Of a DNA stretch of 64,000 bases, positions 1 to 64,000 are shown piece after piece. A model generated the notes under the pieces. It saw only the letters and a program-made list of their open reading frames with translations. It did no database searches and was not told where the DNA came from. The translations under genes and the position numbers were made by a program. Source of the stretch: a virus; the IMG/VR virus record IMGVR_UViG_3300047564_002353, positions 1 to 64,000 of that record; one strand, written 5' to 3'. Position 1 is the first letter of the stretch. Each line of letters opens with the position of its first letter.

Positions 1-113
1 GTATTTTGAAACTGTATCTTAAGTTTAGTTGAAGGTTTTACTAATAAAAAAGATAAATTCGAATTGTATAATCTATCTGGAGGTGTAATTAAATTAATTT
101 TCGGCGCAGTCAT
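1..113 (-). CDS. Partial phage protein, N-terminal 37 residues
   Basis: An open frame begins with ATG at 113 and runs off the left edge of the window. It reads MTAPKINLITPPDRLY and then a stretch of mixed hydrophobic and basic residues. It starts 4 bases after the stop codon of the upstream gene (118-1629), the close spacing typical of this minus-strand operon. The composition is protein-like and unbroken, but too little is present to name a function. A plus-strand open frame over the same bases lacks a start codon and is less likely. Confidence 0.65.
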   Translation of the reverse strand, partial: MTAPKINLITPPDRLYNSNLSFLLVKPSTKLKIQFQN

Positions 114-117
114 ACTA

Positions 118-1629
118 TTACTTATTTTTTTTGTCTTGAATTTTTTGCCATAAAGAATCTGAACTTTGTTCTGAATTTTGTTTATAGTCTACTTCGTCAT
201 CGAACTGCTTAACTGTTTCCCAAGGTAACTTATCTATAAGACCTCTTTCATATAACGATCTTTGACGTTTCAATGTGTCATTTGGATTCATTGCCTTCCA
301 TGCACGTCGAGCATCTGCATCTCTGTCGAGGTCATCGATCTCTTCATCTAAATTATTTTCTAATAATTTATCGTCGCCTTCTACTGGACGCCACAAAGGA
401 AACGGATATGGTTCTTGATTCTCCTCAAACAAGCTATCATTTTTGATCATTTCGCCTTTAGGCAGATACTGTTCGGCCTGTTGACGTAACTGTTCAATTT
501 GTTCTTCTGTTAAAGGACCGTCATCGGCTTCGTATGTACCTTCATCTATCGCTTTTGCATTTTCTCTTAAACGATCAAAAAAATCATCAATTCCTGGATC
601 ACCAGTCTTGTTATATTCACATTCCGCATCAGGACAGTAAACATCGATTCCTGGCGCTACAATTAAATGTTTACCACAATTAGGACAAGGGCCAGGACTG
701 GTATAATCTACACGCTGTGATTCAATTATTGGTTCCGGAGATTGCTCGATTGGTTGTTCAACCACGGGTTCATCTCTAACCACAGGTCTATCCACATGTA
801 CACTATCAGGTGGGGTAATAATATTGGCATTAGCATCCTCTTCCTCCTTGACTCGTCTAAAGTATTGGAAACTATATTGGCTAGCCAATAACAAAACTAC
901 CGCTAAAGGATCAAAGATAATAACAATTAAAATTATTACCCAACGTACAGCACGTTCTAAAACATTTTGATCTGGGTTATCGCCATACAGTAAAGCCGCA
1001 ATATATTTAATCGGACCAACTTCGGCTTCTACTTTGCGTAGTTCACTGGCAACAGGAGCACGTTCTTGATTTAATGCTGCAATTGCTTTTTGGCTTTTAG
1101 CGATATCTGATTGTAGACTTGCTCTTTCTTTGGCTTGATTTCTTCGAATTTGAACTGCACGTTCTGCGCCACGCTCTGTATCACTACGCCCTAACAATTG
1201 ATCCACTTGTGAATCCATTTGTTGTAAGGCACGTCGAGAAGCATCAATATTATCTCTTTCTGTTTTAATTTTTTCGTCTAGTAGTGCAACTTTGGCCGCG
1301 ACATCACCTGTAGGAACTGCCTGGTCTAAATGTGCTTTGGACAAGTATCCAAAAATACCCATGCTTGTAATAAGCATTAAAATTGTCACTGCGATTAAAA
1401 GATAAGCTTTAATTAATCTAGGAGCAATAAACCAATTTTGTTTTAGCCAAACTGTAGCTACTAACTTACTAAGTTCAAGAACTATTCCCATAACAGCGAT
1501 AGGAATGGCGGCCGCGGCAAAAATGCTTATTAAACCTGCGACAGAATAATAAACTGCAACAGCAGAAATGGCAAGGCCACTCAAAAGAGTAAGCCATGCA
1601 ATAGATTTATCTGCAATAGTAATTTTCAT
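118..1629 (-). CDS. Multi-pass membrane protein with coiled coil and zinc ribbon
   Basis: The 503-residue product has three hydrophobic segments in the first 100 residues, a charged coiled-coil-like stretch (about 110-205), another hydrophobic segment near 228-250, and then a soluble acidic C-terminal half. Near residue 315 there is a CPNCGK motif followed by CPDAEC, a plausible four-cysteine zinc ribbon. It is likely an inner-membrane protein with a cytoplasmic tail. It follows the exported-protein gene at 1632 by two bases and has a late-promoter-like octamer at 1636-1643. I do not recognise a named family; a role at the host envelope is inferred only from topology and neighbours. Confidence 0.8.
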   Translation of the reverse strand: MKITIADKSIAWLTLLSGLAISAVAVYYSVAGLISIFAAAAIPIAVMGIVLELSKLVATVWLKQNWFIAPRLIKAYLLIAVTILMLITSMGIFGYLSKAHLDQAVPTGDVAAKVALLDEKIKTERDNIDASRRALQQMDSQVDQLLGRSDTERGAERAVQIRRNQAKERASLQSDIAKSQKAIAALNQERAPVASELRKVEAEVGPIKYIAALLYGDNPDQNVLERAVRWVIILIVIIFDPLAVVLLLASQYSFQYFRRVKEEEDANANIITPPDSVHVDRPVVRDEPVVEQPIEQSPEPIIESQRVDYTSPGPCPNCGKHLIVAPGIDVYCPDAECEYNKTGDPGIDDFFDRLRENAKAIDEGTYEADDGPLTEEQIEQLRQQAEQYLPKGEMIKNDSLFEENQEPYPFPLWRPVEGDDKLLENNLDEEIDDLDRDADARRAWKAMNPNDTLKRQRSLYERGLIDKLPWETVKQFDDEVDYKQNSEQSSDSLWQKIQDKKNK

Positions 1630-1631
1630 AG

Positions 1632-2057
1632 TCAGTATTTATCGATGAATTTCCATGTTTTAGTACTGTTATAATAACATGCGGTATCTTCAAAATTTTT
1701 CTCTTCTGCACCCAGTCGAACCCAACTATAAACTCTTCTACAAATATTTCCATTTGCTGGATAAGTGTAGATTATTTTAGCTTTGCCTTGAGCATCAGTT
1801 CTATCATTGAACCACTCAACCATTTCTCCGTTTTCTAAATTATTCAGAGCATGATAAACCGATTGCGAATGTAAGGCTCGGTCTTCCTTTTTTAGCTGTG
1901 TGGTCAGAAATTTAGATACATTATATGTGAATCCAAGTAATGTATCTGCTCTCGACCAATTATTAAAAATTGGAGCTTCCCAACTTTGTGCGTAACTATT
2001 GGTACATGCTAGGATGAGGCACAACTTCCCAAGTGCCATCAAATTTCTTACAAGCAT
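1632..2057 (-). CDS. Exported surface-antigen-like protein
   Basis: The 141-residue product begins with a hydrophobic signal sequence ending near SYAQ (about residue 24). The C-terminal half (GEMVEW, YTYPANGNICRRVYSW, then DTACYYN and a final W-K-F) resembles the C-terminal domain of 17-kDa/RT0821-Lpp0805-type surface proteins, which have a conserved Cys-Arg pair and a later Ala-Cys pair. It is probably periplasmic or outer-membrane associated. It overlaps the next lipoprotein gene (1996-2337) by 62 bases in another frame, so an internal start, for example at the second Met, is possible. Phages often use such exported proteins to alter the infected cell surface; that role is inference. Confidence 0.7.
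   Translation of the reverse strand: MLVRNLMALGKLCLILACTNSYAQSWEAPIFNNWSRADTLLGFTYNVSKFLTTQLKKEDRALHSQSVYHALNNLENGEMVEWFNDRTDAQGKAKIIYTYPANGNICRRVYSWVRLGAEEKNFEDTACYYNSTKTWKFIDKY
1636..1643 (-). promoter_or_regulatory. T4-like late promoter octamer GATAAATA
   Basis: The minus strand reads GATAAATAC a few bases before the ATG at 1629, inside the last codons of the upstream gene. It matches the T4 late octamer TATAAATA in seven of eight positions. The same octamer recurs before virion genes elsewhere in the window. Here the distance to the ATG is too short for a normal leader, so confidence is modest. Confidence 0.4.
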
Positions 2058-2337
2058 ACCCTCTCCTTTCTACAGGACGGTTGTTAAGATTTATAAAATA
2101 TTTGTATTCACCACAATTTTCTGCTATACCGCTTTGAGCATGAAATAATCTATCAACTTTATTGTCATTACATTTCATAACTTCAACAGTATTACCATCA
2201 ACAACTCTACCTTTTTTATCTTTAACTACAACAGTTTCGGATTTAAGGTCGCAATATTGATCAGGAATACTAGCACGGGGAGAATAGGTAGTACAGCCAC
2301 TTAAGGCTATACTACCAATAAGTAGATATCGTATCAT
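1996..2337 (-). CDS. Small lipoprotein with surface-antigen-type C-terminus
   Basis: The 113-residue product has a short signal with the lipobox-like LSGC near residues 12-15, so it should be lipidated and membrane anchored. The C-terminus (GYACKKFDGTWEVV) is like the Ala-Cys-x(n)-Asp-Gly-x-Trp ending of 17-kDa surface antigen family proteins, so it is probably a paralogue of the neighbouring gene at 1632-2057. It is translationally coupled to the gene at 2334-2948 by a 4-base overlap. Confidence 0.7.
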   Translation of the reverse strand: MIRYLLIGSIALSGCTTYSPRASIPDQYCDLKSETVVVKDKKGRVVDGNTVEVMKCNDNKVDRLFHAQSGIAENCGEYKYFINLNNRPVERRGYACKKFDGTWEVVPHPSMYQ

Positions 2338-2948
2338 TGTTTGTTACGATTTTTAGTTTGATCGAGAAGTTCACTGGCAACTTCATTTACATTTTTGCCA
2401 GCATGACGACGTTCACTGCGTTCTACTCTAGAGTCATACTCTTTAGCCATAGCTTCTACGTCTTTCTTTGTAATTTTCATTAGAACAAAGGCACGATAAT
2501 GTGCAGTATCTGGATTGTAAACAATCATCTTTTTATCAACAGCATAAGTTCGAAGAACACTTTCTGCGATAAGGTTAACGATCACATCTTGACCTTGTTG
2601 AAACCCTTCTAGTTTTTCAGGACCGCCTTCTTCGTCATAAACAACGGTTGTACGATTGTTCATTTCTCCAGTAATGCGATCAAGAACTTTGGCTTTAGCT
2701 TTTAGTGTAGCTTTCTTCAAAGCCATTTCCATGCTCGGACTAACATCCTCGGCTACTGCATAAAGATATCCTTCTTTATCCCAAAACTTCCAACCGCCTT
2801 TACTTTCAGACCCTACGTCCGAATGTTCAAGATACCAATTAGGTACTTCTCGTTTGTTGATATTCTCAGTACGCAATGGTTCCATACTAGTAGTAGTACA
2901 AGCAGCGAGAACAGTTGTTAAAGATACAGCGATAAGAGCCTTTTTCAT
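2334..2948 (-). CDS. LPP20-like lipoprotein
   Basis: The 204-residue product has a signal peptide with lipobox LAAC (residues 14-17). The mature part has a P-x-W-Y motif (near 36-39), a YLYAVAEDVSPS strand and an alanine- and lysine-rich helix, the order seen in LPP20/FlgP-type lipoproteins. A charged C-terminal tail follows. It is the first gene of the three-gene exported-protein operon, which runs from a strong sigma70-type promoter at 2996-3024 and ends before the membrane gene at 118. It may sit in the outer membrane; the function in infection is unknown. Confidence 0.7.
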   Translation of the reverse strand: MKKALIAVSLTTVLAACTTTSMEPLRTENINKREVPNWYLEHSDVGSESKGGWKFWDKEGYLYAVAEDVSPSMEMALKKATLKAKAKVLDRITGEMNNRTTVVYDEEGGPEKLEGFQQGQDVIVNLIAESVLRTYAVDKKMIVYNPDTAHYRAFVLMKITKKDVEAMAKEYDSRVERSERRHAGKNVNEVASELLDQTKNRNKQ

Positions 2949-2981
2949 ATTTGCCTTTCAAAGTGTGTGTATAAAAGAAAA

Positions 2982-3010
2982 CCTCTACAATACTAATTGT
3001 ACTGTAGAGG
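2982..3010 (-). terminator. Rho-independent terminator overlapping a promoter
   Basis: A 12-bp inverted repeat (arms 2982-2993 and 2999-3010, one G-U pair, 5-base loop) is followed on the minus strand by TTTTCTTTTA. It would end transcripts coming from the 3034-3907 genes. The stem shares bases with the promoter at 2996-3024. Confidence 0.75.
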
Positions 3011-3024
3011 CTGATAAATGTCAA
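2996..3024 (-). promoter_or_regulatory. Sigma70-type promoter for the lipoprotein operon
   Basis: On the minus strand TTGACA (3024-3019) and TACAAT (3001-2996) are separated by exactly 17 bases. The -10 box lies in the loop and stem of the terminator hairpin 2982-3010. Transcription would start about 40 bases before the ATG at 2948. Confidence 0.75.
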
Positions 3025-3033
3025 TAGTTTTGG

Positions 3034-3345
3034 TTATTTAAAGAATATCAACATCATTAATACACTTTGAACAATGAATCCAAAACCAATAGTTGCTACG
3101 TTCAACATATCTTTAACTATTACAGCCTTGGCAAATAATAAAGTTAAAGCTCCCCACGTAAGTAGAACCAAATCTACACTAGGTAATCTATCTGTTAAAC
3201 TCATACTAACTGCCAATAAACTTGGAATAGTTGCAGCATGTAACATTATATTAGCTAACCATGCCATTGTCTCAGAACTAATAACACCAATTCTACTTTT
3301 AATAACAAATTTGGTGTGTTCTATCCATCGATTAAATTTTGACAT
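3034..3345 (-). CDS. Small multi-pass membrane protein
   Basis: I take the start MSKFNRWIEH at 3345 because an AGGGA ribosome site precedes it; an upstream ATG at 3375 lies deeper inside the previous gene. The 103-residue product has an amphipathic N-terminus and about three hydrophobic segments, ending in a hydrophobic tail with F-F-K. It overlaps the SleB-like hydrolase gene by 14 bases, so the two are co-expressed. A holin-like role beside a cell-wall hydrolase is possible but unproven. Confidence 0.65.
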   Translation of the reverse strand: MSKFNRWIEHTKFVIKSRIGVISSETMAWLANIMLHAATIPSLLAVSMSLTDRLPSVDLVLLTWGALTLLFAKAVIVKDMLNVATIGFGFIVQSVLMMLIFFK

Positions 3346-3907
3346 TTCGATCCCTATAAAAAACATGATTTCCAATAACGCCTATCCGTTCCTTACCCCA
3401 GTTCGGGTTAACGTAGACAGCATGAAAATACATAGCATCCTTCATTGAACTCAATCGGAAGTTTTCCAAAAGAACTTTCTTTGCAACTTCATAACTTTCT
3501 TTATACAACTCAGGATGTTTAATTCTTGGTTTACCACCGTTCTCGCAATACCAACTAAATTGGCAAACTACTTTTTCCATAAAAATAGTTTTTTGGTAAA
3601 CAACTTTGCAAATGTCGCTTGGGAAAGAAGGATGCTTTGATCTATTCAAAGTAACCTGGGCCACTGCCACTTTTCCTTCGAAACTTTCCGAACCTGATTC
3701 GAAATATACGTTTCTTGCCAAACATTCTAATTGACGCTCTCTGTCTTTAAGAGCAACAAGTTCTCGGTTTTTGGCTTCAATTTTTGCTTGAGTAGCCACT
3801 TCAACTTGTTTATAGTAGGCTATACGATTTTTGGTAATAGCCTGTATTGCTGATCCTACTAAGAATATGCCCAGCACGAGCATACCAATTCTTAGATATT
3901 TTTCCAT
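3332..3907 (-). CDS. SleB-like cell-wall hydrolase, membrane anchored
   Basis: The 191-residue product has an N-terminal membrane segment (about 7-24), a short coiled coil (30-60), then a Hydrolase_2/SleB-type domain. The motif ARNVYFESGSES contains the probable catalytic Glu near residue 70, followed by GKVAVAQVTLNR and a C-terminal AMYFHA...NPNWG stretch as in SleB/CwlJ lytic enzymes. It should cleave peptidoglycan in the periplasm while tethered to the inner membrane. A strong AGGAGG-type ribosome site precedes the ATG. It is a candidate lysis enzyme; the muramidase at 55742 is another. Confidence 0.82.
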   Translation of the reverse strand: MEKYLRIGMLVLGIFLVGSAIQAITKNRIAYYKQVEVATQAKIEAKNRELVALKDRERQLECLARNVYFESGSESFEGKVAVAQVTLNRSKHPSFPSDICKVVYQKTIFMEKVVCQFSWYCENGGKPRIKHPELYKESYEVAKKVLLENFRLSSMKDAMYFHAVYVNPNWGKERIGVIGNHVFYRDRNVKI

Positions 3908-4029
3908 AGTTAAATCCTCCTATTATATTAATGTGTATTGCTACACACCAGCAATCCAAAAAATATTAAAAACTGCTGTGGTTTATAAAAATTCAAAACG
4001 TTAAGTAGTTATCTAGATACAAAAAATAA

Positions 4030-4419
4030 TTATCTACGCATTTTGCTAATGTCTATGGCTTCTTCATCACTGAAGATCGGAACAGCATTAGACTTGTGCA
4101 TAGTACCAATTCCTTTAACTTTTGTGCCTGTATAAACCTTTTGTTCAGGTTTAGTACAAGGACCTCCAGTAAACGGTAAACTGGGTATTTTGGGTTGATC
4201 CGAACCTCTGTGTAACAATTTTGGTGCAACATATGTCGCTGCCGACATTGCACGTTTTTTCTTTTTGGTTTCGGCTTCGATACCCCATTTTTTCTGTAGT
4301 TCTTTCCAATTTTCTTCCAATTCTCTTGCCTTTTGTGCCTCTTCGGAATTTCTAAACTTCTTTTTGCCTTTACGTTTACCTGTAGTTGATAACCACGGGC
4401 CTTCTAAATGCATAGTCAA
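4030..4419 (-). CDS. Conserved-looking basic phage protein
   Basis: The 129-residue product has a Lys/Arg-rich N-terminal half (GKRKGKKKFRN) and a C-terminal half ending IGTMHKSNAVPIF and KMRR. The TTG codon at 4419 is chosen because AGGAG lies 7 bases upstream; the ATG two codons later is 13 bases away. The gene is driven by the consensus promoter at 4449-4477 with a short leader. The function is unknown; the charge suggests nucleic-acid or ribosome contact. Between 3908 and 4029 I see only a 6-bp hairpin and AT-rich leader sequence. Confidence 0.7.
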   Translation of the reverse strand: MTMHLEGPWLSTTGKRKGKKKFRNSEEAQKARELEENWKELQKKWGIEAETKKKKRAMSAATYVAPKLLHRGSDQPKIPSLPFTGGPCTKPEQKVYTGTKVKGIGTMHKSNAVPIFSDEEAIDISKMRR

Positions 4420-4448
4420 AATAAATCTCCTGAAGTATTAAAAGTTGT

Positions 4449-4477
4449 ATTATACTACAAATTTTGGTATATGTCAA
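4449..4477 (-). promoter_or_regulatory. Consensus sigma70-type promoter
   Basis: The minus strand has TTGACA (4477-4472), a 17-base spacer and TATAAT (4454-4449), a perfect consensus. The TGA inside TTGACA is the stop codon of the upstream gene (4474-4800). It drives the basic protein gene 4030-4419. Confidence 0.85.
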
Positions 4478-4800
4478 TCTTCAGCGAAATTTCGACATAC
4501 TTTATATAGCAATGTTTCGTGATCGAGGTTTTGAAATTCTAACCCTAATTCGTAAATATCGTTTGAATATTCGTGATCTTCAAATCCTAATATTTCGAAT
4601 ACTTCTGTTTTGGTTAGTGTTTCACTTCTCATATAGCTGACCCATATTAGGGTCATTGTGTAGCACATAAACAACTGTGCATCATTGAAGATTCCGTGGT
4701 ATTCACACCAGGATTCAGTTTGTTTCATATAATATTCAAAATCTTCTAATCTGTGTTCTATTTGAAATAACCAATTTTTGGTATCTTCTCTAGTCCACAT
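4474..4800 (-). CDS. Unrecognised 108-residue acidic protein
   Basis: The product is rich in Glu, Trp and Tyr (DFEYYMKQTESWCEYHG) and looks like a compact helical domain. No family is recognised. The gene starts 3 bases after the iscA stop codon and is the last gene of the HAD-Hc1-IscU-IscA operon. Its stop codon forms part of the next promoter. Confidence 0.65.
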   Translation of the reverse strand: MWTREDTKNWLFQIEHRLEDFEYYMKQTESWCEYHGIFNDAQLFMCYTMTLIWVSYMRSETLTKTEVFEILGFEDHEYSNDIYELGLEFQNLDHETLLYKVCRNFAED

Positions 4801-4803
4801 TTT

Positions 4804-5124
4804 TCAGACTCTAAATGATTCGCCACATCCACATCGGTCTTTTTCTTTGCTGTTAATAAAATCAAAACCTTCATTAAGACCTTGACGTCGCCAATCCATA
4901 GTCATACCATCAATGTATGGCAAATCTTTTGGATTTACAAAGATATTAATACCGTTGCTTTCGTATTTGATTTGCTCTGTGTTAGGTGTGTCTACATACT
5001 CTAATTTATAGGCAAGGCCTGAACAACCGGTGGTTCTAACACCAATCATTATACCCAGGCCTTGACCTCTTTTAGATAGCTGCTGCTGTACTTTCTTGGC
5101 TGCTATTTCTGTTAGCTGTATCAT
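4804..5124 (-). CDS. iscA: IscA/ErpA/HesB-type Fe-S carrier
   Basis: The 106-residue product is full length for an A-type Fe-S carrier. The three conserved cysteines are present: Cys34 in TTGCSGLAYKLEY and Cys98 and Cys100 in the C-terminal CGCGESF motif. In bacteria such proteins take Fe-S clusters from IscU and pass them to client enzymes in the cytoplasm. The reading frame overlaps the end of iscU by 53 bases, so the two are made together. No cysteine desulfurase (iscS) is in the window, so sulfur must come from the host enzyme. Confidence 0.92.
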   Translation of the reverse strand: MIQLTEIAAKKVQQQLSKRGQGLGIMIGVRTTGCSGLAYKLEYVDTPNTEQIKYESNGINIFVNPKDLPYIDGMTMDWRRQGLNEGFDFINSKEKDRCGCGESFRV

Positions 5125-5494
5125 TTTTTGCTTTATAATCCGCTAGCGCCGCTTTAATTGCGTCCTCCGCCAATATGGAACAGTGTATTTTGACAGGAGG
5201 TAGCGCGAGTTCTTCCGCAATGTGGGTATTCTTAATTTCAGCCGCCTCATTAAGATTCTTTCCCTTAAGCCACGTAGTGACAAGCGACGAACTTGCGATC
5301 GCCGAACCGCAACCATATGTCTTAAATTTGGCATCTGTAATGACATCGTCTTCTACCTTTATCTGTAGCTGTAATACATCTCCGCAAGCAGGAGCACCAA
5401 CCAATCCTGTTCCTACTTGAGGATCATTTTTATCGAGTTTTCCAACATTACGTGGATTTTCATAATGATCTAAAACTTGACCAGAGTATGCCAT
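5072..5494 (-). CDS. iscU: IscU Fe-S cluster scaffold
   Basis: The 140-residue product is a standard-length IscU. The ligands are visible: Cys37 and Asp39 in GAPACGDV, Cys62 in YGCGSAIASSS, and His104-Cys105 in the HscA-binding LPPVKIHC motif. It should assemble 2Fe-2S or 4Fe-4S clusters in the cytoplasm with host IscS and chaperones. Its ATG overlaps the TAA of the small basic peptide gene (TAATG). The C-terminal tail after residue 120 is Asn/Ser/Ala-rich and codes for the iscA start region in another frame. Confidence 0.95.
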   Translation of the reverse strand: MAYSGQVLDHYENPRNVGKLDKNDPQVGTGLVGAPACGDVLQLQIKVEDDVITDAKFKTYGCGSAIASSSLVTTWLKGKNLNEAAEIKNTHIAEELALPPVKIHCSILAEDAIKAALADYKAKNDTANRNSSQESTAAAI

Positions 5495-5574
5495 TATTTG
5501 TTTTTCCGTCTAGTAGATTTTGCTCTAGATGCTGCTTTAGTTTTTGCTGCTCGTTGTCTGACTAATCTTCCCAT
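5494..5574 (-). CDS. 26-residue highly basic peptide
   Basis: A short frame, MGRLVRQRAAKTKAASRAKS and then TRRKNK, has an AAAGGAGA ribosome site and a TAATG junction with iscU. About 40 percent of residues are Arg or Lys. This resembles the tails of histone-like or protamine-like peptides, and the next gene upstream encodes an Hc1-like protein. The good ribosome site and coupling argue for a real gene. DNA or RNA binding is inference. Confidence 0.65.
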   Translation of the reverse strand: MGRLVRQRAAKTKAASRAKSTRRKNK

Positions 5575-5592
5575 GTTAAAGTCTCCTTTAAA

Positions 5593-5787
5593 TTATTTAG
5601 TTTTAGATTCTTTACGTTCGTTCTTCACAGCAGTTACATCATTGCGAACTTCTTTACAAAATTTAGATAGTTCTTGTAATCCCTTACGAACACGAGTTCC
5701 CGCACTGCCTACACCCTTGTCATAAAACTTTTCAAAATCACCTTCCATTGATTCTACTAATGCTACTAATTCTTGATACTTGCTCAT
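5593..5787 (-). CDS. Hc1-like histone H1 family protein
   Basis: The 64-residue product reads as a helical hairpin: YQELVALVESMEGDFEKFY, KGVGSAGTRVRKGLQEL, KFCKEVRNDV, then a Lys/Glu tail. This is the N-terminal pattern of the Hc1/histone H1-like family of Chlamydia and Bacteroidetes, where the AGTRVRK segment is diagnostic. It probably binds DNA and may compact phage or host DNA. Its stop is followed by the basic-peptide gene, and its ATG overlaps the stop of the HAD gene by one base. Confidence 0.75.
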   Translation of the reverse strand: MSKYQELVALVESMEGDFEKFYDKGVGSAGTRVRKGLQELSKFCKEVRNDVTAVKNERKESKTK

Positions 5788-6377
5788 TATTTTTCTCCTT
5801 CGGTTATAATGTTATATATATCTTTCCAATTTTTTACAATTGGGTATGAACATACATGATTCATGTTATGTCCATGTTCCAACAAAATGGATTTTAAACC
5901 TAATTTATGACCAACATCAGCATTCTCTGGTTTATCTTCGATCCAAAATAAGTTGCTGTCTTTATAATTAGATAAAACCTCGTCTTTATCACCACCTGTA
6001 TCTAAAAAAATAAATTTTTCAAATGTGTCAGGTCCAAAGATTTTTTTTACATTCATTTCTCGTAGACGTTGTGCATTTTCGTCTTTACTCAAACTAGTTA
6101 TCAAATGAAAACGATAACCATGTTCTTCGTACAATCTTTTAACATAATGTGCAGCATCTCTAAGAGCAGGAAGAAATCCTATAGCAGCACTTTCGTTAAA
6201 AGATCTTACCATTTTTTTTGCTTCTTCTCGAGTTAATTTTTCAAAATGATCATGAAAATAATAACTGTAATGTCCGTTAGGAATAAGTTTGTATCCTCGT
6301 TCTTGCATCCAAATTCTGAATGCCCATTCCCAGTCAAGAATAACTCCGTCACAATCGGTTAATATAATTTTATCCAT
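5787..6377 (-). CDS. HAD-superfamily phosphatase
   Basis: The 196-residue product begins with the HAD motif I, LTDCDGV (Asp8 and Asp10), has a Thr/Ser motif II (LITSLS) near residue 115 and a late acidic motif (FWIEDKPENAD). It is likely a cytoplasmic phosphatase acting on a small phosphorylated compound, possibly a nucleotide as in 5'(3')-deoxyribonucleotidases. It is the first gene of the operon continuing to iscU and iscA. The promoter at 6384-6412 places the predicted transcript start at the ATG itself, so translation may begin without a ribosome site. Confidence 0.82.
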   Translation of the reverse strand: MDKIILTDCDGVILDWEWAFRIWMQERGYKLIPNGHYSYYFHDHFEKLTREEAKKMVRSFNESAAIGFLPALRDAAHYVKRLYEEHGYRFHLITSLSKDENAQRLREMNVKKIFGPDTFEKFIFLDTGGDKDEVLSNYKDSNLFWIEDKPENADVGHKLGLKSILLEHGHNMNHVCSYPIVKNWKDIYNIITEGEK

Positions 6378-6383
6378 GTTTAC

Positions 6384-6412
6384 ATTATAAAGTTAATGTA
6401 TTTGATTGTCAA
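6384..6412 (-). promoter_or_regulatory. Consensus sigma70-type promoter, probably leaderless
   Basis: TTGACA (6412-6407), 17 bases, TATAAT (6389-6384) and then GTAAAC-ATG. The A of the ATG is 7 bases past the -10 box, the usual start of transcription. The TGA of TTGACA is the stop codon of the PAAR gene. Confidence 0.85.
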
Positions 6413-6699
6413 CCGCCTGCAAACACATTTGGTGATCCGGCTGCTACTGCTGTACAACCAGATAATCCATCTCCAACTCTGCCGCACCCTTTATTATTCA
6501 CTTTGACTGTGCTGCTTCCTGCTGCGATAGGAGCAGAATGTGCTGGACAAGGACTTCCTGGAAGTAAATGAACTGTGTTTACATCGCCCTGTCTACTAAC
6601 TGGTTTATTATTTACGAATACATTACCAGAACCTACTGCTCTAACCATTCCAGAGCAATGTGCTATGTCTGCATCGCCTATTCTTGTAACTGCTGGCAT
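6409..6699 (-). CDS. PAAR-domain spike-tip protein
   Basis: The 96-residue product is a complete PAAR domain: GDADIAHCSG near the start, regular Gly-x-x-x-V-x-V-N-x-K/P repeats (VFVNNKPVSRQGD), then HSAPIAAGSSTVKVNNKG and a closing SPNVFAGG. PAAR proteins cap the membrane-piercing spike of contractile tails, usually with a metal bound by His and Cys. The product is a virion protein at the baseplate. It is the last gene of the transcript that begins at nrdA. Confidence 0.9.
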   Translation of the reverse strand: MPAVTRIGDADIAHCSGMVRAVGSGNVFVNNKPVSRQGDVNTVHLLPGSPCPAHSAPIAAGSSTVKVNNKGCGRVGDGLSGCTAVAAGSPNVFAGG

Positions 6700-6700
6700 G

Positions 6701-7153
6701 TCAGCTTCCTTTATAGTTGTAATTAGCCATAAATGATCTCATGGCTTCTAAAGGGTTAAGAACTTCTTGAGTAACAGTCAATGTAGAACTACCATTTACT
6801 ATTATATTATAAGTTCTTGTTTCAGATTTTCTCTGATCCTGTGATAACTCAAATAAATTTTTACTAGGTGGAACATTACCTCTACTAACAACAGTAGTCG
6901 GAGTAGTGCTTAAATCACTCTCTCCAGGTTCTGTATATTTAAAAATATCTGTAAAAGTAAATTCGTGTTTGCCGCTAATAGTTACTGTAGATGTTCCACC
7001 TGTTACAGTTATCCCAGGTTCTAATGGACTACCCAACAAGGATCCTGATACAGAAGAGATAATTTCAAACATATCAGGTTCTATGGTCACTGTAGCAGTA
7101 AATGATTCTCCTACTACAACAGGATTAAGAATAGAAGGATTAGCCGATGCCAT
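6701..7153 (-). CDS. Beta-rich protein next to the spike tip, unknown
   Basis: The 150-residue product is rich in Thr, Val, Ser and Gly with strand-like segments (SFTATVTIEP, TYNIIVNGSSTLTVTQ) and ends MANYNYKGS. It looks like a small beta-sandwich. It lies one base upstream of the PAAR gene and is probably a baseplate or spike-associated protein, but no family is recognised. Confidence 0.65.
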   Translation of the reverse strand: MASANPSILNPVVVGESFTATVTIEPDMFEIISSVSGSLLGSPLEPGITVTGGTSTVTISGKHEFTFTDIFKYTEPGESDLSTTPTTVVSRGNVPPSKNLFELSQDQRKSETRTYNIIVNGSSTLTVTQEVLNPLEAMRSFMANYNYKGS

Positions 7154-7349
7154 GTTTTTTATTTTCTTTCTCTATTAACGTTTGCAATCTTTTATGCCAT
7201 TGTTCTATTTCTTCGTGTTGTTCGTGTGTATGGGGGCCATCTGGTATTTTTGGAATAAATTCAATTATATGATCAAAATCTTCAGGTATATCTTCATATT
7301 GTGTGTACGTATGAAGATTACCATCAATCATCACAGTAAATTTATGCAT
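7140..7349 (-). CDS. Small unknown protein, 69 residues
   Basis: The product (MHKFTVMIDGNLHTYTQYED...) is acidic and His-rich (DGPHTHEQHEEIEQWHKR) and could bind a metal. It overlaps the next gene by 14 bases and its ATG overlaps the upstream stop by one base. No family recognised. Confidence 0.6.
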   Translation of the reverse strand: MHKFTVMIDGNLHTYTQYEDIPEDFDHIIEFIPKIPDGPHTHEQHEEIEQWHKRLQTLIEKENKKHGIG

Positions 7350-7663
7350 TAGGTTATAATACTACCATTTGTAACCGGCTGAATACCTGTAGTTTGATAA
7401 ACATATTGTTTAGCTATTTCCTCATCAGAATGAGCTAAAATTATAATAGCTTGTTTATTAAAGTTTAATTTATTTTCTGGGTTAACAGTCATTAGTACAG
7501 GTGCCATTCCTATACCTTTTTGACTCATAGCTAACATTAATGGCCTATCTAAGGTAACAGTATTATCATTTTCATTGATAAATTTACCGATAACTTCCTC
7601 TCCAGAAATTAATTTAATTGTTATTACATCGTTCTCGTCAAATCTTGATTTTTCTAATAGCAT
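7349..7663 (-). CDS. Sm-like small beta-barrel protein
   Basis: The 104-residue product has the Sm1-like pattern VITIKLISGEEVIGKFINEND followed by TVTLDRPLML, as in LSm/Hfq-type folds where a Gly-Glu turn joins bent strands. The C-terminal half is less typical. Such proteins can bind RNA or act as structural rings; which applies is unknown. It lies between glutaredoxin and the 69-residue gene in the nrd operon. Confidence 0.55.
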   Translation of the reverse strand: MLLEKSRFDENDVITIKLISGEEVIGKFINENDNTVTLDRPLMLAMSQKGIGMAPVLMTVNPENKLNFNKQAIIILAHSDEEIAKQYVYQTTGIQPVTNGSIIT

Positions 7664-7664
7664 T

Positions 7665-7889
7665 TTAGCCTTTCAAATATTGTTTAAGTTCTGTAAATCC
7701 GCCGATAAGTTTGTCATCTAAAAATATCTGTGGAACTGTACGTGCGTTTGGTACTGCTTCTAATAAATCTTCTTTGGTAAATTCATCTCCGATTTTCTTT
7801 TCTTCAAATTCAATGCCTTTCATTGTGAGCAAAGCTTTGGCTTGATCACAAAATGGACAATGATACTTTGACCATACTACTGCTTTCAT
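7665..7889 (-). CDS. grx: Glutaredoxin
   Basis: The 74-residue product is a minimal thioredoxin-fold glutaredoxin with the CPFC active site at residues 11-14, a cis-Pro region (ARTVPQIFLDD) and the GG near the end (IGGFTELKQYL). It should reduce the C-terminal cysteine pair of the phage NrdA. Its ATG overlaps the nrdB stop codon (ATGA), tying expression to ribonucleotide reductase. Confidence 0.93.
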   Translation of the reverse strand: MKAVVWSKYHCPFCDQAKALLTMKGIEFEEKKIGDEFTKEDLLEAVPNARTVPQIFLDDKLIGGFTELKQYLKG

Positions 7890-8986
7890 AAACTTGGCAA
7901 CTCCTCATAATCTATGGCGTCACTCATAACGCCTATAACGTAGTTAGTTGATTCGTTTTCCTGTAAGGCAGTTTGTTTCTTACTTGTATCGCTATGCTTG
8001 TTAAACCAAGGAATAGGTGTAGTCTTTGGCGCAGAACCTTGATACTTAATGCCAATGTCTTTCAACGCACCTACTGCTGTATAATCCACAAACTCTTTTA
8101 GAATATTAGCATTAAGTCCAATCACTGGACCTTTTTTGAACAAGTAATCTGCCCAGGCCTTTTCTTCGCGTATTACATCCTCATACATGGCATATACTTC
8201 TGCTTCACATTCTATCTTAGCACGAACAAAACGTTCATCTTCTTTAACTACTGTATTAATTAGCATAGCAGTCCACTCTTTGTGCAATATTTCATCTTGT
8301 AAAATTAAGCTGATAATATTACCATTGCCGATAAAGATTTTGTTCTCTACCATGGCCAAACTGGTAGCAAAGCTTACCATAAATCTAAATGCTTCTAATG
8401 CATAGCTGGCATTCAATGCTAGCCAAATAGCCTTAACGTGTTCAATTTCTGTAACATTCTCAGTTAGCTCTTTGCGACAATTTAATCTATGTAATAAATC
8501 ATAGTATTTGCCTACACTACTGGCCATATCAACAATTTCTTGTGTGTCGTGAATAGTGTTAAACACTTCCTTGGGCACGTTATAGATATTACGAATGATA
8601 TGACTGTAACTGCGACTGTGAATATTAGTTTCAAAGAAACTCCAGTTATACATTAATGCTTCTAATTCTGGTAAACTAACACAAGGAGTAAAAACTTGTG
8701 CTGGACCTCGACCTTGTAAACTGTCAAGAGCAGTTTGACGTAGTAGATTGCTAGTGAAGATATGTTTAACTGCATCGCTGGCATCTTTAAAATCGCCGGC
8801 GTCTTTGGTTAAACTAATTTCTTCTGGTACCCAAAAGAATCCTCTTGCTGTTTGTTCTATTTTCTGTATCTTAGGATATTTTACTTCTTCAAATCGTTGA
8901 ATAGTTACTGGACCTTCTGGATCCAAAAACATTTTACGTTGTAAGTAGTCTGTCTTTGTGTTTAAGTTATATTGTGCTCTGCTCAT
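7886..8986 (-). CDS. nrdB: Ribonucleotide reductase class Ia, beta subunit
   Basis: The 366-residue product is full length. It contains the iron-ligand and radical region LEALMYNWSFFETNIHSRSYSHI with the tyrosyl-radical Tyr at about 127, an Asp ligand region upstream (DASDAVKHIF) and the second ligand pair in LQDEILHKEW. It makes the diiron-tyrosyl radical used by NrdA to form deoxyribonucleotides. The C-terminus (DYEELPSL) is the acidic/hydrophobic tail that docks on NrdA. It overlaps the SOD gene by 20 bases. Confidence 0.96.
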   Translation of the reverse strand: MSRAQYNLNTKTDYLQRKMFLDPEGPVTIQRFEEVKYPKIQKIEQTARGFFWVPEEISLTKDAGDFKDASDAVKHIFTSNLLRQTALDSLQGRGPAQVFTPCVSLPELEALMYNWSFFETNIHSRSYSHIIRNIYNVPKEVFNTIHDTQEIVDMASSVGKYYDLLHRLNCRKELTENVTEIEHVKAIWLALNASYALEAFRFMVSFATSLAMVENKIFIGNGNIISLILQDEILHKEWTAMLINTVVKEDERFVRAKIECEAEVYAMYEDVIREEKAWADYLFKKGPVIGLNANILKEFVDYTAVGALKDIGIKYQGSAPKTTPIPWFNKHSDTSKKQTALQENESTNYVIGVMSDAIDYEELPSL

Positions 8987-9518
8987 TTATATGATCCCAA
9001 TTAATAATTTTCCATTGATTATCTAAATATTTTTTCTTATCGTGTTGATAGTCCAATGCCCACGCATGTTCCCACCAATCGATCAATAGAACTATATCTT
9101 TTTTAACTTCGTGATTCTTAATAGTTTTAATTTTTCCATCTTTAGCCAAGTATACCCAACCGCTTCCTTGAATACTCATAGCTTCTTTGGAAAATTCTTC
9201 TTTGAATTTTTCAAAACTTTTATAATGTTTTTCAATAAAAGTTAAAATTTCACCTGTAGGTTTGTTTGATCCACTTGGTCCTTGATATTGTTGAAACAAA
9301 ATGTTGTGTAGAAAAACTCCTGCTTCGTTAAACACTGGATCGCCTTCATTATTGTTGTAGCGTTCAGCATATGTCTTAGCCAATTTGCCATAATGATATT
9401 TTATTGTCTCTTCAGAAATAGCTGGATCAAGTTCGTCATAGTCGTAGGGCAGTTTTTTAATTTCTAATTTATTTGGTTTGCCTTCTAATAGAACATTTCT
9501 AATAAAACTATAGGTCAT
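8967..9518 (-). CDS. sodB: Fe/Mn superoxide dismutase
   Basis: The start MTYSFIRN at 9518 is preferred because it forms an ATGA overlap with nrdA. The 183-residue product has the four expected metal ligands: His42 (TIKYHYGKL), His71 (FLHNILF), Asp147 and His151 (DWWEHAW). The second histidine of the usual GKHH motif is replaced (GKLAKTY). It should convert superoxide to peroxide and oxygen in the cytoplasm. An SOD gene between nrdA and nrdB suggests protection of the metal-radical cofactor or of Fe-S clusters; that link is inference. There is no export signal. Confidence 0.92.
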   Translation of the reverse strand: MTYSFIRNVLLEGKPNKLEIKKLPYDYDELDPAISEETIKYHYGKLAKTYAERYNNNEGDPVFNEAGVFLHNILFQQYQGPSGSNKPTGEILTFIEKHYKSFEKFKEEFSKEAMSIQGSGWVYLAKDGKIKTIKNHEVKKDIVLLIDWWEHAWALDYQHDKKKYLDNQWKIINWDHINEQSTI

Positions 9519-11851
9519 AGCTTGCAGGCCTCGCAATCTGCTTCATCTAACAAATCCATATTAAGTTCGTGATATCCGTTCATCTTAGGTTCACCAAGAT
9601 CTTCTTGTAATTTAGATCCTGATTTATTAATTAAGCTATAATAGAAAGTTTTAATACCCCACTTATGAGCTTGCATTAAGTTTTTGGCAATAAGTGTAGT
9701 AGGAACTTTTCTATCTGAAAAGTGTGCTGGATTATAAAATGTATTCGTCGAAATACTTTGATCTACATATGCAGCTAATACTGCTGCTGTCTTGATATAA
9801 CCGGAACAATCACGCTGATCCCACATTAATTGATATTTGTTTTTTAATTTGTGATACTCGGGAACTACTTGTGTAAATGATCCTGCTTTACTTTCCTTAA
9901 CACTGATTAAGCTCATGGGCATCTCAATACCGTTCGTGCTGTTTATAACAACACTGCTACTTTCAACCGGAGCAATGGCCATTAGTGTAGCGTTTCGAAC
10001 ACCGTGTTGTTTCATTTCTTCACGTAGAGGTTCCCAATCAAGTTCAGGCGAGAAATCAGTTAATTCATTGACACCTTCTGAACGTAGTTCCCAAGGAAAA
10101 ATACCTTGTCCATATCTTGTTCTGTCGCTGTCTTTGCATTTACCTCTTTCTTTAGCTAGTTCAACTGTGGCTTCTGTTAAGTAGTAAGCTTGATGCTCGA
10201 TCCAGGTCTTAACCTCTCCCAGCGCATCGGTTTCTCCATATTTAAGACCACGTTTAGCATGCCAATAAGCAAGATTAGTAACACCAATACCCAAAGGTTG
10301 AATTTCGTCATTGCTTAATTTACTTTGAATTGATAAGAAATCTTGATAGTCCAAGATATTACATAGACTGCGTTGTAAAATGCGACAAGCACGTCGCATA
10401 TCTTCTGGGTTACGAAAGGCGCCCCAGTTGATACTTCCCAAGGTACATAATGCAATTCTTCCTTCTTCATCATCTAGTCTCTTGAATGCCTTAGTAGGCA
10501 ATAATATTTCACAGCATAAATTACTTTGATAGATAGTGTGCCATTCAGGATCAAATGGTCCTTGATTCATTACATTGTCAATGAACACAAGATAGATGCG
10601 TCCTGTGTCTGTGCGTTCTTTTAAAATTCCAGATTTAAAAACTTCTTCTGCTGATATAACTTTCTTGCGCAGGTGAGATACTTTCTCGTACTTGGTGTAT
10701 AAATCTTCAAACCGTTTCGTGTCTCTATAGAAAGCTTCATAAAGGTCTGGTACTTCGTTGGGATCAAAGAAAGTAATGGATCCTTTATCTTTAAATCTGC
10801 GCCAGAAGAAAGCAGACAGTACCACTCCATAGTCCATGTGTCTGACTCTAGTTTCTTCTGTGCCTTGATTATTTTTAAGCACAATAAGATCATCAAACTG
10901 ATGATGCCAAATTGGATAAAAAACAGTAGCACTAGCATTACGTATACCACCTTGACTACAACTCCTTAAATCTGCAAACCATTTCTTTAAAAAAGGCAGC
11001 ATACCAGTATGCATGATTTCGCCGCCGCGTATAGGACTGCCTAACGGGCGTAGTCGTCCGATTTCTAAACCAATTCCAGCACGTTTACTAGCATATTTTG
11101 CCATCATTTCACCACTGGCAAATATACTATCAAGATCATCGTCACTCCTAATAAGAACACAACTACTAAACTGTTTAGTTGGAGTTCCTAAGCCGGCGAG
11201 AACAGGAGTAGCAAGAGTAAACAACCCGTCGCTGGCAGCAGTATAATATTCTTTAATATATCGCATACGTGCTGTGTTTGGTTCTTCTTTATGAAACACT
11301 GTGGCTGCTGCCACCATGTATCTAACCTGAGGAGTTTCATATATTTCTTTTGTGCTACGATTCTTAACTAGATATTTTTCGATTAATTGTTCAATCGCAG
11401 CATAACTATATTGCTCATCTTTTGAATGATCTATCATATCATTCATTTTATTCCAATCTTCTTCAGTATACCAAGATAATAAATCTTGTGTATAAAGTCC
11501 GGTAGCCACATTCTTTTTTACAATTTCATATAAGTGAGGCGGCTCATATCCTCCATATACGTCCTTACGTAACATGCTTAATCGTTGTTTACCAGCAACA
11601 TATTGATAATTAGTGTGACCTAAATCTGGATTACTTTCAATATCAATCAAATCAACGATAGCTCTTAATGTAATTTCGTCAATTTCTTTTGTAGTGATTC
11701 CGTCGTAAAAATGAGGTTGGCTTTTAATTTCTATCATTGATTGGCTGACATCTGCTATTCCGCTGCATACTTTAGCAATTTGTGTCTGCCATTTTTCAAT
11801 TGTTAAAGGTTCTTTTTTTCCGTTTCTTTTAATAACAGTGATATTCGACAT
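9515..11851 (-). CDS. nrdA: Ribonucleotide reductase class Ia, alpha subunit
   Basis: I start at MSNITVIKRNG (11851); the frame is open to 11941 but those extra codons cross a perfect hairpin. The 778-residue product has a short ATP-cone-like N-terminus, the active-site cysteine in SSCVLI (about residue 231), NLCCEILLPT with the Asn-Cys-Glu catalytic set, ALCTLGSINW with the partner cysteine, and a redox tail CEAC near the end. It reduces ribonucleoside diphosphates. It heads an operon with SOD, nrdB, glutaredoxin and downstream genes, driven by the promoter at 11965-11993. Confidence 0.96.
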   Translation of the reverse strand: MSNITVIKRNGKKEPLTIEKWQTQIAKVCSGIADVSQSMIEIKSQPHFYDGITTKEIDEITLRAIVDLIDIESNPDLGHTNYQYVAGKQRLSMLRKDVYGGYEPPHLYEIVKKNVATGLYTQDLLSWYTEEDWNKMNDMIDHSKDEQYSYAAIEQLIEKYLVKNRSTKEIYETPQVRYMVAAATVFHKEEPNTARMRYIKEYYTAASDGLFTLATPVLAGLGTPTKQFSSCVLIRSDDDLDSIFASGEMMAKYASKRAGIGLEIGRLRPLGSPIRGGEIMHTGMLPFLKKWFADLRSCSQGGIRNASATVFYPIWHHQFDDLIVLKNNQGTEETRVRHMDYGVVLSAFFWRRFKDKGSITFFDPNEVPDLYEAFYRDTKRFEDLYTKYEKVSHLRKKVISAEEVFKSGILKERTDTGRIYLVFIDNVMNQGPFDPEWHTIYQSNLCCEILLPTKAFKRLDDEEGRIALCTLGSINWGAFRNPEDMRRACRILQRSLCNILDYQDFLSIQSKLSNDEIQPLGIGVTNLAYWHAKRGLKYGETDALGEVKTWIEHQAYYLTEATVELAKERGKCKDSDRTRYGQGIFPWELRSEGVNELTDFSPELDWEPLREEMKQHGVRNATLMAIAPVESSSVVINSTNGIEMPMSLISVKESKAGSFTQVVPEYHKLKNKYQLMWDQRDCSGYIKTAAVLAAYVDQSISTNTFYNPAHFSDRKVPTTLIAKNLMQAHKWGIKTFYYSLINKSGSKLQEDLGEPKMNGYHELNMDLLDEADCEACKL

Positions 11852-11918
11852 TGATTTATTCTTTTTAGTAATTGTGAATCTATTTAGTAGATAGTGTTCT
11901 ACTAAAATAACAGTTTGA

Positions 11919-11942
11919 AATGAGTAGCCTAAGCTACTCATT
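11919..11942 (-). promoter_or_regulatory. Perfect 10-bp hairpin in the nrdA leader
   Basis: AATGAGTAGC and GCTACTCATT form a perfect stem around a 4-base loop. It lies between the nrdA promoter and start codon. The bases after it on the minus strand are only weakly T-rich, so it may be a weak terminator or an mRNA-stabilising or regulatory hairpin. Confidence 0.6.
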
Positions 11943-11964
11943 GTTTATCTGATATTGAAAGTTA

Positions 11965-11993
11965 ATAATATACTACTTTTTATTTGTTGTCAA
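11965..11993 (-). promoter_or_regulatory. Sigma70-type promoter of the nrd operon
   Basis: TTGACA (11993-11988), a 17-base spacer and TATTAT (11970-11965) lie on the minus strand about 115 bases before the nrdA ATG. The leader holds the 11919-11942 hairpin. Confidence 0.8.
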
Positions 11994-12004
11994 ATACTTT
12001 GAGA

Positions 12005-13621
12005 TTAGCTAAGTGCTTGATATGTATAAGTGAATGTAGTTGTATTACTTACATTAACATTTACATATTTTACAATTATATCATTTCCGGATTTGGTGGC
12101 ACTAAAACTTATGTTATAAAAATCTCCAGATCCAGTATAATCAAAATCATCTGATAATTGAACACTACCAGTTACATAATTAACTGCTATTGTAATTTTA
12201 CCTGTTCTGGTTTCAGCTGGACTGGTACATTCAGTTTTATAATTGATTTCATATCCCATTGTTTGAGATATTGGTAATCTAAATGCAAATGCCTCAGTAA
12301 AATTTGTTGTTAAAGTAATGCTTCTTGGTTGAGTGTTTTGGTATAATGAAGTTCCTGAAACTTCAGGTAGATAAATGTTGTCTTGATTACCAGATAACTC
12401 ACGTTGCCTATCAAAATTTTCTTGTAAAGTAGAGTTGCCCGAAGTATTAAAAAATATATTACTAGTTTGGTTATTAGTGTTGCCGCCTCTATCATTTCCA
12501 ACATTTACAAATGTATTTCCTCTTGATCTGTTGCCATAGCCTGTTTCTATATAAATTCCGTATTCGTCTATTTCTTCAAACTTAGTATTTAAAATATGAT
12601 TAAATCTCGGACCGTACTGTTCTCCGACCGCAGAGTTACCAGTAGTGTTATCACCAAAACTAAATCCAACTCCGCATTCGGCGACATTGAAACTATTAAA
12701 AATATTAGTTTGAATATCAGTTTTACTAAAAACTGCTGTCTTAAATCCTTCAATGTTTATTCTATTAAATTCATTTCTCTGACAAGTAACCACTGAACTT
12801 AAAGCATATAATCCAATTGCAATACTGTTATTTGTTCCTGATAAAGTACTGTCATCGAATGTTCCTTTAATTTCTAAATCTTCAAACAAACTATCTCTTA
12901 CTGCATTAAGTTCTAAAGCTTGATTTGTGTTGTCACCTACATCTAATGTAAAATCTTTAAGTAAAATAAACTTTGGTTGATCATTATATTCAGGTGTACC
13001 AGGAGTAAGGCCCACAGGATAAGTTACAGTTCTACGAACAGTTGTAGTAGATTGATCTTCTATAAAACGAAAAACTGTTTTACTTGTCGAAGTAAATTGA
13101 AAAATTGTTTTCTTTATACCTGCACCTACCAGTCTGACATGGCTAGGCAAGTAAATTGTATCACTAATAAAATACGTTCCAGCAGCGAATTCAAGAGTCA
13201 CTCTACTTTCAGCATTGAACATTGTAGATTTATTAAGATATAAATTATCTATAGCACGTTGAATCGCTTCTGTTTGATCTTCTAATCCTGGAAGGATACC
13301 GTAAGCTGCGGCACTAACAGAATCATCAAGTCTTTGTTGTAAAGTTCTTGTAACAGGATAATTGACATCATCTGAAGTTAATATATTCGGATCGTCAATT
13401 TTATATGTGTAGTTACTAGCTATGTCTAGAAGGTTGTCTGCACTAGTAATAATTCTTGTATTACCAACTGCTGGTGCTCCTTCACTGACTGCACCGTTGC
13501 CAATGTATAATTTTTGTGTATCTATGGCCCATGCCATTTCCCCACTAGCTAACTGTGGAATCCCGTCTTGAGTTTCCTTTCCTCTTCGGACTTGTATGCG
13601 ACTAATCTGTACTACAGCCAT
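12005..13621 (-). CDS. Tail fibre/tailspike with beta-helix
   Basis: The 538-residue product begins with the phage fibre N-terminal motif IQVRRG...PQLASGEMAWAIDTQKLYIGNG, found on many tail fibres and Mtd-like proteins. A linker with an RTLQQRLDDSVS segment leads to a pectate-lyase-type beta-helix (SRVTLEFAAGTYFISDTIYLPSHVRL and following), and a C-terminal beta-sandwich. It probably binds or degrades host surface glycans. A late octamer and AAGGA ribosome site precede the gene. Confidence 0.85.
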   Translation of the reverse strand: MAVVQISRIQVRRGKETQDGIPQLASGEMAWAIDTQKLYIGNGAVSEGAPAVGNTRIITSADNLLDIASNYTYKIDDPNILTSDDVNYPVTRTLQQRLDDSVSAAAYGILPGLEDQTEAIQRAIDNLYLNKSTMFNAESRVTLEFAAGTYFISDTIYLPSHVRLVGAGIKKTIFQFTSTSKTVFRFIEDQSTTTVRRTVTYPVGLTPGTPEYNDQPKFILLKDFTLDVGDNTNQALELNAVRDSLFEDLEIKGTFDDSTLSGTNNSIAIGLYALSSVVTCQRNEFNRINIEGFKTAVFSKTDIQTNIFNSFNVAECGVGFSFGDNTTGNSAVGEQYGPRFNHILNTKFEEIDEYGIYIETGYGNRSRGNTFVNVGNDRGGNTNNQTSNIFFNTSGNSTLQENFDRQRELSGNQDNIYLPEVSGTSLYQNTQPRSITLTTNFTEAFAFRLPISQTMGYEINYKTECTSPAETRTGKITIAVNYVTGSVQLSDDFDYTGSGDFYNISFSATKSGNDIIVKYVNVNVSNTTTFTYTYQALS

Positions 13622-13639
13622 AATAGTTCCTTATTTTTA

Positions 13640-14323
13640 TTATTTATCGTACCAAACACGCTTTCCATTTTCGACGGTCCAGCTACGACCTCTACACCCG
13701 TTAGAGACAATTATTTTTCCTCGATTATTTTCATAAGGACTTAATTCAGGCATATCGCTTCTCCTAATTCTCCAACCTTTAGTTTGTTTTTGAAATAAAT
13801 GAGAGTCAGGATTATTAAGTGCCGATGGCATACTTTTGTCCACGCCGTTTTCTTCGCACCATTTTGATATATTTTGTACGTAAGTTTCTTCTGGATTTTC
13901 AACTCGACTGACGTACCAACCTTTTGTTCTTTTTTCTGCTTGCTTTTTAAACCAGGATTTTTTCTCAGAATCAGATAGATTGTTGAACCATATTCGGGCA
14001 CCTTCCATCTTATGACGACTATAGTCTATATTATCGTAAGGAATAAACTTACTCAAATTGCCACCAATGCCTCCGTTAGCTAAATTATAACTCATAGGAT
14101 CAGTAGTAGCATTAGTTTTGTTGATCCACTCTTGTTCTCGTAAATTAAGTTCTGTTTCACAAGAACAGGACTCGAGAATTTCTTTAACAAAATTCTCTTG
14201 GCCATATTTTTTATATGCTTGTTTAAGAAGCTTCCCTGATCCCATGTAATTAGAGTCAGTGCCGTTATGTTTTCCTATATACCAACGCCCATTGATTGTG
14301 TTTGTTATTTTATAAATGTACAT
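13640..14323 (-). CDS. GIY-YIG homing endonuclease
   Basis: The 227-residue product opens with YIYKITNTINGRWYIGKH, the GIY-YIG motif, followed by the catalytic Arg/Glu region (LREQEWINK) near residue 75-85. The C-terminal part has repeated W-containing DNA-binding-like segments (KGWYVSR, KGWRIRR) like those of free-standing homing enzymes. It cuts DNA at a specific site and spreads by gene conversion. It lies alone between a tail-fibre gene and the exonuclease gene, the usual position of a free-standing mobile endonuclease. Confidence 0.88.
   Translation of the reverse strand: MYIYKITNTINGRWYIGKHNGTDSNYMGSGKLLKQAYKKYGQENFVKEILESCSCETELNLREQEWINKTNATTDPMSYNLANGGIGGNLSKFIPYDNIDYSRHKMEGARIWFNNLSDSEKKSWFKKQAEKRTKGWYVSRVENPEETYVQNISKWCEENGVDKSMPSALNNPDSHLFQKQTKGWRIRRSDMPELSPYENNRGKIIVSNGCRGRSWTVENGKRVWYDK
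13641..13648 (-). promoter_or_regulatory. T4-like late promoter octamer GATAAATA
   Basis: GATAAATA on the minus strand, 20 bases before the fibre gene ATG, with an AAGGA ribosome site between. It overlaps the stop codon of the GIY-YIG gene. Confidence 0.65.
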
Positions 14324-14328
14324 ACATC

Positions 14329-14336
14329 TATTTATC
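14329..14336 (-). promoter_or_regulatory. Late promoter-like octamer GATAAATA
   Basis: GATAAATA lies 5 bases before the ATG of the GIY-YIG gene on the minus strand, next to a TATCTAGATA palindrome. The distance to the start codon is short. Confidence 0.4.
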
Positions 14337-14358
14337 TAGATATCTGTACAACTGTCAT

Positions 14359-15078
14359 TTATCCGGCTAGTTTATAGTATTCACTTACTCTGTCGCACCA
14401 TCGATTAGTCCAGTAATCAAAATCTGAAGGTTCTAGTATAAACTCTTGATATTGCGGTTCTCCCCACTTTCCAGGTTCAATTTCTGGAGGCCTAACACAC
14501 ATCATAATAACACCTTTTCGGATATTAGTACCGTGTACTTCGTTATGTGCTAGAGCATAGGCCGTAAGCTGTAAAAAGTAATCGTCGATCCATTCTAATT
14601 TTTTAGGCTTATTGGTCTGTTTAAAGTCTAGGATTGCTTCTTGTCCTTGATGAATTCCGCAACAATCTGTTGTACCAGCATACAATTCTGGGAAGTACAA
14701 AGGAACTTCGCTGCCCCATACTTCAGATATTAATGGAAATCCGTCTGCGATGACTTTACGTGCCATTATAAGACTTTGTTGGGCATAAGGATTAGTTAAA
14801 CTTTCTTTTAAAGTTTCTCCTTTGATATAATCTTCGAGAAACTTGTGCATACGGGTTCCACGGCCGGCTGCTTCTGTTGTGATTTCCTGTGCTTTCTTTT
14901 CGCCAACAGCCTTTTTCCAATTAGCTAATGCTTCACGTGCTTCTAAAGGTTTGGTTTTATCTAGTATAGTAGTTACACTGGGAACTTTGGAACCATCAGG
15001 GCAAGAATATAATCTCTTGCCCATTGATTCATCTCTGTATAATTTGGAATATTTGTATTTAGGGTTTAATAAATTCAT
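14359..15078 (-). CDS. PD-(D/E)XK exonuclease, Cas4/MGME1-like
   Basis: The 239-residue product has a RecB/Cas4-like nuclease core: a conserved N-terminal VPSVTTILDKT, GRGTRMHKFLEDY (motif with His), EVPLYF-x-GTTDCCG (motif II Asp) and AILDFKQTNKPK (motif III Asp-x-Lys), with a Gln-containing helix after it (FLQLTAYALA). It is likely a DNA exonuclease for recombination or host DNA breakdown. The promoter at 15085-15113 predicts a leaderless mRNA starting at its ATG. Confidence 0.85.
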   Translation of the reverse strand: MNLLNPKYKYSKLYRDESMGKRLYSCPDGSKVPSVTTILDKTKPLEAREALANWKKAVGEKKAQEITTEAAGRGTRMHKFLEDYIKGETLKESLTNPYAQQSLIMARKVIADGFPLISEVWGSEVPLYFPELYAGTTDCCGIHQGQEAILDFKQTNKPKKLEWIDDYFLQLTAYALAHNEVHGTNIRKGVIMMCVRPPEIEPGKWGEPQYQEFILEPSDFDYWTNRWCDRVSEYYKLAG

Positions 15079-15084
15079 AGTAAC

Positions 15085-15113
15085 ATTATATAGTTACTAA
15101 AAAAAAATGTCAA
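15085..15113 (-). promoter_or_regulatory. Consensus sigma70-type promoter, probably leaderless
   Basis: TTGACA (15113-15108), 17 bases including a T9 run, TATAAT (15090-15085), then GTTACT-ATG. The TGA in TTGACA is the stop of the frameshift extension 15110-15430. Confidence 0.85.
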
Positions 15114-15430
15114 CCTGGTTGTTGGAGGACGTTATTAGCAGCTCTAACTGCGTCAGAATTATTATCCTTAGCAGGTTCTCCTACTGTAGGTAGTTCCTTT
15201 TCTTTAGTTTTAATAGTAACACCGTAACTACTAAAATTTTGAACTAAGTTTTTTATATTAGGATCTTTATCAAAATTCATTTTAAATGAGTCATAGTCTA
15301 ATTCTTGACCTGTGACATTTTGATAAATTTTGCTGATAGCAGGCCAACTAAATTTTGATGGAGTATTTTTAGAGTTGGCCCGATGTTGTAAACTAGAAAG
15401 AACGCGAACCAGGTCCGCGCTCTCTGTTAC
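15110..15430 (-). CDS. Start-less -1 frame extension of the upstream virion protein
   Basis: After the A9-G slippery site the -1 frame stays open for 106 codons: VTESADLVRVLSS, then SWPAISKIYQN, ELDYDSFKMNFDKDP, IKNLVQNFSSYGVTIKTK, ending NVLQQPG and TGA. The frame is closed by TAG at 15466, and between that stop and the well-folded-looking part there is no ATG, GTG or TTG; the only Met is at codon 51. It therefore looks like the C-terminal domain of a frameshift product of the 15427-16332 gene. Its stop codon lies inside the next promoter's -35 box, as at other genes here. A homopolymer sequencing error is the alternative. Confidence 0.7.
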   Translation of the reverse strand, partial: VTESADLVRVLSSLQHRANSKNTPSKFSWPAISKIYQNVTGQELDYDSFKMNFDKDPNIKNLVQNFSSYGVTIKTKEKELPTVGEPAKDNNSDAVRAANNVLQQPG

Positions 15431-15439
15431 TTTTTTTTT
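15397..15439 (-). promoter_or_regulatory. Probable programmed -1 frameshift signal
   Basis: The zero frame reads TCA AAA AAA AAG TAA, which contains the efficient bacterial slippery heptamer A-AAA-AAG. Four bases later a 12-bp stem (15425-15414 with 15408-15397, three G-U pairs, loop CCTGG) follows. This is the same arrangement as the dnaX frameshift cassette: slippery heptamer plus downstream hairpin. Confidence 0.7.
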
Positions 15440-16332
15440 GAATTTAAGATTTGGCCTAGTTTTCTACTATAGTCTACACTTTCTCTACGTGCTCGGCCTG
15501 CTGCTTCTTCGCCACCTGCTGCTGGAGCCGAAGTAGCGAATTCGTCACCAGCTGCTGCCACTTCGCCTTCTAGGCCGGCTTCGGCACCTGGTTCCATCAT
15601 TTCAGGACTTCCCATGCCTGGTGCTTCTTCGCCTGTTATAACTGCTACAGCTTGTGCTAGAGCAGTTCTGTTTGTTTCTAAATTAGTATATAAATCGTCT
15701 AATGCTGGTTTAACTTTTTGTTCAAATTGATTACTAATATCTGATCCAAGTTCATCTCTTATAGAGTCCACTAATTCTAACAACGCCTCTGATTTCAAGC
15801 TGGCAGTAGCTTCGATCCATCCAGTGATTTTATCTACCATATCGCGAGCTTTCATAATTAACGCTGCTTTTTCTTCTTCGCCTTCTGTAATTACTTGCTC
15901 ACTTAGTGCTTGCCTTAAAACTTCCATTGCTTCGCCTACACTTTCTTTTTTAGCCATCTTAGTAGCCGTAGCATACATTACTTCGTCGCCTTTTTTACCA
16001 TAACGTTTTGAAAAATCGCCTTTGACTTTCTTCATACCCTTCACATATTTTTCACGCTTTGATTCTTCATCTGGACTTAAAGAACGTTCCGATAATGCTT
16101 GAACAATAACATCTAAAAATGCACGGTCTTTACGATATTCTGTATTTTCATAGACTGCATCATAATTCTGGCTAGATTCGAAATTAGCGATTTTGTCCAC
16201 TAATTTATCTCTAATAACCGCCAGTTGCTCATAGGTAAAACCTTCTAAATTAAGCTTATAGCCGAACTGTCTAGCCACGCTTTCGTTCAATGTTTTACTT
16301 GTTTTTGGATGTGAAAGGTCTTTTACTTGCAT
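15427..16332 (-). CDS. Virion/prohead-associated protein ending at a frameshift site
   Basis: The 301-residue zero-frame product begins MQVKDLSHPKTSKTLNESVARQFG and contains LEGFTYEQLAVIRDKL, KGDEVMYATATKMAKKE, a long helical region and a Gly/Ala/Glu-rich linker before VDYSRKLGQILNSKKK. The style is that of structural or core proteins of aquatic T4-like phages. LNE at residues 15-17 fits a gp21-type protease site. The last codons form an A9-G slippery run, so part of the product is probably extended by 106 residues. Confidence 0.75.
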   Translation of the reverse strand: MQVKDLSHPKTSKTLNESVARQFGYKLNLEGFTYEQLAVIRDKLVDKIANFESSQNYDAVYENTEYRKDRAFLDVIVQALSERSLSPDEESKREKYVKGMKKVKGDFSKRYGKKGDEVMYATATKMAKKESVGEAMEVLRQALSEQVITEGEEEKAALIMKARDMVDKITGWIEATASLKSEALLELVDSIRDELGSDISNQFEQKVKPALDDLYTNLETNRTALAQAVAVITGEEAPGMGSPEMMEPGAEAGLEGEVAAAGDEFATSAPAAGGEEAAGRARRESVDYSRKLGQILNSKKK

Positions 16333-16359
16333 TGCTGTTTCCTATAAGGTTGTTAAAAT

Positions 16360-16367
16360 TATTTATC
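16360..16367 (-). promoter_or_regulatory. T4-like late promoter octamer GATAAATA
   Basis: GATAAATA lies 28 bases before the ATG at 16332 on the minus strand. The stop codon TAA of the upstream gene is inside the octamer. Confidence 0.65.
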
Positions 16368-16797
16368 CGAAATTATAATTAAAGAGCTTTGATATTTGAG
16401 TCTTATAATGCTCTGTTCTAGTTTTTGTAATATCCCACCTAGAAATATATATATCTTTCTTTATAGTGTCCTTAGATTTATTGTATCTTTCCCTAAAAAC
16501 TATAGAATCTGTTGCGTTAGTCCAATATTTTGTATCAAGATCTTTTACTTCTTTAAAATTATGTATCTGATTCCTATCATAAAATTTTGCAGCTAATGCA
16601 GCATTAACTTTTAATTTAAAAGTTTCTATAATTTGATCACTTGAATTTAACAGATCCCAATTTTCTAACTTGTTTTTCTTGATCTTAAAGTTTTTATATA
16701 ACAAACAATTTTTATTTACAACTAAAAGAGGAACTTTTTTATTAAATTCCTCTTCCATCAATTTCTCTAATTTTTCTGCATGTTTTTTAAAATTCAT
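16363..16797 (-). CDS. Conserved-looking phage protein, 144 residues
   Basis: The product is rich in Lys, Asn and aromatic residues, with LKVNAALAAKFYDRNQIHNF, KYWTNATDSIVFRERY and DIYISRWDITKTRTEHY as distinctive segments. It overlaps the 66-residue gene upstream by 11 bases. It is probably a structural or assembly protein from its position; the function is unknown. Confidence 0.7.
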   Translation of the reverse strand: MNFKKHAEKLEKLMEEEFNKKVPLLVVNKNCLLYKNFKIKKNKLENWDLLNSSDQIIETFKLKVNAALAAKFYDRNQIHNFKEVKDLDTKYWTNATDSIVFRERYNKSKDTIKKDIYISRWDITKTRTEHYKTQISKLFNYNFG

Positions 16798-16987
16798 TTG
16801 CGATGACTTTCGGATCTTTATCTCCTATTTTAATTACCAAACTTTTTCGAATCATACCCTCGATTGTGAATTGATCTCGTTCACTAAAACTACTTAACTT
16901 TTGAGGATAATTAAGACGCTCTAGCATCGCTTTCTCCTCATTCGAAGTATAAATTTCAAAAGTTTTTAATATTTCGTTTAATTTCAT
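16787..16987 (-). CDS. Small phage protein, 66 residues
   Basis: The product (MKLNEILKTFEIYTSNEE...) is helical and charged with EGMIRKSLVIKIGDKDP near the end. Its ATG overlaps the stop of the 16984-18360 gene, and its end overlaps the next gene. No family is recognised. The M-K-x-N-E-I start resembles the capsid-targeting-like starts of neighbouring products. Confidence 0.6.
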   Translation of the reverse strand: MKLNEILKTFEIYTSNEEKAMLERLNYPQKLSSFSERDQFTIEGMIRKSLVIKIGDKDPKVIANEF

Positions 16988-18360
16988 TTTAATCCAGATA
17001 ACTGTCTTAACCTTGCTAATTCTGCAGATTCTTGCTGAGGCTGTGCTGCTGTTTTTTTACCGAATAATTTATCAAAAAATCCAGGTGCATTAGGATCTGT
17101 TTTTGTTCTTCCAGTTTTTGGATCCCACTTCCCTGGTCCTGGGTACCCGTTTGGATTAAATCTATTCTGCGGATTGGCATTTGCCCAAGCAATTTCATCT
17201 TCGGAACGACTTGTCACTGCTTTGCCGTCACTAGTAGTTAATGTACCACCTGTGCCAGTTTTAACTGGGGGTGCTACTGTGCTTGCACCTGTATCCGGAT
17301 TAACCTCCGGCGATGTTCGTTGTCCTAGTGCAGCAGCTGGTACTGTAGATGCATCACGAGGTTGCGCTGCTTGATTCTCTGGAGGTACCGGTTTGTCTGC
17401 TTGTGGTGCCGGCTGCAATGCGTTTGCAACATTAGCTGTTTGAGCTACACCTAATGCATTAGTGTTAGGTGCCGGAGTTGTTGTTGGTTGTGCAGCCTGT
17501 GCCATAGCTTGGTCTTGTTGACTGGCCTGTTGATTTAATGTGTTCTGTCCAATAGCTAATTGTTTTAATCTATCTAAGTCAGGATTTTGTGCAGGAGCCG
17601 GTTGAGCTAATGCAGCATTACCTGCTGCTAAACTTGGATCTTTATTTGGATCATATGGATCTATACTTGGATCAGTTGCTGTTACACCGGCAACATTTGG
17701 ATCAGTTGCTCTGTCTGATATAGTAGGAGCATAAGCACTTGAAGCGTTATTAACTGGTTGTTCTGCCTTAGGTGTTCCATCTGGATTATGTGTCGCTCCA
17801 TATTTCTTTAACCATGCTTGACCTTTAGGACCAGTACTTGGCTTACCGTTTAATGTTGGCTGGGGAGGAACTTTGCCGCCAGCAGGTGCTGGTTTAGCTG
17901 CGGGTTTAGCTGCGGGTTTAGCTGCGGGTTTCGCTGCTGGTTTAGCTGCTGGTTTAGCTGCTGGGTCAGCCGCTGGTTTCGCTGCTTGATTTGCTGGCTG
18001 GGCGTCGGCTTGATTCATTATGGCAGCAGCGAAACCAGCATCACCGGACATTGCTCCTGTCATAGAATCAGAGTAAAATTGTTGACGCTGTTGTGGTGTC
18101 ATTGCTGCTACTTGATTAGCTGCTACATTGCTAAGAGTAGCTCCTCCGGCCGCTACCGCAGCAGGAACAAGAGCAGCTCCAGCCGCTGGTCTAAGAGCCT
18201 TTGTGGCCTTTTGAACTTTGTCTGGTACTTCTCTAAATTTCTGATCTATAACATTTGGATTATTAACTAATGTTGATGGAGCTCTATTTGGAACAGCCGG
18301 TAGGTTGGGCTGATACGGTACGATATTTGCTTCTCTAATAACAACGTCTTTAATTTTCAT
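16984..18360 (-). CDS. Low-complexity Pro/Ala-rich virion protein
   Basis: The 458-residue product starts MKIKDVVIREANIVPYQP, a possible capsid-targeting segment with an IRE cleavage site. It then has an Ala-rich helix, a run of about eight PAAK-type repeats (about residues 125-158), and long Pro/Ala/Gln/Thr-rich disordered stretches. The end, LARLRQLSGLK, is like the end of the next gene's product. A disordered internal or scaffold protein of the capsid is a reasonable inference; no enzyme motif is visible. Confidence 0.7.
   Translation of the reverse strand: MKIKDVVIREANIVPYQPNLPAVPNRAPSTLVNNPNVIDQKFREVPDKVQKATKALRPAAGAALVPAAVAAGGATLSNVAANQVAAMTPQQRQQFYSDSMTGAMSGDAGFAAAIMNQADAQPANQAAKPAADPAAKPAAKPAAKPAAKPAAKPAAKPAPAGGKVPPQPTLNGKPSTGPKGQAWLKKYGATHNPDGTPKAEQPVNNASSAYAPTISDRATDPNVAGVTATDPSIDPYDPNKDPSLAAGNAALAQPAPAQNPDLDRLKQLAIGQNTLNQQASQQDQAMAQAAQPTTTPAPNTNALGVAQTANVANALQPAPQADKPVPPENQAAQPRDASTVPAAALGQRTSPEVNPDTGASTVAPPVKTGTGGTLTTSDGKAVTSRSEDEIAWANANPQNRFNPNGYPGPGKWDPKTGRTKTDPNAPGFFDKLFGKKTAAQPQQESAELARLRQLSGLK
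17889..17990 (-). repeat. PAAK tandem repeat in a virion gene
   Basis: About eight 12-base units coding Ala-Lys-Pro-Ala (GCGGGTTTAGCT-like on the plus strand) lie in tandem with little divergence, so the copy number may vary between genomes. Confidence 0.75.
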
Positions 18361-18369
18361 AATTTTTCC

Positions 18370-19302
18370 TTATTTTAATCCTGCTAATCTTAATAGGTCT
18401 TCCGTAGTTTTTCCAATTTCTACTTGATCACCTGCTTTGATAGTTGATGGCTGAGTTGACTGTTGTGCAGGTGTACCTTGTGCTTGTGGGCCTACTAATT
18501 TTAGTTTTCCTGTCGCAGGATCTTTAGTTAAGCTTGTAGGATTTTTCTTTAAATCTACAATAGTAGTCATTCCTGGACCAGTGTTCAACGTAGCAGTTAG
18601 CCCAGGCTTGTAATCTACTATTTTACCCATTTCTGATTCAGCTAATTCTTTATTCTTATGTTTTTGTCCACGAACATCCTTGGCTGCTCGTTTAGCATCT
18701 TTGTGTTTGCCTGCTCCTGCTGTCTTAGCATTCTTAGCTACAAAATTACGTGGTTTAGGAGGTTCTGATTGTTTCATAGTATTTTCATCTAGTGGTTCTA
18801 ATTGATCTGATTTTAACATATCTCGTACAAGACTTGGTTTTAATTTATATACTTTTGCTAAAGTAATTATAGTTTGTTTATCGTCACCAAAATCGTCGCC
18901 CATATCATGTGCATCTGATTGTATTTGAAACTTAATCTGTTTCAAGTCACGATGACCTTCTGCTACACCTTGCTCTTTTTCTTGTTTCTCTCTTTCTTCG
19001 CGTTCTTTCTTTTGTTTGGCCAACAAGTCTTCGATACGTTTAGCACCGGCATCTGGATCATAACCGGCACGTTTTAGACTACGCTTAAATTTTTCTCTAG
19101 TAGATAATTTAGCAGTTTCTGTTACGCTTTCTAATTTTGATTTTAATTTACTATGTTTTTCTAATTCTGATTTAGGAGACTGTGCTTTGGCTTTAGCTTT
19201 CTTTTTTTCTGCTTCAGGACCAACAAGAGGCACAGGCTTCTTTGCATACTTAATAGCCTTTACGCCTTTCTTGTGTTCATTTAATAAATGATCTATTTTC
19301 AT
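18370..19302 (-). CDS. Lysine-rich internal/scaffold-like protein
   Basis: The 310-residue product starts MKIDHLLNEHKKG, with an LNE site after a short acidic/hydrophobic peptide. It is very rich in Lys and Glu, with a coiled-coil stretch (KQKKEREEREKQEKEQG) and a basic stretch (GKHKDAKRAAKDVRGQKHKNK). It ends TTEDLLRLAGLK, similar to the previous gene's C-terminus. The charge pattern suits a DNA-associated core or internal protein. Confidence 0.7.
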   Translation of the reverse strand: MKIDHLLNEHKKGVKAIKYAKKPVPLVGPEAEKKKAKAKAQSPKSELEKHSKLKSKLESVTETAKLSTREKFKRSLKRAGYDPDAGAKRIEDLLAKQKKEREEREKQEKEQGVAEGHRDLKQIKFQIQSDAHDMGDDFGDDKQTIITLAKVYKLKPSLVRDMLKSDQLEPLDENTMKQSEPPKPRNFVAKNAKTAGAGKHKDAKRAAKDVRGQKHKNKELAESEMGKIVDYKPGLTATLNTGPGMTTIVDLKKNPTSLTKDPATGKLKLVGPQAQGTPAQQSTQPSTIKAGDQVEIGKTTEDLLRLAGLK

Positions 19303-20015
19303 AATGATCTCAAACTTAATTCTCTATCTTCTAATTCACGAATCTTATCTCTAAGCTTACCTATATATCCTTGAGCACGTAACACTTTAAAAGTTAAATT
19401 TTCTACACTAAACTCTCCGCCTTGATCTAATCCAGCTTTTCTAATTTTAGCTAATTCATCTTTAACTGCTACTAGTCTTTTTTTATTATTAGATTTAAGT
19501 GCTAAGTTTATTTTACTAATGTAATTATTTACCTTGTTTTCTACATCATCATCGTTGATGTCAACACGCTCTTGCTTGGGTTCGCTAATCCAGCGATCAT
19601 CTAGAACACTATATATTCCTGCACTATGATGCGGATCTTTAGACCCTTGCACATATAGTTCTACGTCTATACCTTTAATTTGAATATTTCTAGTAAAGTT
19701 ATATTGATTCTTTTTAGCATCAAATAATTGTTTTAATTGTGTCTCTTGATCAGATGAAATATCAACTATTAGATGTAAATCTAGATCACTTTGATCTGTG
19801 TATGTATATGCAGCGTTGCTACCGCTTACAGTAATATCTTTTAAATTAAGCTTATCAATTGCTATAAAATCAATAAAGTTCTTGGCTATCTGTAGTAACT
19901 TATATCTTATAACTGGTTTTAATTGATTATTCTTCCACAAAACGGGATTCAATGTATCACGAAAGATAACTGCGTTATCTACTATACCTTCTTGTGTAAG
20001 TTCTCTTAGATACAT
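19299..20015 (-). CDS. Polymerase-beta-fold nucleotidyltransferase-like protein
   Basis: The 238-residue product has the nucleotidyltransferase signature VSGSNAAY...DQSDLDLHL (Gly-Ser at 65-66, Asp77 and Asp79) and a third acidic residue in GIDVELY (Asp117). It should transfer a nucleotide to a protein, RNA or small molecule; the acceptor is unknown. It starts MYLRELTQEG, like the capsid-targeting-like starts nearby, so it might be packaged in the head and injected. The start overlaps the previous stop by 4 bases. Confidence 0.75.
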   Translation of the reverse strand: MYLRELTQEGIVDNAVIFRDTLNPVLWKNNQLKPVIRYKLLQIAKNFIDFIAIDKLNLKDITVSGSNAAYTYTDQSDLDLHLIVDISSDQETQLKQLFDAKKNQYNFTRNIQIKGIDVELYVQGSKDPHHSAGIYSVLDDRWISEPKQERVDINDDDVENKVNNYISKINLALKSNNKKRLVAVKDELAKIRKAGLDQGGEFSVENLTFKVLRAQGYIGKLRDKIRELEDRELSLRSL

Positions 20016-20016
20016 A

Positions 20017-20403
20017 TTATTGATTCAATATTTTTACTACTGTTTCCCAATAAGCAGCGATCCATCCTATGACTGCTACACCACCAAGAATTAAGTATGT
20101 CCACTTAGCTCTAAACTTTTCTAAATCTGTAATTTTATCAGCTAATTCATGATGCTGAGCTGTTTGTATTTTATGCAATTCATCCGCATGGGCATAAAAT
20201 TTATCTCTATTGGATCTATATTCAACCAACATGATATCTAATTTATTATCTAATAGATCTCTAGTTCGATCTAAACAGTCATGCATGTCTTTAACATCTA
20301 CTTTTAGTTCGTCAACTTTTTCGTCTATTACTTCGACTTTAGTTTCTAATACACTTACACGTTCTTGTGTAGGTACGGATTCTAATTTTGCTGCTCGTGC
20401 CAT
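20017..20403 (-). CDS. Coiled-coil protein with C-terminal membrane anchor
   Basis: The 128-residue product has a long heptad-rich region (RVSVLETKVEVIDEKVDELK and on to about residue 98) and a single hydrophobic segment near the end (YLILGGVAVIGWIAAYW). It is probably a tail-anchored membrane protein. It may belong to the envelope or lysis group; no family is recognised. An AAGGAGA ribosome site precedes the ATG. Confidence 0.7.
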   Translation of the reverse strand: MARAAKLESVPTQERVSVLETKVEVIDEKVDELKVDVKDMHDCLDRTRDLLDNKLDIMLVEYRSNRDKFYAHADELHKIQTAQHHELADKITDLEKFRAKWTYLILGGVAVIGWIAAYWETVVKILNQ

Positions 20404-20472
20404 CGGGCATCTCCTTGTTATTTTTGTTCTTTTAAAAACGCCAAAAAAATGCCTAATATGTGCCTAATGTAA

Positions 20473-20480
20473 TATTTATT
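20473..20480 (-). promoter_or_regulatory. Late promoter-like octamer AATAAATA
   Basis: AATAAATA on the minus strand includes the TAA stop of the 20476-20850 gene and lies 70 bases before the 20403 ATG. The leader between them has a direct repeat TTAGGCA and a T7 run. Confidence 0.5.
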
Positions 20481-20850
20481 GTTTAAAATCAAAAATGATA
20501 TTTTGACCTAATTTAAAAAGTGGCTTATCAAATACTACTTGTTCTGTTAGCTCTGATATGAATGGTACATATTCAAAAGAATCCTTTAATCTCCCTATAT
20601 TGTCCCCATCTTTAGCAAATAGCTCTTCAATTTCCATACGCCATTCAAAGTACCAGCAATTAATATCTGGGCGACCAAAAATGTCAGCAGGTATTTTTTT
20701 AGGCGGATTATCATAGTACATATTTCCACTTAATTGAATGGTTTGAGTCACTGTATCAAAGTTTTGTTGTTGATTACGTTCCAGTCTCTCGCCGCTTCTA
20801 TGGTGTCCGGTAGCAGTTATATCAACTAAAGTATAAAGGCAATAAAGCAT
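20476..20850 (-). CDS. Conserved-looking phage protein, 124 residues
   Basis: The product starts MLYCLYTLVDITATGHHRSG and has NQQQNFDTVTQTIQLSGN and INCWYFEWRMEIEE. I recall similar proteins in T4-like cyanophages, without a function. It lies just after the strong terminator at 20870-20895 and has no separate promoter that I can see. Confidence 0.65.
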   Translation of the reverse strand: MLYCLYTLVDITATGHHRSGERLERNQQQNFDTVTQTIQLSGNMYYDNPPKKIPADIFGRPDINCWYFEWRMEIEELFAKDGDNIGRLKDSFEYVPFISELTEQVVFDKPLFKLGQNIIFDFKQ

Positions 20851-20869
20851 CAGTTTATTTAACAGCCAT

Positions 20870-20895
20870 AAAAAAAGGCCTACAAAAAGTAGGCC
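20870..20895 (-). terminator. Strong Rho-independent terminator
   Basis: A 7-bp GC-rich stem (20877-20883 with 20889-20895, 5-base loop) is followed on the minus strand by seven T residues. It closes the transcript of the 20921-21343 gene. Confidence 0.9.
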
Positions 20896-20920
20896 CGCTT
20901 CCCATCCCTAGGAAAAACTA

Positions 20921-21343
20921 TTAAACGTGGTTAGCTAATAGTGGGAAACCAGTACCACGTACTACTGTTGCGCTGGTTAAGTCAATGCTGTTAGCACCAA
21001 CTGTTGCACCTAGACCTTGAATTAGGTCTTCTAAGTGTGCAGCAAATGATTCGCTGTTTGTGCCGTCATATGTGTCAGTACCGAAATCACCTTCTACGTA
21101 GATGTCAATCAATTGACCTGCGTTTGCACCGGCGTCAGCACGTAGAGCACTGTGACCAACAATTGTACATACTGAAGAAATAGTACGTAGAGCGATTTGT
21201 ACACACTCATTTGGTCCCATTTCTGTTGAACCAAAGTTTGTAGCGTTGACTGCGAAGTCAAGTGTGTACATGTCTAGGGTTTTACCTAGAAAACTTCTAG
21301 CTGTATTAGCTAATTCTGGATTAACTTTTGTTTGAATTGCCAT
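20921..21343 (-). CDS. Probably abundant small structural protein, 140 residues
   Basis: The product (MAIQTKVNPELANTARSF...) is acidic and Ala/Gly/Thr-rich with segments such as TSATVVRGTGFPLLANHV. No family is recognised. The gene is a single-gene unit: a GTAAATA late-like motif, a leader with two stable hairpins, a strong GAGGAG ribosome site, and a strong terminator right after the stop. This is the expression pattern of an abundant virion protein; a head decoration or similar role is inference. Confidence 0.7.
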   Translation of the reverse strand: MAIQTKVNPELANTARSFLGKTLDMYTLDFAVNATNFGSTEMGPNECVQIALRTISSVCTIVGHSALRADAGANAGQLIDIYVEGDFGTDTYDGTNSESFAAHLEDLIQGLGATVGANSIDLTSATVVRGTGFPLLANHV

Positions 21344-21366
21344 AATAAATCTCCTCGTTTGGCTTT

Positions 21367-21401
21367 GCTTACTCTCTGTAAGCAGCCTACCCTATGTAGG
21401 C
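21367..21401 (-). promoter_or_regulatory. Two tandem hairpins in the leader of the 140-residue protein gene
   Basis: GCTTAC-5-GTAAGC (21367-21383) and GCCTAC-5-GTAGGC (21385-21401) are two adjacent 6-bp stems with 5-base loops, before the GAGGAG ribosome site. They may protect the mRNA from decay. Confidence 0.65.
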
Positions 21402-21412
21402 CGTTGTAATAT

Positions 21413-21420
21413 TATTTACC
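21413..21420 (-). promoter_or_regulatory. Late promoter-like motif GGTAAATA
   Basis: GGTAAATA on the minus strand, upstream of the hairpin leader of the 140-residue gene, resembles the late octamer in its last six bases. Confidence 0.45.
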
Positions 21421-21463
21421 AAAAAAGTTTAAAATAGGGTATTAATGGCTTATTTTGATGTAT

Positions 21464-22609
21464 TTAAGTTGGAGTCCAGCGTCGTCTCGGAACAAACTTT
21501 ACATTACCAAATTTCTTTTCGTCACCGGCATATCTTACACGCCCTTCGCCTTGTGTATCCCATATTTCGCCTTGACCTTGTTCTGCTTGATCAATAACTT
21601 GATCTTTGAGATTCATAATGCGTATTACTAGTCCAAAAATAGCTTCAAGTGCTTTAGAATTTTCTCTAGATTTTTGTTCTATTTTTGTCTGTTTAGGTGT
21701 GCTAACTTTACTAGATTTTAACCAATTAAAAAAGTGGTTAGCTCCTAAATTATCTAATTGATGCCCTTTAGCAGTTTGATTTACATATGTGTATAATATA
21801 TTTTTAAGATCTCCCAGTCCAGGAGTTTCTTGTAAAAATTGATCAATTTGTCTACTATGTTGTCCTAAATAATTTTCTACTGCTTCAATATCTTTAGTAT
21901 CAAGACTAACAGGATTACTGTTATATACAGGCCCTTGAACAATCAATTCTGGATTACGATTGAACATACTAAAATCGTCTAAAGGTTGTTGTTCGCTATC
22001 ATCCATGCCAAACTCTGGAAAGAAAGCGTGACCTACAACCATTACTCTAGCACCGCTAATACTTTGTCCTAATGGACTGTCTTGACGAACATGATAACAA
22101 GTTTTACTTTTTGGATTAGGGCAAAATGTGTATATTCCATTTTCTAATTTAGGTGAGGCTAAAAATAATCCATCAGCATAGACAAATCCTACAAAGTCTT
22201 TTGGAGTTGCTCGATCAAATAAAGTATATAAGTTTGCAAATTGTTTTGCAAACATCTGTCTTGCACGAGCTTCTTCAGGAGTCTTAGGCTTGCCACTTTT
22301 GTTAGCAATGAAATCTTCTAAGTCATCGGGGTTATCTGTTTTGGCACCTCGACTCCATCCGTTGTGTCCGGATAAAATCAAAGGGCCTCCTGCAACTTCT
22401 CGTCCCCAATAAATTTGAGGATTGCCATCCCACTTCATACGTAAACTTTGACTACCTTCGGAAGTCATTATTTCTTTCAAATGCTCTAGTGCTTCCATAG
22501 TACCTTGACTGCCATGAAAAAATACTAGATCTTCTAAGTGGTTAAATGCTCTGCCTAATTTTTTTAAGACAGGAGTTGTGTTTTCAAAAAGGAATTCTTT
22601 AGCTCTCAT
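21464..22609 (-). CDS. KxDG ligase-like phage protein (DUF6267-type)
   Basis: The 381-residue product starts MRAKEFLFENT, a capsid-targeting-like segment with an LFE site. The core RMKWDGNPQIYWGRE contains Lys59-x-Asp-Gly, the nucleotide-binding motif of DNA/RNA ligases, followed by GHNGW and, later, FVGFVYADGLFLASPKLENG, similar to ligase motif III/IIIa. It matches what I recall as the DUF6267-type phage family. A role in RNA or DNA joining is inferred from the motif only. It begins a run of four enzyme-like genes (21464-23771 and 19299). Confidence 0.7.
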   Translation of the reverse strand: MRAKEFLFENTTPVLKKLGRAFNHLEDLVFFHGSQGTMEALEHLKEIMTSEGSQSLRMKWDGNPQIYWGREVAGGPLILSGHNGWSRGAKTDNPDDLEDFIANKSGKPKTPEEARARQMFAKQFANLYTLFDRATPKDFVGFVYADGLFLASPKLENGIYTFCPNPKSKTCYHVRQDSPLGQSISGARVMVVGHAFFPEFGMDDSEQQPLDDFSMFNRNPELIVQGPVYNSNPVSLDTKDIEAVENYLGQHSRQIDQFLQETPGLGDLKNILYTYVNQTAKGHQLDNLGANHFFNWLKSSKVSTPKQTKIEQKSRENSKALEAIFGLVIRIMNLKDQVIDQAEQGQGEIWDTQGEGRVRYAGDEKKFGNVKFVPRRRWTPT

Positions 22610-23013
22610 TCAAATATATCTCTATGTAATTTTCCATACAACTTCATTAGATATCCAGCTTTAGCGTCAGCTTCTACTTCTAATGGACTACCTGGTCCAT
22701 TTCTTGTTGCACGTTGTATTTTTCCAATTTGGCCTTGTTTTACATGTACAAGTTCGTGACAAACTGTACGTAATATATCAACCATGTTACGATTACCTAC
22801 ATATACTACCATATGATTGTTTTGATAATCCCATTGTCCAGTTCTATGTTGATCCTGTGCATCATCTGTATCATAGCTAAACACAATGTTAATTGGTTCG
22901 TCAGCTAGGCTTAAACGTTTTTTAGTCCATTCGATGAAATGTTTTACTCTAGCTTCTCTACGATTACTAGGTTTAATTATATCTTCAATTCTTTCTAACT
23001 CTTTGAATCTCAT
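22606..23013 (-). CDS. HExxH metallopeptidase-like protein (SprT-like)
   Basis: I start at MRFKELERIE (23013), which forms an ATGA overlap with the upstream gene. The 135-residue product has HELVH at residues 86-90, the zinc-binding motif of SprT/WSS-type peptidases, after a strand with HMVVYVGNRN, and ends with an EVEADAKAGYLM segment whose Glu could be the third zinc ligand. It is a small protein-cleaving or peptidase-like enzyme of unknown target. Confidence 0.75.
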   Translation of the reverse strand: MRFKELERIEDIIKPSNRREARVKHFIEWTKKRLSLADEPINIVFSYDTDDAQDQHRTGQWDYQNNHMVVYVGNRNMVDILRTVCHELVHVKQGQIGKIQRATRNGPGSPLEVEADAKAGYLMKLYGKLHRDIFE

Positions 23014-23771
23014 TTTAACTTTTCCATCATTGCTCGGAACCATTGATTAGTTCCTACCTGATAGGATTCATTTTGTTTAGGCCAATTTTCATCTGCTAAT
23101 GCATTTTTAACTCTAGGATCATTAATTCCTTGAGGAAGTTTTTCTAGAATTTTTTCTACACTACCTAAATCATTTCCTGATGCGCCTGGACCTAATAATA
23201 TAACTGCTACTTCGTCGGCATCTTGACTAATAAGATCGCCTTTTTTCCCGTCAGGACCTCTAGTAAATAATCCTTGAAATCCGCTCCACATCATTCCGTA
23301 AGGATGTTCAGCAGTTCTAGTTTCTTTAGCCATACTGCTAAGAAGAATATGTTTATGCACTCCTTTAAAAGGAGTATTTTCTATGCTGTAATCATGTTGA
23401 TGGAATCTACTAACTTGTCCGGCATTTTTTACTAACATGATGTCGACTTGTGCAAATTTGTCTCCGTTAGGAATTTTAACATGAACATTTATTCCTGTTT
23501 GAGCTGAAGCATACCCTCTGTCGAGAAGATAATTTTTTAATGATGCTCGAGCACTTTTTTCATCTTTAGTTCCTGTAGCTTTCAACATCTGTTCAGCATC
23601 TACCATGATGTCCATGTCGCCGCTACTAGCTTTATGTCCAGCAGATCCTACAGGGATTAGATCAATACCTTTAGGCATGATATTTTGAGCAAATTTAAAA
23701 ATTGCTTCTGCTTCTTTTTTGTCAAATGGTTCTACATCCGGAAAAACATTTCCGCCTTCATTTAAGATCAT
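23010..23771 (-). CDS. Nucleotidyltransferase-fold protein
   Basis: The start MILNEGGNVF at 23771 is preferred because CAGGAAAG precedes it; the frame is open further upstream. The 253-residue product has the polymerase-beta signature PVGSAGHKASSGDMDIMVD (Gly42-Ser43, Asp52, Asp54) and a third Asp in AQVDIMLV (Asp110). A basic C-terminal region follows (LFTRGPDGKKGDLI). It could be a nucleotidyltransferase or a processed injected protein; LNE near the start suits a protease site. Its ATG overlaps the previous gene by 14 bases. Confidence 0.75.
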   Translation of the reverse strand: MILNEGGNVFPDVEPFDKKEAEAIFKFAQNIMPKGIDLIPVGSAGHKASSGDMDIMVDAEQMLKATGTKDEKSARASLKNYLLDRGYASAQTGINVHVKIPNGDKFAQVDIMLVKNAGQVSRFHQHDYSIENTPFKGVHKHILLSSMAKETRTAEHPYGMMWSGFQGLFTRGPDGKKGDLISQDADEVAVILLGPGASGNDLGSVEKILEKLPQGINDPRVKNALADENWPKQNESYQVGTNQWFRAMMEKLK

Positions 23772-24018
23772 TTTTGCTTTCCTGTATTTTCTTAATGCCG
23801 CGTTTAAATTTGGCAGGCTCTCCAGCGCGAATAGCATTCAAAAATCGACGTTCCAGCTCAGATGCTGTTTCTAAATCATAATGCTCTCGAATTAGATTTA
23901 ATAAATTGATCGAACTTTCGATCAAATTGCTTCCTCTACTTTCGATTACTTGATCCTTGTCTCTGCTAATACCTAAGTCACTTAGCTCTTGTAGGATACT
24001 TCTAGTGCTTTTTCTCAT
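23758..24018 (-). CDS. Helical phage protein, 86 residues
   Basis: The product starts MRKSTRSILQELSDLG (with an LQE site) and has ESRGSNLIESSINLLNLIREHYD and FLNAIRAGEPAKFKRGIKK. It appears all-helical with a basic C-terminus. The position next to the nucleotidyltransferase gene suggests a partner. An AGGAAC ribosome site precedes the ATG. Function unknown. Confidence 0.65.
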   Translation of the reverse strand: MRKSTRSILQELSDLGISRDKDQVIESRGSNLIESSINLLNLIREHYDLETASELERRFLNAIRAGEPAKFKRGIKKIQESKNDLK

Positions 24019-24067
24019 TGTAGCCCGTTCCTTTTGTATATTTAACCTTTTTTACATTTGCATTACA

Positions 24068-24075
24068 TATAAATA
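24068..24075 (+). promoter_or_regulatory. Perfect T4 late promoter octamer TATAAATA
   Basis: TATAAATA on the plus strand, 30 bases before the ATG at 24105, with an AGGAG ribosome site between. It is the only exact TATAAATA octamer I noted in this window. Confidence 0.75.
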
Positions 24076-24104
24076 TCTTACACATTTACACATAGGAGAC
24101 ACAA

Positions 24105-24254
24105 ATGTTAGCATTTTTTGAAGCGTTAATCAATCGTTTTACTTATCAAAGCGATCTAAATGATTATATCTTGTCTAAAAATCCAAGTAATCCAGCAGAT
24201 GTCGAACGACTGATTCAGGAATATACCTACGGTAGTTGGAGGAAATGGATATGA
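24105..24254 (+). CDS. Small helical protein, 49 residues
   Basis: An ATG after AGGAGACACAA opens a 49-codon frame: MLAFFEALINRFTYQSDL, then ILSKNPSNPADVERLIQEYT and YGSWRKWI. The pattern NP-x-N-x-ADVE-x-L-x-x-EY resembles short DUF3563-type proteobacterial proteins, which is only a recollection. The stop overlaps the next ATG (ATGA). Confidence 0.7.
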   Translation: MLAFFEALINRFTYQSDLNDYILSKNPSNPADVERLIQEYTYGSWRKWI

Positions 24255-24349
24255 ATTGTTCTTGGCTACAATGGATCATAGAAGCACGACAAAGACAAGC
24301 TGAACAATATCTCAAGGTACTAGGATTAAACGAACAAAAAAATAGTTGA
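24251..24349 (+). CDS. Tiny protein, 32 residues
   Basis: The frame MNCSWLQWIIEARQRQAEQY and LKVLGLNEQKNS starts in an ATGA overlap with the 49-residue gene. It is amphipathic-helix-like. Its stop codon is the TGA inside the next promoter's TTGAGT box. No family recognised. Confidence 0.55.
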   Translation: MNCSWLQWIIEARQRQAEQYLKVLGLNEQKNS

Positions 24350-24374
24350 GTTTTGCTATTTTTAGATATATAAT
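24346..24374 (+). promoter_or_regulatory. Sigma70-type promoter, plus strand
   Basis: TTGAGT (24346-24351), 17 bases, TATAAT (24369-24374), about 27 bases before the ATG at 24402. It contains the stop codon of the 32-residue gene. Confidence 0.75.
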
Positions 24375-24401
24375 ACTATTCACACACACAAGGAGAAAAT
24401 T

Positions 24402-24671
24402 ATGTGGATGCAATACTTTACACAACCAGAAATTACAGCTGATTATGTTATTGATACTTTTCAAGGTGTCAAAAAAGGATTTACTGATAAAGTTATTACA
24501 GATAAAACCTTAAACAAGGCTGCACACGATTATATCAATGCTCAAACAGCATTTGCCAAGATGTTGGCACACAATGCCGTAGACATTGCCAAGTATTCCG
24601 CGGATTCTATTACCAATGTATGGTTTCCAAAGAAAGCAGAAAAAGCCGCTGCTCGCAAACCACAGGCTTAA
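24402..24671 (+). CDS. Phasin-like helical protein
   Basis: The 89-residue product (MWMQYFTQPEITADYVIDTF...) is made of amphipathic helices (NAQTAFAKMLAHNAVDIAKY) and ends in a basic tail (KKAEKAAARKPQA). Its length and helix pattern are reminiscent of phasins, polyhydroxyalkanoate granule proteins, but this is not certain. A clear AAGGAG ribosome site precedes it. Confidence 0.6.
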   Translation: MWMQYFTQPEITADYVIDTFQGVKKGFTDKVITDKTLNKAAHDYINAQTAFAKMLAHNAVDIAKYSADSITNVWFPKKAEKAAARKPQA

Positions 24672-24697
24672 CACATACACACATAAAGGAGAACAGT

Positions 24698-24958
24698 ATG
24701 GAAACACCAAAACTACCAGAAGTAAAGTTTAATAAAAACGGATATGAAATTCGAACAGATATTCTAGCTATGGCTAAAGATTTAGTACAATCAGAATACC
24801 ATGTTAAATTCCAAGGATGGGAAATGAGCGCACAACGTGACGAGAAGACTGGTCAAATTGTTAGTTCAGTTACTATGCCTGAGTTTCCAGGAATTGAAAA
24901 AGTTCTTGAAGCTGCTGAAAAGATGTATAACTTTGTAAATCAAACTACAAAGAAGTAA
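24698..24958 (+). CDS. Conserved-looking small soluble protein, 86 residues
   Basis: The start METPKLPEVKFNKNGYEIR at 24698 follows AAAGGAGAAC; the frame is open further upstream without a ribosome site. Segments FNKNGYEIRTDILAMAKDLVQ, FQGWEMSAQRDEKTG and MPEFPGIEKVLEAAEKMYNFV give an alpha-beta-alpha look. It lies immediately before the terminator at 24963-24984. Function unknown. Confidence 0.7.
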   Translation: METPKLPEVKFNKNGYEIRTDILAMAKDLVQSEYHVKFQGWEMSAQRDEKTGQIVSSVTMPEFPGIEKVLEAAEKMYNFVNQTTKK

Positions 24959-24962
24959 AATA

Positions 24963-24984
24963 AAAGGGCTCTTCGGAGCCCTTT
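24963..24984. terminator. Bidirectional terminator with UUCG loop
   Basis: A perfect 9-bp stem, AAAGGGCTC/GAGCCCTTT, around TTCG, with T-rich sequence on both sides. It lies between convergent genes ending at 24958 and 24986 and should stop transcription from both directions. Confidence 0.92.
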
Positions 24985-24985
24985 G

Positions 24986-25624
24986 TTATTGCCACGCTGA
25001 CATTTGATATTGTTCCCTAGGTACACCAAAGTAATCGCATTTCCAATCACATTGTTCAGTATACTCTAAGTGTCCCCATTGATCCTTTAGTTTAAGAACT
25101 TGCTTGCCAGCATCTTCCCAATCTAGATCTTTAAGAATATTTTCCATTCTGCCTTTTATTTCCAGCATTTCATCATGGTCATAACCGTCGTACTCCCAAT
25201 GTAATATCTCAAGACAGTTACCATAACAATCAACGTAGTCCATGGAAAAGTCTAATCCCCATTTAGGACGTAGCTTTATTAATTGCCATATTAAAGGAAA
25301 ATACTTGGTCCACATTTTAAGTTGACTTAATGCTTCTCCACTATATCCTTTACGTTCAAACAAGTTGCTGTGGTTTAGAACAGTGCCTTCTATTTTATCA
25401 AACTGATCGAACCAAGGTTGATGTACTGAAGCACGATAGTGTCCAAACTTACCTAACGGTGCATTATTTGTCTTAGCATACATTTGTTCAAGGTCGCATA
25501 GATCAAAGGCTACTTGATCAAATAATCTTACATGATCTAATTTAGGAGCGAAATATCCTGGTAGAGGCACAGCCCAATATCCATTAGAATTCCAAAAATT
25601 ATTTGTTAATACTAAATCTCGCAT
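24986..25624 (-). CDS. Unknown protein, 212 residues
   Basis: The product (MRDLVLTNNFWNSNGYWAVP...) is rich in Trp, Tyr and Asp, with GHYRASVHQPWFDQFD and DYVDCYGNCLEILHWEYDGYD. It resembles a compact alpha/beta domain, perhaps a structural protein. It overlaps its upstream gene by one base (shared A). No family recognised. Confidence 0.6.
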   Translation of the reverse strand: MRDLVLTNNFWNSNGYWAVPLPGYFAPKLDHVRLFDQVAFDLCDLEQMYAKTNNAPLGKFGHYRASVHQPWFDQFDKIEGTVLNHSNLFERKGYSGEALSQLKMWTKYFPLIWQLIKLRPKWGLDFSMDYVDCYGNCLEILHWEYDGYDHDEMLEIKGRMENILKDLDWEDAGKQVLKLKDQWGHLEYTEQCDWKCDYFGVPREQYQMSAWQ

Positions 25625-25998
25625 TAGAAATTTCCTTGCATTCTTCCTTGATCAATATCATTCTTTTTAGCATAGTCATCAATGATCATTGCTATTTTGA
25701 AGTCTAATACTGTGAGTCCATCTACATCTGATGTAGTGGTCTTTACAGTTACTTCTGCTACATCTTGTGTAACTTCGGTAAAGTGATCCATACGCTCACT
25801 TTCTTGATTAATAAACTCTATAAATTCTTCTGCTTGTCTATGATCCTGGGCAACATAAGTCGCTTGTAAAACTTTATGATCCAGCATTTCCCAGTCAGGA
25901 AGATACTTAGATTTCATATCATCTAAGAATTCGTCTTTGGCGACGAAATCTTCAACAGGATCTGATCTGCCTTCTATAATATCAATCCATTGTCTCAT
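25624..25998 (-). CDS. Acidic protein with capsid-targeting-like start
   Basis: The 124-residue product starts MRQWIDIIEGRSDPVED (IIE site). The rest is acidic with alternating strands (VAEVTVKTTTSDVDGLTVLDFKIAMI). No family recognised. Its ATG lies in a 4-base overlap with the next upstream gene. Confidence 0.6.
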   Translation of the reverse strand: MRQWIDIIEGRSDPVEDFVAKDEFLDDMKSKYLPDWEMLDHKVLQATYVAQDHRQAEEFIEFINQESERMDHFTEVTQDVAEVTVKTTTSDVDGLTVLDFKIAMIIDDYAKKNDIDQGRMQGNF

Positions 25999-26420
25999 TG
26001 TGTTCTATCCTTGTTATCTATGGCACCGCCTGTTACCCACGCTGTACAAGATCTTTCGCCCGCACATTTGAAATGTAGGAAGTTACAGTAGCCCAAATCT
26101 GCTTTGTGTATAGTTGCCATAGCATCTGCATCTTTTTCATCGCCTTTGATACCATCTTCAATACACTTCCACATCTTATCACTAACATCAAACGCTGCAC
26201 AATTACCACACTTCATAGTCTTAGCAGTCTTTTCGTCTATTCCCCATTGCTTGGCACTATCTTTCCAGTAGTTGCCAGGCTCGTCTGGATTAGCAGGACC
26301 GTAGTGATAATCGTCTATGGCCCGTTGACGATTTTTTAAATTAACGTCAATGTCGTATGTAGCAACGGGACAGCCTTTGTTGGCTGCTTCTACGATGTTG
26401 ATATATTTTCTGTATGTCAT
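25995..26420 (-). CDS. Cysteine-rich HiPIP-like protein
   Basis: I start at MTYRKYINIVEAANKG (26420), an ATGA overlap with the upstream gene and a capsid-targeting-like start (IVE site). The 141-residue product has CGNCAAFD near residue 73, then CIEDG, GYCNFLHFKCAGERSCTAWVTGG. The CxxC-x(n)-GxC-x(n)-C-x-W order is reminiscent of high-potential iron-sulfur proteins, though with extra Cys. A zinc or 4Fe-4S site is likely; which is not decided by sequence alone. Confidence 0.6.
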   Translation of the reverse strand: MTYRKYINIVEAANKGCPVATYDIDVNLKNRQRAIDDYHYGPANPDEPGNYWKDSAKQWGIDEKTAKTMKCGNCAAFDVSDKMWKCIEDGIKGDEKDADAMATIHKADLGYCNFLHFKCAGERSCTAWVTGGAIDNKDRTQ

Positions 26421-27733
26421 CTCTGTTCGATCCAAGTCATTGCGGCAAGGGCTGCTTTGTTAGCGTTAGGGCTGGCTATGGCCAGAGTCAGTGTGTCGCT
26501 AACTGTACCCATACTACCTCGTCCAATTTGATACACAGTATCTTTATCCAGTCTAATACCTGTTCCGCCGCCACCAATAACGAATCCGGAATCAAGGTCA
26601 ACACCACCAGTATAAGCAGTAGCTGAAATGTCGTATTGTGTAAATGCGTTGGGATCGGGCATATTCACAAAATTAGCACCGGTTAGTGTGGCGTTACGAA
26701 TTAACTTGTAGAACACTGAAGTATTATCTACCGTAGCCGCTTGAAAGAATGTGGGCAAGACGATACCTTTTAATGCGGTGCTTTTTAATCTAATAGACAG
26801 TATGGGATAGAATGTGTTGGCACTGCTCATGGTTCTACCAGTAATAGGCCCAGTAACGTTTTGTGCGATACCTAATTTAGTCGCTTCACCCTCTGATATA
26901 AGACTGTTAGATCCCTGATAAAGATAGTGTGTGCCTGCCACTCCTGTGAGATTTTCTAACTCTAATCTAATGGGTAGGAAGGGAGTTGAACTCCAAGGTA
27001 CAGTATTGATATTAGCGTGGTTAAATGTGTGTACGATGTGTGTGAATCCGTCAATCACATAGCCTATGGCAATCTGACCAGCACCATACCATTCGTATTC
27101 AAAACTCACCATCTGGGTTTTAGTAGCATCGGCTATGATGCCACTAATTCCTAGTCCGTCTAACCGATCGCCGTTCCACTGACTGCGTGGTACTCGATTT
27201 TCAACTAACACGCCTGATGTACTGGTCCGCACTACTGCATTATATTCTGGTAGTCCATCGGCACCTAAGACTCCTGCGTCTTCAAAATAAAATCCGTTAG
27301 CATCATCAAACAAACCAATGCGTCTTCGTATGCCCGTTACTGGTGTTTGGAATCTCACAGCATAGGTCAACTGAGAACTGCGTCCTGGAATGTATCGCAT
27401 AACATTGCGAGTCTGTCGTATGACCTTGGAACCTTGTGTGCCGTCTACACTCATATCTACCCAATTGGTATTGGAGTTCCAAGTGGCTGCTCCGCCCAGT
27501 GTAGTGCTTTCATCCCAAACATCAGTTTCTTTACCGTATTGGAATGTGTTGAAGAAATCAGTTTGATAGTTTGATATCTTCAATCTATTCTTGCTGGTAT
27601 AGCCTGCCTGAGAATCTTTTACCCGTATAATAGGACGACCATCAGCATCATACTCCATGGCCATAGTAAGGTCATTAGTGTTGGGTTCATAGCTATGCAC
27701 ATAATTTGTGCTGTTAGGATGCATATTACCCAT
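26417..27733 (-). CDS. Phage tail-fibre-like protein, 438 residues
   Basis: The start MGNMHPNSTNYVHSYEP at 27733 follows GGGGAG and is 2 bases from the previous stop; the frame is open to 27898. The product is beta-rich: GRPIIRVKDSQAGYTSKNRLKISN, QTRNVMRYIPGRSSQLTYAVRF, FYFEDAGVLGADGLPEYNAV. Proteins of this style occur in aquatic T4-like phages. It is probably a tail or fibre protein; no enzymatic motif is seen. Confidence 0.7.
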   Translation of the reverse strand: MGNMHPNSTNYVHSYEPNTNDLTMAMEYDADGRPIIRVKDSQAGYTSKNRLKISNYQTDFFNTFQYGKETDVWDESTTLGGAATWNSNTNWVDMSVDGTQGSKVIRQTRNVMRYIPGRSSQLTYAVRFQTPVTGIRRRIGLFDDANGFYFEDAGVLGADGLPEYNAVVRTSTSGVLVENRVPRSQWNGDRLDGLGISGIIADATKTQMVSFEYEWYGAGQIAIGYVIDGFTHIVHTFNHANINTVPWSSTPFLPIRLELENLTGVAGTHYLYQGSNSLISEGEATKLGIAQNVTGPITGRTMSSANTFYPILSIRLKSTALKGIVLPTFFQAATVDNTSVFYKLIRNATLTGANFVNMPDPNAFTQYDISATAYTGGVDLDSGFVIGGGGTGIRLDKDTVYQIGRGSMGTVSDTLTLAIASPNANKAALAAMTWIEQR

Positions 27734-27734
27734 A

Positions 27735-28892
27735 TTAAACTCCCCACTTAGTGCTGAGGTAGTTTTCAAGAGCTGTGATCTCTGCGTCTGACAGAGCACG
27801 GTTGTAGGCAATCTGTTCAGCAAAGTCGCTGTCCCAGGCACCCATGAGATCAACATAACCAGCAGTAGCAGGTATAGTGCCGCTTGGTGGTGTGCCACCG
27901 TTGGTCACGGTCTTTGCTTCTTTGCCCCATCTGAAGGTAAATCTGCTGGCAGCGGCCGCGGTGCTGTCATAGCGGCAGGTAATGATCTTCCACGTACCGT
28001 CTGGGTCCACATTACTGGCCACAGAGGCTGTTCCTGTAGGAGCATAGAGCACAAACTGAATTTGACTGACGTATCGCACAACCGCTCGATCAGTAAATGT
28101 GCCAAGGTCCATTATTCTAAAGAAACTGGGATTCTTACCTGGAGTCACAGAAGGTTTGGCCAACATAACCATTGTCCATCCTGTAGCATCGTCAAAGGCG
28201 TTAGTAGTTAATCTAAATCCATCACTTGTGCCTGTGCTACTGACAAATCTCAGTATAGGATAACCATTTAGAGTATCTCCCGCACCAGTTTGCACAGTTG
28301 GACCGTCTGAACTCAATGATGTAGGATTAACTCCAGTTGCTCTATTAGTAAACGTTGTTATCATAGTTCCGTTGGAATATGTACCTCCGTTCATAGTTGA
28401 TGCCTTAGCAGTGTCATACCATACGGCCAATCCTGTGGTAAGATCTAAATTGCTCCAGGGTCGACCTTCTAGTAAAAAAACATTAAGATTATCAACTAGT
28501 GTATTACCGCTGTATTTTGTAGGTAGTTCTGAAATGTCGTAAACTATTCTAGCATTGCCATCACGGGTGCGTTTCTTCGCAGATATCTCAAGTTTCATTA
28601 CTTGACGTTGTTCTTTAGTTAACCCTTCGTCTAATGGTCGAGCAATAAACACATCACCTTCTACTAGAGTAATGCCCAGAGCAGTTTCAATGTCACTAAA
28701 AAACTCTGTTGGGTAGTCTGCGCTGTTGAATCTACCATCACGTGCTAAACTTAGATAATAATAGTTAGTTGGCAGGTCTTCTGCTAAACGGATCACTTCA
28801 ATATAGGCAGCACAGGTTGCGGTCGTTGTTTCAACTGCTAAAGTAGTTGGAGTTCGTAGTAATCCGTAATATGTTGTATTGATGCCAGCCAT
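27735..28892 (-). CDS. LamG/ConA-like lectin tail protein
   Basis: The 385-residue product has an N-terminal half with LSLARDGRFNSADYP and FIARPLDEGLTKEQRQVMK, then a LamG-like jelly roll: TTGLAVWYDTAKAS, LRFVSSTGTSDGFRL, WTMVMLAKPS, DFAEQIAYNRALSDAEITALENYLSTKW. The last motif is typical of LamG domains in fibres. It is likely a carbohydrate-binding virion protein. Confidence 0.75.
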   Translation of the reverse strand: MAGINTTYYGLLRTPTTLAVETTTATCAAYIEVIRLAEDLPTNYYYLSLARDGRFNSADYPTEFFSDIETALGITLVEGDVFIARPLDEGLTKEQRQVMKLEISAKKRTRDGNARIVYDISELPTKYSGNTLVDNLNVFLLEGRPWSNLDLTTGLAVWYDTAKASTMNGGTYSNGTMITTFTNRATGVNPTSLSSDGPTVQTGAGDTLNGYPILRFVSSTGTSDGFRLTTNAFDDATGWTMVMLAKPSVTPGKNPSFFRIMDLGTFTDRAVVRYVSQIQFVLYAPTGTASVASNVDPDGTWKIITCRYDSTAAAASRFTFRWGKEAKTVTNGGTPPSGTIPATAGYVDLMGAWDSDFAEQIAYNRALSDAEITALENYLSTKWGV

Positions 28893-29224
28893 TATTCACC
28901 TCGCCATTGTGATGCTGGATACATACTAGGATGTTCGCCCCGTATATCACTAGGATGTTTTGGCTGATTCGGGCCGCCGCCTGCATCCACTGTAACTGCA
29001 TCTACATCAGCATATTGAGGATTTGGTGCGTTACTCAGTGGACTCATGTCGCCAGGATCGCGTAATCCAGCGATCTGCTTCATTCGGCGTAGCTCGTCGC
29101 TGTAAAATTCTTCAGCAGATTCTGGCTCTGCATCAATTTGTACAGCTACTACAGGCTGCTGTTCTGGTTCATCTGTTTGATCTAACATCTGCAAAACTGC
29201 TTGAATAAGTTCTTGTGCTCGCAT
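28892..29224 (-). CDS. Conserved-looking virion-associated protein, 110 residues
   Basis: The product starts MRAQELIQAVLQMLDQ, has YSDELRRMKQIAGLRDPGD and ends with AVTVDAGGGPNQPKHPSDI and SMYPASQWRGE. The LRRMKQIAGLRD segment resembles the C-termini of the 16984 and 18370 products. I recall similar proteins in aquatic T4-like phages. Function unknown. It overlaps the next gene by one base. Confidence 0.65.
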   Translation of the reverse strand: MRAQELIQAVLQMLDQTDEPEQQPVVAVQIDAEPESAEEFYSDELRRMKQIAGLRDPGDMSPLSNAPNPQYADVDAVTVDAGGGPNQPKHPSDIRGEHPSMYPASQWRGE

Positions 29225-29263
29225 ATAATATCCCTTATTTGATATTTAGCAGAGCAATAAATG

Positions 29264-30124
29264 TTAATAATATCTATGTGTTTTAAGATAATCTATGTAT
29301 TCAGCTATGCCCTGTTTTGGTGTTTTAAATTGGTTAACATTTACGCCGGCTAGTGTAAGTGCATCGATGTCAGCACAGGTCCACATTTGGTATTGTTTAT
29401 ACAAATCTTCGGGCATAGGAATGTGTTTCATTTTTCCTTTTACATTATCTAGAACATAACTAGCTATAGTTTCAAAATTAGTAGCAGATCCCGTGCCTAC
29501 ATCATACACACCAGGCCGATAGTTTTGCACAAAATGCCAAATTACTCGAGCCACGTCTTCTACATAAATGAAATCTCTATAGTATTCTAAACTGTTTTCA
29601 AATATTTTAAGTTTGCCTGTTTCTGTTAGTTGATTATACCAATGAAAAGGCGTACTGGCCATACGACCTTTGTGATATTCGTTTGGACCATAAACATTGA
29701 ATAATCTCAGTACTACACCCTGATCTATTTCTCCTTCACTGACTGCTTTGCTAAATGCATATTGACTTACTGGGCCATTGCCGTGTCCGTACACACCCGC
29801 ACTACTAGTAAAGATAAAAGGTATCTTTTTCATCTTGCACCAATCGTGCCATTCTCTTGTAGAAACTACATTACTTTTGTAATAATCTTTCCACTCAGTG
29901 TCTAAGGTGCTGCTATTAGCTCCTATGTGTACGACACAATCTACAGGCACTCCCCAATCATCACTACCAAATAATACTTTAAACTTTTTGTTTACAAGAT
30001 TTTTAAATTGTTCCGGATGTGGCAAGTCGTCAAATATCAGTATATCATCGATTCCTTGTTTATTAAGATATCCTAGGACTACACTACCTATAAATCCACC
30101 TGCACCTGTTAGTGCTATTCTCAT
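29264..30124 (-). CDS. NAD-dependent sugar epimerase, HldD/GalE-like
   Basis: The 286-residue product begins ALTGAGGFIGSVVLGYL (Rossmann GxxGxxG) and carries the SDR catalytic set: Ser in FTSSAGVYGHG, Tyr-x-x-x-Lys in YAFSKAVSE. A C-terminal substrate region follows (GKMKHIPMPEDLYKQYQ). It acts on a nucleotide-sugar in the cytoplasm. The neighbouring kinase and adenylyltransferase genes suggest an ADP-heptose-type substrate. It ends the glycan operon; its ATG overlaps the kinase gene. Confidence 0.85.
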   Translation of the reverse strand: MRIALTGAGGFIGSVVLGYLNKQGIDDILIFDDLPHPEQFKNLVNKKFKVLFGSDDWGVPVDCVVHIGANSSTLDTEWKDYYKSNVVSTREWHDWCKMKKIPFIFTSSAGVYGHGNGPVSQYAFSKAVSEGEIDQGVVLRLFNVYGPNEYHKGRMASTPFHWYNQLTETGKLKIFENSLEYYRDFIYVEDVARVIWHFVQNYRPGVYDVGTGSATNFETIASYVLDNVKGKMKHIPMPEDLYKQYQMWTCADIDALTLAGVNVNQFKTPKQGIAEYIDYLKTHRYY

Positions 30125-30879
30125 TGTATTTCCTCTAATGTAGGAGCATATACTCCAGTATGTTGTACAGTTATACTACTAGCTCGTATAGCAAAAGGTA
30201 TAGCTTTAGTCATACTTCCGTATTCTAAATATGCCCAAGTTAAAGCTGCTAAAAATGTGTCTCCAGCGCCGCAGACATCTGACACTTCTATTTTAGGAGT
30301 AGGATATATTTTGCCTTTATACTTGGCTCCTCGTTCTCCTAAGGTAATAATTAAATCATCGCATTCTGATCTTGCTTGTTTGTATTCCTTTTCGTTTATC
30401 TTAACAAAGATGCCATTAAAATATTCTAAGTCAGTCATTTTAGTATCCATAAAAATAGGACCTTTGAATTTCTGCTTTACTTTTTGTACTACAGTGTAGT
30501 CTACAGAACCTTTATTATAATCACTAATTACTACAGCATCATAATTATTGATTGTATCAAAATTGATTTTTACTACATTGCTTATTTGATCCTGATCGAC
30601 TCTCATTAATTGCTGTCTACTACGCATATCAATGAATCTAGTCTTAACACAAGTTTTAGTTCCGTGAACAAATTCTACAATACAGCCTAAAGTTTCTAGA
30701 TTCACACGTACATTAGCAGCCATACCTGGTTTACTTTCGGCATATTTGAAATCTAATACTGGAACTGGACCTTCGGGACTAATACGATTTACATCTCCGT
30801 ATTGATATTGATCAATACCATTATCCCCTATCAATAATATCTTGTATTGTTTTAGTTGTTGAATGTTCTGTTCTATCAT
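30121..30879 (-). CDS. PfkB-type sugar kinase, HldE N-terminal-like
   Basis: The 252-residue product starts ILLIGDNGIDQYQYGDVNRISPEGPVP, has the family loop KPGMAANVRVNLETLG (the GG of other members is replaced) and the catalytic anion-hole motif VCGAGDTFLAALTWAY. This is the RfaE/HldE kinase domain pattern for heptose-7-phosphate, but it is shorter than a full kinase (about 310). It overlaps the adenylyltransferase gene by 59 bases, as if a bifunctional HldE had been split. Confidence 0.8.
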   Translation of the reverse strand: MIEQNIQQLKQYKILLIGDNGIDQYQYGDVNRISPEGPVPVLDFKYAESKPGMAANVRVNLETLGCIVEFVHGTKTCVKTRFIDMRSRQQLMRVDQDQISNVVKINFDTINNYDAVVISDYNKGSVDYTVVQKVKQKFKGPIFMDTKMTDLEYFNGIFVKINEKEYKQARSECDDLIITLGERGAKYKGKIYPTPKIEVSDVCGAGDTFLAALTWAYLEYGSMTKAIPFAIRASSITVQHTGVYAPTLEEIQ

Positions 30880-31219
30880 AAAAAATTACCTTTGGAACAT
30901 GTGTGTTACCTACAATACTACGATCTCGATAATCGCTACCTTTAACCATAATGTCTGGGTTATATTCCTTAATGATGTTAATTAGCTCTTCCGAAGAATC
31001 AAATAACATAACTGTATCTACCGATCGTAAATTGTATAACATAAATTTACGATCATCTTGGTTATTGATAGGTCTTGTACTACCCTTTAGTTCTTTAACT
31101 CTGCGATCAGTATCAATACACACTAACAAATGATCGCCTTGAGATTTGGCAAATTGTAGCAATTCTAAATGTCCTCGGTGTAAGATATCAAAAGTACCGT
31201 TAACTATTACTTTGATCAT
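30821..31219 (-). CDS. Cytidylyltransferase-like adenylyltransferase, HldE C-terminal-like
   Basis: The start MIKVIVNGTFDILHRGH at 31219 gives a 132-residue domain with the GTFD-x-x-HRGH nucleotide motif, LLVCIDTDRRVKELKG, and the closing TEHSTTKTIQDI motif (like ISST). It transfers AMP or CMP to a sugar phosphate, as the C-terminal domain of HldE does with heptose-1-phosphate. It completes the split HldE-like pair with the kinase. Confidence 0.85.
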   Translation of the reverse strand: MIKVIVNGTFDILHRGHLELLQFAKSQGDHLLVCIDTDRRVKELKGSTRPINNQDDRKFMLYNLRSVDTVMLFDSSEELINIIKEYNPDIMVKGSDYRDRSIVGNTHVPKVIFYDRTEHSTTKTIQDIIDRG

Positions 31220-31583
31220 TTTGACTGTCGCCCGGAGCGATACGATAATTGTCTTCAACTGAATCTGCTGTACTAACTTCAAAAATCATGCTATTAGGTT
31301 GCAGTGCTTCTAACTGATGCGGTTGTAAAGGAGGGTTATGCCAAACATCTCCTTCTTTCAATAATTTTTCGTGCATGGTAGCTGTTTTAGTGTCAATGTA
31401 TCTCAGCATAAATTGACCAGCATTTACAAACCAAGTTTCATCCTTTTCTTTATGAAAGTGCATACTAAACTTAGCACGAGCTTTTTCAAACACCATGATT
31501 TTACCGCAGTACTGGTCGTTAGTAGCCCAGATAATTTCATAACCCCAACCTTTTTTTACTGTTCCTTGTAATCTTTCTGTCAT
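31200..31583 (-). CDS. Cupin protein, mannose-6-phosphate isomerase-like
   Basis: The 127-residue product is a cupin: motif 1 SMHFHKEKDETWFV and motif 2 around DVWHNPPLQPHQLEAL, plus a preceding GWGYEIIW signature of type-II sugar isomerase C-terminal domains. It may bind or isomerise a sugar phosphate in the glycan operon. Its start is tied to the GT-fusion stop by a 4-base overlap. Confidence 0.8.
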   Translation of the reverse strand: MTERLQGTVKKGWGYEIIWATNDQYCGKIMVFEKARAKFSMHFHKEKDETWFVNAGQFMLRYIDTKTATMHEKLLKEGDVWHNPPLQPHQLEALQPNSMIFEVSTADSVEDNYRIAPGDSQNDQSNS

Positions 31584-34500
31584 TGTTTTTTCCTAAAATA
31601 GTAATCTCCGTCTGGGCCATTAGTACTAAACATACCTATGTTCTCAAACCCTATACTGCTCATATATTCTATTACTGTGTCTTTTAGCGGAGCACCTTTA
31701 TTATATTCAACACTTTGAAGTTCTAGAATTATATGTTTACATTCTTTTAGTGTTTCTTGAGCACCTTTTAACACATCTAATTCTGCACCTTGCACATCCA
31801 TTTTTATTAAATCAGGCTTAGGCATTTTTTTAAGATTTACCACAGCATCTAACGTCACAGTGTTATAACTTCGTTTATGTGTTTCGTTAAAGTATTGTTC
31901 AGCTTCTGGATTAACTTCCGAGTTTTCCCTATAGTAACTATTACCACCAGGATGATAAGTGTTTTGATAAAACTCCACAGTCTTGCCTGTAGTGTCGCTG
32001 AGCACACCTATGTGATATTGTAACTTATTTTCTTTGTATAAAAATTCGCATTCAGGCATAGCTTCGAATACCACATACTCTGATTCAGGCCAAATGCGTT
32101 TAGCTTCATTAGTCCAATGAAGAACACAAGCACCTATATCATAAATCACTTTTGGTGTAATTGGTAAAGATTTAAGATAGTCGACATGTTGTTGCGGTAT
32201 CAATCTTTGACTGCCGAGTTCTCTAAGACGCTGACTTAAATCTACTTTATTATCAATTACAGGTGTCTTTTCAGAGACAATATCAAAGTATGTGTTTCCT
32301 ATATGTCTACATAAGATATTAGTATCAGCCCATATATTAAATCCTTTACTTCTGGCTTTGTTACAGAAATCAATATCTTCGCTGATAGTGTGTGCATGAT
32401 CCAGTGCAGAATAGTATTTGAATTGAGGATATCCAATACCACGTATAACTTCAGCTTTGATTAGTACACAACCAAAACCGCAGGCTGCAACTTCTACCAG
32501 TCCTCGACTTTGCAGTTTATGATATGGCATGTGTGCTACTCCGCCACGATCAGTTTGCTCATAGACTTCTAGGATTTGTTCTGTTTTTCTTTGTCTATAT
32601 ATAGCAGTGACAACATCTTTATTATGAGATAGCAATCTTGCTAGCGTATCAGAAGGGAAACTCATGTCCGAGTCTACAGCCCAAAGATAGTCGTAGCCTT
32701 TGTCTACCCAATCTGCAATTAGATTTCGTACTTGATCGACATTATATCCATAGAAGTACTGAAATGTGGTTTGGTAACCCTCGGGTATGATCTGATCGTA
32801 GATGCTCTTGAAAGTCTCCGCTTCGATGTTCCTCGCTGTGGGTATTGCTATCAATATCTTTTTTTTTGGCATACTTTGTTTGCTTATAATATCTTTGGCT
32901 GTTTGATTTTGTTCTTCGGCATTTACTTTATAATCATTTAAAGGATTAATATCATTATAATTATACACGATATCTTGTAGACATACAACCTTTTTTGGAT
33001 CTGCTTGTTCAATTAGTGCATAGAACACACTACCATCTCCGCCTGCTCTGTACCATTCGCCTTGAGAATTTTGAAATAGATTGTCATCGCAATTATTAAT
33101 CAAATACTTCTTAAATGTTCTTAAATGTGTATAAGGCAAAATCCAATTAAAATGGTAGTTTCTATAATCCTTACTTTGTTTTACTTGTTCTGGATAAGGT
33201 TGACTGATTAATGGAATATTGTCAACCATACTCCAACAACTACCATAGGTAAACTCTGTGTTACCATCATATATAGAATTGTAATAACTTAGGATAGTAT
33301 TATCATTAACTAGACTATCATCACCATCGAGTATCATTATGATACTGTCATTTTCTAATTTTCTAAACTGTTCTATTTGATTACGTACTGCACCTTGATT
33401 ATTGAAGTTAGTAATTACTGTGAATTTGTCTCTAATATGTTTAGGCAGTTCTGCCAGTGCTTTATTGATAACTTCTCCAGTATTATCTGTACTAGCATCG
33501 TTGATCAAGTAATGATGATAGTTTTCATAATCTTGACAAGCTACACTTTCAATACATCGTGCAATATAATCTGCACAATTATAGAAAGTACTTACAATGT
33601 TTATTCGTTGTTCAGTGGCAGATTTATAATTTTCAAGTTCTACAATATTGTGGTAACGTCTGCGCCAAACTTTGTGTACTCTATGATTGATTTTGCTGAC
33701 CTTGCGATATTCTTCTAAAGAAAGATATAGATTATTCTTTTTAAAGAAGAATTGCTTCCATTGCAGTGCCACAGTGTCCCATCCTGCTACAGGTTTGACA
33801 ATATTACAATAGTATTGTTTCTGTTGATGCAAGTAGGTATTATGATATGCTTGTACTACTTGATCTACAAACTTAACTACTTGCGATTCTAGGTTAATAT
33901 CTGGAAATAATACATTAGGTTCTATAGCATAATCAATAAGATAACAAGCATCTTCTAGAGCTATTTCTTCTAGTGCTCCAAACTTACAAGTTATCAAAGG
34001 AGTGTTATAGCATAAGCTTTCTAGTGTGCTGATACCAAATGTTTCAGGAAAAGCAGAAGGATAAATCATAAAATTAGCACGAGCTAATCTGTCTGCTATT
34101 TCTCGTTGTGGAATAACTCCTGTGAATTCTATATCTAGTTGCTGATTAACAGGATCATCGGCCATTACACGCCAATCTTTTTCCTGTTGATCAGGTTCTG
34201 CACTTTCGCTAAATCTATAATAACCACCAATTACTGTTAATCGTGCTTGAGGTAATAGATGTTTTACTTTAGGCCAAATATGTTTTACTAAAGGGATCAT
34301 ACCCTTGGTCACGCTGGCATTATATACAAATAAGTTTCTGTCTTTACTTTTAATATCTACTTGATCGTGATATAAGTTTACACCATTACGAGTAATAAAA
34401 GTTTTATTTTTCAGTACTTCAAAATTTCTTCTACGACCGTGATTGCAGTTCAACACATAGGTAAGATGCCAATCACTCAGTGTAAAGATATCAGTGATCT

Positions 34501-34933
34501 TATCTTCGACTGCTAGTTGTTCAATAAGATTATCGCCTAGGCAGAACGTATCATGCATCCAAAGTATTCTTTGTTTAGCTTTAGATAATATTCTTTCGTA
34601 CAAGTTCATTTGTGCAAATGGCCAAGCACGATTATCGTTTAGTTGCGGATATTGATTAGGATGACAAAATGGTATAACAGTTCTACTGCTGATCACAATA
34701 TCGAAATATTGATCTTCTGCAAGATTAGCCAGCGGAAGATATCGTACATTATCATATACACCAGGCTGTGCGTGATCTGTAGTACAATTATTAAAAACGG
34801 TGACATCGAAATTTAATGCGGCTAGTTCTTTGGACACCAGTGTAACTGCACTTTCTGATCCGCCTAACCCTTGTTTGAATACAGTAGTTCCGTCGTAAGG
34901 AATACCAATAATATCTATAATAGCAATTTTCAT
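31580..34933 (-). CDS. Multidomain glycosyltransferase-FkbM methyltransferase fusion
   Basis: The 1117-residue product has at least four domains: a GT4-type transferase (about 1-390, GGSESAV near the start, RNGV, and the E-x7-E motif FPETFGISTLE at 296-306), a GT2-type transferase (about 443-670, VSTFYNCADYI, DGDDS), a third GT-A-like domain (about 692-880, ILIAIPTARN, DSDMSFPSD), and an FkbM-type methyltransferase (about 928-1110, YDIGACVLHW, IKMDVQGAELDVLKGA). It should build and methylate a glycan, possibly on virions, DNA or the host surface. One long chain lets the steps be coupled. Confidence 0.88.
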   Translation of the reverse strand: MKIAIIDIIGIPYDGTTVFKQGLGGSESAVTLVSKELAALNFDVTVFNNCTTDHAQPGVYDNVRYLPLANLAEDQYFDIVISSRTVIPFCHPNQYPQLNDNRAWPFAQMNLYERILSKAKQRILWMHDTFCLGDNLIEQLAVEDKITDIFTLSDWHLTYVLNCNHGRRRNFEVLKNKTFITRNGVNLYHDQVDIKSKDRNLFVYNASVTKGMIPLVKHIWPKVKHLLPQARLTVIGGYYRFSESAEPDQQEKDWRVMADDPVNQQLDIEFTGVIPQREIADRLARANFMIYPSAFPETFGISTLESLCYNTPLITCKFGALEEIALEDACYLIDYAIEPNVLFPDINLESQVVKFVDQVVQAYHNTYLHQQKQYYCNIVKPVAGWDTVALQWKQFFFKKNNLYLSLEEYRKVSKINHRVHKVWRRRYHNIVELENYKSATEQRINIVSTFYNCADYIARCIESVACQDYENYHHYLINDASTDNTGEVINKALAELPKHIRDKFTVITNFNNQGAVRNQIEQFRKLENDSIIMILDGDDSLVNDNTILSYYNSIYDGNTEFTYGSCWSMVDNIPLISQPYPEQVKQSKDYRNYHFNWILPYTHLRTFKKYLINNCDDNLFQNSQGEWYRAGGDGSVFYALIEQADPKKVVCLQDIVYNYNDINPLNDYKVNAEEQNQTAKDIISKQSMPKKKILIAIPTARNIEAETFKSIYDQIIPEGYQTTFQYFYGYNVDQVRNLIADWVDKGYDYLWAVDSDMSFPSDTLARLLSHNKDVVTAIYRQRKTEQILEVYEQTDRGGVAHMPYHKLQSRGLVEVAACGFGCVLIKAEVIRGIGYPQFKYYSALDHAHTISEDIDFCNKARSKGFNIWADTNILCRHIGNTYFDIVSEKTPVIDNKVDLSQRLRELGSQRLIPQQHVDYLKSLPITPKVIYDIGACVLHWTNEAKRIWPESEYVVFEAMPECEFLYKENKLQYHIGVLSDTTGKTVEFYQNTYHPGGNSYYRENSEVNPEAEQYFNETHKRSYNTVTLDAVVNLKKMPKPDLIKMDVQGAELDVLKGAQETLKECKHIILELQSVEYNKGAPLKDTVIEYMSSIGFENIGMFSTNGPDGDYYFRKKQ

Positions 34934-34963
34934 ACTATTATATATGCAGATTAATTTTTGCTT

Positions 34964-35317
34964 TTAAGAAATATACCAGATTTGTACCGGATCTTCATTT
35001 ATCACAATTGGGCTAGCCTTAGTATAGATAAATGTAGATGCTTGATATTGTAAGCTCATCGAAGGTACTGTGAATCCGTATCTTGGCGGATTGCCTGCCG
35101 AAGGAATGAATACTACTTGATTACTGCCTACTGTAGTAAATTCAGTTGTAAGATTAGTTCCGAATTCAGTAGTCGGAACTTTCCACGGAAATTCTGATAT
35201 ACTAGGGCTTTGACCACTAACTATGCTGGTGATCGAAGCTGTTTCGAAATCTGTGTTAACATTTTCGCTAAGACTACTGCTAGGAGTTATCAGTCCAAAC
35301 GGTGTAGGAATAGCCAT
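34964..35317 (-). CDS. Small beta-rich virion protein, 117 residues
   Basis: The product (MAIPTPFGLITPSSSLSENV...) is Ser/Thr/Ile-rich and ends in IVINEDPVQIWYIS. It sits at the end of the adhesin operon, one base after the 35319 gene. It may be a fibre cap or chaperone-like piece; no family is recognised. Confidence 0.6.
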   Translation of the reverse strand: MAIPTPFGLITPSSSLSENVNTDFETASITSIVSGQSPSISEFPWKVPTTEFGTNLTTEFTTVGSNQVVFIPSAGNPPRYGFTVPSMSLQYQASTFIYTKASPIVINEDPVQIWYIS

Positions 35318-35318
35318 A

Positions 35319-36593
35319 TTATGCTGCTCTTAAAAACCATAAGTCTTTATAGCTTGTATTACCTGTTCGAACTGGAACGTAGGTTTCTCCGCCGATTGTA
35401 TATGAACTACCAGTAACAAAATAATCAGTCATTGCTGTTGTACCATGCATGCCTTTCAATATCCCCGGTGCTGTTCCTATTGCATAGGCAGAACTCTCCA
35501 TGTTACAGCAATTAAATACCACTGGGTATACTGGAGGAACACTCAGCCCTGTAGCTGTATCTGCTACTACACCATCACTATAATAATAATAGCTGCTATT
35601 ATTAATATACTGTCCCCAATTACTGTTTAACGGACTTTGAAACAAGGGGTTTCTTAAAATTCTGTTACTGTGATAAGTCTGAGTGGCGTAACTATTCATT
35701 TGCGACCATCCGTTGAATCCTGTCATCTGACACTGTTGGGTTGAATTATAAACTCTTCCGCCAAAAATTCCTGTTGTGACACCGGTTCCAACTTGTGTTC
35801 CCGCTGAATTTATGGTAGCTGCCCATGCAGCAACATGTTCGGTATGATTATATTGAACACTACTAGCACTACCAGTAAGTCCGGCACTATTCTCTCTTCT
35901 AGTATAGGCCATTACCACCCAAGGCGGATTATCTGTTCTGCTTAATTCCCAACCGCCTACAGTTCTTATTCCAAAGTAAAACAAGTAGTCGGGTGTCGAA
36001 ATTATTATATAATTAGCAGTGATTGCCACAGTATAAGTTCTGCCAGATTCATCGAATCTCGCTCTATGATTAGTTGTTGTTGCACCAACACCTTCAGCAA
36101 CTGCTGTTGCTCCACTGGTATACTGATTATCTCTAGGTCTTTGAAAATAATTAGCATTCGAACTTTCTATGGCTACGCTAGTTGGATTGTCTGTAGTACA
36201 ACCTGCATGCCAACGAACACCAGGATAGCTGGTAAAACTACTATTAAACGGGTAATCGACTGTTCCAAATGCTACTCGATAATAAGGATAAGTTGTTTTT
36301 CCTGTTTCTTTATACAGATCTAACCACTGACTTGCAGCACTAGCAGTGAAAGTTGAGGATGAAGTATAATGATTGCTAGTACTGGCTAACCAACCTCCTG
36401 CTTCAGTATTTGAAATTACAGTTATACAATTATGACTATTATTTCTTGTTCCTGATGAGTTAACAGGATTGTTAACTGGAGTAGCGCCAGCTGCTGCTGT
36501 GGCAATAGCATGTATACTGGCCATCACATTATAATGTCTTGATTTTTGATCATTTGCATGACCGCCTACATCTGGGTCTATAGTACATAACAT
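35319..36593 (-). CDS. Putative tail-fibre/adhesin protein, 424 residues
   Basis: The product is Ser/Thr/Asn/Tyr/Gly-rich with little Lys, the composition of trimeric fibre tips. Visible segments include VGGHANDQKSRHYNVMAS and HAGCTTDNPTSVAIES, and many aromatic pairs. No named domain is recognised. It lies with other fibre genes, so a host-recognition role is likely. Confidence 0.6.
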   Translation of the reverse strand: MLCTIDPDVGGHANDQKSRHYNVMASIHAIATAAAGATPVNNPVNSSGTRNNSHNCITVISNTEAGGWLASTSNHYTSSSTFTASAASQWLDLYKETGKTTYPYYRVAFGTVDYPFNSSFTSYPGVRWHAGCTTDNPTSVAIESSNANYFQRPRDNQYTSGATAVAEGVGATTTNHRARFDESGRTYTVAITANYIIISTPDYLFYFGIRTVGGWELSRTDNPPWVVMAYTRRENSAGLTGSASSVQYNHTEHVAAWAATINSAGTQVGTGVTTGIFGGRVYNSTQQCQMTGFNGWSQMNSYATQTYHSNRILRNPLFQSPLNSNWGQYINNSSYYYYSDGVVADTATGLSVPPVYPVVFNCCNMESSAYAIGTAPGILKGMHGTTAMTDYFVTGSSYTIGGETYVPVRTGNTSYKDLWFLRAA

Positions 36594-36600
36594 AATATTT

Positions 36601-37419
36601 TTATCCTTCTGCGACTACTGAATAATCATAAGACACACACCTAGGTGTACCATTAATATTATAAACAGTGTCACTTACAATTAAGTTGTTGCCAACTTTA
36701 AATAATCCATATACACCAAATGCTGAAAATCCTTGAGTAGTATGACTTAAAAATACAGGATTTTCAATAACTACGCCTTGATTGGTTGCATTAGATCTAA
36801 ATGTGGGTGCTGTTAAATTTGTTAAACTTCCAGTTAGAGCAGCATATCCTGAACTTGATCCTGAAATAGAATAAGCATAAGGAATACCGTATGTTGAATC
36901 AGTAGTTTTAATATAAGCCATTTTCATATTAGTAGTATATGTGGCTGTTATACCGTTTTGTCCTAGATCAAAAAGTCCAAATCCTATACCGCTGAACGGA
37001 CTATTAAAAAATATACAATTGTTGTTCATAATGATATTAATACCCGATGGAAACTGATCCGATGCAACATAGGCACTGGCTCTCAAATTAACTGTATATG
37101 CTACACTGTTTAATAACGTATCGGTTCCTGCGGTATACCCTTGTGCTACAGTAAAAGTAGTCAACGTAGTTCCACTAAATGTTAATCTAAAATAATGTGT
37201 AGTAGCAACACTACCATGAGTTTTGCTAAATGTATAACTAGTTCCATTAACTTTGACTAATTTAGCCGAAGGATAAGTTCCAGAAAAAGAACTAACAGAT
37301 GTATTAGCACCTGCACTTAATCCACTAGTACTGGTAATTGATCCATCTAGTATTCCAACTATATCTGCAATAAAATTAGCACTAGATATTGTGGAAAGCA
37401 TTCTATATTTTACTAGCAT
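36601..37419 (-). CDS. Putative fibre protein, 272 residues
   Basis: The start MLVKYRMLSTISSANF at 37419 follows GAAGGA and nearly overlaps the previous stop. The product is Thr/Ser/Gly-rich and beta-like (GVVIENPVFLSHTTQGFSAF, GLFKVGNNLIVSDTVY). The function is unknown; the context is the adhesin cluster. Confidence 0.6.
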   Translation of the reverse strand: MLVKYRMLSTISSANFIADIVGILDGSITSTSGLSAGANTSVSSFSGTYPSAKLVKVNGTSYTFSKTHGSVATTHYFRLTFSGTTLTTFTVAQGYTAGTDTLLNSVAYTVNLRASAYVASDQFPSGINIIMNNNCIFFNSPFSGIGFGLFDLGQNGITATYTTNMKMAYIKTTDSTYGIPYAYSISGSSSGYAALTGSLTNLTAPTFRSNATNQGVVIENPVFLSHTTQGFSAFGVYGLFKVGNNLIVSDTVYNINGTPRCVSYDYSVVAEG

Positions 37420-37420
37420 T

Positions 37421-37723
37421 TCATTGTCCTTCTTCGGCTGGATCTGACTCAGGTTGTTCTGGTACAACTTCTTCAGGTTCCGGTAATGGCAGTTCTACAT
37501 ATAAAGAAAAGTTACTGTCATCTACCGTGGTATTTCTAGTATAAACAACCCAGGTTTTATTTATTTTGGTTACTACTGCATCTATCAAATTTGTTCCGGC
37601 AGCTCTGGCAAAATCCAAAGTAATTGCTTCAACTGGATCTTGATCATCTTCGATAGATCCTGCAAATACATAAATTTTACTTGGCTCTTTGCCGAACATA
37701 TTTTGTAAATCATTGTGGTTCAT
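37421..37723 (-). CDS. Small acidic protein, 100 residues
   Basis: The product starts MNHNDLQNMFGKEPSKIYVF, has a strand pattern (VVTKINKTWVVYTRNTTV) and an acidic proline-rich tail (PEPEEVVPEQPESDPAEEG). The next gene starts just after its TGA. It may be a structural or assembly protein. A late octamer lies 22 bases before its ATG. Confidence 0.6.
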   Translation of the reverse strand: MNHNDLQNMFGKEPSKIYVFAGSIEDDQDPVEAITLDFARAAGTNLIDAVVTKINKTWVVYTRNTTVDDSNFSLYVELPLPEPEEVVPEQPESDPAEEGQ

Positions 37724-37744
37724 AATTATCTCTTTTACGAAAAG

Positions 37745-37752
37745 TATTTATC
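37745..37752 (-). promoter_or_regulatory. T4-like late promoter octamer GATAAATA
   Basis: GATAAATA on the minus strand, 22 bases before the ATG at 37723. Confidence 0.6.
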
Positions 37753-37772
37753 TACAACTAAAACTTGCATAA

Positions 37773-38567
37773 TTAACTGGTAGTATATTTGATCTTAACA
37801 AATAAATCTGTGGCTGAATTTCCTGTAACATCAATAGTCAAATAATCTGTAGTCAATAAATCTACATTAATTGACACTGGCGACATTACATATTGATTCT
37901 GGCTAATTGTAAATGTTTGCCCTATAGTTGTGCCGTTCTTTTTTATAATAAATGTAAAATCTCCGGCTGTTGCTGAAGTAGATAGGTTAGCATATACTGT
38001 ATTAATATTGATATTATTCGGAGGATAGTATCTAGACGATCCAACTAATGGGGGAGATATTGATCCGTTTATTGCTACACTAATATATGTAGATCCATCA
38101 GCACCTCTGCTACCTGTATATCCTCCAGCAGGACCTGCTGATCCAGTATATCCTACAATTCTACCTACATTGGTCCAACTACTGCCGCCCCATACCCAAA
38201 GATATCCAGTGTCGTCAGTAATATACCCATCACCGATATCGCCGACATAAGGATCAGGCAGATTAGCACTCGATGCAACTGTGCCTACAATGGCTACACT
38301 GGTACCGTCAGTTCCATTGGATCCGGCACTGCCTGTATAACCTTGACTACCTGTGTATCCAACGGCGGCAAATTCTCCTGGTATACCTTGACTGCCAGTA
38401 TATCCTATTGATCCAGTATATCCTTGACTACCAGTATATCCTTCACTACCTGTATAACCTGTGCTGAGAGAAGTTGCCTTCCAGTAGACACCATTAAACA
38501 CCCAGGAACGATTACCTTCGGTGTACGTGTCATTTAAACTAGGATTGTTAGGAAAATTTATAGGCAT
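37773..38567 (-). CDS. Short collagen-like fibre protein, 264 residues
   Basis: The product begins with a fibre-type N-terminus (NFPNNPSLNDTYTEGNRSWVFNGVYWKA), then short Gly-X-Y runs (GYTGSQGYTGS type) around one copy of the roughly 55-residue module GTSVAIVGTVASSANLP...GYLWVWGGSSWTNVG that also occurs five times in the 1505-residue protein. A beta domain follows. It is probably a trimeric fibre. Confidence 0.78.
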   Translation of the reverse strand: MPINFPNNPSLNDTYTEGNRSWVFNGVYWKATSLSTGYTGSEGYTGSQGYTGSIGYTGSQGIPGEFAAVGYTGSQGYTGSAGSNGTDGTSVAIVGTVASSANLPDPYVGDIGDGYITDDTGYLWVWGGSSWTNVGRIVGYTGSAGPAGGYTGSRGADGSTYISVAINGSISPPLVGSSRYYPPNNININTVYANLSTSATAGDFTFIIKKNGTTIGQTFTISQNQYVMSPVSINVDLLTTDYLTIDVTGNSATDLFVKIKYTTS

Positions 38568-38576
38568 AATACTTTC

Positions 38577-38584
38577 TATTTATG
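38577..38584 (-). promoter_or_regulatory. Late promoter-like octamer CATAAATA
   Basis: CATAAATA on the minus strand, 9 bases before the ATG at 38567. Confidence 0.45.
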
Positions 38585-38586
38585 AA

Positions 38587-41500
38587 TTATTGTAACAGTA
38601 GTGGTGCTGTAGGTACTACAATAGTACGATCATATAATGTAACACGTAAATCACTGATATATCCATTAAAATAACTAGCGCCGCCGCCTCGAGCAGCTCC
38701 TAGATAAATTATATCAGTTTGATTAAAATCTGTGCTTACAGTACCAGTCGCACTTACAGTACCATCGATATAGATATTAAATTGGTTAGCACCTATTCCC
38801 GATCTTACCACAGCGATATGTGTCCAAACTCCGGTTGATATTGTAGTAGTTGTAGTTATGGCTGTGCTAACATTTGTAAATACAACTTGATTTGTAGCAC
38901 TTAAAGACAGTGCCCACCCTGTTGGAGTACTAGCACCTTTGTTAATAAGATTACCTGAATTTCCAGCGATGATATAAATCCACATGTCTATTGTAAAATT
39001 TTTAAGACTAAATGTATGGTATGGTAAATGTGCAATTTTTAATCTATTATTAACAGTACCGTCAAAGAATAAACTTGTTTTGCCCCATTTACTTAATTGA
39101 GAACTCACTCTTGCATTTGTAACATCGGAGTAAATTGTAGATTTAGTAGTAAAATCTTTCATAGCTGCGCTGTCAAAATTTGTTAACATTACACATTCTT
39201 CAAAAGTAGTGTTTATGTTATTTGTATTTGGGTAGGAACTAATAGAATTAGAACCATGAGTATTTAAAGGTGCAATAGGAGGAGTAAACACAACATCTCC
39301 AACAGCTGATCCTCCTGTGTAAACTCCAACACCCTTGACTATTCTTAAATCAAAAATGTATCCTCGAAAATGATTAGTGCCGTCTGAACCAATTCTAGGA
39401 CTTCCAGTTCCGTTAGCCGAATTCGTTCCTGTGGCGTTGATATTTTGTAATACACCATTTATGTATACTCTACAGGTTCCGCTTATTCTTGTCCATACCA
39501 CGTGTGCCCAAGCATTATATGGTACGAATAAAGCTGCTACATCTGTTGCGGCGTGCGTATATATTTGCCAAGCTAATCTATTGCTGCTTCTTAAAAAAAG
39601 TTGGTACGAATTTGTAGCACTTGAGGTCCAGAAATTAAAAATCATACGACTCACTGCTGCCGTGTTTGTAGGATAAATCCAAGATTCTATAGTAAAGTCG
39701 CCTGTGCCTAAAGAAAGAGAGCTTTGCTCATTTACTGTTGTTAATAAATCATTACTTCCATCAAAATAACAACTAGTGCCGTTTGTCAGTTCATCGTATT
39801 GAGTAGATGGTGCAAATGGCGTAAATGGTTGTGTTGCAACTGTTCCGCTGGCAGTTAATATAAATGAATTGTTACTATTGTCGACAAATCTATTCGATTG
39901 ACAAGTTAATAGAGTTGTTTCTGATCCAGTTAATGCAGAAATATTTGTTCCTGCACTTTGAATTCTAGATAACGGCGATGTTGGTGGAGTAAATGTACCG
40001 GTGTACACTGCGGTGCCGTTAACCACACGAAAATTGGAAATGTTTCCAAGCATAAATGCAGTAGATCCTGTAAGTGACCCAATATATGAAATTTGAGCAG
40101 TAGGACTAGCTATTGTTGCAGCAGTAAAACTAATTACAGATGATCCATTCAAATACAAGTTGCAGGCACTTCCATTTTTTACGAAGGCAATATGATACCA
40201 TCCACTTGTAGTTATGATACCAGTAGATGATGCAATAGTTGCCTCACTTGTGCCAGTAATTGAATAAAATATCTGAAGTGCGCCAGTAGTCAATGCTGCT
40301 ATAGACAATCCTCTAATACCACTTCCACTACTATTTGCATCCCTGGCAAAAAAAACTCTATTGGATGCCAATGAATCTACCTTCGCCCACATTTCAATAG
40401 TAAAGCTATTAGCAGCAGTCCACAGTGCATTAGCAGCAGCAATACTTAAATAATCCCCAGTGCCATCAAAATAATTACTCCACCCTACGTGACTAAATGG
40501 AGTGAATGTGCTTGTAGCTACATCTCCAGAAAAACTAATAATTCTATGTGAATTTACTTTATCAAACGCAACTTTATTATTATAATCTCTGCGTCCTTTT
40601 AATGTTAATATACTTGTGCTTGAAGCTGAAAATGTTGTATTAACATTAGTTGTTACGGAGTACGGAGTAGAAGATCCATACGGCAATAAATCAGCGATAG
40701 GCGGTGTAAAATCGCCTGTGTAAACTGCAACACCTTTTACAATACGGAAATTACTAATAAACCCACTCCAGGGATCGGTAGTGTCACCTTGTACACCTAT
40801 TCTAAATTCTTTAAGGAAGCCGCTGAACCAAATATTAGTATCAGCAAATGTTCTTGCACCTCCAGAATCAGACTTTCCATTAATATAAAAGTATATAGAA
40901 TTACCACTTCTTACCACAGCAAGATGTACCCAGGTATTGTATGGAACAGAGTCAGTAGAAGTTAACGTAGCAGTGCCGCCATCTGATTCTTTTCTCAATA
41001 CAAATTCTATTTTACTTGCTGTAGTTATACGCCAAATCCATGCTCCGCCGCCTGACCATGTACTTGCTATACCCCGTATAGCACTAAATGCAACATTAGA
41101 ATAAACCCAAGCTTCAAAAGTAAAATCACTACTTCCCATTAAGAAAGCATCACTGAACCCTGTGGCTGTTGTAGGAATTGAAACATATTGTGATGTGCTA
41201 TTTGCAAAATATCCGCTGCCTGAAGTTATATCTGTGTTTGCAAATGGGCTAAACGTCACAGTTTCTGCCTCACCGCTTTTTGTTAAATTCAATTTATATG
41301 AACTGTTATCAACAATGTTACCATTTTGACAAGTTAATAGACTTGTTTCGGTACCTTGAGGAGGATTAACGCCTCCACTAGTTATTCCTAATGGAGCAGT
41401 AGGTGGTGTGAAAGTAGTTGTATAAACTGCCCTTCCTTTGACTACTCTAAGATTACTGATATATCCGTTCAAATCATTTGCGTTGAGGTATCCGCAACCA

Positions 41501-42918
41501 ATTTTTGGTCCTCCGATTACATAATCATTTGCATCAGTATATGTTGACCCGGTTTGTGTACCATCGAGATACATTTTAGTAGATCCTGAACTTTTCACCA
41601 CTGCAATATGATACCACCGACTTGTGCTTAAAGTTGCTCCGGCTATTCTATTATTGCCTACAAAATAAGTTAGTACTCCAGCATTTAGATAAATTACCGG
41701 AGATATAGTAGTGGAACCGGTTCTACCATCATACAATGTTCCTGACGTACCTGAAAGCAAATACAACCATCCTTCAATGGTAAAATCTCCAGTGCCCATG
41801 GTAAACACAGAGTTACTAGGTGCGTCTATAAAATCATCAGTTCCATCAAAATAAACACTATATCCAGTGTTAAAAGGACTAAATGAAACTGCTTTTGGAT
41901 TCTCAAACGGAGTTTGTTTAACTATTTGAAAAGCATTGTTTGATTCATCGGCTAAAAAAGGGTTAGTACCAGTATCACCAGAAATTAGAAGCACAGTATC
42001 CTTAAAAAAGATATCTCCTAATATTACAGCCCAAGTTATAGATATTGTTGAACTTCGATTTGAAGTTTCAGCAGTAGCAGTAAGATTAGCCGGTACCGTT
42101 TCTGTTTGAGTAACAGTTCCTGATATTACACCTGTTTCAGCGTTTAGGCTAAATCCACTAGGTAAAGCACTAGCAGTGTAATCTATATCATAGCCTGTTA
42201 ATGCTGATGCGTTTAAATTTACAGATGCAGTATTAGCATTTATATTAATAGTGCTACCATTAGTTGGGTATGACCAAATAACTACATCTGTATTCACAGT
42301 AACATTAAATTCTCTTGTGGATGTTTGTAATTCTGCGTCCGTTGCACGAACAGTAAAGGTATACGTATCGTTAGTAGTTGTTGCTTGTGCTGTTCCTGTT
42401 AGTGTTCCATCATTATTAAGAGTCGATCCTGGAGGAATTAATCCACTTACAACATCATATGTAATAGCAGAGTCTGATGCAGCAGACACTGAGGACGATA
42501 TCGCAGTTGTTTCATAAAAATTACCTATATTACCTGTTGCTGTTACAAAATTAGGAGAACCAGAATACTGTATTCCTGGAACTAAGACTGCTGCTCCGCC
42601 TGATGGATTAATTAATAATACACTATAAGTTCCTGAACTGTTTGCAGGAGAAGTAAATGAAATACGTTTGTCACTTAGAACACTTACAGGACTAATTGAT
42701 ACTCCGCCTATTGAAAGAGTTAGTCCGGATTCAAAACCATTACCATTTATATAAACAGTTTCTCCTCCGGCTGGTATTAAAGCCAATGCATTAGAACTGT
42801 CTACTTCAAATCCGCTTATATAAGGTGCGGGTAAAACTTTTTGTAAATGTTTTTCAACAGAATTAATTCTGCCTTCGTTATCACGAGAACGAGTTCCACG
42901 TCTACTAGAATTAGACAT
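38587..42918 (-). CDS. Giant LamG-repeat adhesin, 1443 residues
   Basis: The product has an N-terminal coil, an IPT/TIG-like domain (GGETVYINGNGFESGLTLSIGGV), Ig-like putative-repeat domains (VSGLIPPGSTLNNDGTLTG) and then five LamG-type jelly rolls. Each has FDGTxD, GDFTIExW, W.HIAVV, MYLDGT and NLRVVKGxAVYT-TFTPPTAPL blocks. Such domains bind glycans. The five units differ substantially, which would allow binding to several receptors. It is likely part of a long tail fibre. Confidence 0.85.
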   Translation of the reverse strand: MSNSSRRGTRSRDNEGRINSVEKHLQKVLPAPYISGFEVDSSNALALIPAGGETVYINGNGFESGLTLSIGGVSISPVSVLSDKRISFTSPANSSGTYSVLLINPSGGAAVLVPGIQYSGSPNFVTATGNIGNFYETTAISSSVSAASDSAITYDVVSGLIPPGSTLNNDGTLTGTAQATTTNDTYTFTVRATDAELQTSTREFNVTVNTDVVIWSYPTNGSTININANTASVNLNASALTGYDIDYTASALPSGFSLNAETGVISGTVTQTETVPANLTATAETSNRSSTISITWAVILGDIFFKDTVLLISGDTGTNPFLADESNNAFQIVKQTPFENPKAVSFSPFNTGYSVYFDGTDDFIDAPSNSVFTMGTGDFTIEGWLYLLSGTSGTLYDGRTGSTTISPVIYLNAGVLTYFVGNNRIAGATLSTSRWYHIAVVKSSGSTKMYLDGTQTGSTYTDANDYVIGGPKIGCGYLNANDLNGYISNLRVVKGRAVYTTTFTPPTAPLGITSGGVNPPQGTETSLLTCQNGNIVDNSSYKLNLTKSGEAETVTFSPFANTDITSGSGYFANSTSQYVSIPTTATGFSDAFLMGSSDFTFEAWVYSNVAFSAIRGIASTWSGGGAWIWRITTASKIEFVLRKESDGGTATLTSTDSVPYNTWVHLAVVRSGNSIYFYINGKSDSGGARTFADTNIWFSGFLKEFRIGVQGDTTDPWSGFISNFRIVKGVAVYTGDFTPPIADLLPYGSSTPYSVTTNVNTTFSASSTSILTLKGRRDYNNKVAFDKVNSHRIISFSGDVATSTFTPFSHVGWSNYFDGTGDYLSIAAANALWTAANSFTIEMWAKVDSLASNRVFFARDANSSGSGIRGLSIAALTTGALQIFYSITGTSEATIASSTGIITTSGWYHIAFVKNGSACNLYLNGSSVISFTAATIASPTAQISYIGSLTGSTAFMLGNISNFRVVNGTAVYTGTFTPPTSPLSRIQSAGTNISALTGSETTLLTCQSNRFVDNSNNSFILTASGTVATQPFTPFAPSTQYDELTNGTSCYFDGSNDLLTTVNEQSSLSLGTGDFTIESWIYPTNTAAVSRMIFNFWTSSATNSYQLFLRSSNRLAWQIYTHAATDVAALFVPYNAWAHVVWTRISGTCRVYINGVLQNINATGTNSANGTGSPRIGSDGTNHFRGYIFDLRIVKGVGVYTGGSAVGDVVFTPPIAPLNTHGSNSISSYPNTNNINTTFEECVMLTNFDSAAMKDFTTKSTIYSDVTNARVSSQLSKWGKTSLFFDGTVNNRLKIAHLPYHTFSLKNFTIDMWIYIIAGNSGNLINKGASTPTGWALSLSATNQVVFTNVSTAITTTTTISTGVWTHIAVVRSGIGANQFNIYIDGTVSATGTVSTDFNQTDIIYLGAARGGGASYFNGYISDLRVTLYDRTIVVPTAPLLLQ

Positions 42919-43277
42919 TAACTTATTTCCTCATAACTACAAATACCTTCGAGATCGCTGTTAGCACTGGCTGTGAGTCTAATAGAATCTCCTTCTTCTA
43001 AATATATTAATACACTTTTATCAATCACAGTGAATGCAGTGCCGGCTGGTATTGATACTAATTTTATTAAGTGTGTAGCTGTTCCGCTTCGATATATATC
43101 AGCAGTTAAAGATGCTGCATTTGTTCCATCAACATTTGACACTATAAGACTGTTTATTTTTAATATTTTTCCGCTAGGTGATGCATTAGAAACTATCGCA
43201 GTAGCTGATGTTGTTATAGCTAAAAATTGAGTCTTTGCATAAATTTGTGAAACTGCTATTATATTCGGGTTTGCCAT
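42918..43277 (-). CDS. Small beta-sandwich virion protein, 119 residues
   Basis: The start MANPNIIAVSQIYAKTQF at 43277 follows GGAGGA. Strands alternate (LKINSLIVSNVDGTNAASLTADIY, SVLIYLEEGDSIRLTAS), giving a jelly-roll look, similar in pattern to the 45314-45649 product (AEVTTGKLVIEEGSSVKAVVSA). The two may be paralogues. Function unknown. Confidence 0.65.
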   Translation of the reverse strand: MANPNIIAVSQIYAKTQFLAITTSATAIVSNASPSGKILKINSLIVSNVDGTNAASLTADIYRSGTATHLIKLVSIPAGTAFTVIDKSVLIYLEEGDSIRLTASANSDLEGICSYEEIS

Positions 43278-43278
43278 T

Positions 43279-45321
43279 CTATCCTCCAAAAACTATTGTC
43301 ATAGCGATACTTTGACCAATAGTCACATCGCCTTTTGATCCGGTATAACCTGTATCTCCACGCAACCCAGATGCATTAACTTCGACCCATTGTTGACTAT
43401 CACCGTCGTCTACATATACTGTTAAAATTCCTTCGTTGGTATCATACCAACGATCTCCAATCACAGGACTTACTGGCGGATTAGTTCCCCATGTAAACGA
43501 ACTTTCTCCTTTACTTCCAGTATATCCTAGTGATCCTACATATCCAATGTCTCCCGTTCTTGAGAATGTCAAAAACATATCTGCATTATTGTCATAAGGA
43601 GTGATAGTACCTATAACATAAGAGATAGTTAAATTTACATAATTTGAATTATCTGTAACAGATCCAGTAATGGAATAAAATGTAAAGTCTTCTGGATTAG
43701 CTTGACTGGTAAACTTTACGTAGCCTCTGTTGTCTGTGGTGCTGTCTGCTACAGTTGTTAGATATGTATGTATATCATTTCCAAAATAGTCATATCTGTT
43801 AATAGCTGCTGAAGTTACACTAGACAAATTAGTATTGTTAAGAGAAAATTTACCTGAACCTGGATCTGAATTTACAGCGGTCGTCGTATTAAAATTATAA
43901 CCAAATGTGGCACCACCGAAGTTACCTGACAATCCTCGACTACCTGTGTATCCAATATCACCTTGTGATCCTGTATACCCAATGACTGTACTTGCACTAC
44001 CAGTATAGCCGATATCACCTTGACTGCCAGTATAGCCGATATCACCTTGACTGCCAGTAAATCCATAACTACCAGTAAATCCAGTAATACCTTGACTACC
44101 TGTATAACCTTGAATACCCTGACTGCCTGTATAACCTTGAATACCCTGACTGCCTACGAATCCAGTAACTCCTTGAATACCCTGACTACCTGTATAACCT
44201 TGACTACCTGTGTAACCAATATCACCTTGACTGCCTGTATAACCAATGACCGTGCTTGCACTACCAGTGTAACCAATATCTCCTTGACTACCTGTATAGC
44301 CTTGACTACCTGTATAGCCTTGAGCTCCGTCGGCTCCAATAAATCCGTCGGCTCCAGCACTACCTGTATAACCCTGAATACCTTGACTGCCTGTATATCC
44401 GATATCACCTTGACTACCTGTATAACCAAATGATCCAGTATATCCAGTAATACCTTGACTACCTGTATATCCAATATCTCCTTGTGATCCGGTGTATCCT
44501 TGACTACCTGTATAACCTTGAATACCCTGACTACCTGTATATCCGATATCACCTTTATCACCAGTACGTGCAAAGGTTACTATGATATCTTCATTATTGC
44601 TAAATGAATTAGCACTTCCAGAAACATAACTTATAGGTACTGTGAAATATGTCGAGTTATTTGTACTATTGGCAGTGATAGCAAATATTGCAAAGTCATC
44701 GCTATTAGCTTTATTGCTTATTCTAACGTGACCTTTGAGCTGACTAGTGCTTGCATCTATCGTTGTCAAATAAGCATCAAGGTTTACATTGTTATCATCT
44801 GTATCTTGAATGTAAAGAGTCGTTGCTGTAGTAATGTCACTTTGATTAACTTTTAATTTTCCAGTACCTGGTGCTGAATTATCTGTATCTGTAGAAAAAG
44901 TATAATCAAATGTCACTCCGCCAAAGTTGCCTTGCGGACCTTGACTACCTGTATATCCTTGACTACCAATATAACCTGTATCACCTTGACTACCTGTATA
45001 ACCAAATGATCCAGTATATCCAATATCACCTTGACTACCTGTATATCCAATATCACCTTGACTACCTGTATAACCAAATGATCCAGTATATCCAATATCA
45101 CCTTGTGATCCAGTATAACCTTTAAAATCGTTGGCGTAAGTAGTAATGTCGGTCCAGGTCCTAGAACCATCAGTATCGCCAATTAGGACACTGTTATTAA
45201 CTGGTGGTAAACCTAAATCGGGTTCAGCATTACTAACATCTAAATAGTCATAACGATCTGCATCAAGTGTTGCACCCGATTTCTTTTTTACTTTGCCACT
45301 GACTAAACGACTTTTACTCAT
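43279..45321 (-). CDS. Collagen-like fibre protein, 680 residues
   Basis: The product consists of long Gly-X-Y runs with the unit GYTGSQGDI (three triplets) broken by two related beta domains, each with a conserved GNFGG(A/V)TF start. It begins MSKSRLVSGKVKKKSG and ends with another Gly-X-Y run. Gly-X-Y runs form triple helices in phage fibres. The upstream neighbour gene overlaps its start by 8 bases. Confidence 0.85.
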   Translation of the reverse strand: MSKSRLVSGKVKKKSGATLDADRYDYLDVSNAEPDLGLPPVNNSVLIGDTDGSRTWTDITTYANDFKGYTGSQGDIGYTGSFGYTGSQGDIGYTGSQGDIGYTGSFGYTGSQGDTGYIGSQGYTGSQGPQGNFGGVTFDYTFSTDTDNSAPGTGKLKVNQSDITTATTLYIQDTDDNNVNLDAYLTTIDASTSQLKGHVRISNKANSDDFAIFAITANSTNNSTYFTVPISYVSGSANSFSNNEDIIVTFARTGDKGDIGYTGSQGIQGYTGSQGYTGSQGDIGYTGSQGITGYTGSFGYTGSQGDIGYTGSQGIQGYTGSAGADGFIGADGAQGYTGSQGYTGSQGDIGYTGSASTVIGYTGSQGDIGYTGSQGYTGSQGIQGVTGFVGSQGIQGYTGSQGIQGYTGSQGITGFTGSYGFTGSQGDIGYTGSQGDIGYTGSASTVIGYTGSQGDIGYTGSRGLSGNFGGATFGYNFNTTTAVNSDPGSGKFSLNNTNLSSVTSAAINRYDYFGNDIHTYLTTVADSTTDNRGYVKFTSQANPEDFTFYSITGSVTDNSNYVNLTISYVIGTITPYDNNADMFLTFSRTGDIGYVGSLGYTGSKGESSFTWGTNPPVSPVIGDRWYDTNEGILTVYVDDGDSQQWVEVNASGLRGDTGYTGSKGDVTIGQSIAMTIVFGG

Positions 45322-45649
45322 TAGATGTTTCCAAGATACTTAAAATTAAATTTATAGTACTATTAGCACTGACTACAGCTTTAACACTAGATCCTTCTTC
45401 TATAACTAATTTACCTGTTGTTACTTCTGCTGCATCATTGGGAGGTATTTCAAAAGCATTTAACATAACATAATCTGTACTATTCTTTCTAAGAGTAAAA
45501 GTTATAGTAGCTGGACTATTTCCTATGTTACTAGCTTGAGCACCTAACACAATAGTAGTTAAACCTGTAGGTGTAGTATAAAGAGTCTGCTCTGATGTTG
45601 TTAATTCGTATGCTTTAGTTCTAAACGTGTTTAAAGGCAAAGTTGCCAT
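45314..45649 (-). CDS. Small beta protein, 111 residues
   Basis: The product (MATLPLNTFRTKAYELTTSEQ...) has alternating strands: TTIVLGAQASNIGNSPATITFTL, DYVMLNAFEIPPNDAAEV. It is probably a structural protein in the fibre region and may be a paralogue of the 42918-43277 product. No named family. Confidence 0.65.
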   Translation of the reverse strand: MATLPLNTFRTKAYELTTSEQTLYTTPTGLTTIVLGAQASNIGNSPATITFTLRKNSTDYVMLNAFEIPPNDAAEVTTGKLVIEEGSSVKAVVSANSTINLILSILETSNE

Positions 45650-45652
45650 AAA

Positions 45653-47905
45653 TTAATCTCCAATTGCCAATATGTAAGGTGTCATAACAGCGAACAAACT
45701 CTTAGTGAATGTTCTACCAGTAATGGTTCCTGTGTTTCTATTAATCACTAAGTCGTTACCAATTCTAAAATCGCCTCGTTGATCTGTTCCTGTATAATAA
45801 ATTTTTCCTTGGTTAACCTGCACTACTTGATTTTCTGTCACAGGTATACCGCCAAGGTATGGAAGAGCAGTATTTACATTAGTGCCGGCACCGACCCATT
45901 CAAATGTTTGTCCAGCTGCTGTAATCAAACTAAATTGATGAAAAGTAACTGCTGCATTATCAGCTATTTCACTAGCAGTTTCTTCTAAAGTAATTGTACT
46001 CGAATAGGCATTTTCAACAAGATTCGTAACTATATCAAACAAACCGTTAGCGATTCCAACTTCTGTATTAGTGGCTGCTGGATTACTAGTATTTTGACTT
46101 ACGGATCCATTTAATGCAGAAACATTAGTATTAACTAAACAGGCCGCTGCTACAGTTTTTAGATATGCAAATGTATCTATAGTAGCCTGTTTTTCTCCGG
46201 CTGGAACTTGTAGCGTGCCTGTGCTGTAATATTCATCAGCTGCATCAGCAGTTTGACTATTACCTCCATAGAGTATATCATATGTTATTGAATCAATAAT
46301 ATAACCAATATCTCTACGGCATTTAGTAGAGTCATAACTTAAAGCTGGATAGTTTGCAGTTATGTATGCAATACCTTCCTCGATAAAGAAACTACGGTTG
46401 GCTTGTAAAATTGTTTTAGCTCTAGAATTGTTAGTTGATACACCTGTTGGATTGTTAAATGAATATGCAGGTGCAACTCCTATACCATTGTTTATTATAT
46501 TAGTGATTGTATTGAAATTAGTCTGAACTCTAGTATACTCAGGACCTTGTGTGCTATCTGAACTTAGTATATCAAGTACTGCATCTCTAGCAAAATTTAT
46601 ACCTGCTATGGTTTCTGTTTTTTGATTTGTTGTTACTTCACTGGCAGTTGCTCTATAATAACTTATACCTGCTTGTACAGATTTATAGTTGGTGTTTAGA
46701 ACCATATCATCTACTACAGCATCGATAATTAGTCCAACATCTCTACTACATTTAAATTGATTAAAATCAAATGTAGGATAAGTTTCGTTCAAATAATCAA
46801 TTACATCAATTTGTATTTTACTTTTTGCATCTAGAACATTTTGTCTAGCATTTCTAGCATCTGCTGGTTCTGCTGCATAACTTGGAGAACTAATGGTAGT
46901 TGACCCGCTGGTAAAAGCAGTGCTAGTGGCCAATGTATAATAAGTTTCATCTCCTACAAATTTTACTGCATCTCCGACATTTGGTCTTGTGGTTAAATTA
47001 TCAACGACAAAGGTTCTACCTGAAGTAGTTCCATTAACTTTTCCTGAATATAGTGTAGAACTTACGCCGTCAGCTTTCAATCCATAATTACCAAAACTAC
47101 TGTTACTATTAGTTAAACTACAGAATCCACCGCTTTCACAAAGCACAGCAACATCACAACAAATAGTAAACACAGAAACTAATTGTGTGTTTCCTCTATT
47201 TTTATGATGAATACCTATTCCACCTTGGTTATATTGTGTAAATGCATCAACTACCATACTACGTAAACCAGAACAGTGAGCACCATCAACACGCATACCA
47301 GTTCCTGTAGTAGTCATACTAGTGCAGTTTTGTACATAAGGACTGGTATGAATAACTCCTGCACTTCCGTTAGGGTTAAATGCTACCGCGGCAGACGGAC
47401 TTTCATGATCTTTAAAAGTCATATGTGCTAGATAAGCACCATTGTTTACATAAAATAAATCTTGTGTTTTATTCTGTGGACGAACGGTAACTGTTCTAAG
47501 ATTGTCGCCAACAATAGCCACACCTTCAGGAACAGTTAAAGGATTAACTTCTGTGTAATCACCACTCTTAACAAATATCGTAGTGCCGTTAGTAGCAACT
47601 TGTAGTGCAGATTTAATTGTTAGCTTACTGAGATTTAATGCAGTTCCATTATTTGAGTCATTGCCGCTTTTACTAACATAAAGAACATTCTGTACAGCAA
47701 TATTTCCTACACTACCTGCATAACCTGTACTACCTGAATATCCTCTTAGTCCACCGTAAGGCAATTCAGTCCAGGTATCATTACCGTTACCAATTTTAAA
47801 CAGATTAGTATCTGTTTCAATTCCCATTTCACCTTCGGCAAGAACCGGATCGACACTAGTCCACTCTGCGGCAAGTCCTCGTCTAAACTGTATTTGTATG
47901 GCCAT
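45653..47905 (-). CDS. Beta-helix tail fibre, 750 residues
   Basis: The product starts with the fibre motif FRRGLAAEWTSVDPVLAEGEMGIETDT and a short collagen run, then a pectin-lyase-like beta-helix (NVLYVSKSGNDSNNGTALNLSKL, TIFVKSGDYTEVNPLTVPEGVAIVG), followed by a long helical/beta tail with repeated D-x-V-x-D-M/I-T-Y-x-D segments. It is a probable receptor-binding or glycan-cleaving fibre. A CATAAATA motif precedes it. Confidence 0.82.
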   Translation of the reverse strand: MAIQIQFRRGLAAEWTSVDPVLAEGEMGIETDTNLFKIGNGNDTWTELPYGGLRGYSGSTGYAGSVGNIAVQNVLYVSKSGNDSNNGTALNLSKLTIKSALQVATNGTTIFVKSGDYTEVNPLTVPEGVAIVGDNLRTVTVRPQNKTQDLFYVNNGAYLAHMTFKDHESPSAAVAFNPNGSAGVIHTSPYVQNCTSMTTTGTGMRVDGAHCSGLRSMVVDAFTQYNQGGIGIHHKNRGNTQLVSVFTICCDVAVLCESGGFCSLTNSNSSFGNYGLKADGVSSTLYSGKVNGTTSGRTFVVDNLTTRPNVGDAVKFVGDETYYTLATSTAFTSGSTTISSPSYAAEPADARNARQNVLDAKSKIQIDVIDYLNETYPTFDFNQFKCSRDVGLIIDAVVDDMVLNTNYKSVQAGISYYRATASEVTTNQKTETIAGINFARDAVLDILSSDSTQGPEYTRVQTNFNTITNIINNGIGVAPAYSFNNPTGVSTNNSRAKTILQANRSFFIEEGIAYITANYPALSYDSTKCRRDIGYIIDSITYDILYGGNSQTADAADEYYSTGTLQVPAGEKQATIDTFAYLKTVAAACLVNTNVSALNGSVSQNTSNPAATNTEVGIANGLFDIVTNLVENAYSSTITLEETASEIADNAAVTFHQFSLITAAGQTFEWVGAGTNVNTALPYLGGIPVTENQVVQVNQGKIYYTGTDQRGDFRIGNDLVINRNTGTITGRTFTKSLFAVMTPYILAIGD

Positions 47906-47932
47906 TTTTTATAAAATCTGCTGTTATTTTAA

Positions 47933-47940
47933 TATTTATG
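47933..47940 (-). promoter_or_regulatory. Late promoter-like octamer CATAAATA
   Basis: CATAAATA on the minus strand, 27 bases before the ATG at 47905, built around the TAA stop codon of the 1505-residue gene. Confidence 0.5.
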
Positions 47941-50900
47941 CGGTTACTCCGCCTGCATCTATGCTGCTTATTCCGCCGTAATTGCTGTCAGGAAAGCCGC
48001 CATCAAAATTTCCAAATGCTTCATTATTGCCTCCGCCGCCTCCGGTGCCATTAGTTCCTGCACTACCAGTATAACCCCTTGGCCCTTGAATTTGTCCTAC
48101 ATCTATCCAGCCTGCTACAGTCCACACCCAAAGATGAAAATTATCTTGTGCAGTATATGCGTCACCATAACTACCTTGATACGAAGGATTTAGATTTGCA
48201 CTTGTAGCCACCGTTCCTAAGATAGTTACACTGGTGCCATCTGCTCCTCGGCTACCAGTATATCCAGTAAATCCACGTAATCCTATACCAGTTTCACCTT
48301 TACTACCAGTATATCCTAAAGCTGCATATTCTCCTGGTATACCTTGACTACCTGTATATCCGCCACTACCTGTAAATCCACGACTACCTGTAAATCCATT
48401 TAATCCATCTAATCCACGACTACCTGTATAACCTTGACTGCCAGTATATCCTCTTGAACCAGAAAATCCTGTGCTACCTAGTTCACCTTGACTACCAGTA
48501 AATCCAATACTACCTTGACTACCAGTAAATCCAATACTACCTTGACTGCCTACATAGCCAACACTACCAGTAAATCCGACTGCACCTCTGCTTCCGGTAA
48601 AGCCTGTAGTACCTTGACTACCTGCATAACCTATATCGCCTCGACTGCCTACGAATCCAGTGTTTCCTTGACTACCTACGAATCCAGTGTTTCCTTGACT
48701 ACCAGAGTAACCAATAATTCCTTGTGGGCCTTCAGGTCCTCTAACTACCCCTACATCATTCCATTGTGACCCGGACCAAATATGCAAGTGGCCGTCATCG
48801 CTAGTAATATAACCGTCGCCTGTTGTTCCATTATATGTAATTGGTAGAGCAGAATATGTAGCTACTGATCCTACAATTGTAACACTAGTACCGTCTAATC
48901 CTCGACTACCTGTATAACCTTGACTACCTGTATAACCTTGACTACCTACATAACCAATATCACCTTGTGATCCAATATATCCAACATCGCCTCGACTACC
49001 AATAAATCCAGAAATTCCTTGACTGCCTGTATATCCGATATCTCCTTTACTTCCGGTAAATCCAATAATACCTTGACTACCAGTGTAACCTAAATCACCT
49101 CGACTACCAGTGTAACCAATATTACCTTGACTTCCAGTATAACCTTGACTACCAGTAAATCCAATACTACCTTGACTGCCTACAAATCCAATGTCGCCTT
49201 TGCTTCCAGTATAACCTTGACTACCACGACTACCTACAAATCCAATATCACCTTGACTACCAGTGTAACCTATATCTCCTTGACTACCAGTGTAACCACG
49301 ACTACCAGTAAATCCAATAATACCTTGACTGCCTGTATATCCGATAACACCTTGACTACCAGTAAATCCTATTGATCCAGAATACCCTTGTATACCTTGA
49401 CTGCCTGTATGGCCAATAGGTCCTTGTAATCCAGTTGGTCCTCTAACTAATCCTACATCATTCCACTGCGATCCAGACCATATATGTAAATGGCCGTCAT
49501 CGCTAGTAATATATCCATCACCTATTGATCCGTTATATGCAATTGGCAAGTTAGATTCTGTAGATACTGATCCTACAATCGTAACGCTAGTTCCGTCGTT
49601 ACCTCTACTACCTGTATAGCCGATATTGCCTTGACTACCTGTATAACCATAGCTACCTGTATAACCTCTACTACCTGTATAGCCGATATTACCCTGACTA
49701 CCTGTATAGCCGATATTACCCTGACTACCTGTGTAACCAAATGATCCAGTAAATCCAATATTACCTTGACTACCTACGAATCCAGTAATCCCTTGACTAC
49801 CTGTGTATCCAATATCACCTTGACTACCTGTGTATCCAACCTCTCCCTTACTTCCAGTAAATCCAATAACACCTTGACTACCTGTATAGCCGATAACACC
49901 TTGACTACCTATATAACCAGTGCTTCCAGTAAATCCAATATCGCCTCGGCTACCAGTAAATCCAGTAAATCCAACACTACCAGTAAATCCAGAAATACCT
50001 TGACTACCTGTATATCCAATATCGCCTTTACTGCCAGTAAATCCAATGTCTCCCTGACTACCAGAATAACCAATGACACCTCGGCTACCAGTAAATCCAG
50101 TAAATCCAACACTACCAGTAAATCCGATATCTCCTTTACTTCCGGTAAATCCAATAATACCTTGACTACCTGTATAACCGATGTCACCTTGACTTCCAGA
50201 ATAACCAATATTACCTTGACTTCCAGAATAACCAATAGGTCCTTGCGGACCCTCAGGTCCTCTAACTAATCCTACATCATTCCACTGCGAACCTGACCAA
50301 ATATGTAAGTGGCCGTCATTAGCAGTAATATATCCGTCACCTATTGAACCATTGTAAGAATTAGGAAGTTGATTTTGACTACTTACACTTCCAATTATAG
50401 TAACACTAGTTCCGTCTGAACCACGACTACCAGTAAATCCAACACTACCAGTATATCCAATAACACCTTGACTACCTACATAACCAATATCGCCTCGACT
50501 ACCTGTAAATCCAGTAATGCCTCGACTACCAGTATAACCGACTGATCCAATAAATCCTATGCTACCAGTATAACCAATATTACCTTGACTACCAGTATAG
50601 CCAATATCGCCTTGACTACCTATGTAACCAATATTACCTTGACTGCCAGTATAGCCGATATCTCCTTGACTGCCAGTATATCCGATATCTCCTTGACTAC
50701 CTACATAACCCGTATCGCCTTGACTACCTGTGTAACCAAATGATCCAGTAAATCCAATATTACCTTGACTACCTGTGTAACCGAATGATCCAGTAAATCC
50801 AATATTACCTTGACTACCTGTATAACCTTGACTACCTGTGTATCCTGTAGCACCAATACTACCAGTGTATCCAGTAGTGCCTCGACTACCAGTATAACCA

Positions 50901-52453
50901 ATACTACCTGTGTAACCAATACTACCAGTATATCCAGTAATACCTTGACTACCTACAAATCCGATGTCTCCTTGAGGTCCAACGATTTGTCCTACATTAG
51001 TCCAACTACTACCAGTCCATACTTGTAGATTTTGTCCAACAATATAAGCATCACCTATGCCTGCGGAATTTTCTAATTGATTTAGATTATCTGCTTTTCC
51101 TAGTATTCTAACACTGGTACCATCTGCTCCTCGACTACCTACGAATCCAGCGATACCTTGACTACCAGTAAAGCCTATTCCTTGACTACCAGTATAACCA
51201 ATAGCTACATTATAAAGTTGTTCGGATTGACCTCCAGCGTTTACTACCATTTCTAAGGCGCCAGTTGAACTGTTACGTCTTAAAATAATTTTAGAATTTT
51301 CTTCTCCAAACACAAACTCTGATGCTCTAACAGATACTAGGCCGCTGTTTGCATCTCTAAAAATAACGTTTCCATCATTGTCAACATTAATAGTAGTGCC
51401 ATCGATATCAATAGTTTGATTGGTTACATATAAAGATTTAAATCTATAACTTGGGCTACCTAGATCATATAATCCATTTGCATCAGGTATCAGATCTCCT
51501 GGTATACTAGTAGTTCCTACTTGATCATACAGTAAAGCATTCTGAGTCGAGATAGTAAGTATTTTATAAGGGTCGCCTTCGGCGTCAGTAGTAATTGCTA
51601 TACCTTGCCCTGAACTAATTGTAAGAGTATCTAATCCGCTTGCTACTAAATCTTCTTGCCCTGCTACTTTTAGTGTTTTAAAAGTAGAGTTCATTGCTAT
51701 TTTAGCAGCACCTGATCCTAAATCTGAAACTGCAAAGCCGCTGTCATTATCAAACCTTAAGGTGTTAATATTAGTTAAGGTGTTAGAAATTTCATTGGCT
51801 GTGTTTATTTCACTTATCGTTAAACTAGAACCTACACCAGCTGAACCGGTGTATCCAGTAACTCCTGCACTACCTGTATAGCCAACTCCTTGACTACCAG
51901 TATAACCAGCACCTGCACTACCTGTATAGCCAATATCACCTTTATTACCCTGATCTCCTTTATCTCCCTTATTACCTTTTAAGTTTCCGGTAACATGAGT
52001 ATTTTCAACACCATAGGATAAAGTTAAAGTTCCGTCTTCGTTACTTGAAATATCAGTTATACCAACACCAGATTCACCTTGACTGCCTGTGTAACCAATA
52101 CTGCCTTGACTGCCTGTATAACCTATACCTGCACTACCAGTAAAGCCTCGTGGTCCTGATCCGTCACCTCCGCCGACAGTAAACCAATCAGGCGCTGAAC
52201 CATCATCATAATAAATGCTTAATTCGTTAGTATCAGGATTGTACCAAATGGTACCGTTGGAAGGTTCTTGAGGTTCAGTATTGCTAATTGTAGTAACAGA
52301 GTTACCGCCTATTGGAAGACCGCCAAGAGTTGCGCCGTCACTTAGACGTAGTTCTCCTGTTTCTACATTGAAGAATATGTTGCCTTCCTCGCCAACGAAC
52401 GATTCTATATCGTTTTTGACAAGTCCAGCTTTGATTTTACGGAAAAATGCCAC
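47936..52453 (-). CDS. Giant collagen-like fibre protein, 1505 residues
   Basis: The GTG start at 52453 lies just after a hairpin. The N-terminus (FFRKIKAGLVKNDIESFVG, then LPIGGNSVTTISNTEPQEPSNGTIWYNP) is a fibre attachment region. The rest is long Gly-X-Y runs (GYTGSQGDI/NI units) interrupted by five copies of a roughly 55-residue module, GTSV-I-G-V...GDGYIT-DDGHLHIWSGSQWNDVG (copies near 48.1, 48.8, 49.5, 50.3 and 51.0 kb). It ends in a Gly-rich tail. It should form a long trimeric rod with globular nodes. Confidence 0.88.
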   Translation of the reverse strand: MAFFRKIKAGLVKNDIESFVGEEGNIFFNVETGELRLSDGATLGGLPIGGNSVTTISNTEPQEPSNGTIWYNPDTNELSIYYDDGSAPDWFTVGGGDGSGPRGFTGSAGIGYTGSQGSIGYTGSQGESGVGITDISSNEDGTLTLSYGVENTHVTGNLKGNKGDKGDQGNKGDIGYTGSAGAGYTGSQGVGYTGSAGVTGYTGSAGVGSSLTISEINTANEISNTLTNINTLRFDNDSGFAVSDLGSGAAKIAMNSTFKTLKVAGQEDLVASGLDTLTISSGQGIAITTDAEGDPYKILTISTQNALLYDQVGTTSIPGDLIPDANGLYDLGSPSYRFKSLYVTNQTIDIDGTTINVDNDGNVIFRDANSGLVSVRASEFVFGEENSKIILRRNSSTGALEMVVNAGGQSEQLYNVAIGYTGSQGIGFTGSQGIAGFVGSRGADGTSVRILGKADNLNQLENSAGIGDAYIVGQNLQVWTGSSWTNVGQIVGPQGDIGFVGSQGITGYTGSIGYTGSIGYTGSRGTTGYTGSIGATGYTGSQGYTGSQGNIGFTGSFGYTGSQGNIGFTGSFGYTGSQGDTGYVGSQGDIGYTGSQGDIGYTGSQGNIGYIGSQGDIGYTGSQGNIGYTGSIGFIGSVGYTGSRGITGFTGSRGDIGYVGSQGVIGYTGSVGFTGSRGSDGTSVTIIGSVSSQNQLPNSYNGSIGDGYITANDGHLHIWSGSQWNDVGLVRGPEGPQGPIGYSGSQGNIGYSGSQGDIGYTGSQGIIGFTGSKGDIGFTGSVGFTGFTGSRGVIGYSGSQGDIGFTGSKGDIGYTGSQGISGFTGSVGFTGFTGSRGDIGFTGSTGYIGSQGVIGYTGSQGVIGFTGSKGEVGYTGSQGDIGYTGSQGITGFVGSQGNIGFTGSFGYTGSQGNIGYTGSQGNIGYTGSRGYTGSYGYTGSQGNIGYTGSRGNDGTSVTIVGSVSTESNLPIAYNGSIGDGYITSDDGHLHIWSGSQWNDVGLVRGPTGLQGPIGHTGSQGIQGYSGSIGFTGSQGVIGYTGSQGIIGFTGSRGYTGSQGDIGYTGSQGDIGFVGSRGSQGYTGSKGDIGFVGSQGSIGFTGSQGYTGSQGNIGYTGSRGDLGYTGSQGIIGFTGSKGDIGYTGSQGISGFIGSRGDVGYIGSQGDIGYVGSQGYTGSQGYTGSRGLDGTSVTIVGSVATYSALPITYNGTTGDGYITSDDGHLHIWSGSQWNDVGVVRGPEGPQGIIGYSGSQGNTGFVGSQGNTGFVGSRGDIGYAGSQGTTGFTGSRGAVGFTGSVGYVGSQGSIGFTGSQGSIGFTGSQGELGSTGFSGSRGYTGSQGYTGSRGLDGLNGFTGSRGFTGSGGYTGSQGIPGEYAALGYTGSKGETGIGLRGFTGYTGSRGADGTSVTILGTVATSANLNPSYQGSYGDAYTAQDNFHLWVWTVAGWIDVGQIQGPRGYTGSAGTNGTGGGGGNNEAFGNFDGGFPDSNYGGISSIDAGGVTA
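48000..52150 (-). repeat. Gly-X-Y repeat DNA with five repeated globular modules
   Basis: The DNA repeats a 27-base unit for GYTGSQGDI and variants over about 4 kb, and three of the globular modules (48.72-48.90, 49.43-49.60 and 50.25-50.42 kb) are very similar in DNA. Similar repeats occur at 43.3-45.3 kb and 38.1-38.5 kb. They are substrates for recombination and copy-number change. Confidence 0.9.
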
Positions 52454-52474
52454 ACTAAATCCCTTAATTTAGTG
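52453..52474 (-). promoter_or_regulatory. Hairpin around the ribosome site of the 1505-residue gene
   Basis: CACTAAAT and ATTTAGTG form an 8-bp stem around the loop TAAGGG, which is the ribosome-binding site, and the GTG start codon begins at the last base of the stem. It may set translation efficiency. Confidence 0.65.
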
Positions 52475-52482
52475 TATTTATT
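52475..52482 (-). promoter_or_regulatory. Late promoter-like octamer AATAAATA
   Basis: AATAAATA on the minus strand, just upstream of the ribosome-site hairpin of the giant collagen gene. Confidence 0.5.
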
Positions 52483-52488
52483 GGTTTC

Positions 52489-52746
52489 TTACTTTTGAAA
52501 AATTGGGTTATTAGGATTTGGTTCTTCTTCATCTTGTGTAAGATCTTTAATTATTGGACTATCTTTGCCCATTTCGGCTTTCTTCATCTCAATATCTTGT
52601 TGCAAGGGAGGAACCATTACAGGATTGTCTTTGAGTTCGGTTGGATCTCTAGCATCATCGGCGCCAGGCATATCAATTTCTGGATCTCCATCTCCATTAA
52701 TTTTTATAGTTATTGGAACATTGATAACAAATTCTCTAGCTCTCAT
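52489..52746 (-). CDS. Small acidic protein, 85 residues
   Basis: The product starts MRAREFVINVPITIKINGDG, has DNPVMVPPLQQDIEMKKAEMG and an acidic Asn/Pro end. I recall the MVPPLQQ-type motif in aquatic phage proteins. It may be a virion-linked protein. A late octamer and GGAGA ribosome site precede the ATG. Confidence 0.65.
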   Translation of the reverse strand: MRAREFVINVPITIKINGDGDPEIDMPGADDARDPTELKDNPVMVPPLQQDIEMKKAEMGKDSPIIKDLTQDEEEPNPNNPIFQK

Positions 52747-52764
52747 GCAAATTCTCCGTATTTT

Positions 52765-52772
52765 TATTTATC
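52765..52772 (-). promoter_or_regulatory. T4-like late promoter octamer GATAAATA
   Basis: GATAAATA on the minus strand, 19 bases before the ATG at 52746, beside the plus-strand promoter. Confidence 0.6.
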
Positions 52773-52779
52773 GTTATAA

Positions 52780-52808
52780 TTGACTAAAATAATAAAAGGG
52801 CATATAAT
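52780..52808 (+). promoter_or_regulatory. Sigma70-type promoter, plus strand, probably leaderless
   Basis: TTGACT (52780-52785), 17 bases, TATAAT (52803-52808), then GTAGCT-ATG. The A of the ATG at 52815 is the predicted first base of the mRNA. Confidence 0.8.
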
Positions 52809-52814
52809 GTAGCT

Positions 52815-53114
52815 ATGAAATATAAACCTGGTGAATCAATCGAAGAATGGGCAGATCGTGTTCGCATGTTCGAGTACGGTGAAGCTATTAAACAAATTGC
52901 AAATGGCCAAGATGTTAATGTAGTCATGGAAGCCATGAGCGTTCGAATCATGGAAAAAATAAAGTACCCATTACTTAAACAAATTAAAGAATGGGGCACT
53001 TCAACTTATGATGCCACTGTAGCTAAAGAAAACTATAAAAAGAATTATTTAGATAAAACTCGACCAGTGGCAGATCATATGAACGATGTAGACGACCCAA
53101 ATTATACTACTTGA
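52815..53114 (+). CDS. Small helical protein, 99 residues
   Basis: The product (MKYKPGESIEEWADRVRMFEYGEAIKQ...) is helical and charged, and ends with DKTRPVADHMNDVDDPNYTT. No family recognised. It is the only plus-strand gene in this stretch, has its own promoter without an untranslated leader, and its end overlaps the convergent minus-strand gene by 13 bases. Confidence 0.7.
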   Translation: MKYKPGESIEEWADRVRMFEYGEAIKQIANGQDVNVVMEAMSVRIMEKIKYPLLKQIKEWGTSTYDATVAKENYKKNYLDKTRPVADHMNDVDDPNYTT

Positions 53115-53332
53115 GCTAACCCATAGATAGCATATACTAACATGGTTTTAGTATGCATATCATCTGCTTCGCTATCTAAAACATCAGTTCGAACTAAATC
53201 TTCTAATAGTTCTTTATATTCATCAGTAGACATATTACCTTGTGCATATTGTTCTTGTAACTGAAGAGCCATTTGCGCTCTTTGTGCTACCCAAGGCTTA
53301 TCACTTTGTGCTAATTGATATAAATCGCTCAC
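53102..53332 (-). CDS. Small helical protein, 76 residues
   Basis: The product (MSDLYQLAQSDKPWVAQRAQMALQLQEQYAQ...) is helical and has NMSTDEYKELLEDLVRTDVLD, like a small coiled protein, and ends YAIYGLAQVV. No family recognised. Its ATG directly precedes the next gene's stop and its end overlaps the plus-strand gene. Confidence 0.65.
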   Translation of the reverse strand: MSDLYQLAQSDKPWVAQRAQMALQLQEQYAQGNMSTDEYKELLEDLVRTDVLDSEADDMHTKTMLVYAIYGLAQVV

Positions 53333-53716
53333 TTAAAATCTCCCTAATACGGCTTTCGCCACTGTACCACTTTGTGCATCTAACACTTTTTTCTTCATAT
53401 TACAATACGCTTCACTTCCCTGTTTAGTCATGCTACGATCATAAAAGTCATTAACAGTTTCATTCATTGGTTTTACTAAACGCAATACATCTCTAGTGTC
53501 TTTAACTTGGCTGTAAATGATTAGCCAATCCATATGTTTCTTAATCACTGCTACTTGCGGTGCGTGAGGTTCTTTGCAATCTAAATCTAATACACTTTGT
53601 CTAATGTCTATTACTGCACGACTTTGATTGTCATCCCAAAAGCTAGGTATTTTATCTTTAATTGTACTACAGCCCACTAATAATACAACAAGTAGACTGG
53701 CTGCTATTTTACGCAT
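53333..53716 (-). CDS. Small lipoprotein, 127 residues
   Basis: The product has a signal with lipobox LVGC (residues 13-16) followed by a helical domain with DLDCKEPHAPQVAVIKKHMDWLIIY and LVKPMNETVNDFYDRSM. Lipidation would place it on the outer or inner membrane. An outer spanin subunit is possible but not shown. It overlaps the end of the 22-residue frame by one base (TAATG). Confidence 0.65.
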   Translation of the reverse strand: MRKIAASLLVVLLVGCSTIKDKIPSFWDDNQSRAVIDIRQSVLDLDCKEPHAPQVAVIKKHMDWLIIYSQVKDTRDVLRLVKPMNETVNDFYDRSMTKQGSEAYCNMKKKVLDAQSGTVAKAVLGRF

Positions 53717-53784
53717 TAATGTTCTCCGTATGGTATTACAGGACGATCATCGTCTGTATTATCTGGACCAATTAGTTGCACCAT
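53716..53784 (-). CDS. Possible tiny peptide, 22 residues
   Basis: The frame MVQLIGPDNTDDDRPVIPYG and EH runs from an ATG inside the end of the SNase gene to a TAATG junction with the lipoprotein gene. It also contains the lipoprotein's GGAGA ribosome site, so the conservation of the bases may be for that. There is no clear ribosome site of its own. Confidence 0.35.
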   Translation of the reverse strand: MVQLIGPDNTDDDRPVIPYGEH

Positions 53785-54206
53785 GATTGTTTAGCTTCTC
53801 CATAATATTCACGAGCAAACCCGTTAGCAATTAATTGAGCACGTAGGCTTTGGCCATCTAGAATGATATCACCTAGCACACGACCACCAAACTTATCCCA
53901 ACCATAGATAACAACAAAACGTTGTACACTTCTTGCAACTAATTGTGTGGTAAATTTAGTGGCCATTGCACCACGCTCTGCTTCACTAGGACACTGAGCA
54001 CGATGGCCTTTTTCTGGTGTATCTACACCGTAGACTCGAATTGCTAACTGTGGTTTGATTGGTGCTGGAAGATATGGTGCAGCAATAACAACTGTATCGC
54101 CATCTGTGACTTTTAGAATCTGTGCTTCGTAAGTTACACCTTGTGGTGTTTTTTGTGCAAAAGCAAATAACGGTAATACTGCGAGTAATAATAGTAGTTT
54201 TTTCAT
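53772..54206 (-). CDS. Secreted SNase-type nuclease
   Basis: The start ATGAAAAAA at 54206 is 5 bases after GGAG. The 144-residue product has a signal peptide ending near AFA (about residue 17), then a staphylococcal-nuclease fold: KVTDGDTVVI, RVYGVDTPEKG, RGAMATKF, KFGGRVLGDIILDG and AREYYG. Catalytic Arg and Asp/Glu positions look kept. It would degrade DNA in the periplasm or outside, perhaps host or competitor DNA. It lies in the accessory region beside a membrane gene. Confidence 0.85.
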   Translation of the reverse strand: MKKLLLLLAVLPLFAFAQKTPQGVTYEAQILKVTDGDTVVIAAPYLPAPIKPQLAIRVYGVDTPEKGHRAQCPSEAERGAMATKFTTQLVARSVQRFVVIYGWDKFGGRVLGDIILDGQSLRAQLIANGFAREYYGEAKQSWCN

Positions 54207-54226
54207 AAACACTCCTTTCAGAGTAT

Positions 54227-54634
54227 TTACTTAAACCAGCCTATTTTTTCTCCATTGTCTTTACGACGCTGCCACTCCTCTACACTATTAGGATATCTCC
54301 AAGCCCACACAGCCACTAGGGCCATTGTAATAGCTGTATAGATCACGCCCTTAATTGGAACTGTAAATGCCATAAAGATCAAACTACTGCTCATTACCAG
54401 TAGCATAGCATATTTGCCTTTTTGAGGGAACACACGCTTTTCTCCCCAATTGGTTAGGAAAGGACCAAATCTAGGATGATTGTACAACCACTTGTGCATT
54501 CTGTCGCTGCTCTTACTAAAGCAATACGCAGCTCCTACTAAGAATATACTAAATGGTATGCCTGGTGTTACTAGACCAATGTAGGCCATTACCAAGCATA
54601 ACCATCCAAGTATAAAAAAGAAAAGTTTTTTCAT
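54227..54634 (-). CDS. YbaN-like inner-membrane protein (DUF454)
   Basis: The start MKKLFFFILG at 54634 makes an ATGA overlap with the HNH gene. The 135-residue product has the family pattern GLVTPGIPFSIFLVGAAYCFSKSSDRMHKWLYNHPRFGPFL and two later membrane segments (AMLLVMSSSLIFMAF, VIYTAITMALVAVWAW). The role of YbaN is unknown; a phage copy may alter the host membrane. Confidence 0.85.
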   Translation of the reverse strand: MKKLFFFILGWLCLVMAYIGLVTPGIPFSIFLVGAAYCFSKSSDRMHKWLYNHPRFGPFLTNWGEKRVFPQKGKYAMLLVMSSSLIFMAFTVPIKGVIYTAITMALVAVWAWRYPNSVEEWQRRKDNGEKIGWFK

Positions 54635-55143
54635 TGTAGATATTCTAACCAAGCCGGATCTCTGACTTGAAATGGCAAACTTTTACGTTTGTTAACAAGT
54701 TCATAATAACTAGGCTTATAAGGCTTGATTCTAGGCTTAGTTTTAGTACTGTTACTTTTACGAGCATTACAAGGTCCACAGGCTGTTACGCTGTTATCCC
54801 AAACACTCTTGCCACCCAAACTGATTGGATGTACATGATCCAATGTACAATCTTTTTTAGTTAAGCCAGTTCCACAATATTGGCAAGTATATAAATCTCT
54901 TAAGAATACATTGCCTTTACTAAAGCGAACAGCAGCTTTTGGCTTCATGTAATCTTTGAGCATGATGATGCTGGGAACTTGTGTTTCCCAACGAGCACTA
55001 CGCACGATCCAATTCTCATGCCAAGCTAATACGTGGGCCTTATCTAGGACCATGTATCGAATGGATTCTTGCCAATCGCATACACTCAAAGGAATGATGC
55101 TAACTGGTGCGCCATCTGCATTAAGAATAAGGGTATCTGACAT
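54631..55143 (-). CDS. HNH endonuclease
   Basis: The 170-residue product has an HNH core: FLRDLYTCQYCGTGL, LTKKDCTLDHVHPISLGG (His of HNH), NSVTACGPCNARKSNS (Asn and the second Cys pair). The four cysteines bind zinc. The N-terminal half (ILNADGAPVSIIPLSV) is the family's usual leader. It cuts DNA; it may act on host DNA or be a mobile endonuclease. A consensus promoter lies upstream. Confidence 0.88.
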   Translation of the reverse strand: MSDTLILNADGAPVSIIPLSVCDWQESIRYMVLDKAHVLAWHENWIVRSARWETQVPSIIMLKDYMKPKAAVRFSKGNVFLRDLYTCQYCGTGLTKKDCTLDHVHPISLGGKSVWDNSVTACGPCNARKSNSTKTKPRIKPYKPSYYELVNKRKSLPFQVRDPAWLEYLQ

Positions 55144-55175
55144 TTTTATTAAATTTTAGGGGTTGTACAGATTAT

Positions 55176-55204
55176 ATTATATAATCAAATACAAAATTAT
55201 TCAA
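55176..55204 (-). promoter_or_regulatory. Sigma70-type promoter
   Basis: TTGAAT (55204-55199), 17 bases, TATAAT (55181-55176) on the minus strand. The gene starts about 32 bases later at 55143. Confidence 0.75.
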
Positions 55205-55745
55205 GTATCGTTTGAGCGAATTCTCGGGAAGAACGTTCGATTGATGATGTCCACTGTTCAGATGAATTTAGCTCAAACACTAAATTTCTTGAAGATGACG
55301 CTATCAACCAACTTGTGTCATGATTGTAACCATTCACTCCTTGAATTTCAGAATTTAATTGATTTGGAGCCCATGCACATAATCCTGCAAAAATTCTCCA
55401 AAATTTTGGTTTATCGCCAATAGAAAATCTATAGAGTAAATCTGAACTGCTACTTAGACAAAAACGATCATTGATGTTTAAAGTATTACCACATTCCCAT
55501 TCTGAACTATGCAATACTGTCAATGCATTTACACTTACAGGACCGCCTACATATATGAAACCTGGAACATCGCTGTCCACACCATGTTGTGCAGAAAACT
55601 CTTTAATGCTCATTTTGCTAGATTTATTTAAGACTAAACCAATACTTCCTCTGTCATGGTCTTCAGTTATAAAGATAACTGTTTTACTCCAAAAATTACC
55701 TCTTACTGTTGGAGGAGCAATTAAAAGTTTTCCTGTTAAACTCAT
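55197..55745 (-). CDS. yqgE: YqgE/AlgH family protein
   Basis: The 182-residue product matches the UPF0301/YqgE pattern: LTGKLLIAPPTVRGNFWSKTVIFI, EDHDRGSIGLVLNKSS, FIYVGGPV, and GLCAWAPNQLNSEIQGVNGY near the end. In proteobacteria AlgH/YqgE is tied to regulation of exopolysaccharide and stress genes, with no firm biochemical role. A phage copy could retune host transcription. It overlaps the start of the 55742 gene by 4 bases. Confidence 0.88.
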   Translation of the reverse strand: MSLTGKLLIAPPTVRGNFWSKTVIFITEDHDRGSIGLVLNKSSKMSIKEFSAQHGVDSDVPGFIYVGGPVSVNALTVLHSSEWECGNTLNINDRFCLSSSSDLLYRFSIGDKPKFWRIFAGLCAWAPNQLNSEIQGVNGYNHDTSWLIASSSRNLVFELNSSEQWTSSIERSSREFAQTILE

Positions 55746-57136
55746 GCCATTGATTGTATTTGTGAAAGTCTATTATCCACAGCAGCAACAGATATGCCAG
55801 CTTTGTTAGATCCTACTTTGTCATACCAGCTACGGCCGCCTCGACTTGGCGCTGGGAAACTGGCAAATTCCTGAGCAAGTCTATCCATAAATCTTTTATT
55901 ATCAATTCTTCCTGCAAGCCAATCATCTAATTGTCTTACACTACGTAATCTATATATGATTAATTTATCTTGATTTGCAGGACTAAATTTTTCTTTATTA
56001 GGATTCATACCTAAACCTACAACACATTCTGCTAATGTGTTAGGCATAAATTGATAACGTCCCGATGCAGCAGTTTCCATTGGCTTACCAGTAATTTTTC
56101 CTGCTTTGTAATCTCTTTGAAATTTAAAAAGTTCTGTGATAGTCATATCTAAAATCTCTGGATGTCGACGACTACCAAACATTATATCATAATGTCCTCG
56201 ACTTTCAGGACCTGCAATAAGATCTAAGACTTCTCCTATTTTACCTTTAGTTACTGCATCATCAGCTAAATCAGGAAGTGTTGACTTTTCTGTAGTTGTT
56301 GTCGGAGTTTTTCTAGCAACTTGATTTGCATTAATCATGTCTAACATTTTAAATTCTTTTTCACCAAAGTTACTACCGCCACCTGCTAGTTCATAATCTT
56401 TCTTAAATGCAGCAACAGCTTTGGCTGTAAACGGACCATATTTGCCGTCGACTCCTGTTCTTCCTAAACTATATCCTAGAGTTTGTAATTCTGTTTGCAT
56501 TTTTATTACTTCGTCTTTGAATTCATTAGGGTATGGAGGACCTTGTTCTAATTCTAAAGAATTTTTAATTCTGTCTTTTACTCTTGGTGCACCTGGTTCT
56601 GAATCAGTTGTACCTAATCCTGGACTCGGTGTTGCTCCTGATAATACTTTATTAGAAGCATTTTTATAACCTGATGCATCTGCATGAACTCCATCTACTA
56701 ATCTACTACCTTCTAAATCAACAATAGGAACTGATAAAGCTTGTTTAATCGCATCTCTTGTTTTTCTTCTAACCTCAGCGTTAGGTCTAGTACCTACTGG
56801 GAACAACAAATAAGTAACTTTTAATCCTTTGTTAGTTGCCGCATTTACTAATTGACTTACATTACCGGCAATTGTAGCAGGGTCAGGATTAGAAGCAAAT
56901 GTATCATTCGCTCCTACACTAATTAAGACAACACTGCCTTTTGGTATGTTATTGATTGCATTCATATGCATGGCGGCGGTTGAAGGAGTTCCATTCTTGC
57001 CTTTATTAGTCCAAGGGTTACCTGCATAGTTAGCCAGTCCAACTGCATGACTATCGCCCACTGTGTAATAACCTGTAGATCCTTCTTGATCTATTACCTT
57101 TTTTTCACTTAGAATCTTAAATTCGTTAAATCTCAT
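55742..57136 (-). CDS. SGNH hydrolase, peptidoglycan-binding and muramidase fusion
   Basis: The 464-residue product starts MRFNEFKILSEKK, a capsid-targeting-like segment. It then has an SGNH esterase domain (YTVGDSHAV, ISVGANDTF, VDGVHADASGY at about 24-160), a peptidoglycan-binding repeat (LQTLGYSLGRTGVDGKYGPFT, about 205-235), and a lysozyme-like domain (LIAGPESRGHYDIMFG, AASGRYQFMPNTL, about 295-450). It may deacylate and cut the cell wall. If packed in the head or tail it could help DNA entry; otherwise it is a lysis enzyme. Confidence 0.82.
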   Translation of the reverse strand: MRFNEFKILSEKKVIDQEGSTGYYTVGDSHAVGLANYAGNPWTNKGKNGTPSTAAMHMNAINNIPKGSVVLISVGANDTFASNPDPATIAGNVSQLVNAATNKGLKVTYLLFPVGTRPNAEVRRKTRDAIKQALSVPIVDLEGSRLVDGVHADASGYKNASNKVLSGATPSPGLGTTDSEPGAPRVKDRIKNSLELEQGPPYPNEFKDEVIKMQTELQTLGYSLGRTGVDGKYGPFTAKAVAAFKKDYELAGGGSNFGEKEFKMLDMINANQVARKTPTTTTEKSTLPDLADDAVTKGKIGEVLDLIAGPESRGHYDIMFGSRRHPEILDMTITELFKFQRDYKAGKITGKPMETAASGRYQFMPNTLAECVVGLGMNPNKEKFSPANQDKLIIYRLRSVRQLDDWLAGRIDNKRFMDRLAQEFASFPAPSRGGRSWYDKVGSNKAGISVAAVDNRLSQIQSMA

Positions 57137-57408
57137 TGTCCCTTCCTTGTACCATAATCAGGTAATGGACCACCGTATTTCTTACCTTTGATTTTTTTGC
57201 CGCCAACAGTGATTCTTACTTTATTTCCAGAAGCACCAACTAAATGGCTTTTGTCGCCTTCTCTAGCACGAAGACCTTGACTCTTACAACTAGCAAGATT
57301 ACTAGCTCCTAGGTCTTGGTTAGGAGTGGTGCTTAGACAAAGCTTTCTACTAGCTCGTTCGTCTAAATCATCTAATTCTTCTTTATTAATAAAATCTGTA
57401 GTTTTCAT
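57133..57408 (-). CDS. Small basic virion-like protein, 91 residues
   Basis: The product starts MKTTDFINKEELDDLDER and has CLSTTPNQDLGASNLASCKS, then a basic Gly/Lys-rich end (GGKKIKGKKYGGPLP, RKGQ). Its start is similar in style to the capsid-targeting-like peptides. The gene lies just upstream of the muramidase fusion, overlapping by 4 bases. Function unknown. Confidence 0.65.
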   Translation of the reverse strand: MKTTDFINKEELDDLDERASRKLCLSTTPNQDLGASNLASCKSQGLRAREGDKSHLVGASGNKVRITVGGKKIKGKKYGGPLPDYGTRKGQ

Positions 57409-57424
57409 AATATACTATTTAACC

Positions 57425-58255
57425 TTACACTTCAAGATCAAGCCACTCATAAACATTTAGCCATGGACGCTTGCCCACTGTTTCTTTTAAATGCGTTAAA
57501 TCTGCACAGGTTTTAGCCCTAAATCTTAACTTTTCGTCTTCGGGCATTGGAATCATTTTGACCTCGACTTGCTCTTGTTCTGCAATATATTCTGCAATAT
57601 CTAAAAAGCTATGACTTAATCCGCTGCCTACATTCCAAATGCCGCTGCCTTTAACTGTATTCATAAAATCTAAATGTAATTTACAGATATCTCCGACCCA
57701 TGTCCAATCACGTTTTATATGTTCAGCATTATCCCAAACTTCAATATATCCTTGTTTACGAGCTTGTTGACGCCATTTGTAGATTGCATTGGCTCTACGA
57801 CCACGCAAGTGCATCCACTTTCCGTAAACGTTGAAGTATCTAAAACCTTGTACAAAGGCAGTATGCGTTTGATTAAAAATGTATCTATCGATCAGATACT
57901 TACTCCAAGCATAAGGAGTTTGTGGATAACATTCGGCATATTCACTAAAATTTTTAGTGTTGCCATAGACACTGCTAGAGCTAGCATATTGAAGATTTAC
58001 ACCATGCTTTTGGCATTCGTGATACAACCAAACAGTGAAATCATAATTTTGATACATGACTTTTTCTACATTTGTTTCAGTCATGTCTGCTATGGCGCCA
58101 AGATGAATGACCCAATCGTATTCTAATACGTCAGGCCATTCATCTCTATTTGCACGCCAATCCCAACCATCGACAGTCCATTCTGGTTGGTGTCCAAAAT
58201 AGGACATCATATTCCGGCCAATAAATCCTTCACTACCGGTAATGAGAACTCTCAT
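57425..58255 (-). CDS. NAD-dependent nucleotide-sugar epimerase
   Basis: The 276-residue product has RVLITGSEGFIGRNMM (Rossmann), the catalytic Ser in ASSSSVYG and Tyr-x-x-x-Lys in YAWSKYLID, and a C-terminal substrate region (VEVKMIPMPEDEKLRFRAKTC). It is similar to the 29264 epimerase in pattern (FIPMPED motif) and is likely of the HldD/GalE-like type. A late-like octamer and GAGGGG-like ribosome site precede the ATG. Confidence 0.85.
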   Translation of the reverse strand: MRVLITGSEGFIGRNMMSYFGHQPEWTVDGWDWRANRDEWPDVLEYDWVIHLGAIADMTETNVEKVMYQNYDFTVWLYHECQKHGVNLQYASSSSVYGNTKNFSEYAECYPQTPYAWSKYLIDRYIFNQTHTAFVQGFRYFNVYGKWMHLRGRRANAIYKWRQQARKQGYIEVWDNAEHIKRDWTWVGDICKLHLDFMNTVKGSGIWNVGSGLSHSFLDIAEYIAEQEQVEVKMIPMPEDEKLRFRAKTCADLTHLKETVGKRPWLNVYEWLDLEV

Positions 58256-58273
58256 ATATACCCCTCTTAGAGG

Positions 58274-58281
58274 TATTTATT
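58274..58281 (-). promoter_or_regulatory. Late promoter-like octamer AATAAATA
   Basis: AATAAATA on the minus strand, 18 bases before the ATG at 58255. Confidence 0.45.
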
Positions 58282-58288
58282 GAGAGGG

Positions 58289-58735
58289 TCATCTCCTATT
58301 ATTTTTATAGTCCTCGTTAATAATAGTTTTTTTAGCATGGCATACAAAACATAAACATTTTACATTGGCGGCAGAATCATCACCACCATCTGCTCTACGT
58401 GTTTCATTATGGTCACCATGCATTAATACTCTAGCAACTCTACGTTTAATCATTTCATCTGCAATATCTTTTAAACGAGAATCTTCTAGAGAATTATACC
58501 CGCACTCAGAACAAATCCAAGATCTATGAAATGTATGTAGACGATCAATACGACCCATACCACCATACTCTCTTTGCATGAGCTGATGTTCTCTACATAG
58601 TACATCCTGCCCCGGACCTTGCATCTGTGTAAGTTCGCTGCCACAACCTGGAACAGCACAAATTTTTCCTTCGTCCTTTAACAACTGAGTTGTGGTTTTA
58701 AACTTGTCATACTTGTAGTCCCTAAGAGTTTTCAT
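58289..58735 (-). CDS. Zinc-binding HNH-like protein
   Basis: The 148-residue product has three Cys pairs: CAVPGCGSEL, CSECGYNSL and CLCFVCHAKK, with a VLMHGDHNETRRADGG segment resembling an HNH His motif. It could be a DNA-cutting or regulatory zinc protein. Its ATG overlaps the stop of the 58732 gene (ATGA), so the two are made together. Confidence 0.65.
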   Translation of the reverse strand: MKTLRDYKYDKFKTTTQLLKDEGKICAVPGCGSELTQMQGPGQDVLCREHQLMQREYGGMGRIDRLHTFHRSWICSECGYNSLEDSRLKDIADEMIKRRVARVLMHGDHNETRRADGGDDSAANVKCLCFVCHAKKTIINEDYKNNRR

Positions 58736-59898
58736 ATAAACAAGTCCTCATCAGCTGGAACGAATTCGCTGTTGGTTCTAGGTTCTGGAAATTCCAAATG
58801 AGGAAGATTTTTAGAAAGCTGTTTAACTAAGAAGGGATAACCGTGTAATGGCTCTTTATTAAATCGAGAGCTAACTCCATACACATGAGCATCATGCCAT
58901 ACTTGATATGCAATCTGTGCCCGGACCCAAAATGTACTATTGGGTTCGAAATCACAATTCCAATATTTTTTAGTAATGCTTGCAATTTCATAAATGTAAG
59001 AGCTGTCTACTTTAATTTTGGCAGCACGACAGCGATCAAAGAAATATGACATCATGACAATTTCTTTTTCCACTACTGGACGATTATGACATCCTGCTGC
59101 TACAAGATAATCGCACACCCAATCCAATGTTTCTGGATTTAGTTTCATAAATTCTTGAGTACGACTGATTGCTCCTGCTTGTTTAGAATCTCCAAAATCA
59201 GTTTTGGTTAAAAAGAGATCATATTTTTCCAAAATTTGTTGTTTAGCTTCAACAAGGATCCATTCTGGTTTTTTAGATCCGTCAATTCGAACACCGTAAA
59301 TCATTTGCTCAATTTGATCAAACGTGTCTAATAGTTCTTTATATTCTCCACCATTGTGTCCAACAAAACTATCACGCATTTCAGGCTTTTGATCTGTTTT
59401 GTAAACATTAACAGGAACCATAATTTCGTCTTTTTCTGGATCTAATTCAAAAATCTGTGTTGCAATTATCCATAGTACCACCAAAGTATGTTGACCATCC
59501 CATGCCACATATTCTTCTTTCTTTTTATTTGGTTTGTAAACCTGTATAGGCATAACTTTAACAGGATTGAAATTGTTTAAAATTTCGCAACACCAAAAAT
59601 GTTTAAGTAATCGTTGCATGGTCGCATCGATTTTTGAAAACTTCATTTGGATATTTTTTGATTCCGGGAGTTTATCTAGCAGATCATCCCAATTTTTAAT
59701 ATCAGGATTTCTCCTACGCCATTCTGCTATGGCTGCGGATAATGATCTATCCACTGTTCGTTGAGTAATCGAAGGCAGATCGTTATATGTGTCGTTCCAA
59801 CGATCTTTAATTTTTAGAATTAAACTTGCACCATTATTAAAACGTGCATTTTTTTGGCTTGCATAGCTCGTGGCTACATTGATAGTTTTAGTAAGCAT
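58732..59898 (-). CDS. ParB/DGQHR-like protein, 388 residues
   Basis: The start MLTKTINVATSYASQ at 59898 follows AGGAGA. The core YVAWDGQHTLVVLWIIA has the DGQH motif of ParB/sulfiredoxin-fold proteins (DGQHR in DndB-like families), preceded by PIQVYKP and followed by VPVNVYKTD. The long helical C-terminal region ends ADEDLFI. The role may be DNA-linked regulation or modification-dependent defence; unknown. It heads the minus-strand operon from the divergent promoter. Confidence 0.65.
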   Translation of the reverse strand: MLTKTINVATSYASQKNARFNNGASLILKIKDRWNDTYNDLPSITQRTVDRSLSAAIAEWRRRNPDIKNWDDLLDKLPESKNIQMKFSKIDATMQRLLKHFWCCEILNNFNPVKVMPIQVYKPNKKKEEYVAWDGQHTLVVLWIIATQIFELDPEKDEIMVPVNVYKTDQKPEMRDSFVGHNGGEYKELLDTFDQIEQMIYGVRIDGSKKPEWILVEAKQQILEKYDLFLTKTDFGDSKQAGAISRTQEFMKLNPETLDWVCDYLVAAGCHNRPVVEKEIVMMSYFFDRCRAAKIKVDSSYIYEIASITKKYWNCDFEPNSTFWVRAQIAYQVWHDAHVYGVSSRFNKEPLHGYPFLVKQLSKNLPHLEFPEPRTNSEFVPADEDLFI

Positions 59899-59954
59899 TT
59901 TAGTTCTCCTATGTTTGCTTAGTTCCAGGCGGCCCATCCGCATATGGTGAAGTG

Positions 59955-59983
59955 ATTATATGGTTATTGATCTTAATTGTCAA
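59955..59983 (-). promoter_or_regulatory. Sigma70-type promoter, minus strand
   Basis: TTGACA (59983-59978), 17 bases, TATAAT (59960-59955), about 57 bases before the ATG at 59898. Confidence 0.82.
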
Positions 59984-59995
59984 ATCTAATTTTAC

Positions 59996-60024
59996 TTGAC
60001 TTTTACCAAATATTCTAATATAAT
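59996..60024 (+). promoter_or_regulatory. Sigma70-type promoter, plus strand
   Basis: TTGACT (59996-60001), 17 bases, TATAAT (60019-60024). The lipoprotein ATG at 60057 lies 33 bases later after AGGAAC. An ATG at 60031 lies exactly at the predicted start of the transcript but opens only a 20-codon frame. Confidence 0.8.
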
Positions 60025-60056
60025 AGCATCATGTTCAACAAATGCAGGAACTTTCC

Positions 60057-60242
60057 ATGCGTTACATTTTTGCAATTATTACTTTATCGCTAACAGCATG
60101 TTCTACTATTGAACAAATAGCAACAACTTGTCCAGGACTACGTCCGCATGATCCCCAAATGTGTAGAGGCGAGTTTTTCCAACAACTGCCCAATTTTGAA
60201 AACGAAGCATTGATCCGTAGACAACGTGGAGAAATTTGGTAA
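60057..60242 (+). CDS. Tiny lipoprotein, 61 residues
   Basis: The start MRYIFAIITLSLTACST at 60057 follows AGGAAC. The lipobox LTAC ends the signal, and the short mature part has two cysteines (TTCPGL, MCRGEFF). It should be lipid anchored. It is the first gene of the plus-strand operon. Function unknown; envelope modification during early infection is a guess. Confidence 0.7.
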   Translation: MRYIFAIITLSLTACSTIEQIATTCPGLRPHDPQMCRGEFFQQLPNFENEALIRRQRGEIW

Positions 60243-60565
60243 TGAAAGCATACAAGGAAATTACTGATTGGGCAAGCCCTAATCATACCTATCTTTTGGA
60301 TGGTACAAACCTAGTGGCTTATATTATAGACGGAACTAATAATCCGTTTTATTTTAAGAATCCAATTAAAGGATTTGACAAGCGTGGTCGCAAATTTATC
60401 GAATTAGATGACAACCCGTTCGAAGTGAAAGTACAATCCGCTCTTAGAGAAGTTAAGGGCAGTAAAGGTAATAGCTATTTTGTTAACGATGTAGAAGGCA
60501 CTTGCACCTGTCCAGGCTTTATATACAGAGGCAAGTGTAAACACGTGGAGACAGACAGTGAATAA
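60242..60565 (+). CDS. SWIM zinc-finger protein
   Basis: The ATG at 60242 overlaps the lipoprotein TAA (TAATG). The 107-residue product ends with SYFVNDVEGTCTCPGFIYRG and KCKHVETDSE, the CxC-x(n)-CxH pattern of SWIM domains, after a beta region (FEVKVQSALREVKGSKGN). SWIM domains bind DNA or proteins. The small size suggests a regulator or accessory factor. Confidence 0.8.
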   Translation: MKAYKEITDWASPNHTYLLDGTNLVAYIIDGTNNPFYFKNPIKGFDKRGRKFIELDDNPFEVKVQSALREVKGSKGNSYFVNDVEGTCTCPGFIYRGKCKHVETDSE

Positions 60566-60767
60566 TCGACTTGAAGATTTGTTGTACCAATCTGGACTGA
60601 CTGCACAGGGCTGTTGGGACGAGCTTGACGACTATGCAAAGCAAGGTATAGAAAAGTTCGCCGAGTTGATTGTGCGAGACAATATCCAGACCTTGCGTAG
60701 TAACGGCTATGACGATGCAGCACAGTGTCTACAGGATATACACTTTGGACTTGACTATCCAGTATGA
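60558..60767 (+). CDS. Small helical protein, 69 residues
   Basis: The frame starts with GTG overlapping the SWIM gene. The product (MNNRLEDLLYQSGLTAQGCWD...) has helices KQGIEKFAELIVRDNIQTL and ends DIHFGLDYPV. I recall similar small proteins in T4-like phages, with no function known. Confidence 0.65.
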   Translation: MNNRLEDLLYQSGLTAQGCWDELDDYAKQGIEKFAELIVRDNIQTLRSNGYDDAAQCLQDIHFGLDYPV

Positions 60768-61219
60768 CTAAAAGAATCTTTTATGAAAAGGTTGGGCGTA
60801 GGTACAAGCCTGTGTATGAGTATGACCAAGGCCTGATGGATGCTTTTCCTAAAGGCATTCATTTGATTATGTGCTACCCTGGAGGGCAATCAACTCGTTA
60901 CAGTGTTGATCCTAACTATGCTGCTATGATTGCCGCAGGCCGTGTTGCCGAAGATGCTATCTGCGAAGCTATTCGTAAAGCGTCTGAACTACGTCCTACT
61001 CGTACAGCTATGACACAGGCAGAAATTGACGCTTGGGAAAATCTTGTTGAAGTATGGGGAGAGAATGTACGAACACTAAATGGATTGTCAGTGCGCGACA
61101 TTGCCGAAGCCGGTGTTAAGGCTATGATGTCAGAAGCTGATCAACTACTACAGAATCCCAGTGTGCGCCTAGCATACGAAAAGTTTTTAACAGTGGCCAG
61201 ATTGGTCAAGGAGAAATAA
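60764..61219 (+). CDS. Conserved-looking phage protein, 151 residues
   Basis: The product (MTKRIFYEKVGRRYKPVYEYDQGLMD...) has KGIHLIMCYPGGQSTRYSVD and a helical C-terminal half (AEAGVKAMMSEADQLLQNP). It resembles proteins of aquatic T4-like phages without a known function. Its ATG overlaps the previous stop by 4 bases. Confidence 0.7.
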   Translation: MTKRIFYEKVGRRYKPVYEYDQGLMDAFPKGIHLIMCYPGGQSTRYSVDPNYAAMIAAGRVAEDAICEAIRKASELRPTRTAMTQAEIDAWENLVEVWGENVRTLNGLSVRDIAEAGVKAMMSEADQLLQNPSVRLAYEKFLTVARLVKEK

Positions 61220-61494
61220 TGACAGATTTGTTATACTTTTTTGCTGTACCTATTTTTATTATCATTATATTCACAATGTTGTACAGAGGCGGTAGCAAGA
61301 ACTATAAGATTATTAAAGAAACAAACACATTAGGAGAATCAAAATACGAAGTGTGGTTTGAATACGAAAGTCTAGACTGTGCCAGTCGCAATTGGCACAA
61401 GGAAGCAGAGTATGCTACATTAGAAGAAGCAGACGCATTCATAGCTAGACAATTTAAAACTAGAGAAACCGTTAGAGAAGGAAAACTAAAATGA
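61219..61494 (+). CDS. Single-pass membrane protein, 91 residues
   Basis: The product has one N-terminal membrane segment (LLYFFAVPIFIIIIFTMLY) and a cytoplasmic tail with YEVWFEYESLDCASRNWHKE. It starts in a TAATG overlap. No family recognised. Confidence 0.65.
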   Translation: MTDLLYFFAVPIFIIIIFTMLYRGGSKNYKIIKETNTLGESKYEVWFEYESLDCASRNWHKEAEYATLEEADAFIARQFKTRETVREGKLK

Positions 61495-61682
61495 TTTTTA
61501 TTGCTATGTTTACTGCTATTGCTTCCTTCTTCCTAGCAGGTATGCATGCCAGTTTGATTACAACAAACAAACAGGATAAACTAACCGTTAGACCAATGCA
61601 ATACATTTGGATTGGTATCCTTATTCTTAATGGATTGTACTTTTTTATTTCCAGCATTGGTTATTACTCTTGTGACATATGA
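61491..61682 (+). CDS. Two-pass membrane protein, 63 residues
   Basis: The product has two hydrophobic segments (FIAMFTAIASFFLAG, YIWIGILILNGLYFFI) with a basic loop between them. It starts in an ATGA overlap. It is probably a small inner-membrane protein. No family recognised. Confidence 0.65.
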   Translation: MIFIAMFTAIASFFLAGMHASLITTNKQDKLTVRPMQYIWIGILILNGLYFFISSIGYYSCDI

Positions 61683-61912
61683 AACTTAAAACTTGTGAAG
61701 TAGGCATGTTTAAACTGCCAGGTATTATTGTCGAACGTCCAGAAGATTGGAGTGACCATCTATGGGAATCTACACAAGATGAAATGGATGTATGGGCCGC
61801 CAGTGAACAAGGCACGGGAACACGCATGACAGAATATCTTTGGAGCTTTCGTAAAGAAAGTCAAAGAGATTGGTTTATATTAAGATGGAGTGGTAATGAA
61901 GAGACGAATTAA
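61679..61912 (+). CDS. Array protein 1, 77 residues
   Basis: The first of eight consecutive small genes whose products share a C-terminal motif. This one ends LWSFRKESQRDWFILRWSGN. The N-terminal part (KLKTCEVGMFKLPGIIVERP) is unlike the others. No function known; starts by ATGA overlap. Confidence 0.65.
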   Translation: MKLKTCEVGMFKLPGIIVERPEDWSDHLWESTQDEMDVWAASEQGTGTRMTEYLWSFRKESQRDWFILRWSGNEETN

Positions 61913-62195
61913 AAAGGTAGATCGAAGATTCAAAGGGTTTCATGATTGGAAATATTATGTAGATCTAGTTAAGTCGCCTATAGCCACAGAAGAACATTTT
62001 TATAATATCCAAGTATGGTGTTGGGATACATGGGGTCCTAGCAAGGAAATATCTTTTTGGAATGAAGCTAGAGATAAAGGTTGGCGAGATAAAACACAAA
62101 ACGATAAGTGGTGTTGGCATCTCGACGAGTGGACTGCTAGAATATACTTGAAGTCTGATAAAGAAGCAGACTGGTTTTCACTAAAGTATGCGTAA
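61896..62195 (+). CDS. Array protein 2, 99 residues
   Basis: I start at MKRRIKKVDRRFKGFHDW (61896). It is Trp-rich (DTWGPSKEISFWNEARDKGW, DKWCWHLDEW) and ends RIYLKSDKEADWFSLKYA, the shared tail. It overlaps the preceding gene by 17 bases. Function unknown. Confidence 0.65.
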   Translation: MKRRIKKVDRRFKGFHDWKYYVDLVKSPIATEEHFYNIQVWCWDTWGPSKEISFWNEARDKGWRDKTQNDKWCWHLDEWTARIYLKSDKEADWFSLKYA

Positions 62196-62457
62196 GCGAG
62201 CTATCGTGAACAGTAGAAATATACGCGACGATTACTTTATTGCTCTAAGAAAAGCTTGGATGGAGTTCCACAAACCTAGAGATACTATGGCATCACCGGA
62301 AAATCATCGGTTGAATACTAACGATTTTTATCGTTACTGCGAAAACAAATGGGGCTTCAAAGTCTTACAATCGGATGGAGGTATCAGTGAAAACTATAGT
62401 GTAGTAGACGATGCTAAATTTATGTTGTTTAAATTAAAATACTATTCTCGTGTATAA
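62188..62457 (+). CDS. Array protein 3, 89 residues
   Basis: The product (MRKRAIVNSRNIRDDYF...) is basic at the start and ends VVDDAKFMLFKLKYYSRV, a variant of the shared tail with Met-Leu-Phe in place of Trp-Phe. It overlaps the previous gene by 8 bases. Confidence 0.65.
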   Translation: MRKRAIVNSRNIRDDYFIALRKAWMEFHKPRDTMASPENHRLNTNDFYRYCENKWGFKVLQSDGGISENYSVVDDAKFMLFKLKYYSRV

Positions 62458-62833
62458 ATGGCAACAGGAAATTTTAAATCGAATGGCACAATTTAAAGGC
62501 AAAGGATTGATTACAATGACCGGACGAGGTAGTGGCAAGTCTTGGAATCGAGATGCTGTTCGACGGCTGATAGACGATCTTGGACCATATACTCTTAAAA
62601 CTGAAGTAAGACAACTGCACGAAGAGCCTTACTATGTTATCCAGCCTGTAGGCTGGATGAATGCTAGCGAGAACAGCCAATGGAGTAATATGGTTGGCTG
62701 GTGCGTAGAAACATTTGGTCCTACTAGTGACGACGGTGTGTGGACTCCTGGACAGCGTTGGTATGTGAACAATGCTAAGTTTTGGTTCAAAGATGTCAAA
62801 GACAGAGATTGGTTTATCCTGAGGTGGTCATGA
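62450..62833 (+). CDS. Array protein 4, 127 residues
   Basis: Starts with GTG. The N-terminal part has ITMTGRGSGKSWNRDAVRRL, superficially like a P-loop (GRGSGKS), but there is no Walker B or ATPase fold for it in so short a protein. The end FWFKDVKDRDWFILRWS is the shared tail. It is the longest of the array. Confidence 0.62.
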   Translation: MYKWQQEILNRMAQFKGKGLITMTGRGSGKSWNRDAVRRLIDDLGPYTLKTEVRQLHEEPYYVIQPVGWMNASENSQWSNMVGWCVETFGPTSDDGVWTPGQRWYVNNAKFWFKDVKDRDWFILRWS

Positions 62834-63039
62834 GAGTTTTGAATAAAAAATATTGGCCGCATCTAGTGGTTATTGATAAACCCAGTGACACATTAAATCT
62901 TACAGAAATGGAAATATGGTTAGGTAATCAATTTAAGACTTATCATAAAAGATGGTATATTGTTCAAGGATTTCGTCATACAGAATTTTATTTTAAAACT
63001 GAAAAAGATGCACATTGGTTTTCTTTGAGATGGTTATGA
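62830..63039 (+). CDS. Array protein 5, 69 residues
   Basis: I start at MRVLNKKYWPHLVV (62830), an ATGA overlap. The product has LTEMEIWLGNQFKTYHKRWYI and ends EFYFKTEKDAHWFSLRWL, the clearest form of the shared tail. Confidence 0.65.
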   Translation: MRVLNKKYWPHLVVIDKPSDTLNLTEMEIWLGNQFKTYHKRWYIVQGFRHTEFYFKTEKDAHWFSLRWL

Positions 63040-63320
63040 CTACACGAATCGATTTGATCTCAGGTGTAGGTTGGATGCTGTTTCACGAGTTACACGAACA
63101 GTATGCAGGCATGCCTGGAGAACAGTTTGTCGAACTGTTCGAACAGACTTATCACTGTCGAATCGGATACTCATTTGTAAAACCAGTAGAAGGAGCTGCA
63201 CCTGTGAAACATTTCTATATGGAATTTACTCCAGAACAGTTTACTATGTTTCAATTAAAATACGCAGATCATCCTCAAAGAATAGTTTTTATGCCTGAAG
63301 AGCGGTTCAGTGATAATTGA
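63036..63320 (+). CDS. Array protein 6, 94 residues
   Basis: I start at MTTRIDLISGVGWMLF (63036), an ATGA overlap. The shared tail here is FYMEFTPEQFTMFQLKYAD, followed by a short extension (PQRIVFMPEERFSDN). Confidence 0.62.
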   Translation: MTTRIDLISGVGWMLFHELHEQYAGMPGEQFVELFEQTYHCRIGYSFVKPVEGAAPVKHFYMEFTPEQFTMFQLKYADHPQRIVFMPEERFSDN

Positions 63321-63588
63321 TATTACAGAACTGTTTACAATACAACACAAAGCTATGGCCTCAGTGCTTGACTGGTTGGATCATCACGTAGGCACATACA
63401 TAGGACCAGGCACTGGATTCTGTGATGATTTATACATCGATGGTGGAAGAGAATCTGTATTACATATCGGTCAAGGTTGGCAAATTAGTGCAGTAGATTA
63501 TGTAGATGGATATGGTCATACAATGATCTATGAATTAGATATCACCGACGATAAGTTGGCTACATTTTTTATATTGAAGTTTTTATAA
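63310..63588 (+). CDS. Array protein 7, 92 residues
   Basis: GTG start at 63310, overlapping the previous gene by 11 bases. The product (ITELFTIQHKAMASVLDWLD...) ends MIYELDITDDKLATFFILKFL, a diverged form of the shared tail. Confidence 0.6.
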   Translation: MIIDITELFTIQHKAMASVLDWLDHHVGTYIGPGTGFCDDLYIDGGRESVLHIGQGWQISAVDYVDGYGHTMIYELDITDDKLATFFILKFL

Positions 63589-63827
63589 TGAGCGTACAGA
63601 AACTATTTGTGAATCATATTGACGCTAATCGTACTTTGGACATTGTCTACGAACTTAGAGCCATGGGTCTACAAAATGGTATAGACTTTAACTTCTGTTA
63701 TATTAATAGAGAACAAGGTTGGCTAACGCTTGATGAAGACGGAGAGCCATATGAAGAACCTTGGGGTGCTGAATTCACTTTTACAGACGAGAAGTGGGCC
63801 ACTTGGTTCACACTAAAATACCTATGA
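63588..63827 (+). CDS. Array protein 8, 79 residues
   Basis: ATG in a TAATG overlap. The product (MSVQKLFVNHIDANRTLDI...) ends AEFTFTDEKWATWFTLKYL, again the shared tail. It is acidic in the middle (LDEDGEPYEEPWG). Confidence 0.65.
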   Translation: MSVQKLFVNHIDANRTLDIVYELRAMGLQNGIDFNFCYINREQGWLTLDEDGEPYEEPWGAEFTFTDEKWATWFTLKYL

Positions 63828-64000
63828 CAATAACTAGATCAGAGATAGAAGAAGAACTAACTGCTGAGATGGCTAAGACTATACAAGAAGAATTAGATGC
63901 TGATATTATTTGGCATTTAATTGAACGAGAAAACTGGCCTTATGATTATTATATCGAATTGCGACCAATGGATCTGGCCTGGGTTAGTCAGACTTTTAAG
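63824..64000 (+). CDS. Partial next gene, start only
   Basis: An ATG overlapping the previous stop (ATGA) opens a frame with MTITRSEIEEELTAEMAKT and IIWHLIERENWPYDYYI that is still open at the right edge after 59 codons. It probably continues the same operon; the shared tail, if present, would lie beyond the window. Confidence 0.6.
   Translation, partial: MTITRSEIEEELTAEMAKTIQEELDADIIWHLIERENWPYDYYIELRPMDLAWVSQTFK

Follow-up and report, generated by a model that had tools for sequence, protein, structure and literature searches.

The window analysed here is a stretch of 64,000 nucleotides that forms part of a 102-kb virus record (IMG/VR record IMGVR_UViG_3300047564_002353, positions 1 to 64,000), and all features of the locus described below are located on its minus strand. 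The upstream gene in the 0 frame (15427..16332), a homologue of CBB_298, comprises 301 codons and encodes a 301-aa protein. Direct reading of the minus strand gives AAT TCA AAA AAA AAG TAA as its 3' end, as described in the first-pass annotation; a slippery heptamer A_AAA_AAG (15430..15436) is directly followed by the 0-frame stop codon TAA (15427..15429), and a second, overlapping heptamer, A_AAA_AAA (15433-15439), is located 3 nt upstream of the first; the A run comprises 9 bases, at 15439-15431. Re-reading from G15430 yields GTA ACA GAG AGC GCG GAC CTG; the -1 frame opens past a stop at 15466, passes this GTA at 15430 and ends with a TGA at 15110, and the resulting extension (15110..15430) consists of 106 codons plus TGA, with codon 51 as its first ATG, GTG or TTG, in agreement with the earlier description of an extension that lacks a usual start. 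A predicted stimulatory stem-loop (15397..15425) is located 3' of the slippery site. The sequence AAAAAAAGTAA occurs once in the window, compared to 0.22 occurrences expected, which is weak evidence alone; chance can be excluded for this site because it is conserved in relatives, and not because of its count in the window.

The TGA of the extension overlaps a σ70-like promoter (TTGACA-17-TATAAT, 15085..15113) with a 12/12 match, consistent with the previous proposal that this stop codon is placed inside the -35 box of the next promoter. This promoter, which is retained in relatives, reads into the next gene (14359..15078), which is exonuclease-like (phrog_298) and marks a gene order that also occurs in cultivated Rak2-like phages. 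Consensus-like promoters are found in the window at 15076-15113 and 6375-6412 on the minus strand and at 52780-52817 and 59996-60033 on the plus strand; in these four matches (0.03 expected in the window), TATAAT ends only about 6 nt before an ATG, which suggests leaderless mRNAs.

Relatives were identified by searches of IMG/VR with the 301-aa protein, a profile of the extension and a profile of the 301-aa protein; the latter search showed that at least 535 IMG/VR stretches encode relatives of the upstream protein, of which 80 were kept. Among the matches listed, 79 distinct loci contained both parts and formed the comparison set, and the extension is in the -1 frame at 76 of these. An in-frame heptamer of the form A_AAA_AA[G/A/C] was found at or just before the stop in 75 of the 76 minus-1-frame loci (A_AAA_AAG in 59, A_AAA_AAA in 10 and A_AAA_AAC in 6), with L069 as the one locus lacking it, and the 0-frame stop follows it at a distance of 0 nt in 65 of the 75 junctions and of 3-18 nt in the remaining ones. 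No ATG, GTG or TTG occurs between the upstream stop and six codons past the slip in 60 of the 75 junctions. The A run has a length of 9-10 in 74/75 junctions, with a single locus (L149) showing A6, and KKK is preceded in almost every case by a codon with a final A, either TCA or CCA. A tblastn search of INPHARED with three extension sequences and a scan of genome contigs for the extension yielded no match. The alignment of homologues proposed in the first-pass annotation thus showed conservation of the A-rich run, the hairpin and the frame, and the programmed -1 frameshift proposed there is strongly supported by a heptamer, register, hairpin and extension that are conserved over 75 distinct junctions, with upstream proteins down to approx. 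40% identity.

With regard to the RNA structure, the hairpin in the window has a folding energy of about -18 kcal/mol (z between about -2.3 and -3.8, according to the segment chosen for folding) and starts 4 nt after the heptamer by fold, or 8 nt after it if the conserved 9-bp core is considered; the earlier description placed the hairpin correctly, but its 12 bp and CCTGG loop are replaced by 13 bp and a 3-nt loop in our own fold. Within the window's own group, 97.8% of cells in the 9-bp helix are paired over 31 distinct rows, and five pairs show two-sided changes (21 such cells vs 4.8 in shuffles); when the partner strand was slid by 1-3 columns as a control, pairing dropped to 31-43%. Codon usage inside the hairpin is also skewed, with GCG representing 28/33 alanine codons (vs 66/1460 elsewhere) and CGC representing 28/35 arginine codons (vs 91/671 elsewhere), indicating that the RNA itself, and not the protein alone, is conserved. 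Over the 79 loci, the 60 nt past the heptamer have a mean structure z of -3.30, with 58/79 below -2, compared to a mean z of -0.16, with 5/79 below -2, for a control stretch 120 nt further on. Distant members carry unrelated stems in the same region (CCCTTAG/CTAAGGG and ATCCGTTAGTA/TACTAACGGAT). Significant structure is missing from about a dozen distant loci, and hairpins are weak in L049/L050 and L062, two lineages that belong to the window's hairpin group. Measured by fold, stem offsets in the junction set mostly fall at 3-6 nt, and the core is offset by 8 nt; in published cases, the stimulator typically begins 5-8 nt downstream (PMC4066793). A search of the hairpin region against Rfam yielded sub-threshold chance matches only, and a reading of the hairpin as a terminator was rejected, as a pattern scan made no terminator call.

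The extension is under strong purifying selection (dN/dS about 0.03-0.19), in line with the initial view that it encodes protein-like sequence. AlphaFold, supplied with 35 sequences, predicted 64 residues with a pLDDT of at least 90, nearly all of them within residues 1-75, and an order of elements (H-E-H-H-H-E-E) that is followed by a disordered tail ending in NVLQQPG. Foldseek identified only weak winged-helix matches in the PDB (best E 0.1, for the MCM8 WH domain) and, in BFVD, an unnamed protein of an uncultured Caudovirales phage (E 2.8e-4); PHROGs and Pfam provided no name for the extension. For residues 1-75, these comparisons suggest a winged-helix-like fold, although none of the PDB matches is significant. 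The 301-aa protein is predicted to be all or mostly helical, with a disordered Ala/Gly/Pro-rich stretch at residues 236-279 and a conserved C-terminus (GR-x-x-RES-x-x-YSRKLGxIL-S-KKK).

Genes for gp23 and for a prohead protease of the gp21 type are present in two relatives with large contigs, G001 (364 kb) and G002 (383 kb), and the gp23 of G001 is nearest (67-73%) to those of the jumbo phages Phosso, Vibrio 2.275, CBB, GAP32 and BF, in which a profile search also found homologues of the 301-aa protein. Homology of the upstream protein to CBB_298 is clear (hhalign profile-profile E 1.1e-7). CBB, GAP32, BF and Vibrio phage 2.275 share the gene order found here, i.e., a small gene, a gene of approx. 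267 aa, the homologue of the 301-aa protein, a gene of approx. 111 aa (CBB_299 in CBB) and the exonuclease; CBB, GAP32 and BF additionally have RNR alpha in the vicinity. Likeness between the approx. 111-aa proteins and the extension is weak but consistent (hhalign E 0.0016, probability 16%; HMMER 5e-5 in a five-sequence search); in CBB, GAP32 and BF, these proteins have ITEDA near their start and a tail similar to that of the extension, and their genes begin, after a Shine-Dalgarno-like sequence, with MRFSQITEDA. Unlike the window, these cultivated Rak2-like phages have two neighbouring genes, each with a start of its own, for the homologue of the upstream protein and the probable homologue of the extension, and they have no slippery site or A run. 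In the window, a GIY-YIG homing-endonuclease-like gene and a gene for a pectate-lyase-like protein with an Mtd_N domain (12005-14323, minus strand) occupy the interval between the exonuclease and RNR alpha; in CBB, this place is taken by two different small genes. The gene for a protein with a weak nucleotidyltransferase-like signature (19299-20015, minus strand) lies upstream of the frameshift gene, an arrangement that is retained as far out as the L069 outgroup.

Several neighbouring proteins in the window (16787-23043 on the minus strand, 25624-26435 and 55742-57136) share short N-terminal peptides (MKIKDVVIRE, MKIDHLLNE, MYLRELTQE, MRAKEFLFE and MRFNEF), and CBB_299-type proteins begin with MRFSQITE. 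These peptides resemble T4 capsid-targeting sequences, which are cut after E, and the proteins that share them are possibly a set of head-internal proteins. Mass spectrometry of CBB virions detected CBB_298 with 10 peptides (35.81% coverage) and CBB_299 with 2 peptides (20%) (PMC5259590), and BF_0296 and BF_0297 are annotated as structural. The two products of the window are thus probably virion proteins, as initially proposed, with support that is indirect and comes through homology. The window also encodes a NifU_N/IscU-type iron-sulfur scaffold (5072-5494, minus strand; PF01592, E 4e-51), an unusual auxiliary gene, as well as an AlgH-like DUF179 protein (55197-55745, minus strand; PF02622, E 2e-29) beside an HNH endonuclease gene (54631-55143).

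We consider it highly probable that a dnaX-type programmed -1 ribosomal frameshift produces a 301-aa and a 407-aa protein from this one gene, as ribosomal -1 slippage fits all conserved features, i.e., the heptamer, the spacing, the 3' structure and the frame. The extension could instead be translated as a separate gene, through termination-reinitiation or from a non-AUG start, so that no fusion would form. The closest relatives, four near-identical loci from the first search (L001-L004) with an extension 82% identical to that of the window, have an ATG as the codon after GTA and hence a TAATG stop/start overlap, which first looked like a refutation of frameshifting, a view that was altered by wider searches; a junction ATG that could allow reinitiation occurs in 10/79 loci, L069 has an ATGA-coupled gene, with ATGA over the upstream stop, and the gene is separate in cultivated Rak2-like phages, where an SD-like sequence precedes its ATG in CBB, GAP32 and BF. 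The refuting condition named in the first-pass annotation, relatives whose extension has its own start, thus holds only in part. The window has ACA in place of the ATG of L001 and no usual start before codon 51, 68/79 loci are without a junction ATG, and this ATG is unstable, with at least seven gains or losses on the upstream-protein tree (approximate counts, from a single-gene tree built in 'quick' mode), whereas every member of the frameshift set has the heptamer, as do all ten loci with the ATG. A codon drifting among ACG, ACA, AAT and ATG would be expected to give this pattern, and the junction ATG is not the conserved route. L069 and the separate-gene isolates, by contrast, have neither heptamer nor A run, and we regard independent translation of the extension in the frameshift set as very unlikely.

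An identical fusion (...SKKKVTE...) would arise if RNA polymerase slipped on A9 and yielded transcripts with one extra A, a less likely explanation to which we give only a small probability. The A run found in nearly all junctions is long enough for such slippage, which would also explain TCA or CCA before KKK (TCA represents just 203/1002 serine codons elsewhere in these genes). The A that precedes KKK, though, also provides the ribosome with a second, overlapping heptamer, which explains its conservation. A polymerase slipping on the run would not yet have transcribed the 3' hairpin, which is nevertheless conserved, with covariation and a constant position, and L149 retains A_AAA_AAG even though its run has only six A. 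Transcriptional slippage fits better than a -1 ribosomal shift in L147, L150 and L153 (junctions near 3948-3960), which come from three different metagenomes and have A10-A11 with the extension in the +1/-2 register, where a -1 shift would meet a stop; the register in this branch may reflect either a homopolymer miscount or true transcriptional slippage. Error-prone A9 homopolymers, the A8 of L048 at a contig edge and the difference by one A in these three loci could also point to sequencing or assembly error, or the extension could be the remnant of a decayed fusion gene; as a general explanation, error or decay is refuted by the comparative data, since 75 distinct junctions share one register and the extension shows the low dN/dS reported above, and its probability is negligible.

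Under ribosomal frameshifting, most ribosomes would read TCA AAA AAA AAG and stop at TAA to yield the 301-aa protein, and a fraction would be stalled by the hairpin located shortly downstream, move one base back on the lysine codons and resume at GTA. The slipped ribosomes would produce the 407-aa protein with its C-terminal winged-helix-like domain, which would be incorporated into the virion through the shared N-terminal part. We infer the slippage itself, its efficiency and the entry of both forms into the virion through this shared part from sequence comparisons.

The site resembles that of E. coli dnaX, which also combines A_AAA_AAG with a stable stem-loop a few nt 3' of it and gives a short and a long product. 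It differs in that the frameshift product of the jumbo-phage gene is the longer one, with the 0-frame stop directly after the slip, in that no upstream Shine-Dalgarno-like stimulator is evident by eye, and in belonging to a different protein family. A second parallel is the frameshift of the lambda tail assembly chaperone gpG/gpGT, reportedly described by Xu, Hendrix and Duda in 2004, which likewise concerns a phage morphogenesis-type gene and a widely conserved, minority -1 product with an extra C-terminal domain. G-T frameshifting has been reviewed and is conserved in long-tailed phages except T4 (PMC5009743). Unlike gpG/gpGT, which are absent from the virion, the CBB homologues of the window proteins are found in the virion. 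A tail assembly chaperone was also rejected on the basis of gene context, as the locus is not between tail tube and tape measure but has an exonuclease gene and genes without an assigned function as its neighbours; a T4-type chaperone (gp26/gp51 family, PF12322) was rejected as well, since PF12322 is located at 91 kb in G001 and 174 kb in G002, and the frameshift gene at 290 kb and 27 kb, respectively. Frameshift extensions of capsid or tail proteins have been described for T3/T7 gene 10, A118, PSA and A2 (PMC5009743); these systems also have two virion-protein forms with a common N-terminus and an added domain in the longer form, but the extension in the window is predicted to be winged-helix-like and not Ig-like, and is found in jumbo T4/Rak2-type myoviruses.

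On balance, we lean slightly towards a scenario for a large clade of uncultivated T4/Rak2-type jumbo phages in which obligatory -1 frameshifting came to link two virion proteins that are encoded by separate, adjacent genes in cultivated relatives; the second of these genes would have lost its start and N-terminal peptide, and its product would exist solely as a C-terminal addition to a minor share of the first protein, with which it would enter the particle. At least three states occur in this one gene family, i.e., separate genes with a Shine-Dalgarno sequence, ATGA-coupled genes and frameshifting, and L069, which is placed among frameshift members on the tree (SH-aLRT 99), may represent a reversion from frameshifting to coupling. 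While frameshifting of the dnaX type and phage proteins extended by frameshifting are both well documented (PMC5009743, PMC4066793), our searches of the open-access literature on frameshifting and on these phages yielded no description of such a case in this gene family or in T4/Rak2-type jumbo phages, which is not proof of novelty; the finding thus seems to represent a known mechanism in a new gene family and an unusual evolutionary setting, undescribed for this gene and virus group. Gene callers would split or truncate the frameshift gene, and relatives of its upstream protein are encoded by at least 535 IMG/VR stretches. The locus provides a clean, deeply conserved case of recoding in T4-type jumbo phages, with T4 being the exception for the tail-chaperone frameshift (PMC5009743). 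As sister states with separate genes exist, it is possible to study directly how a stop/start arrangement was exchanged for frameshift-controlled stoichiometry of particle proteins.
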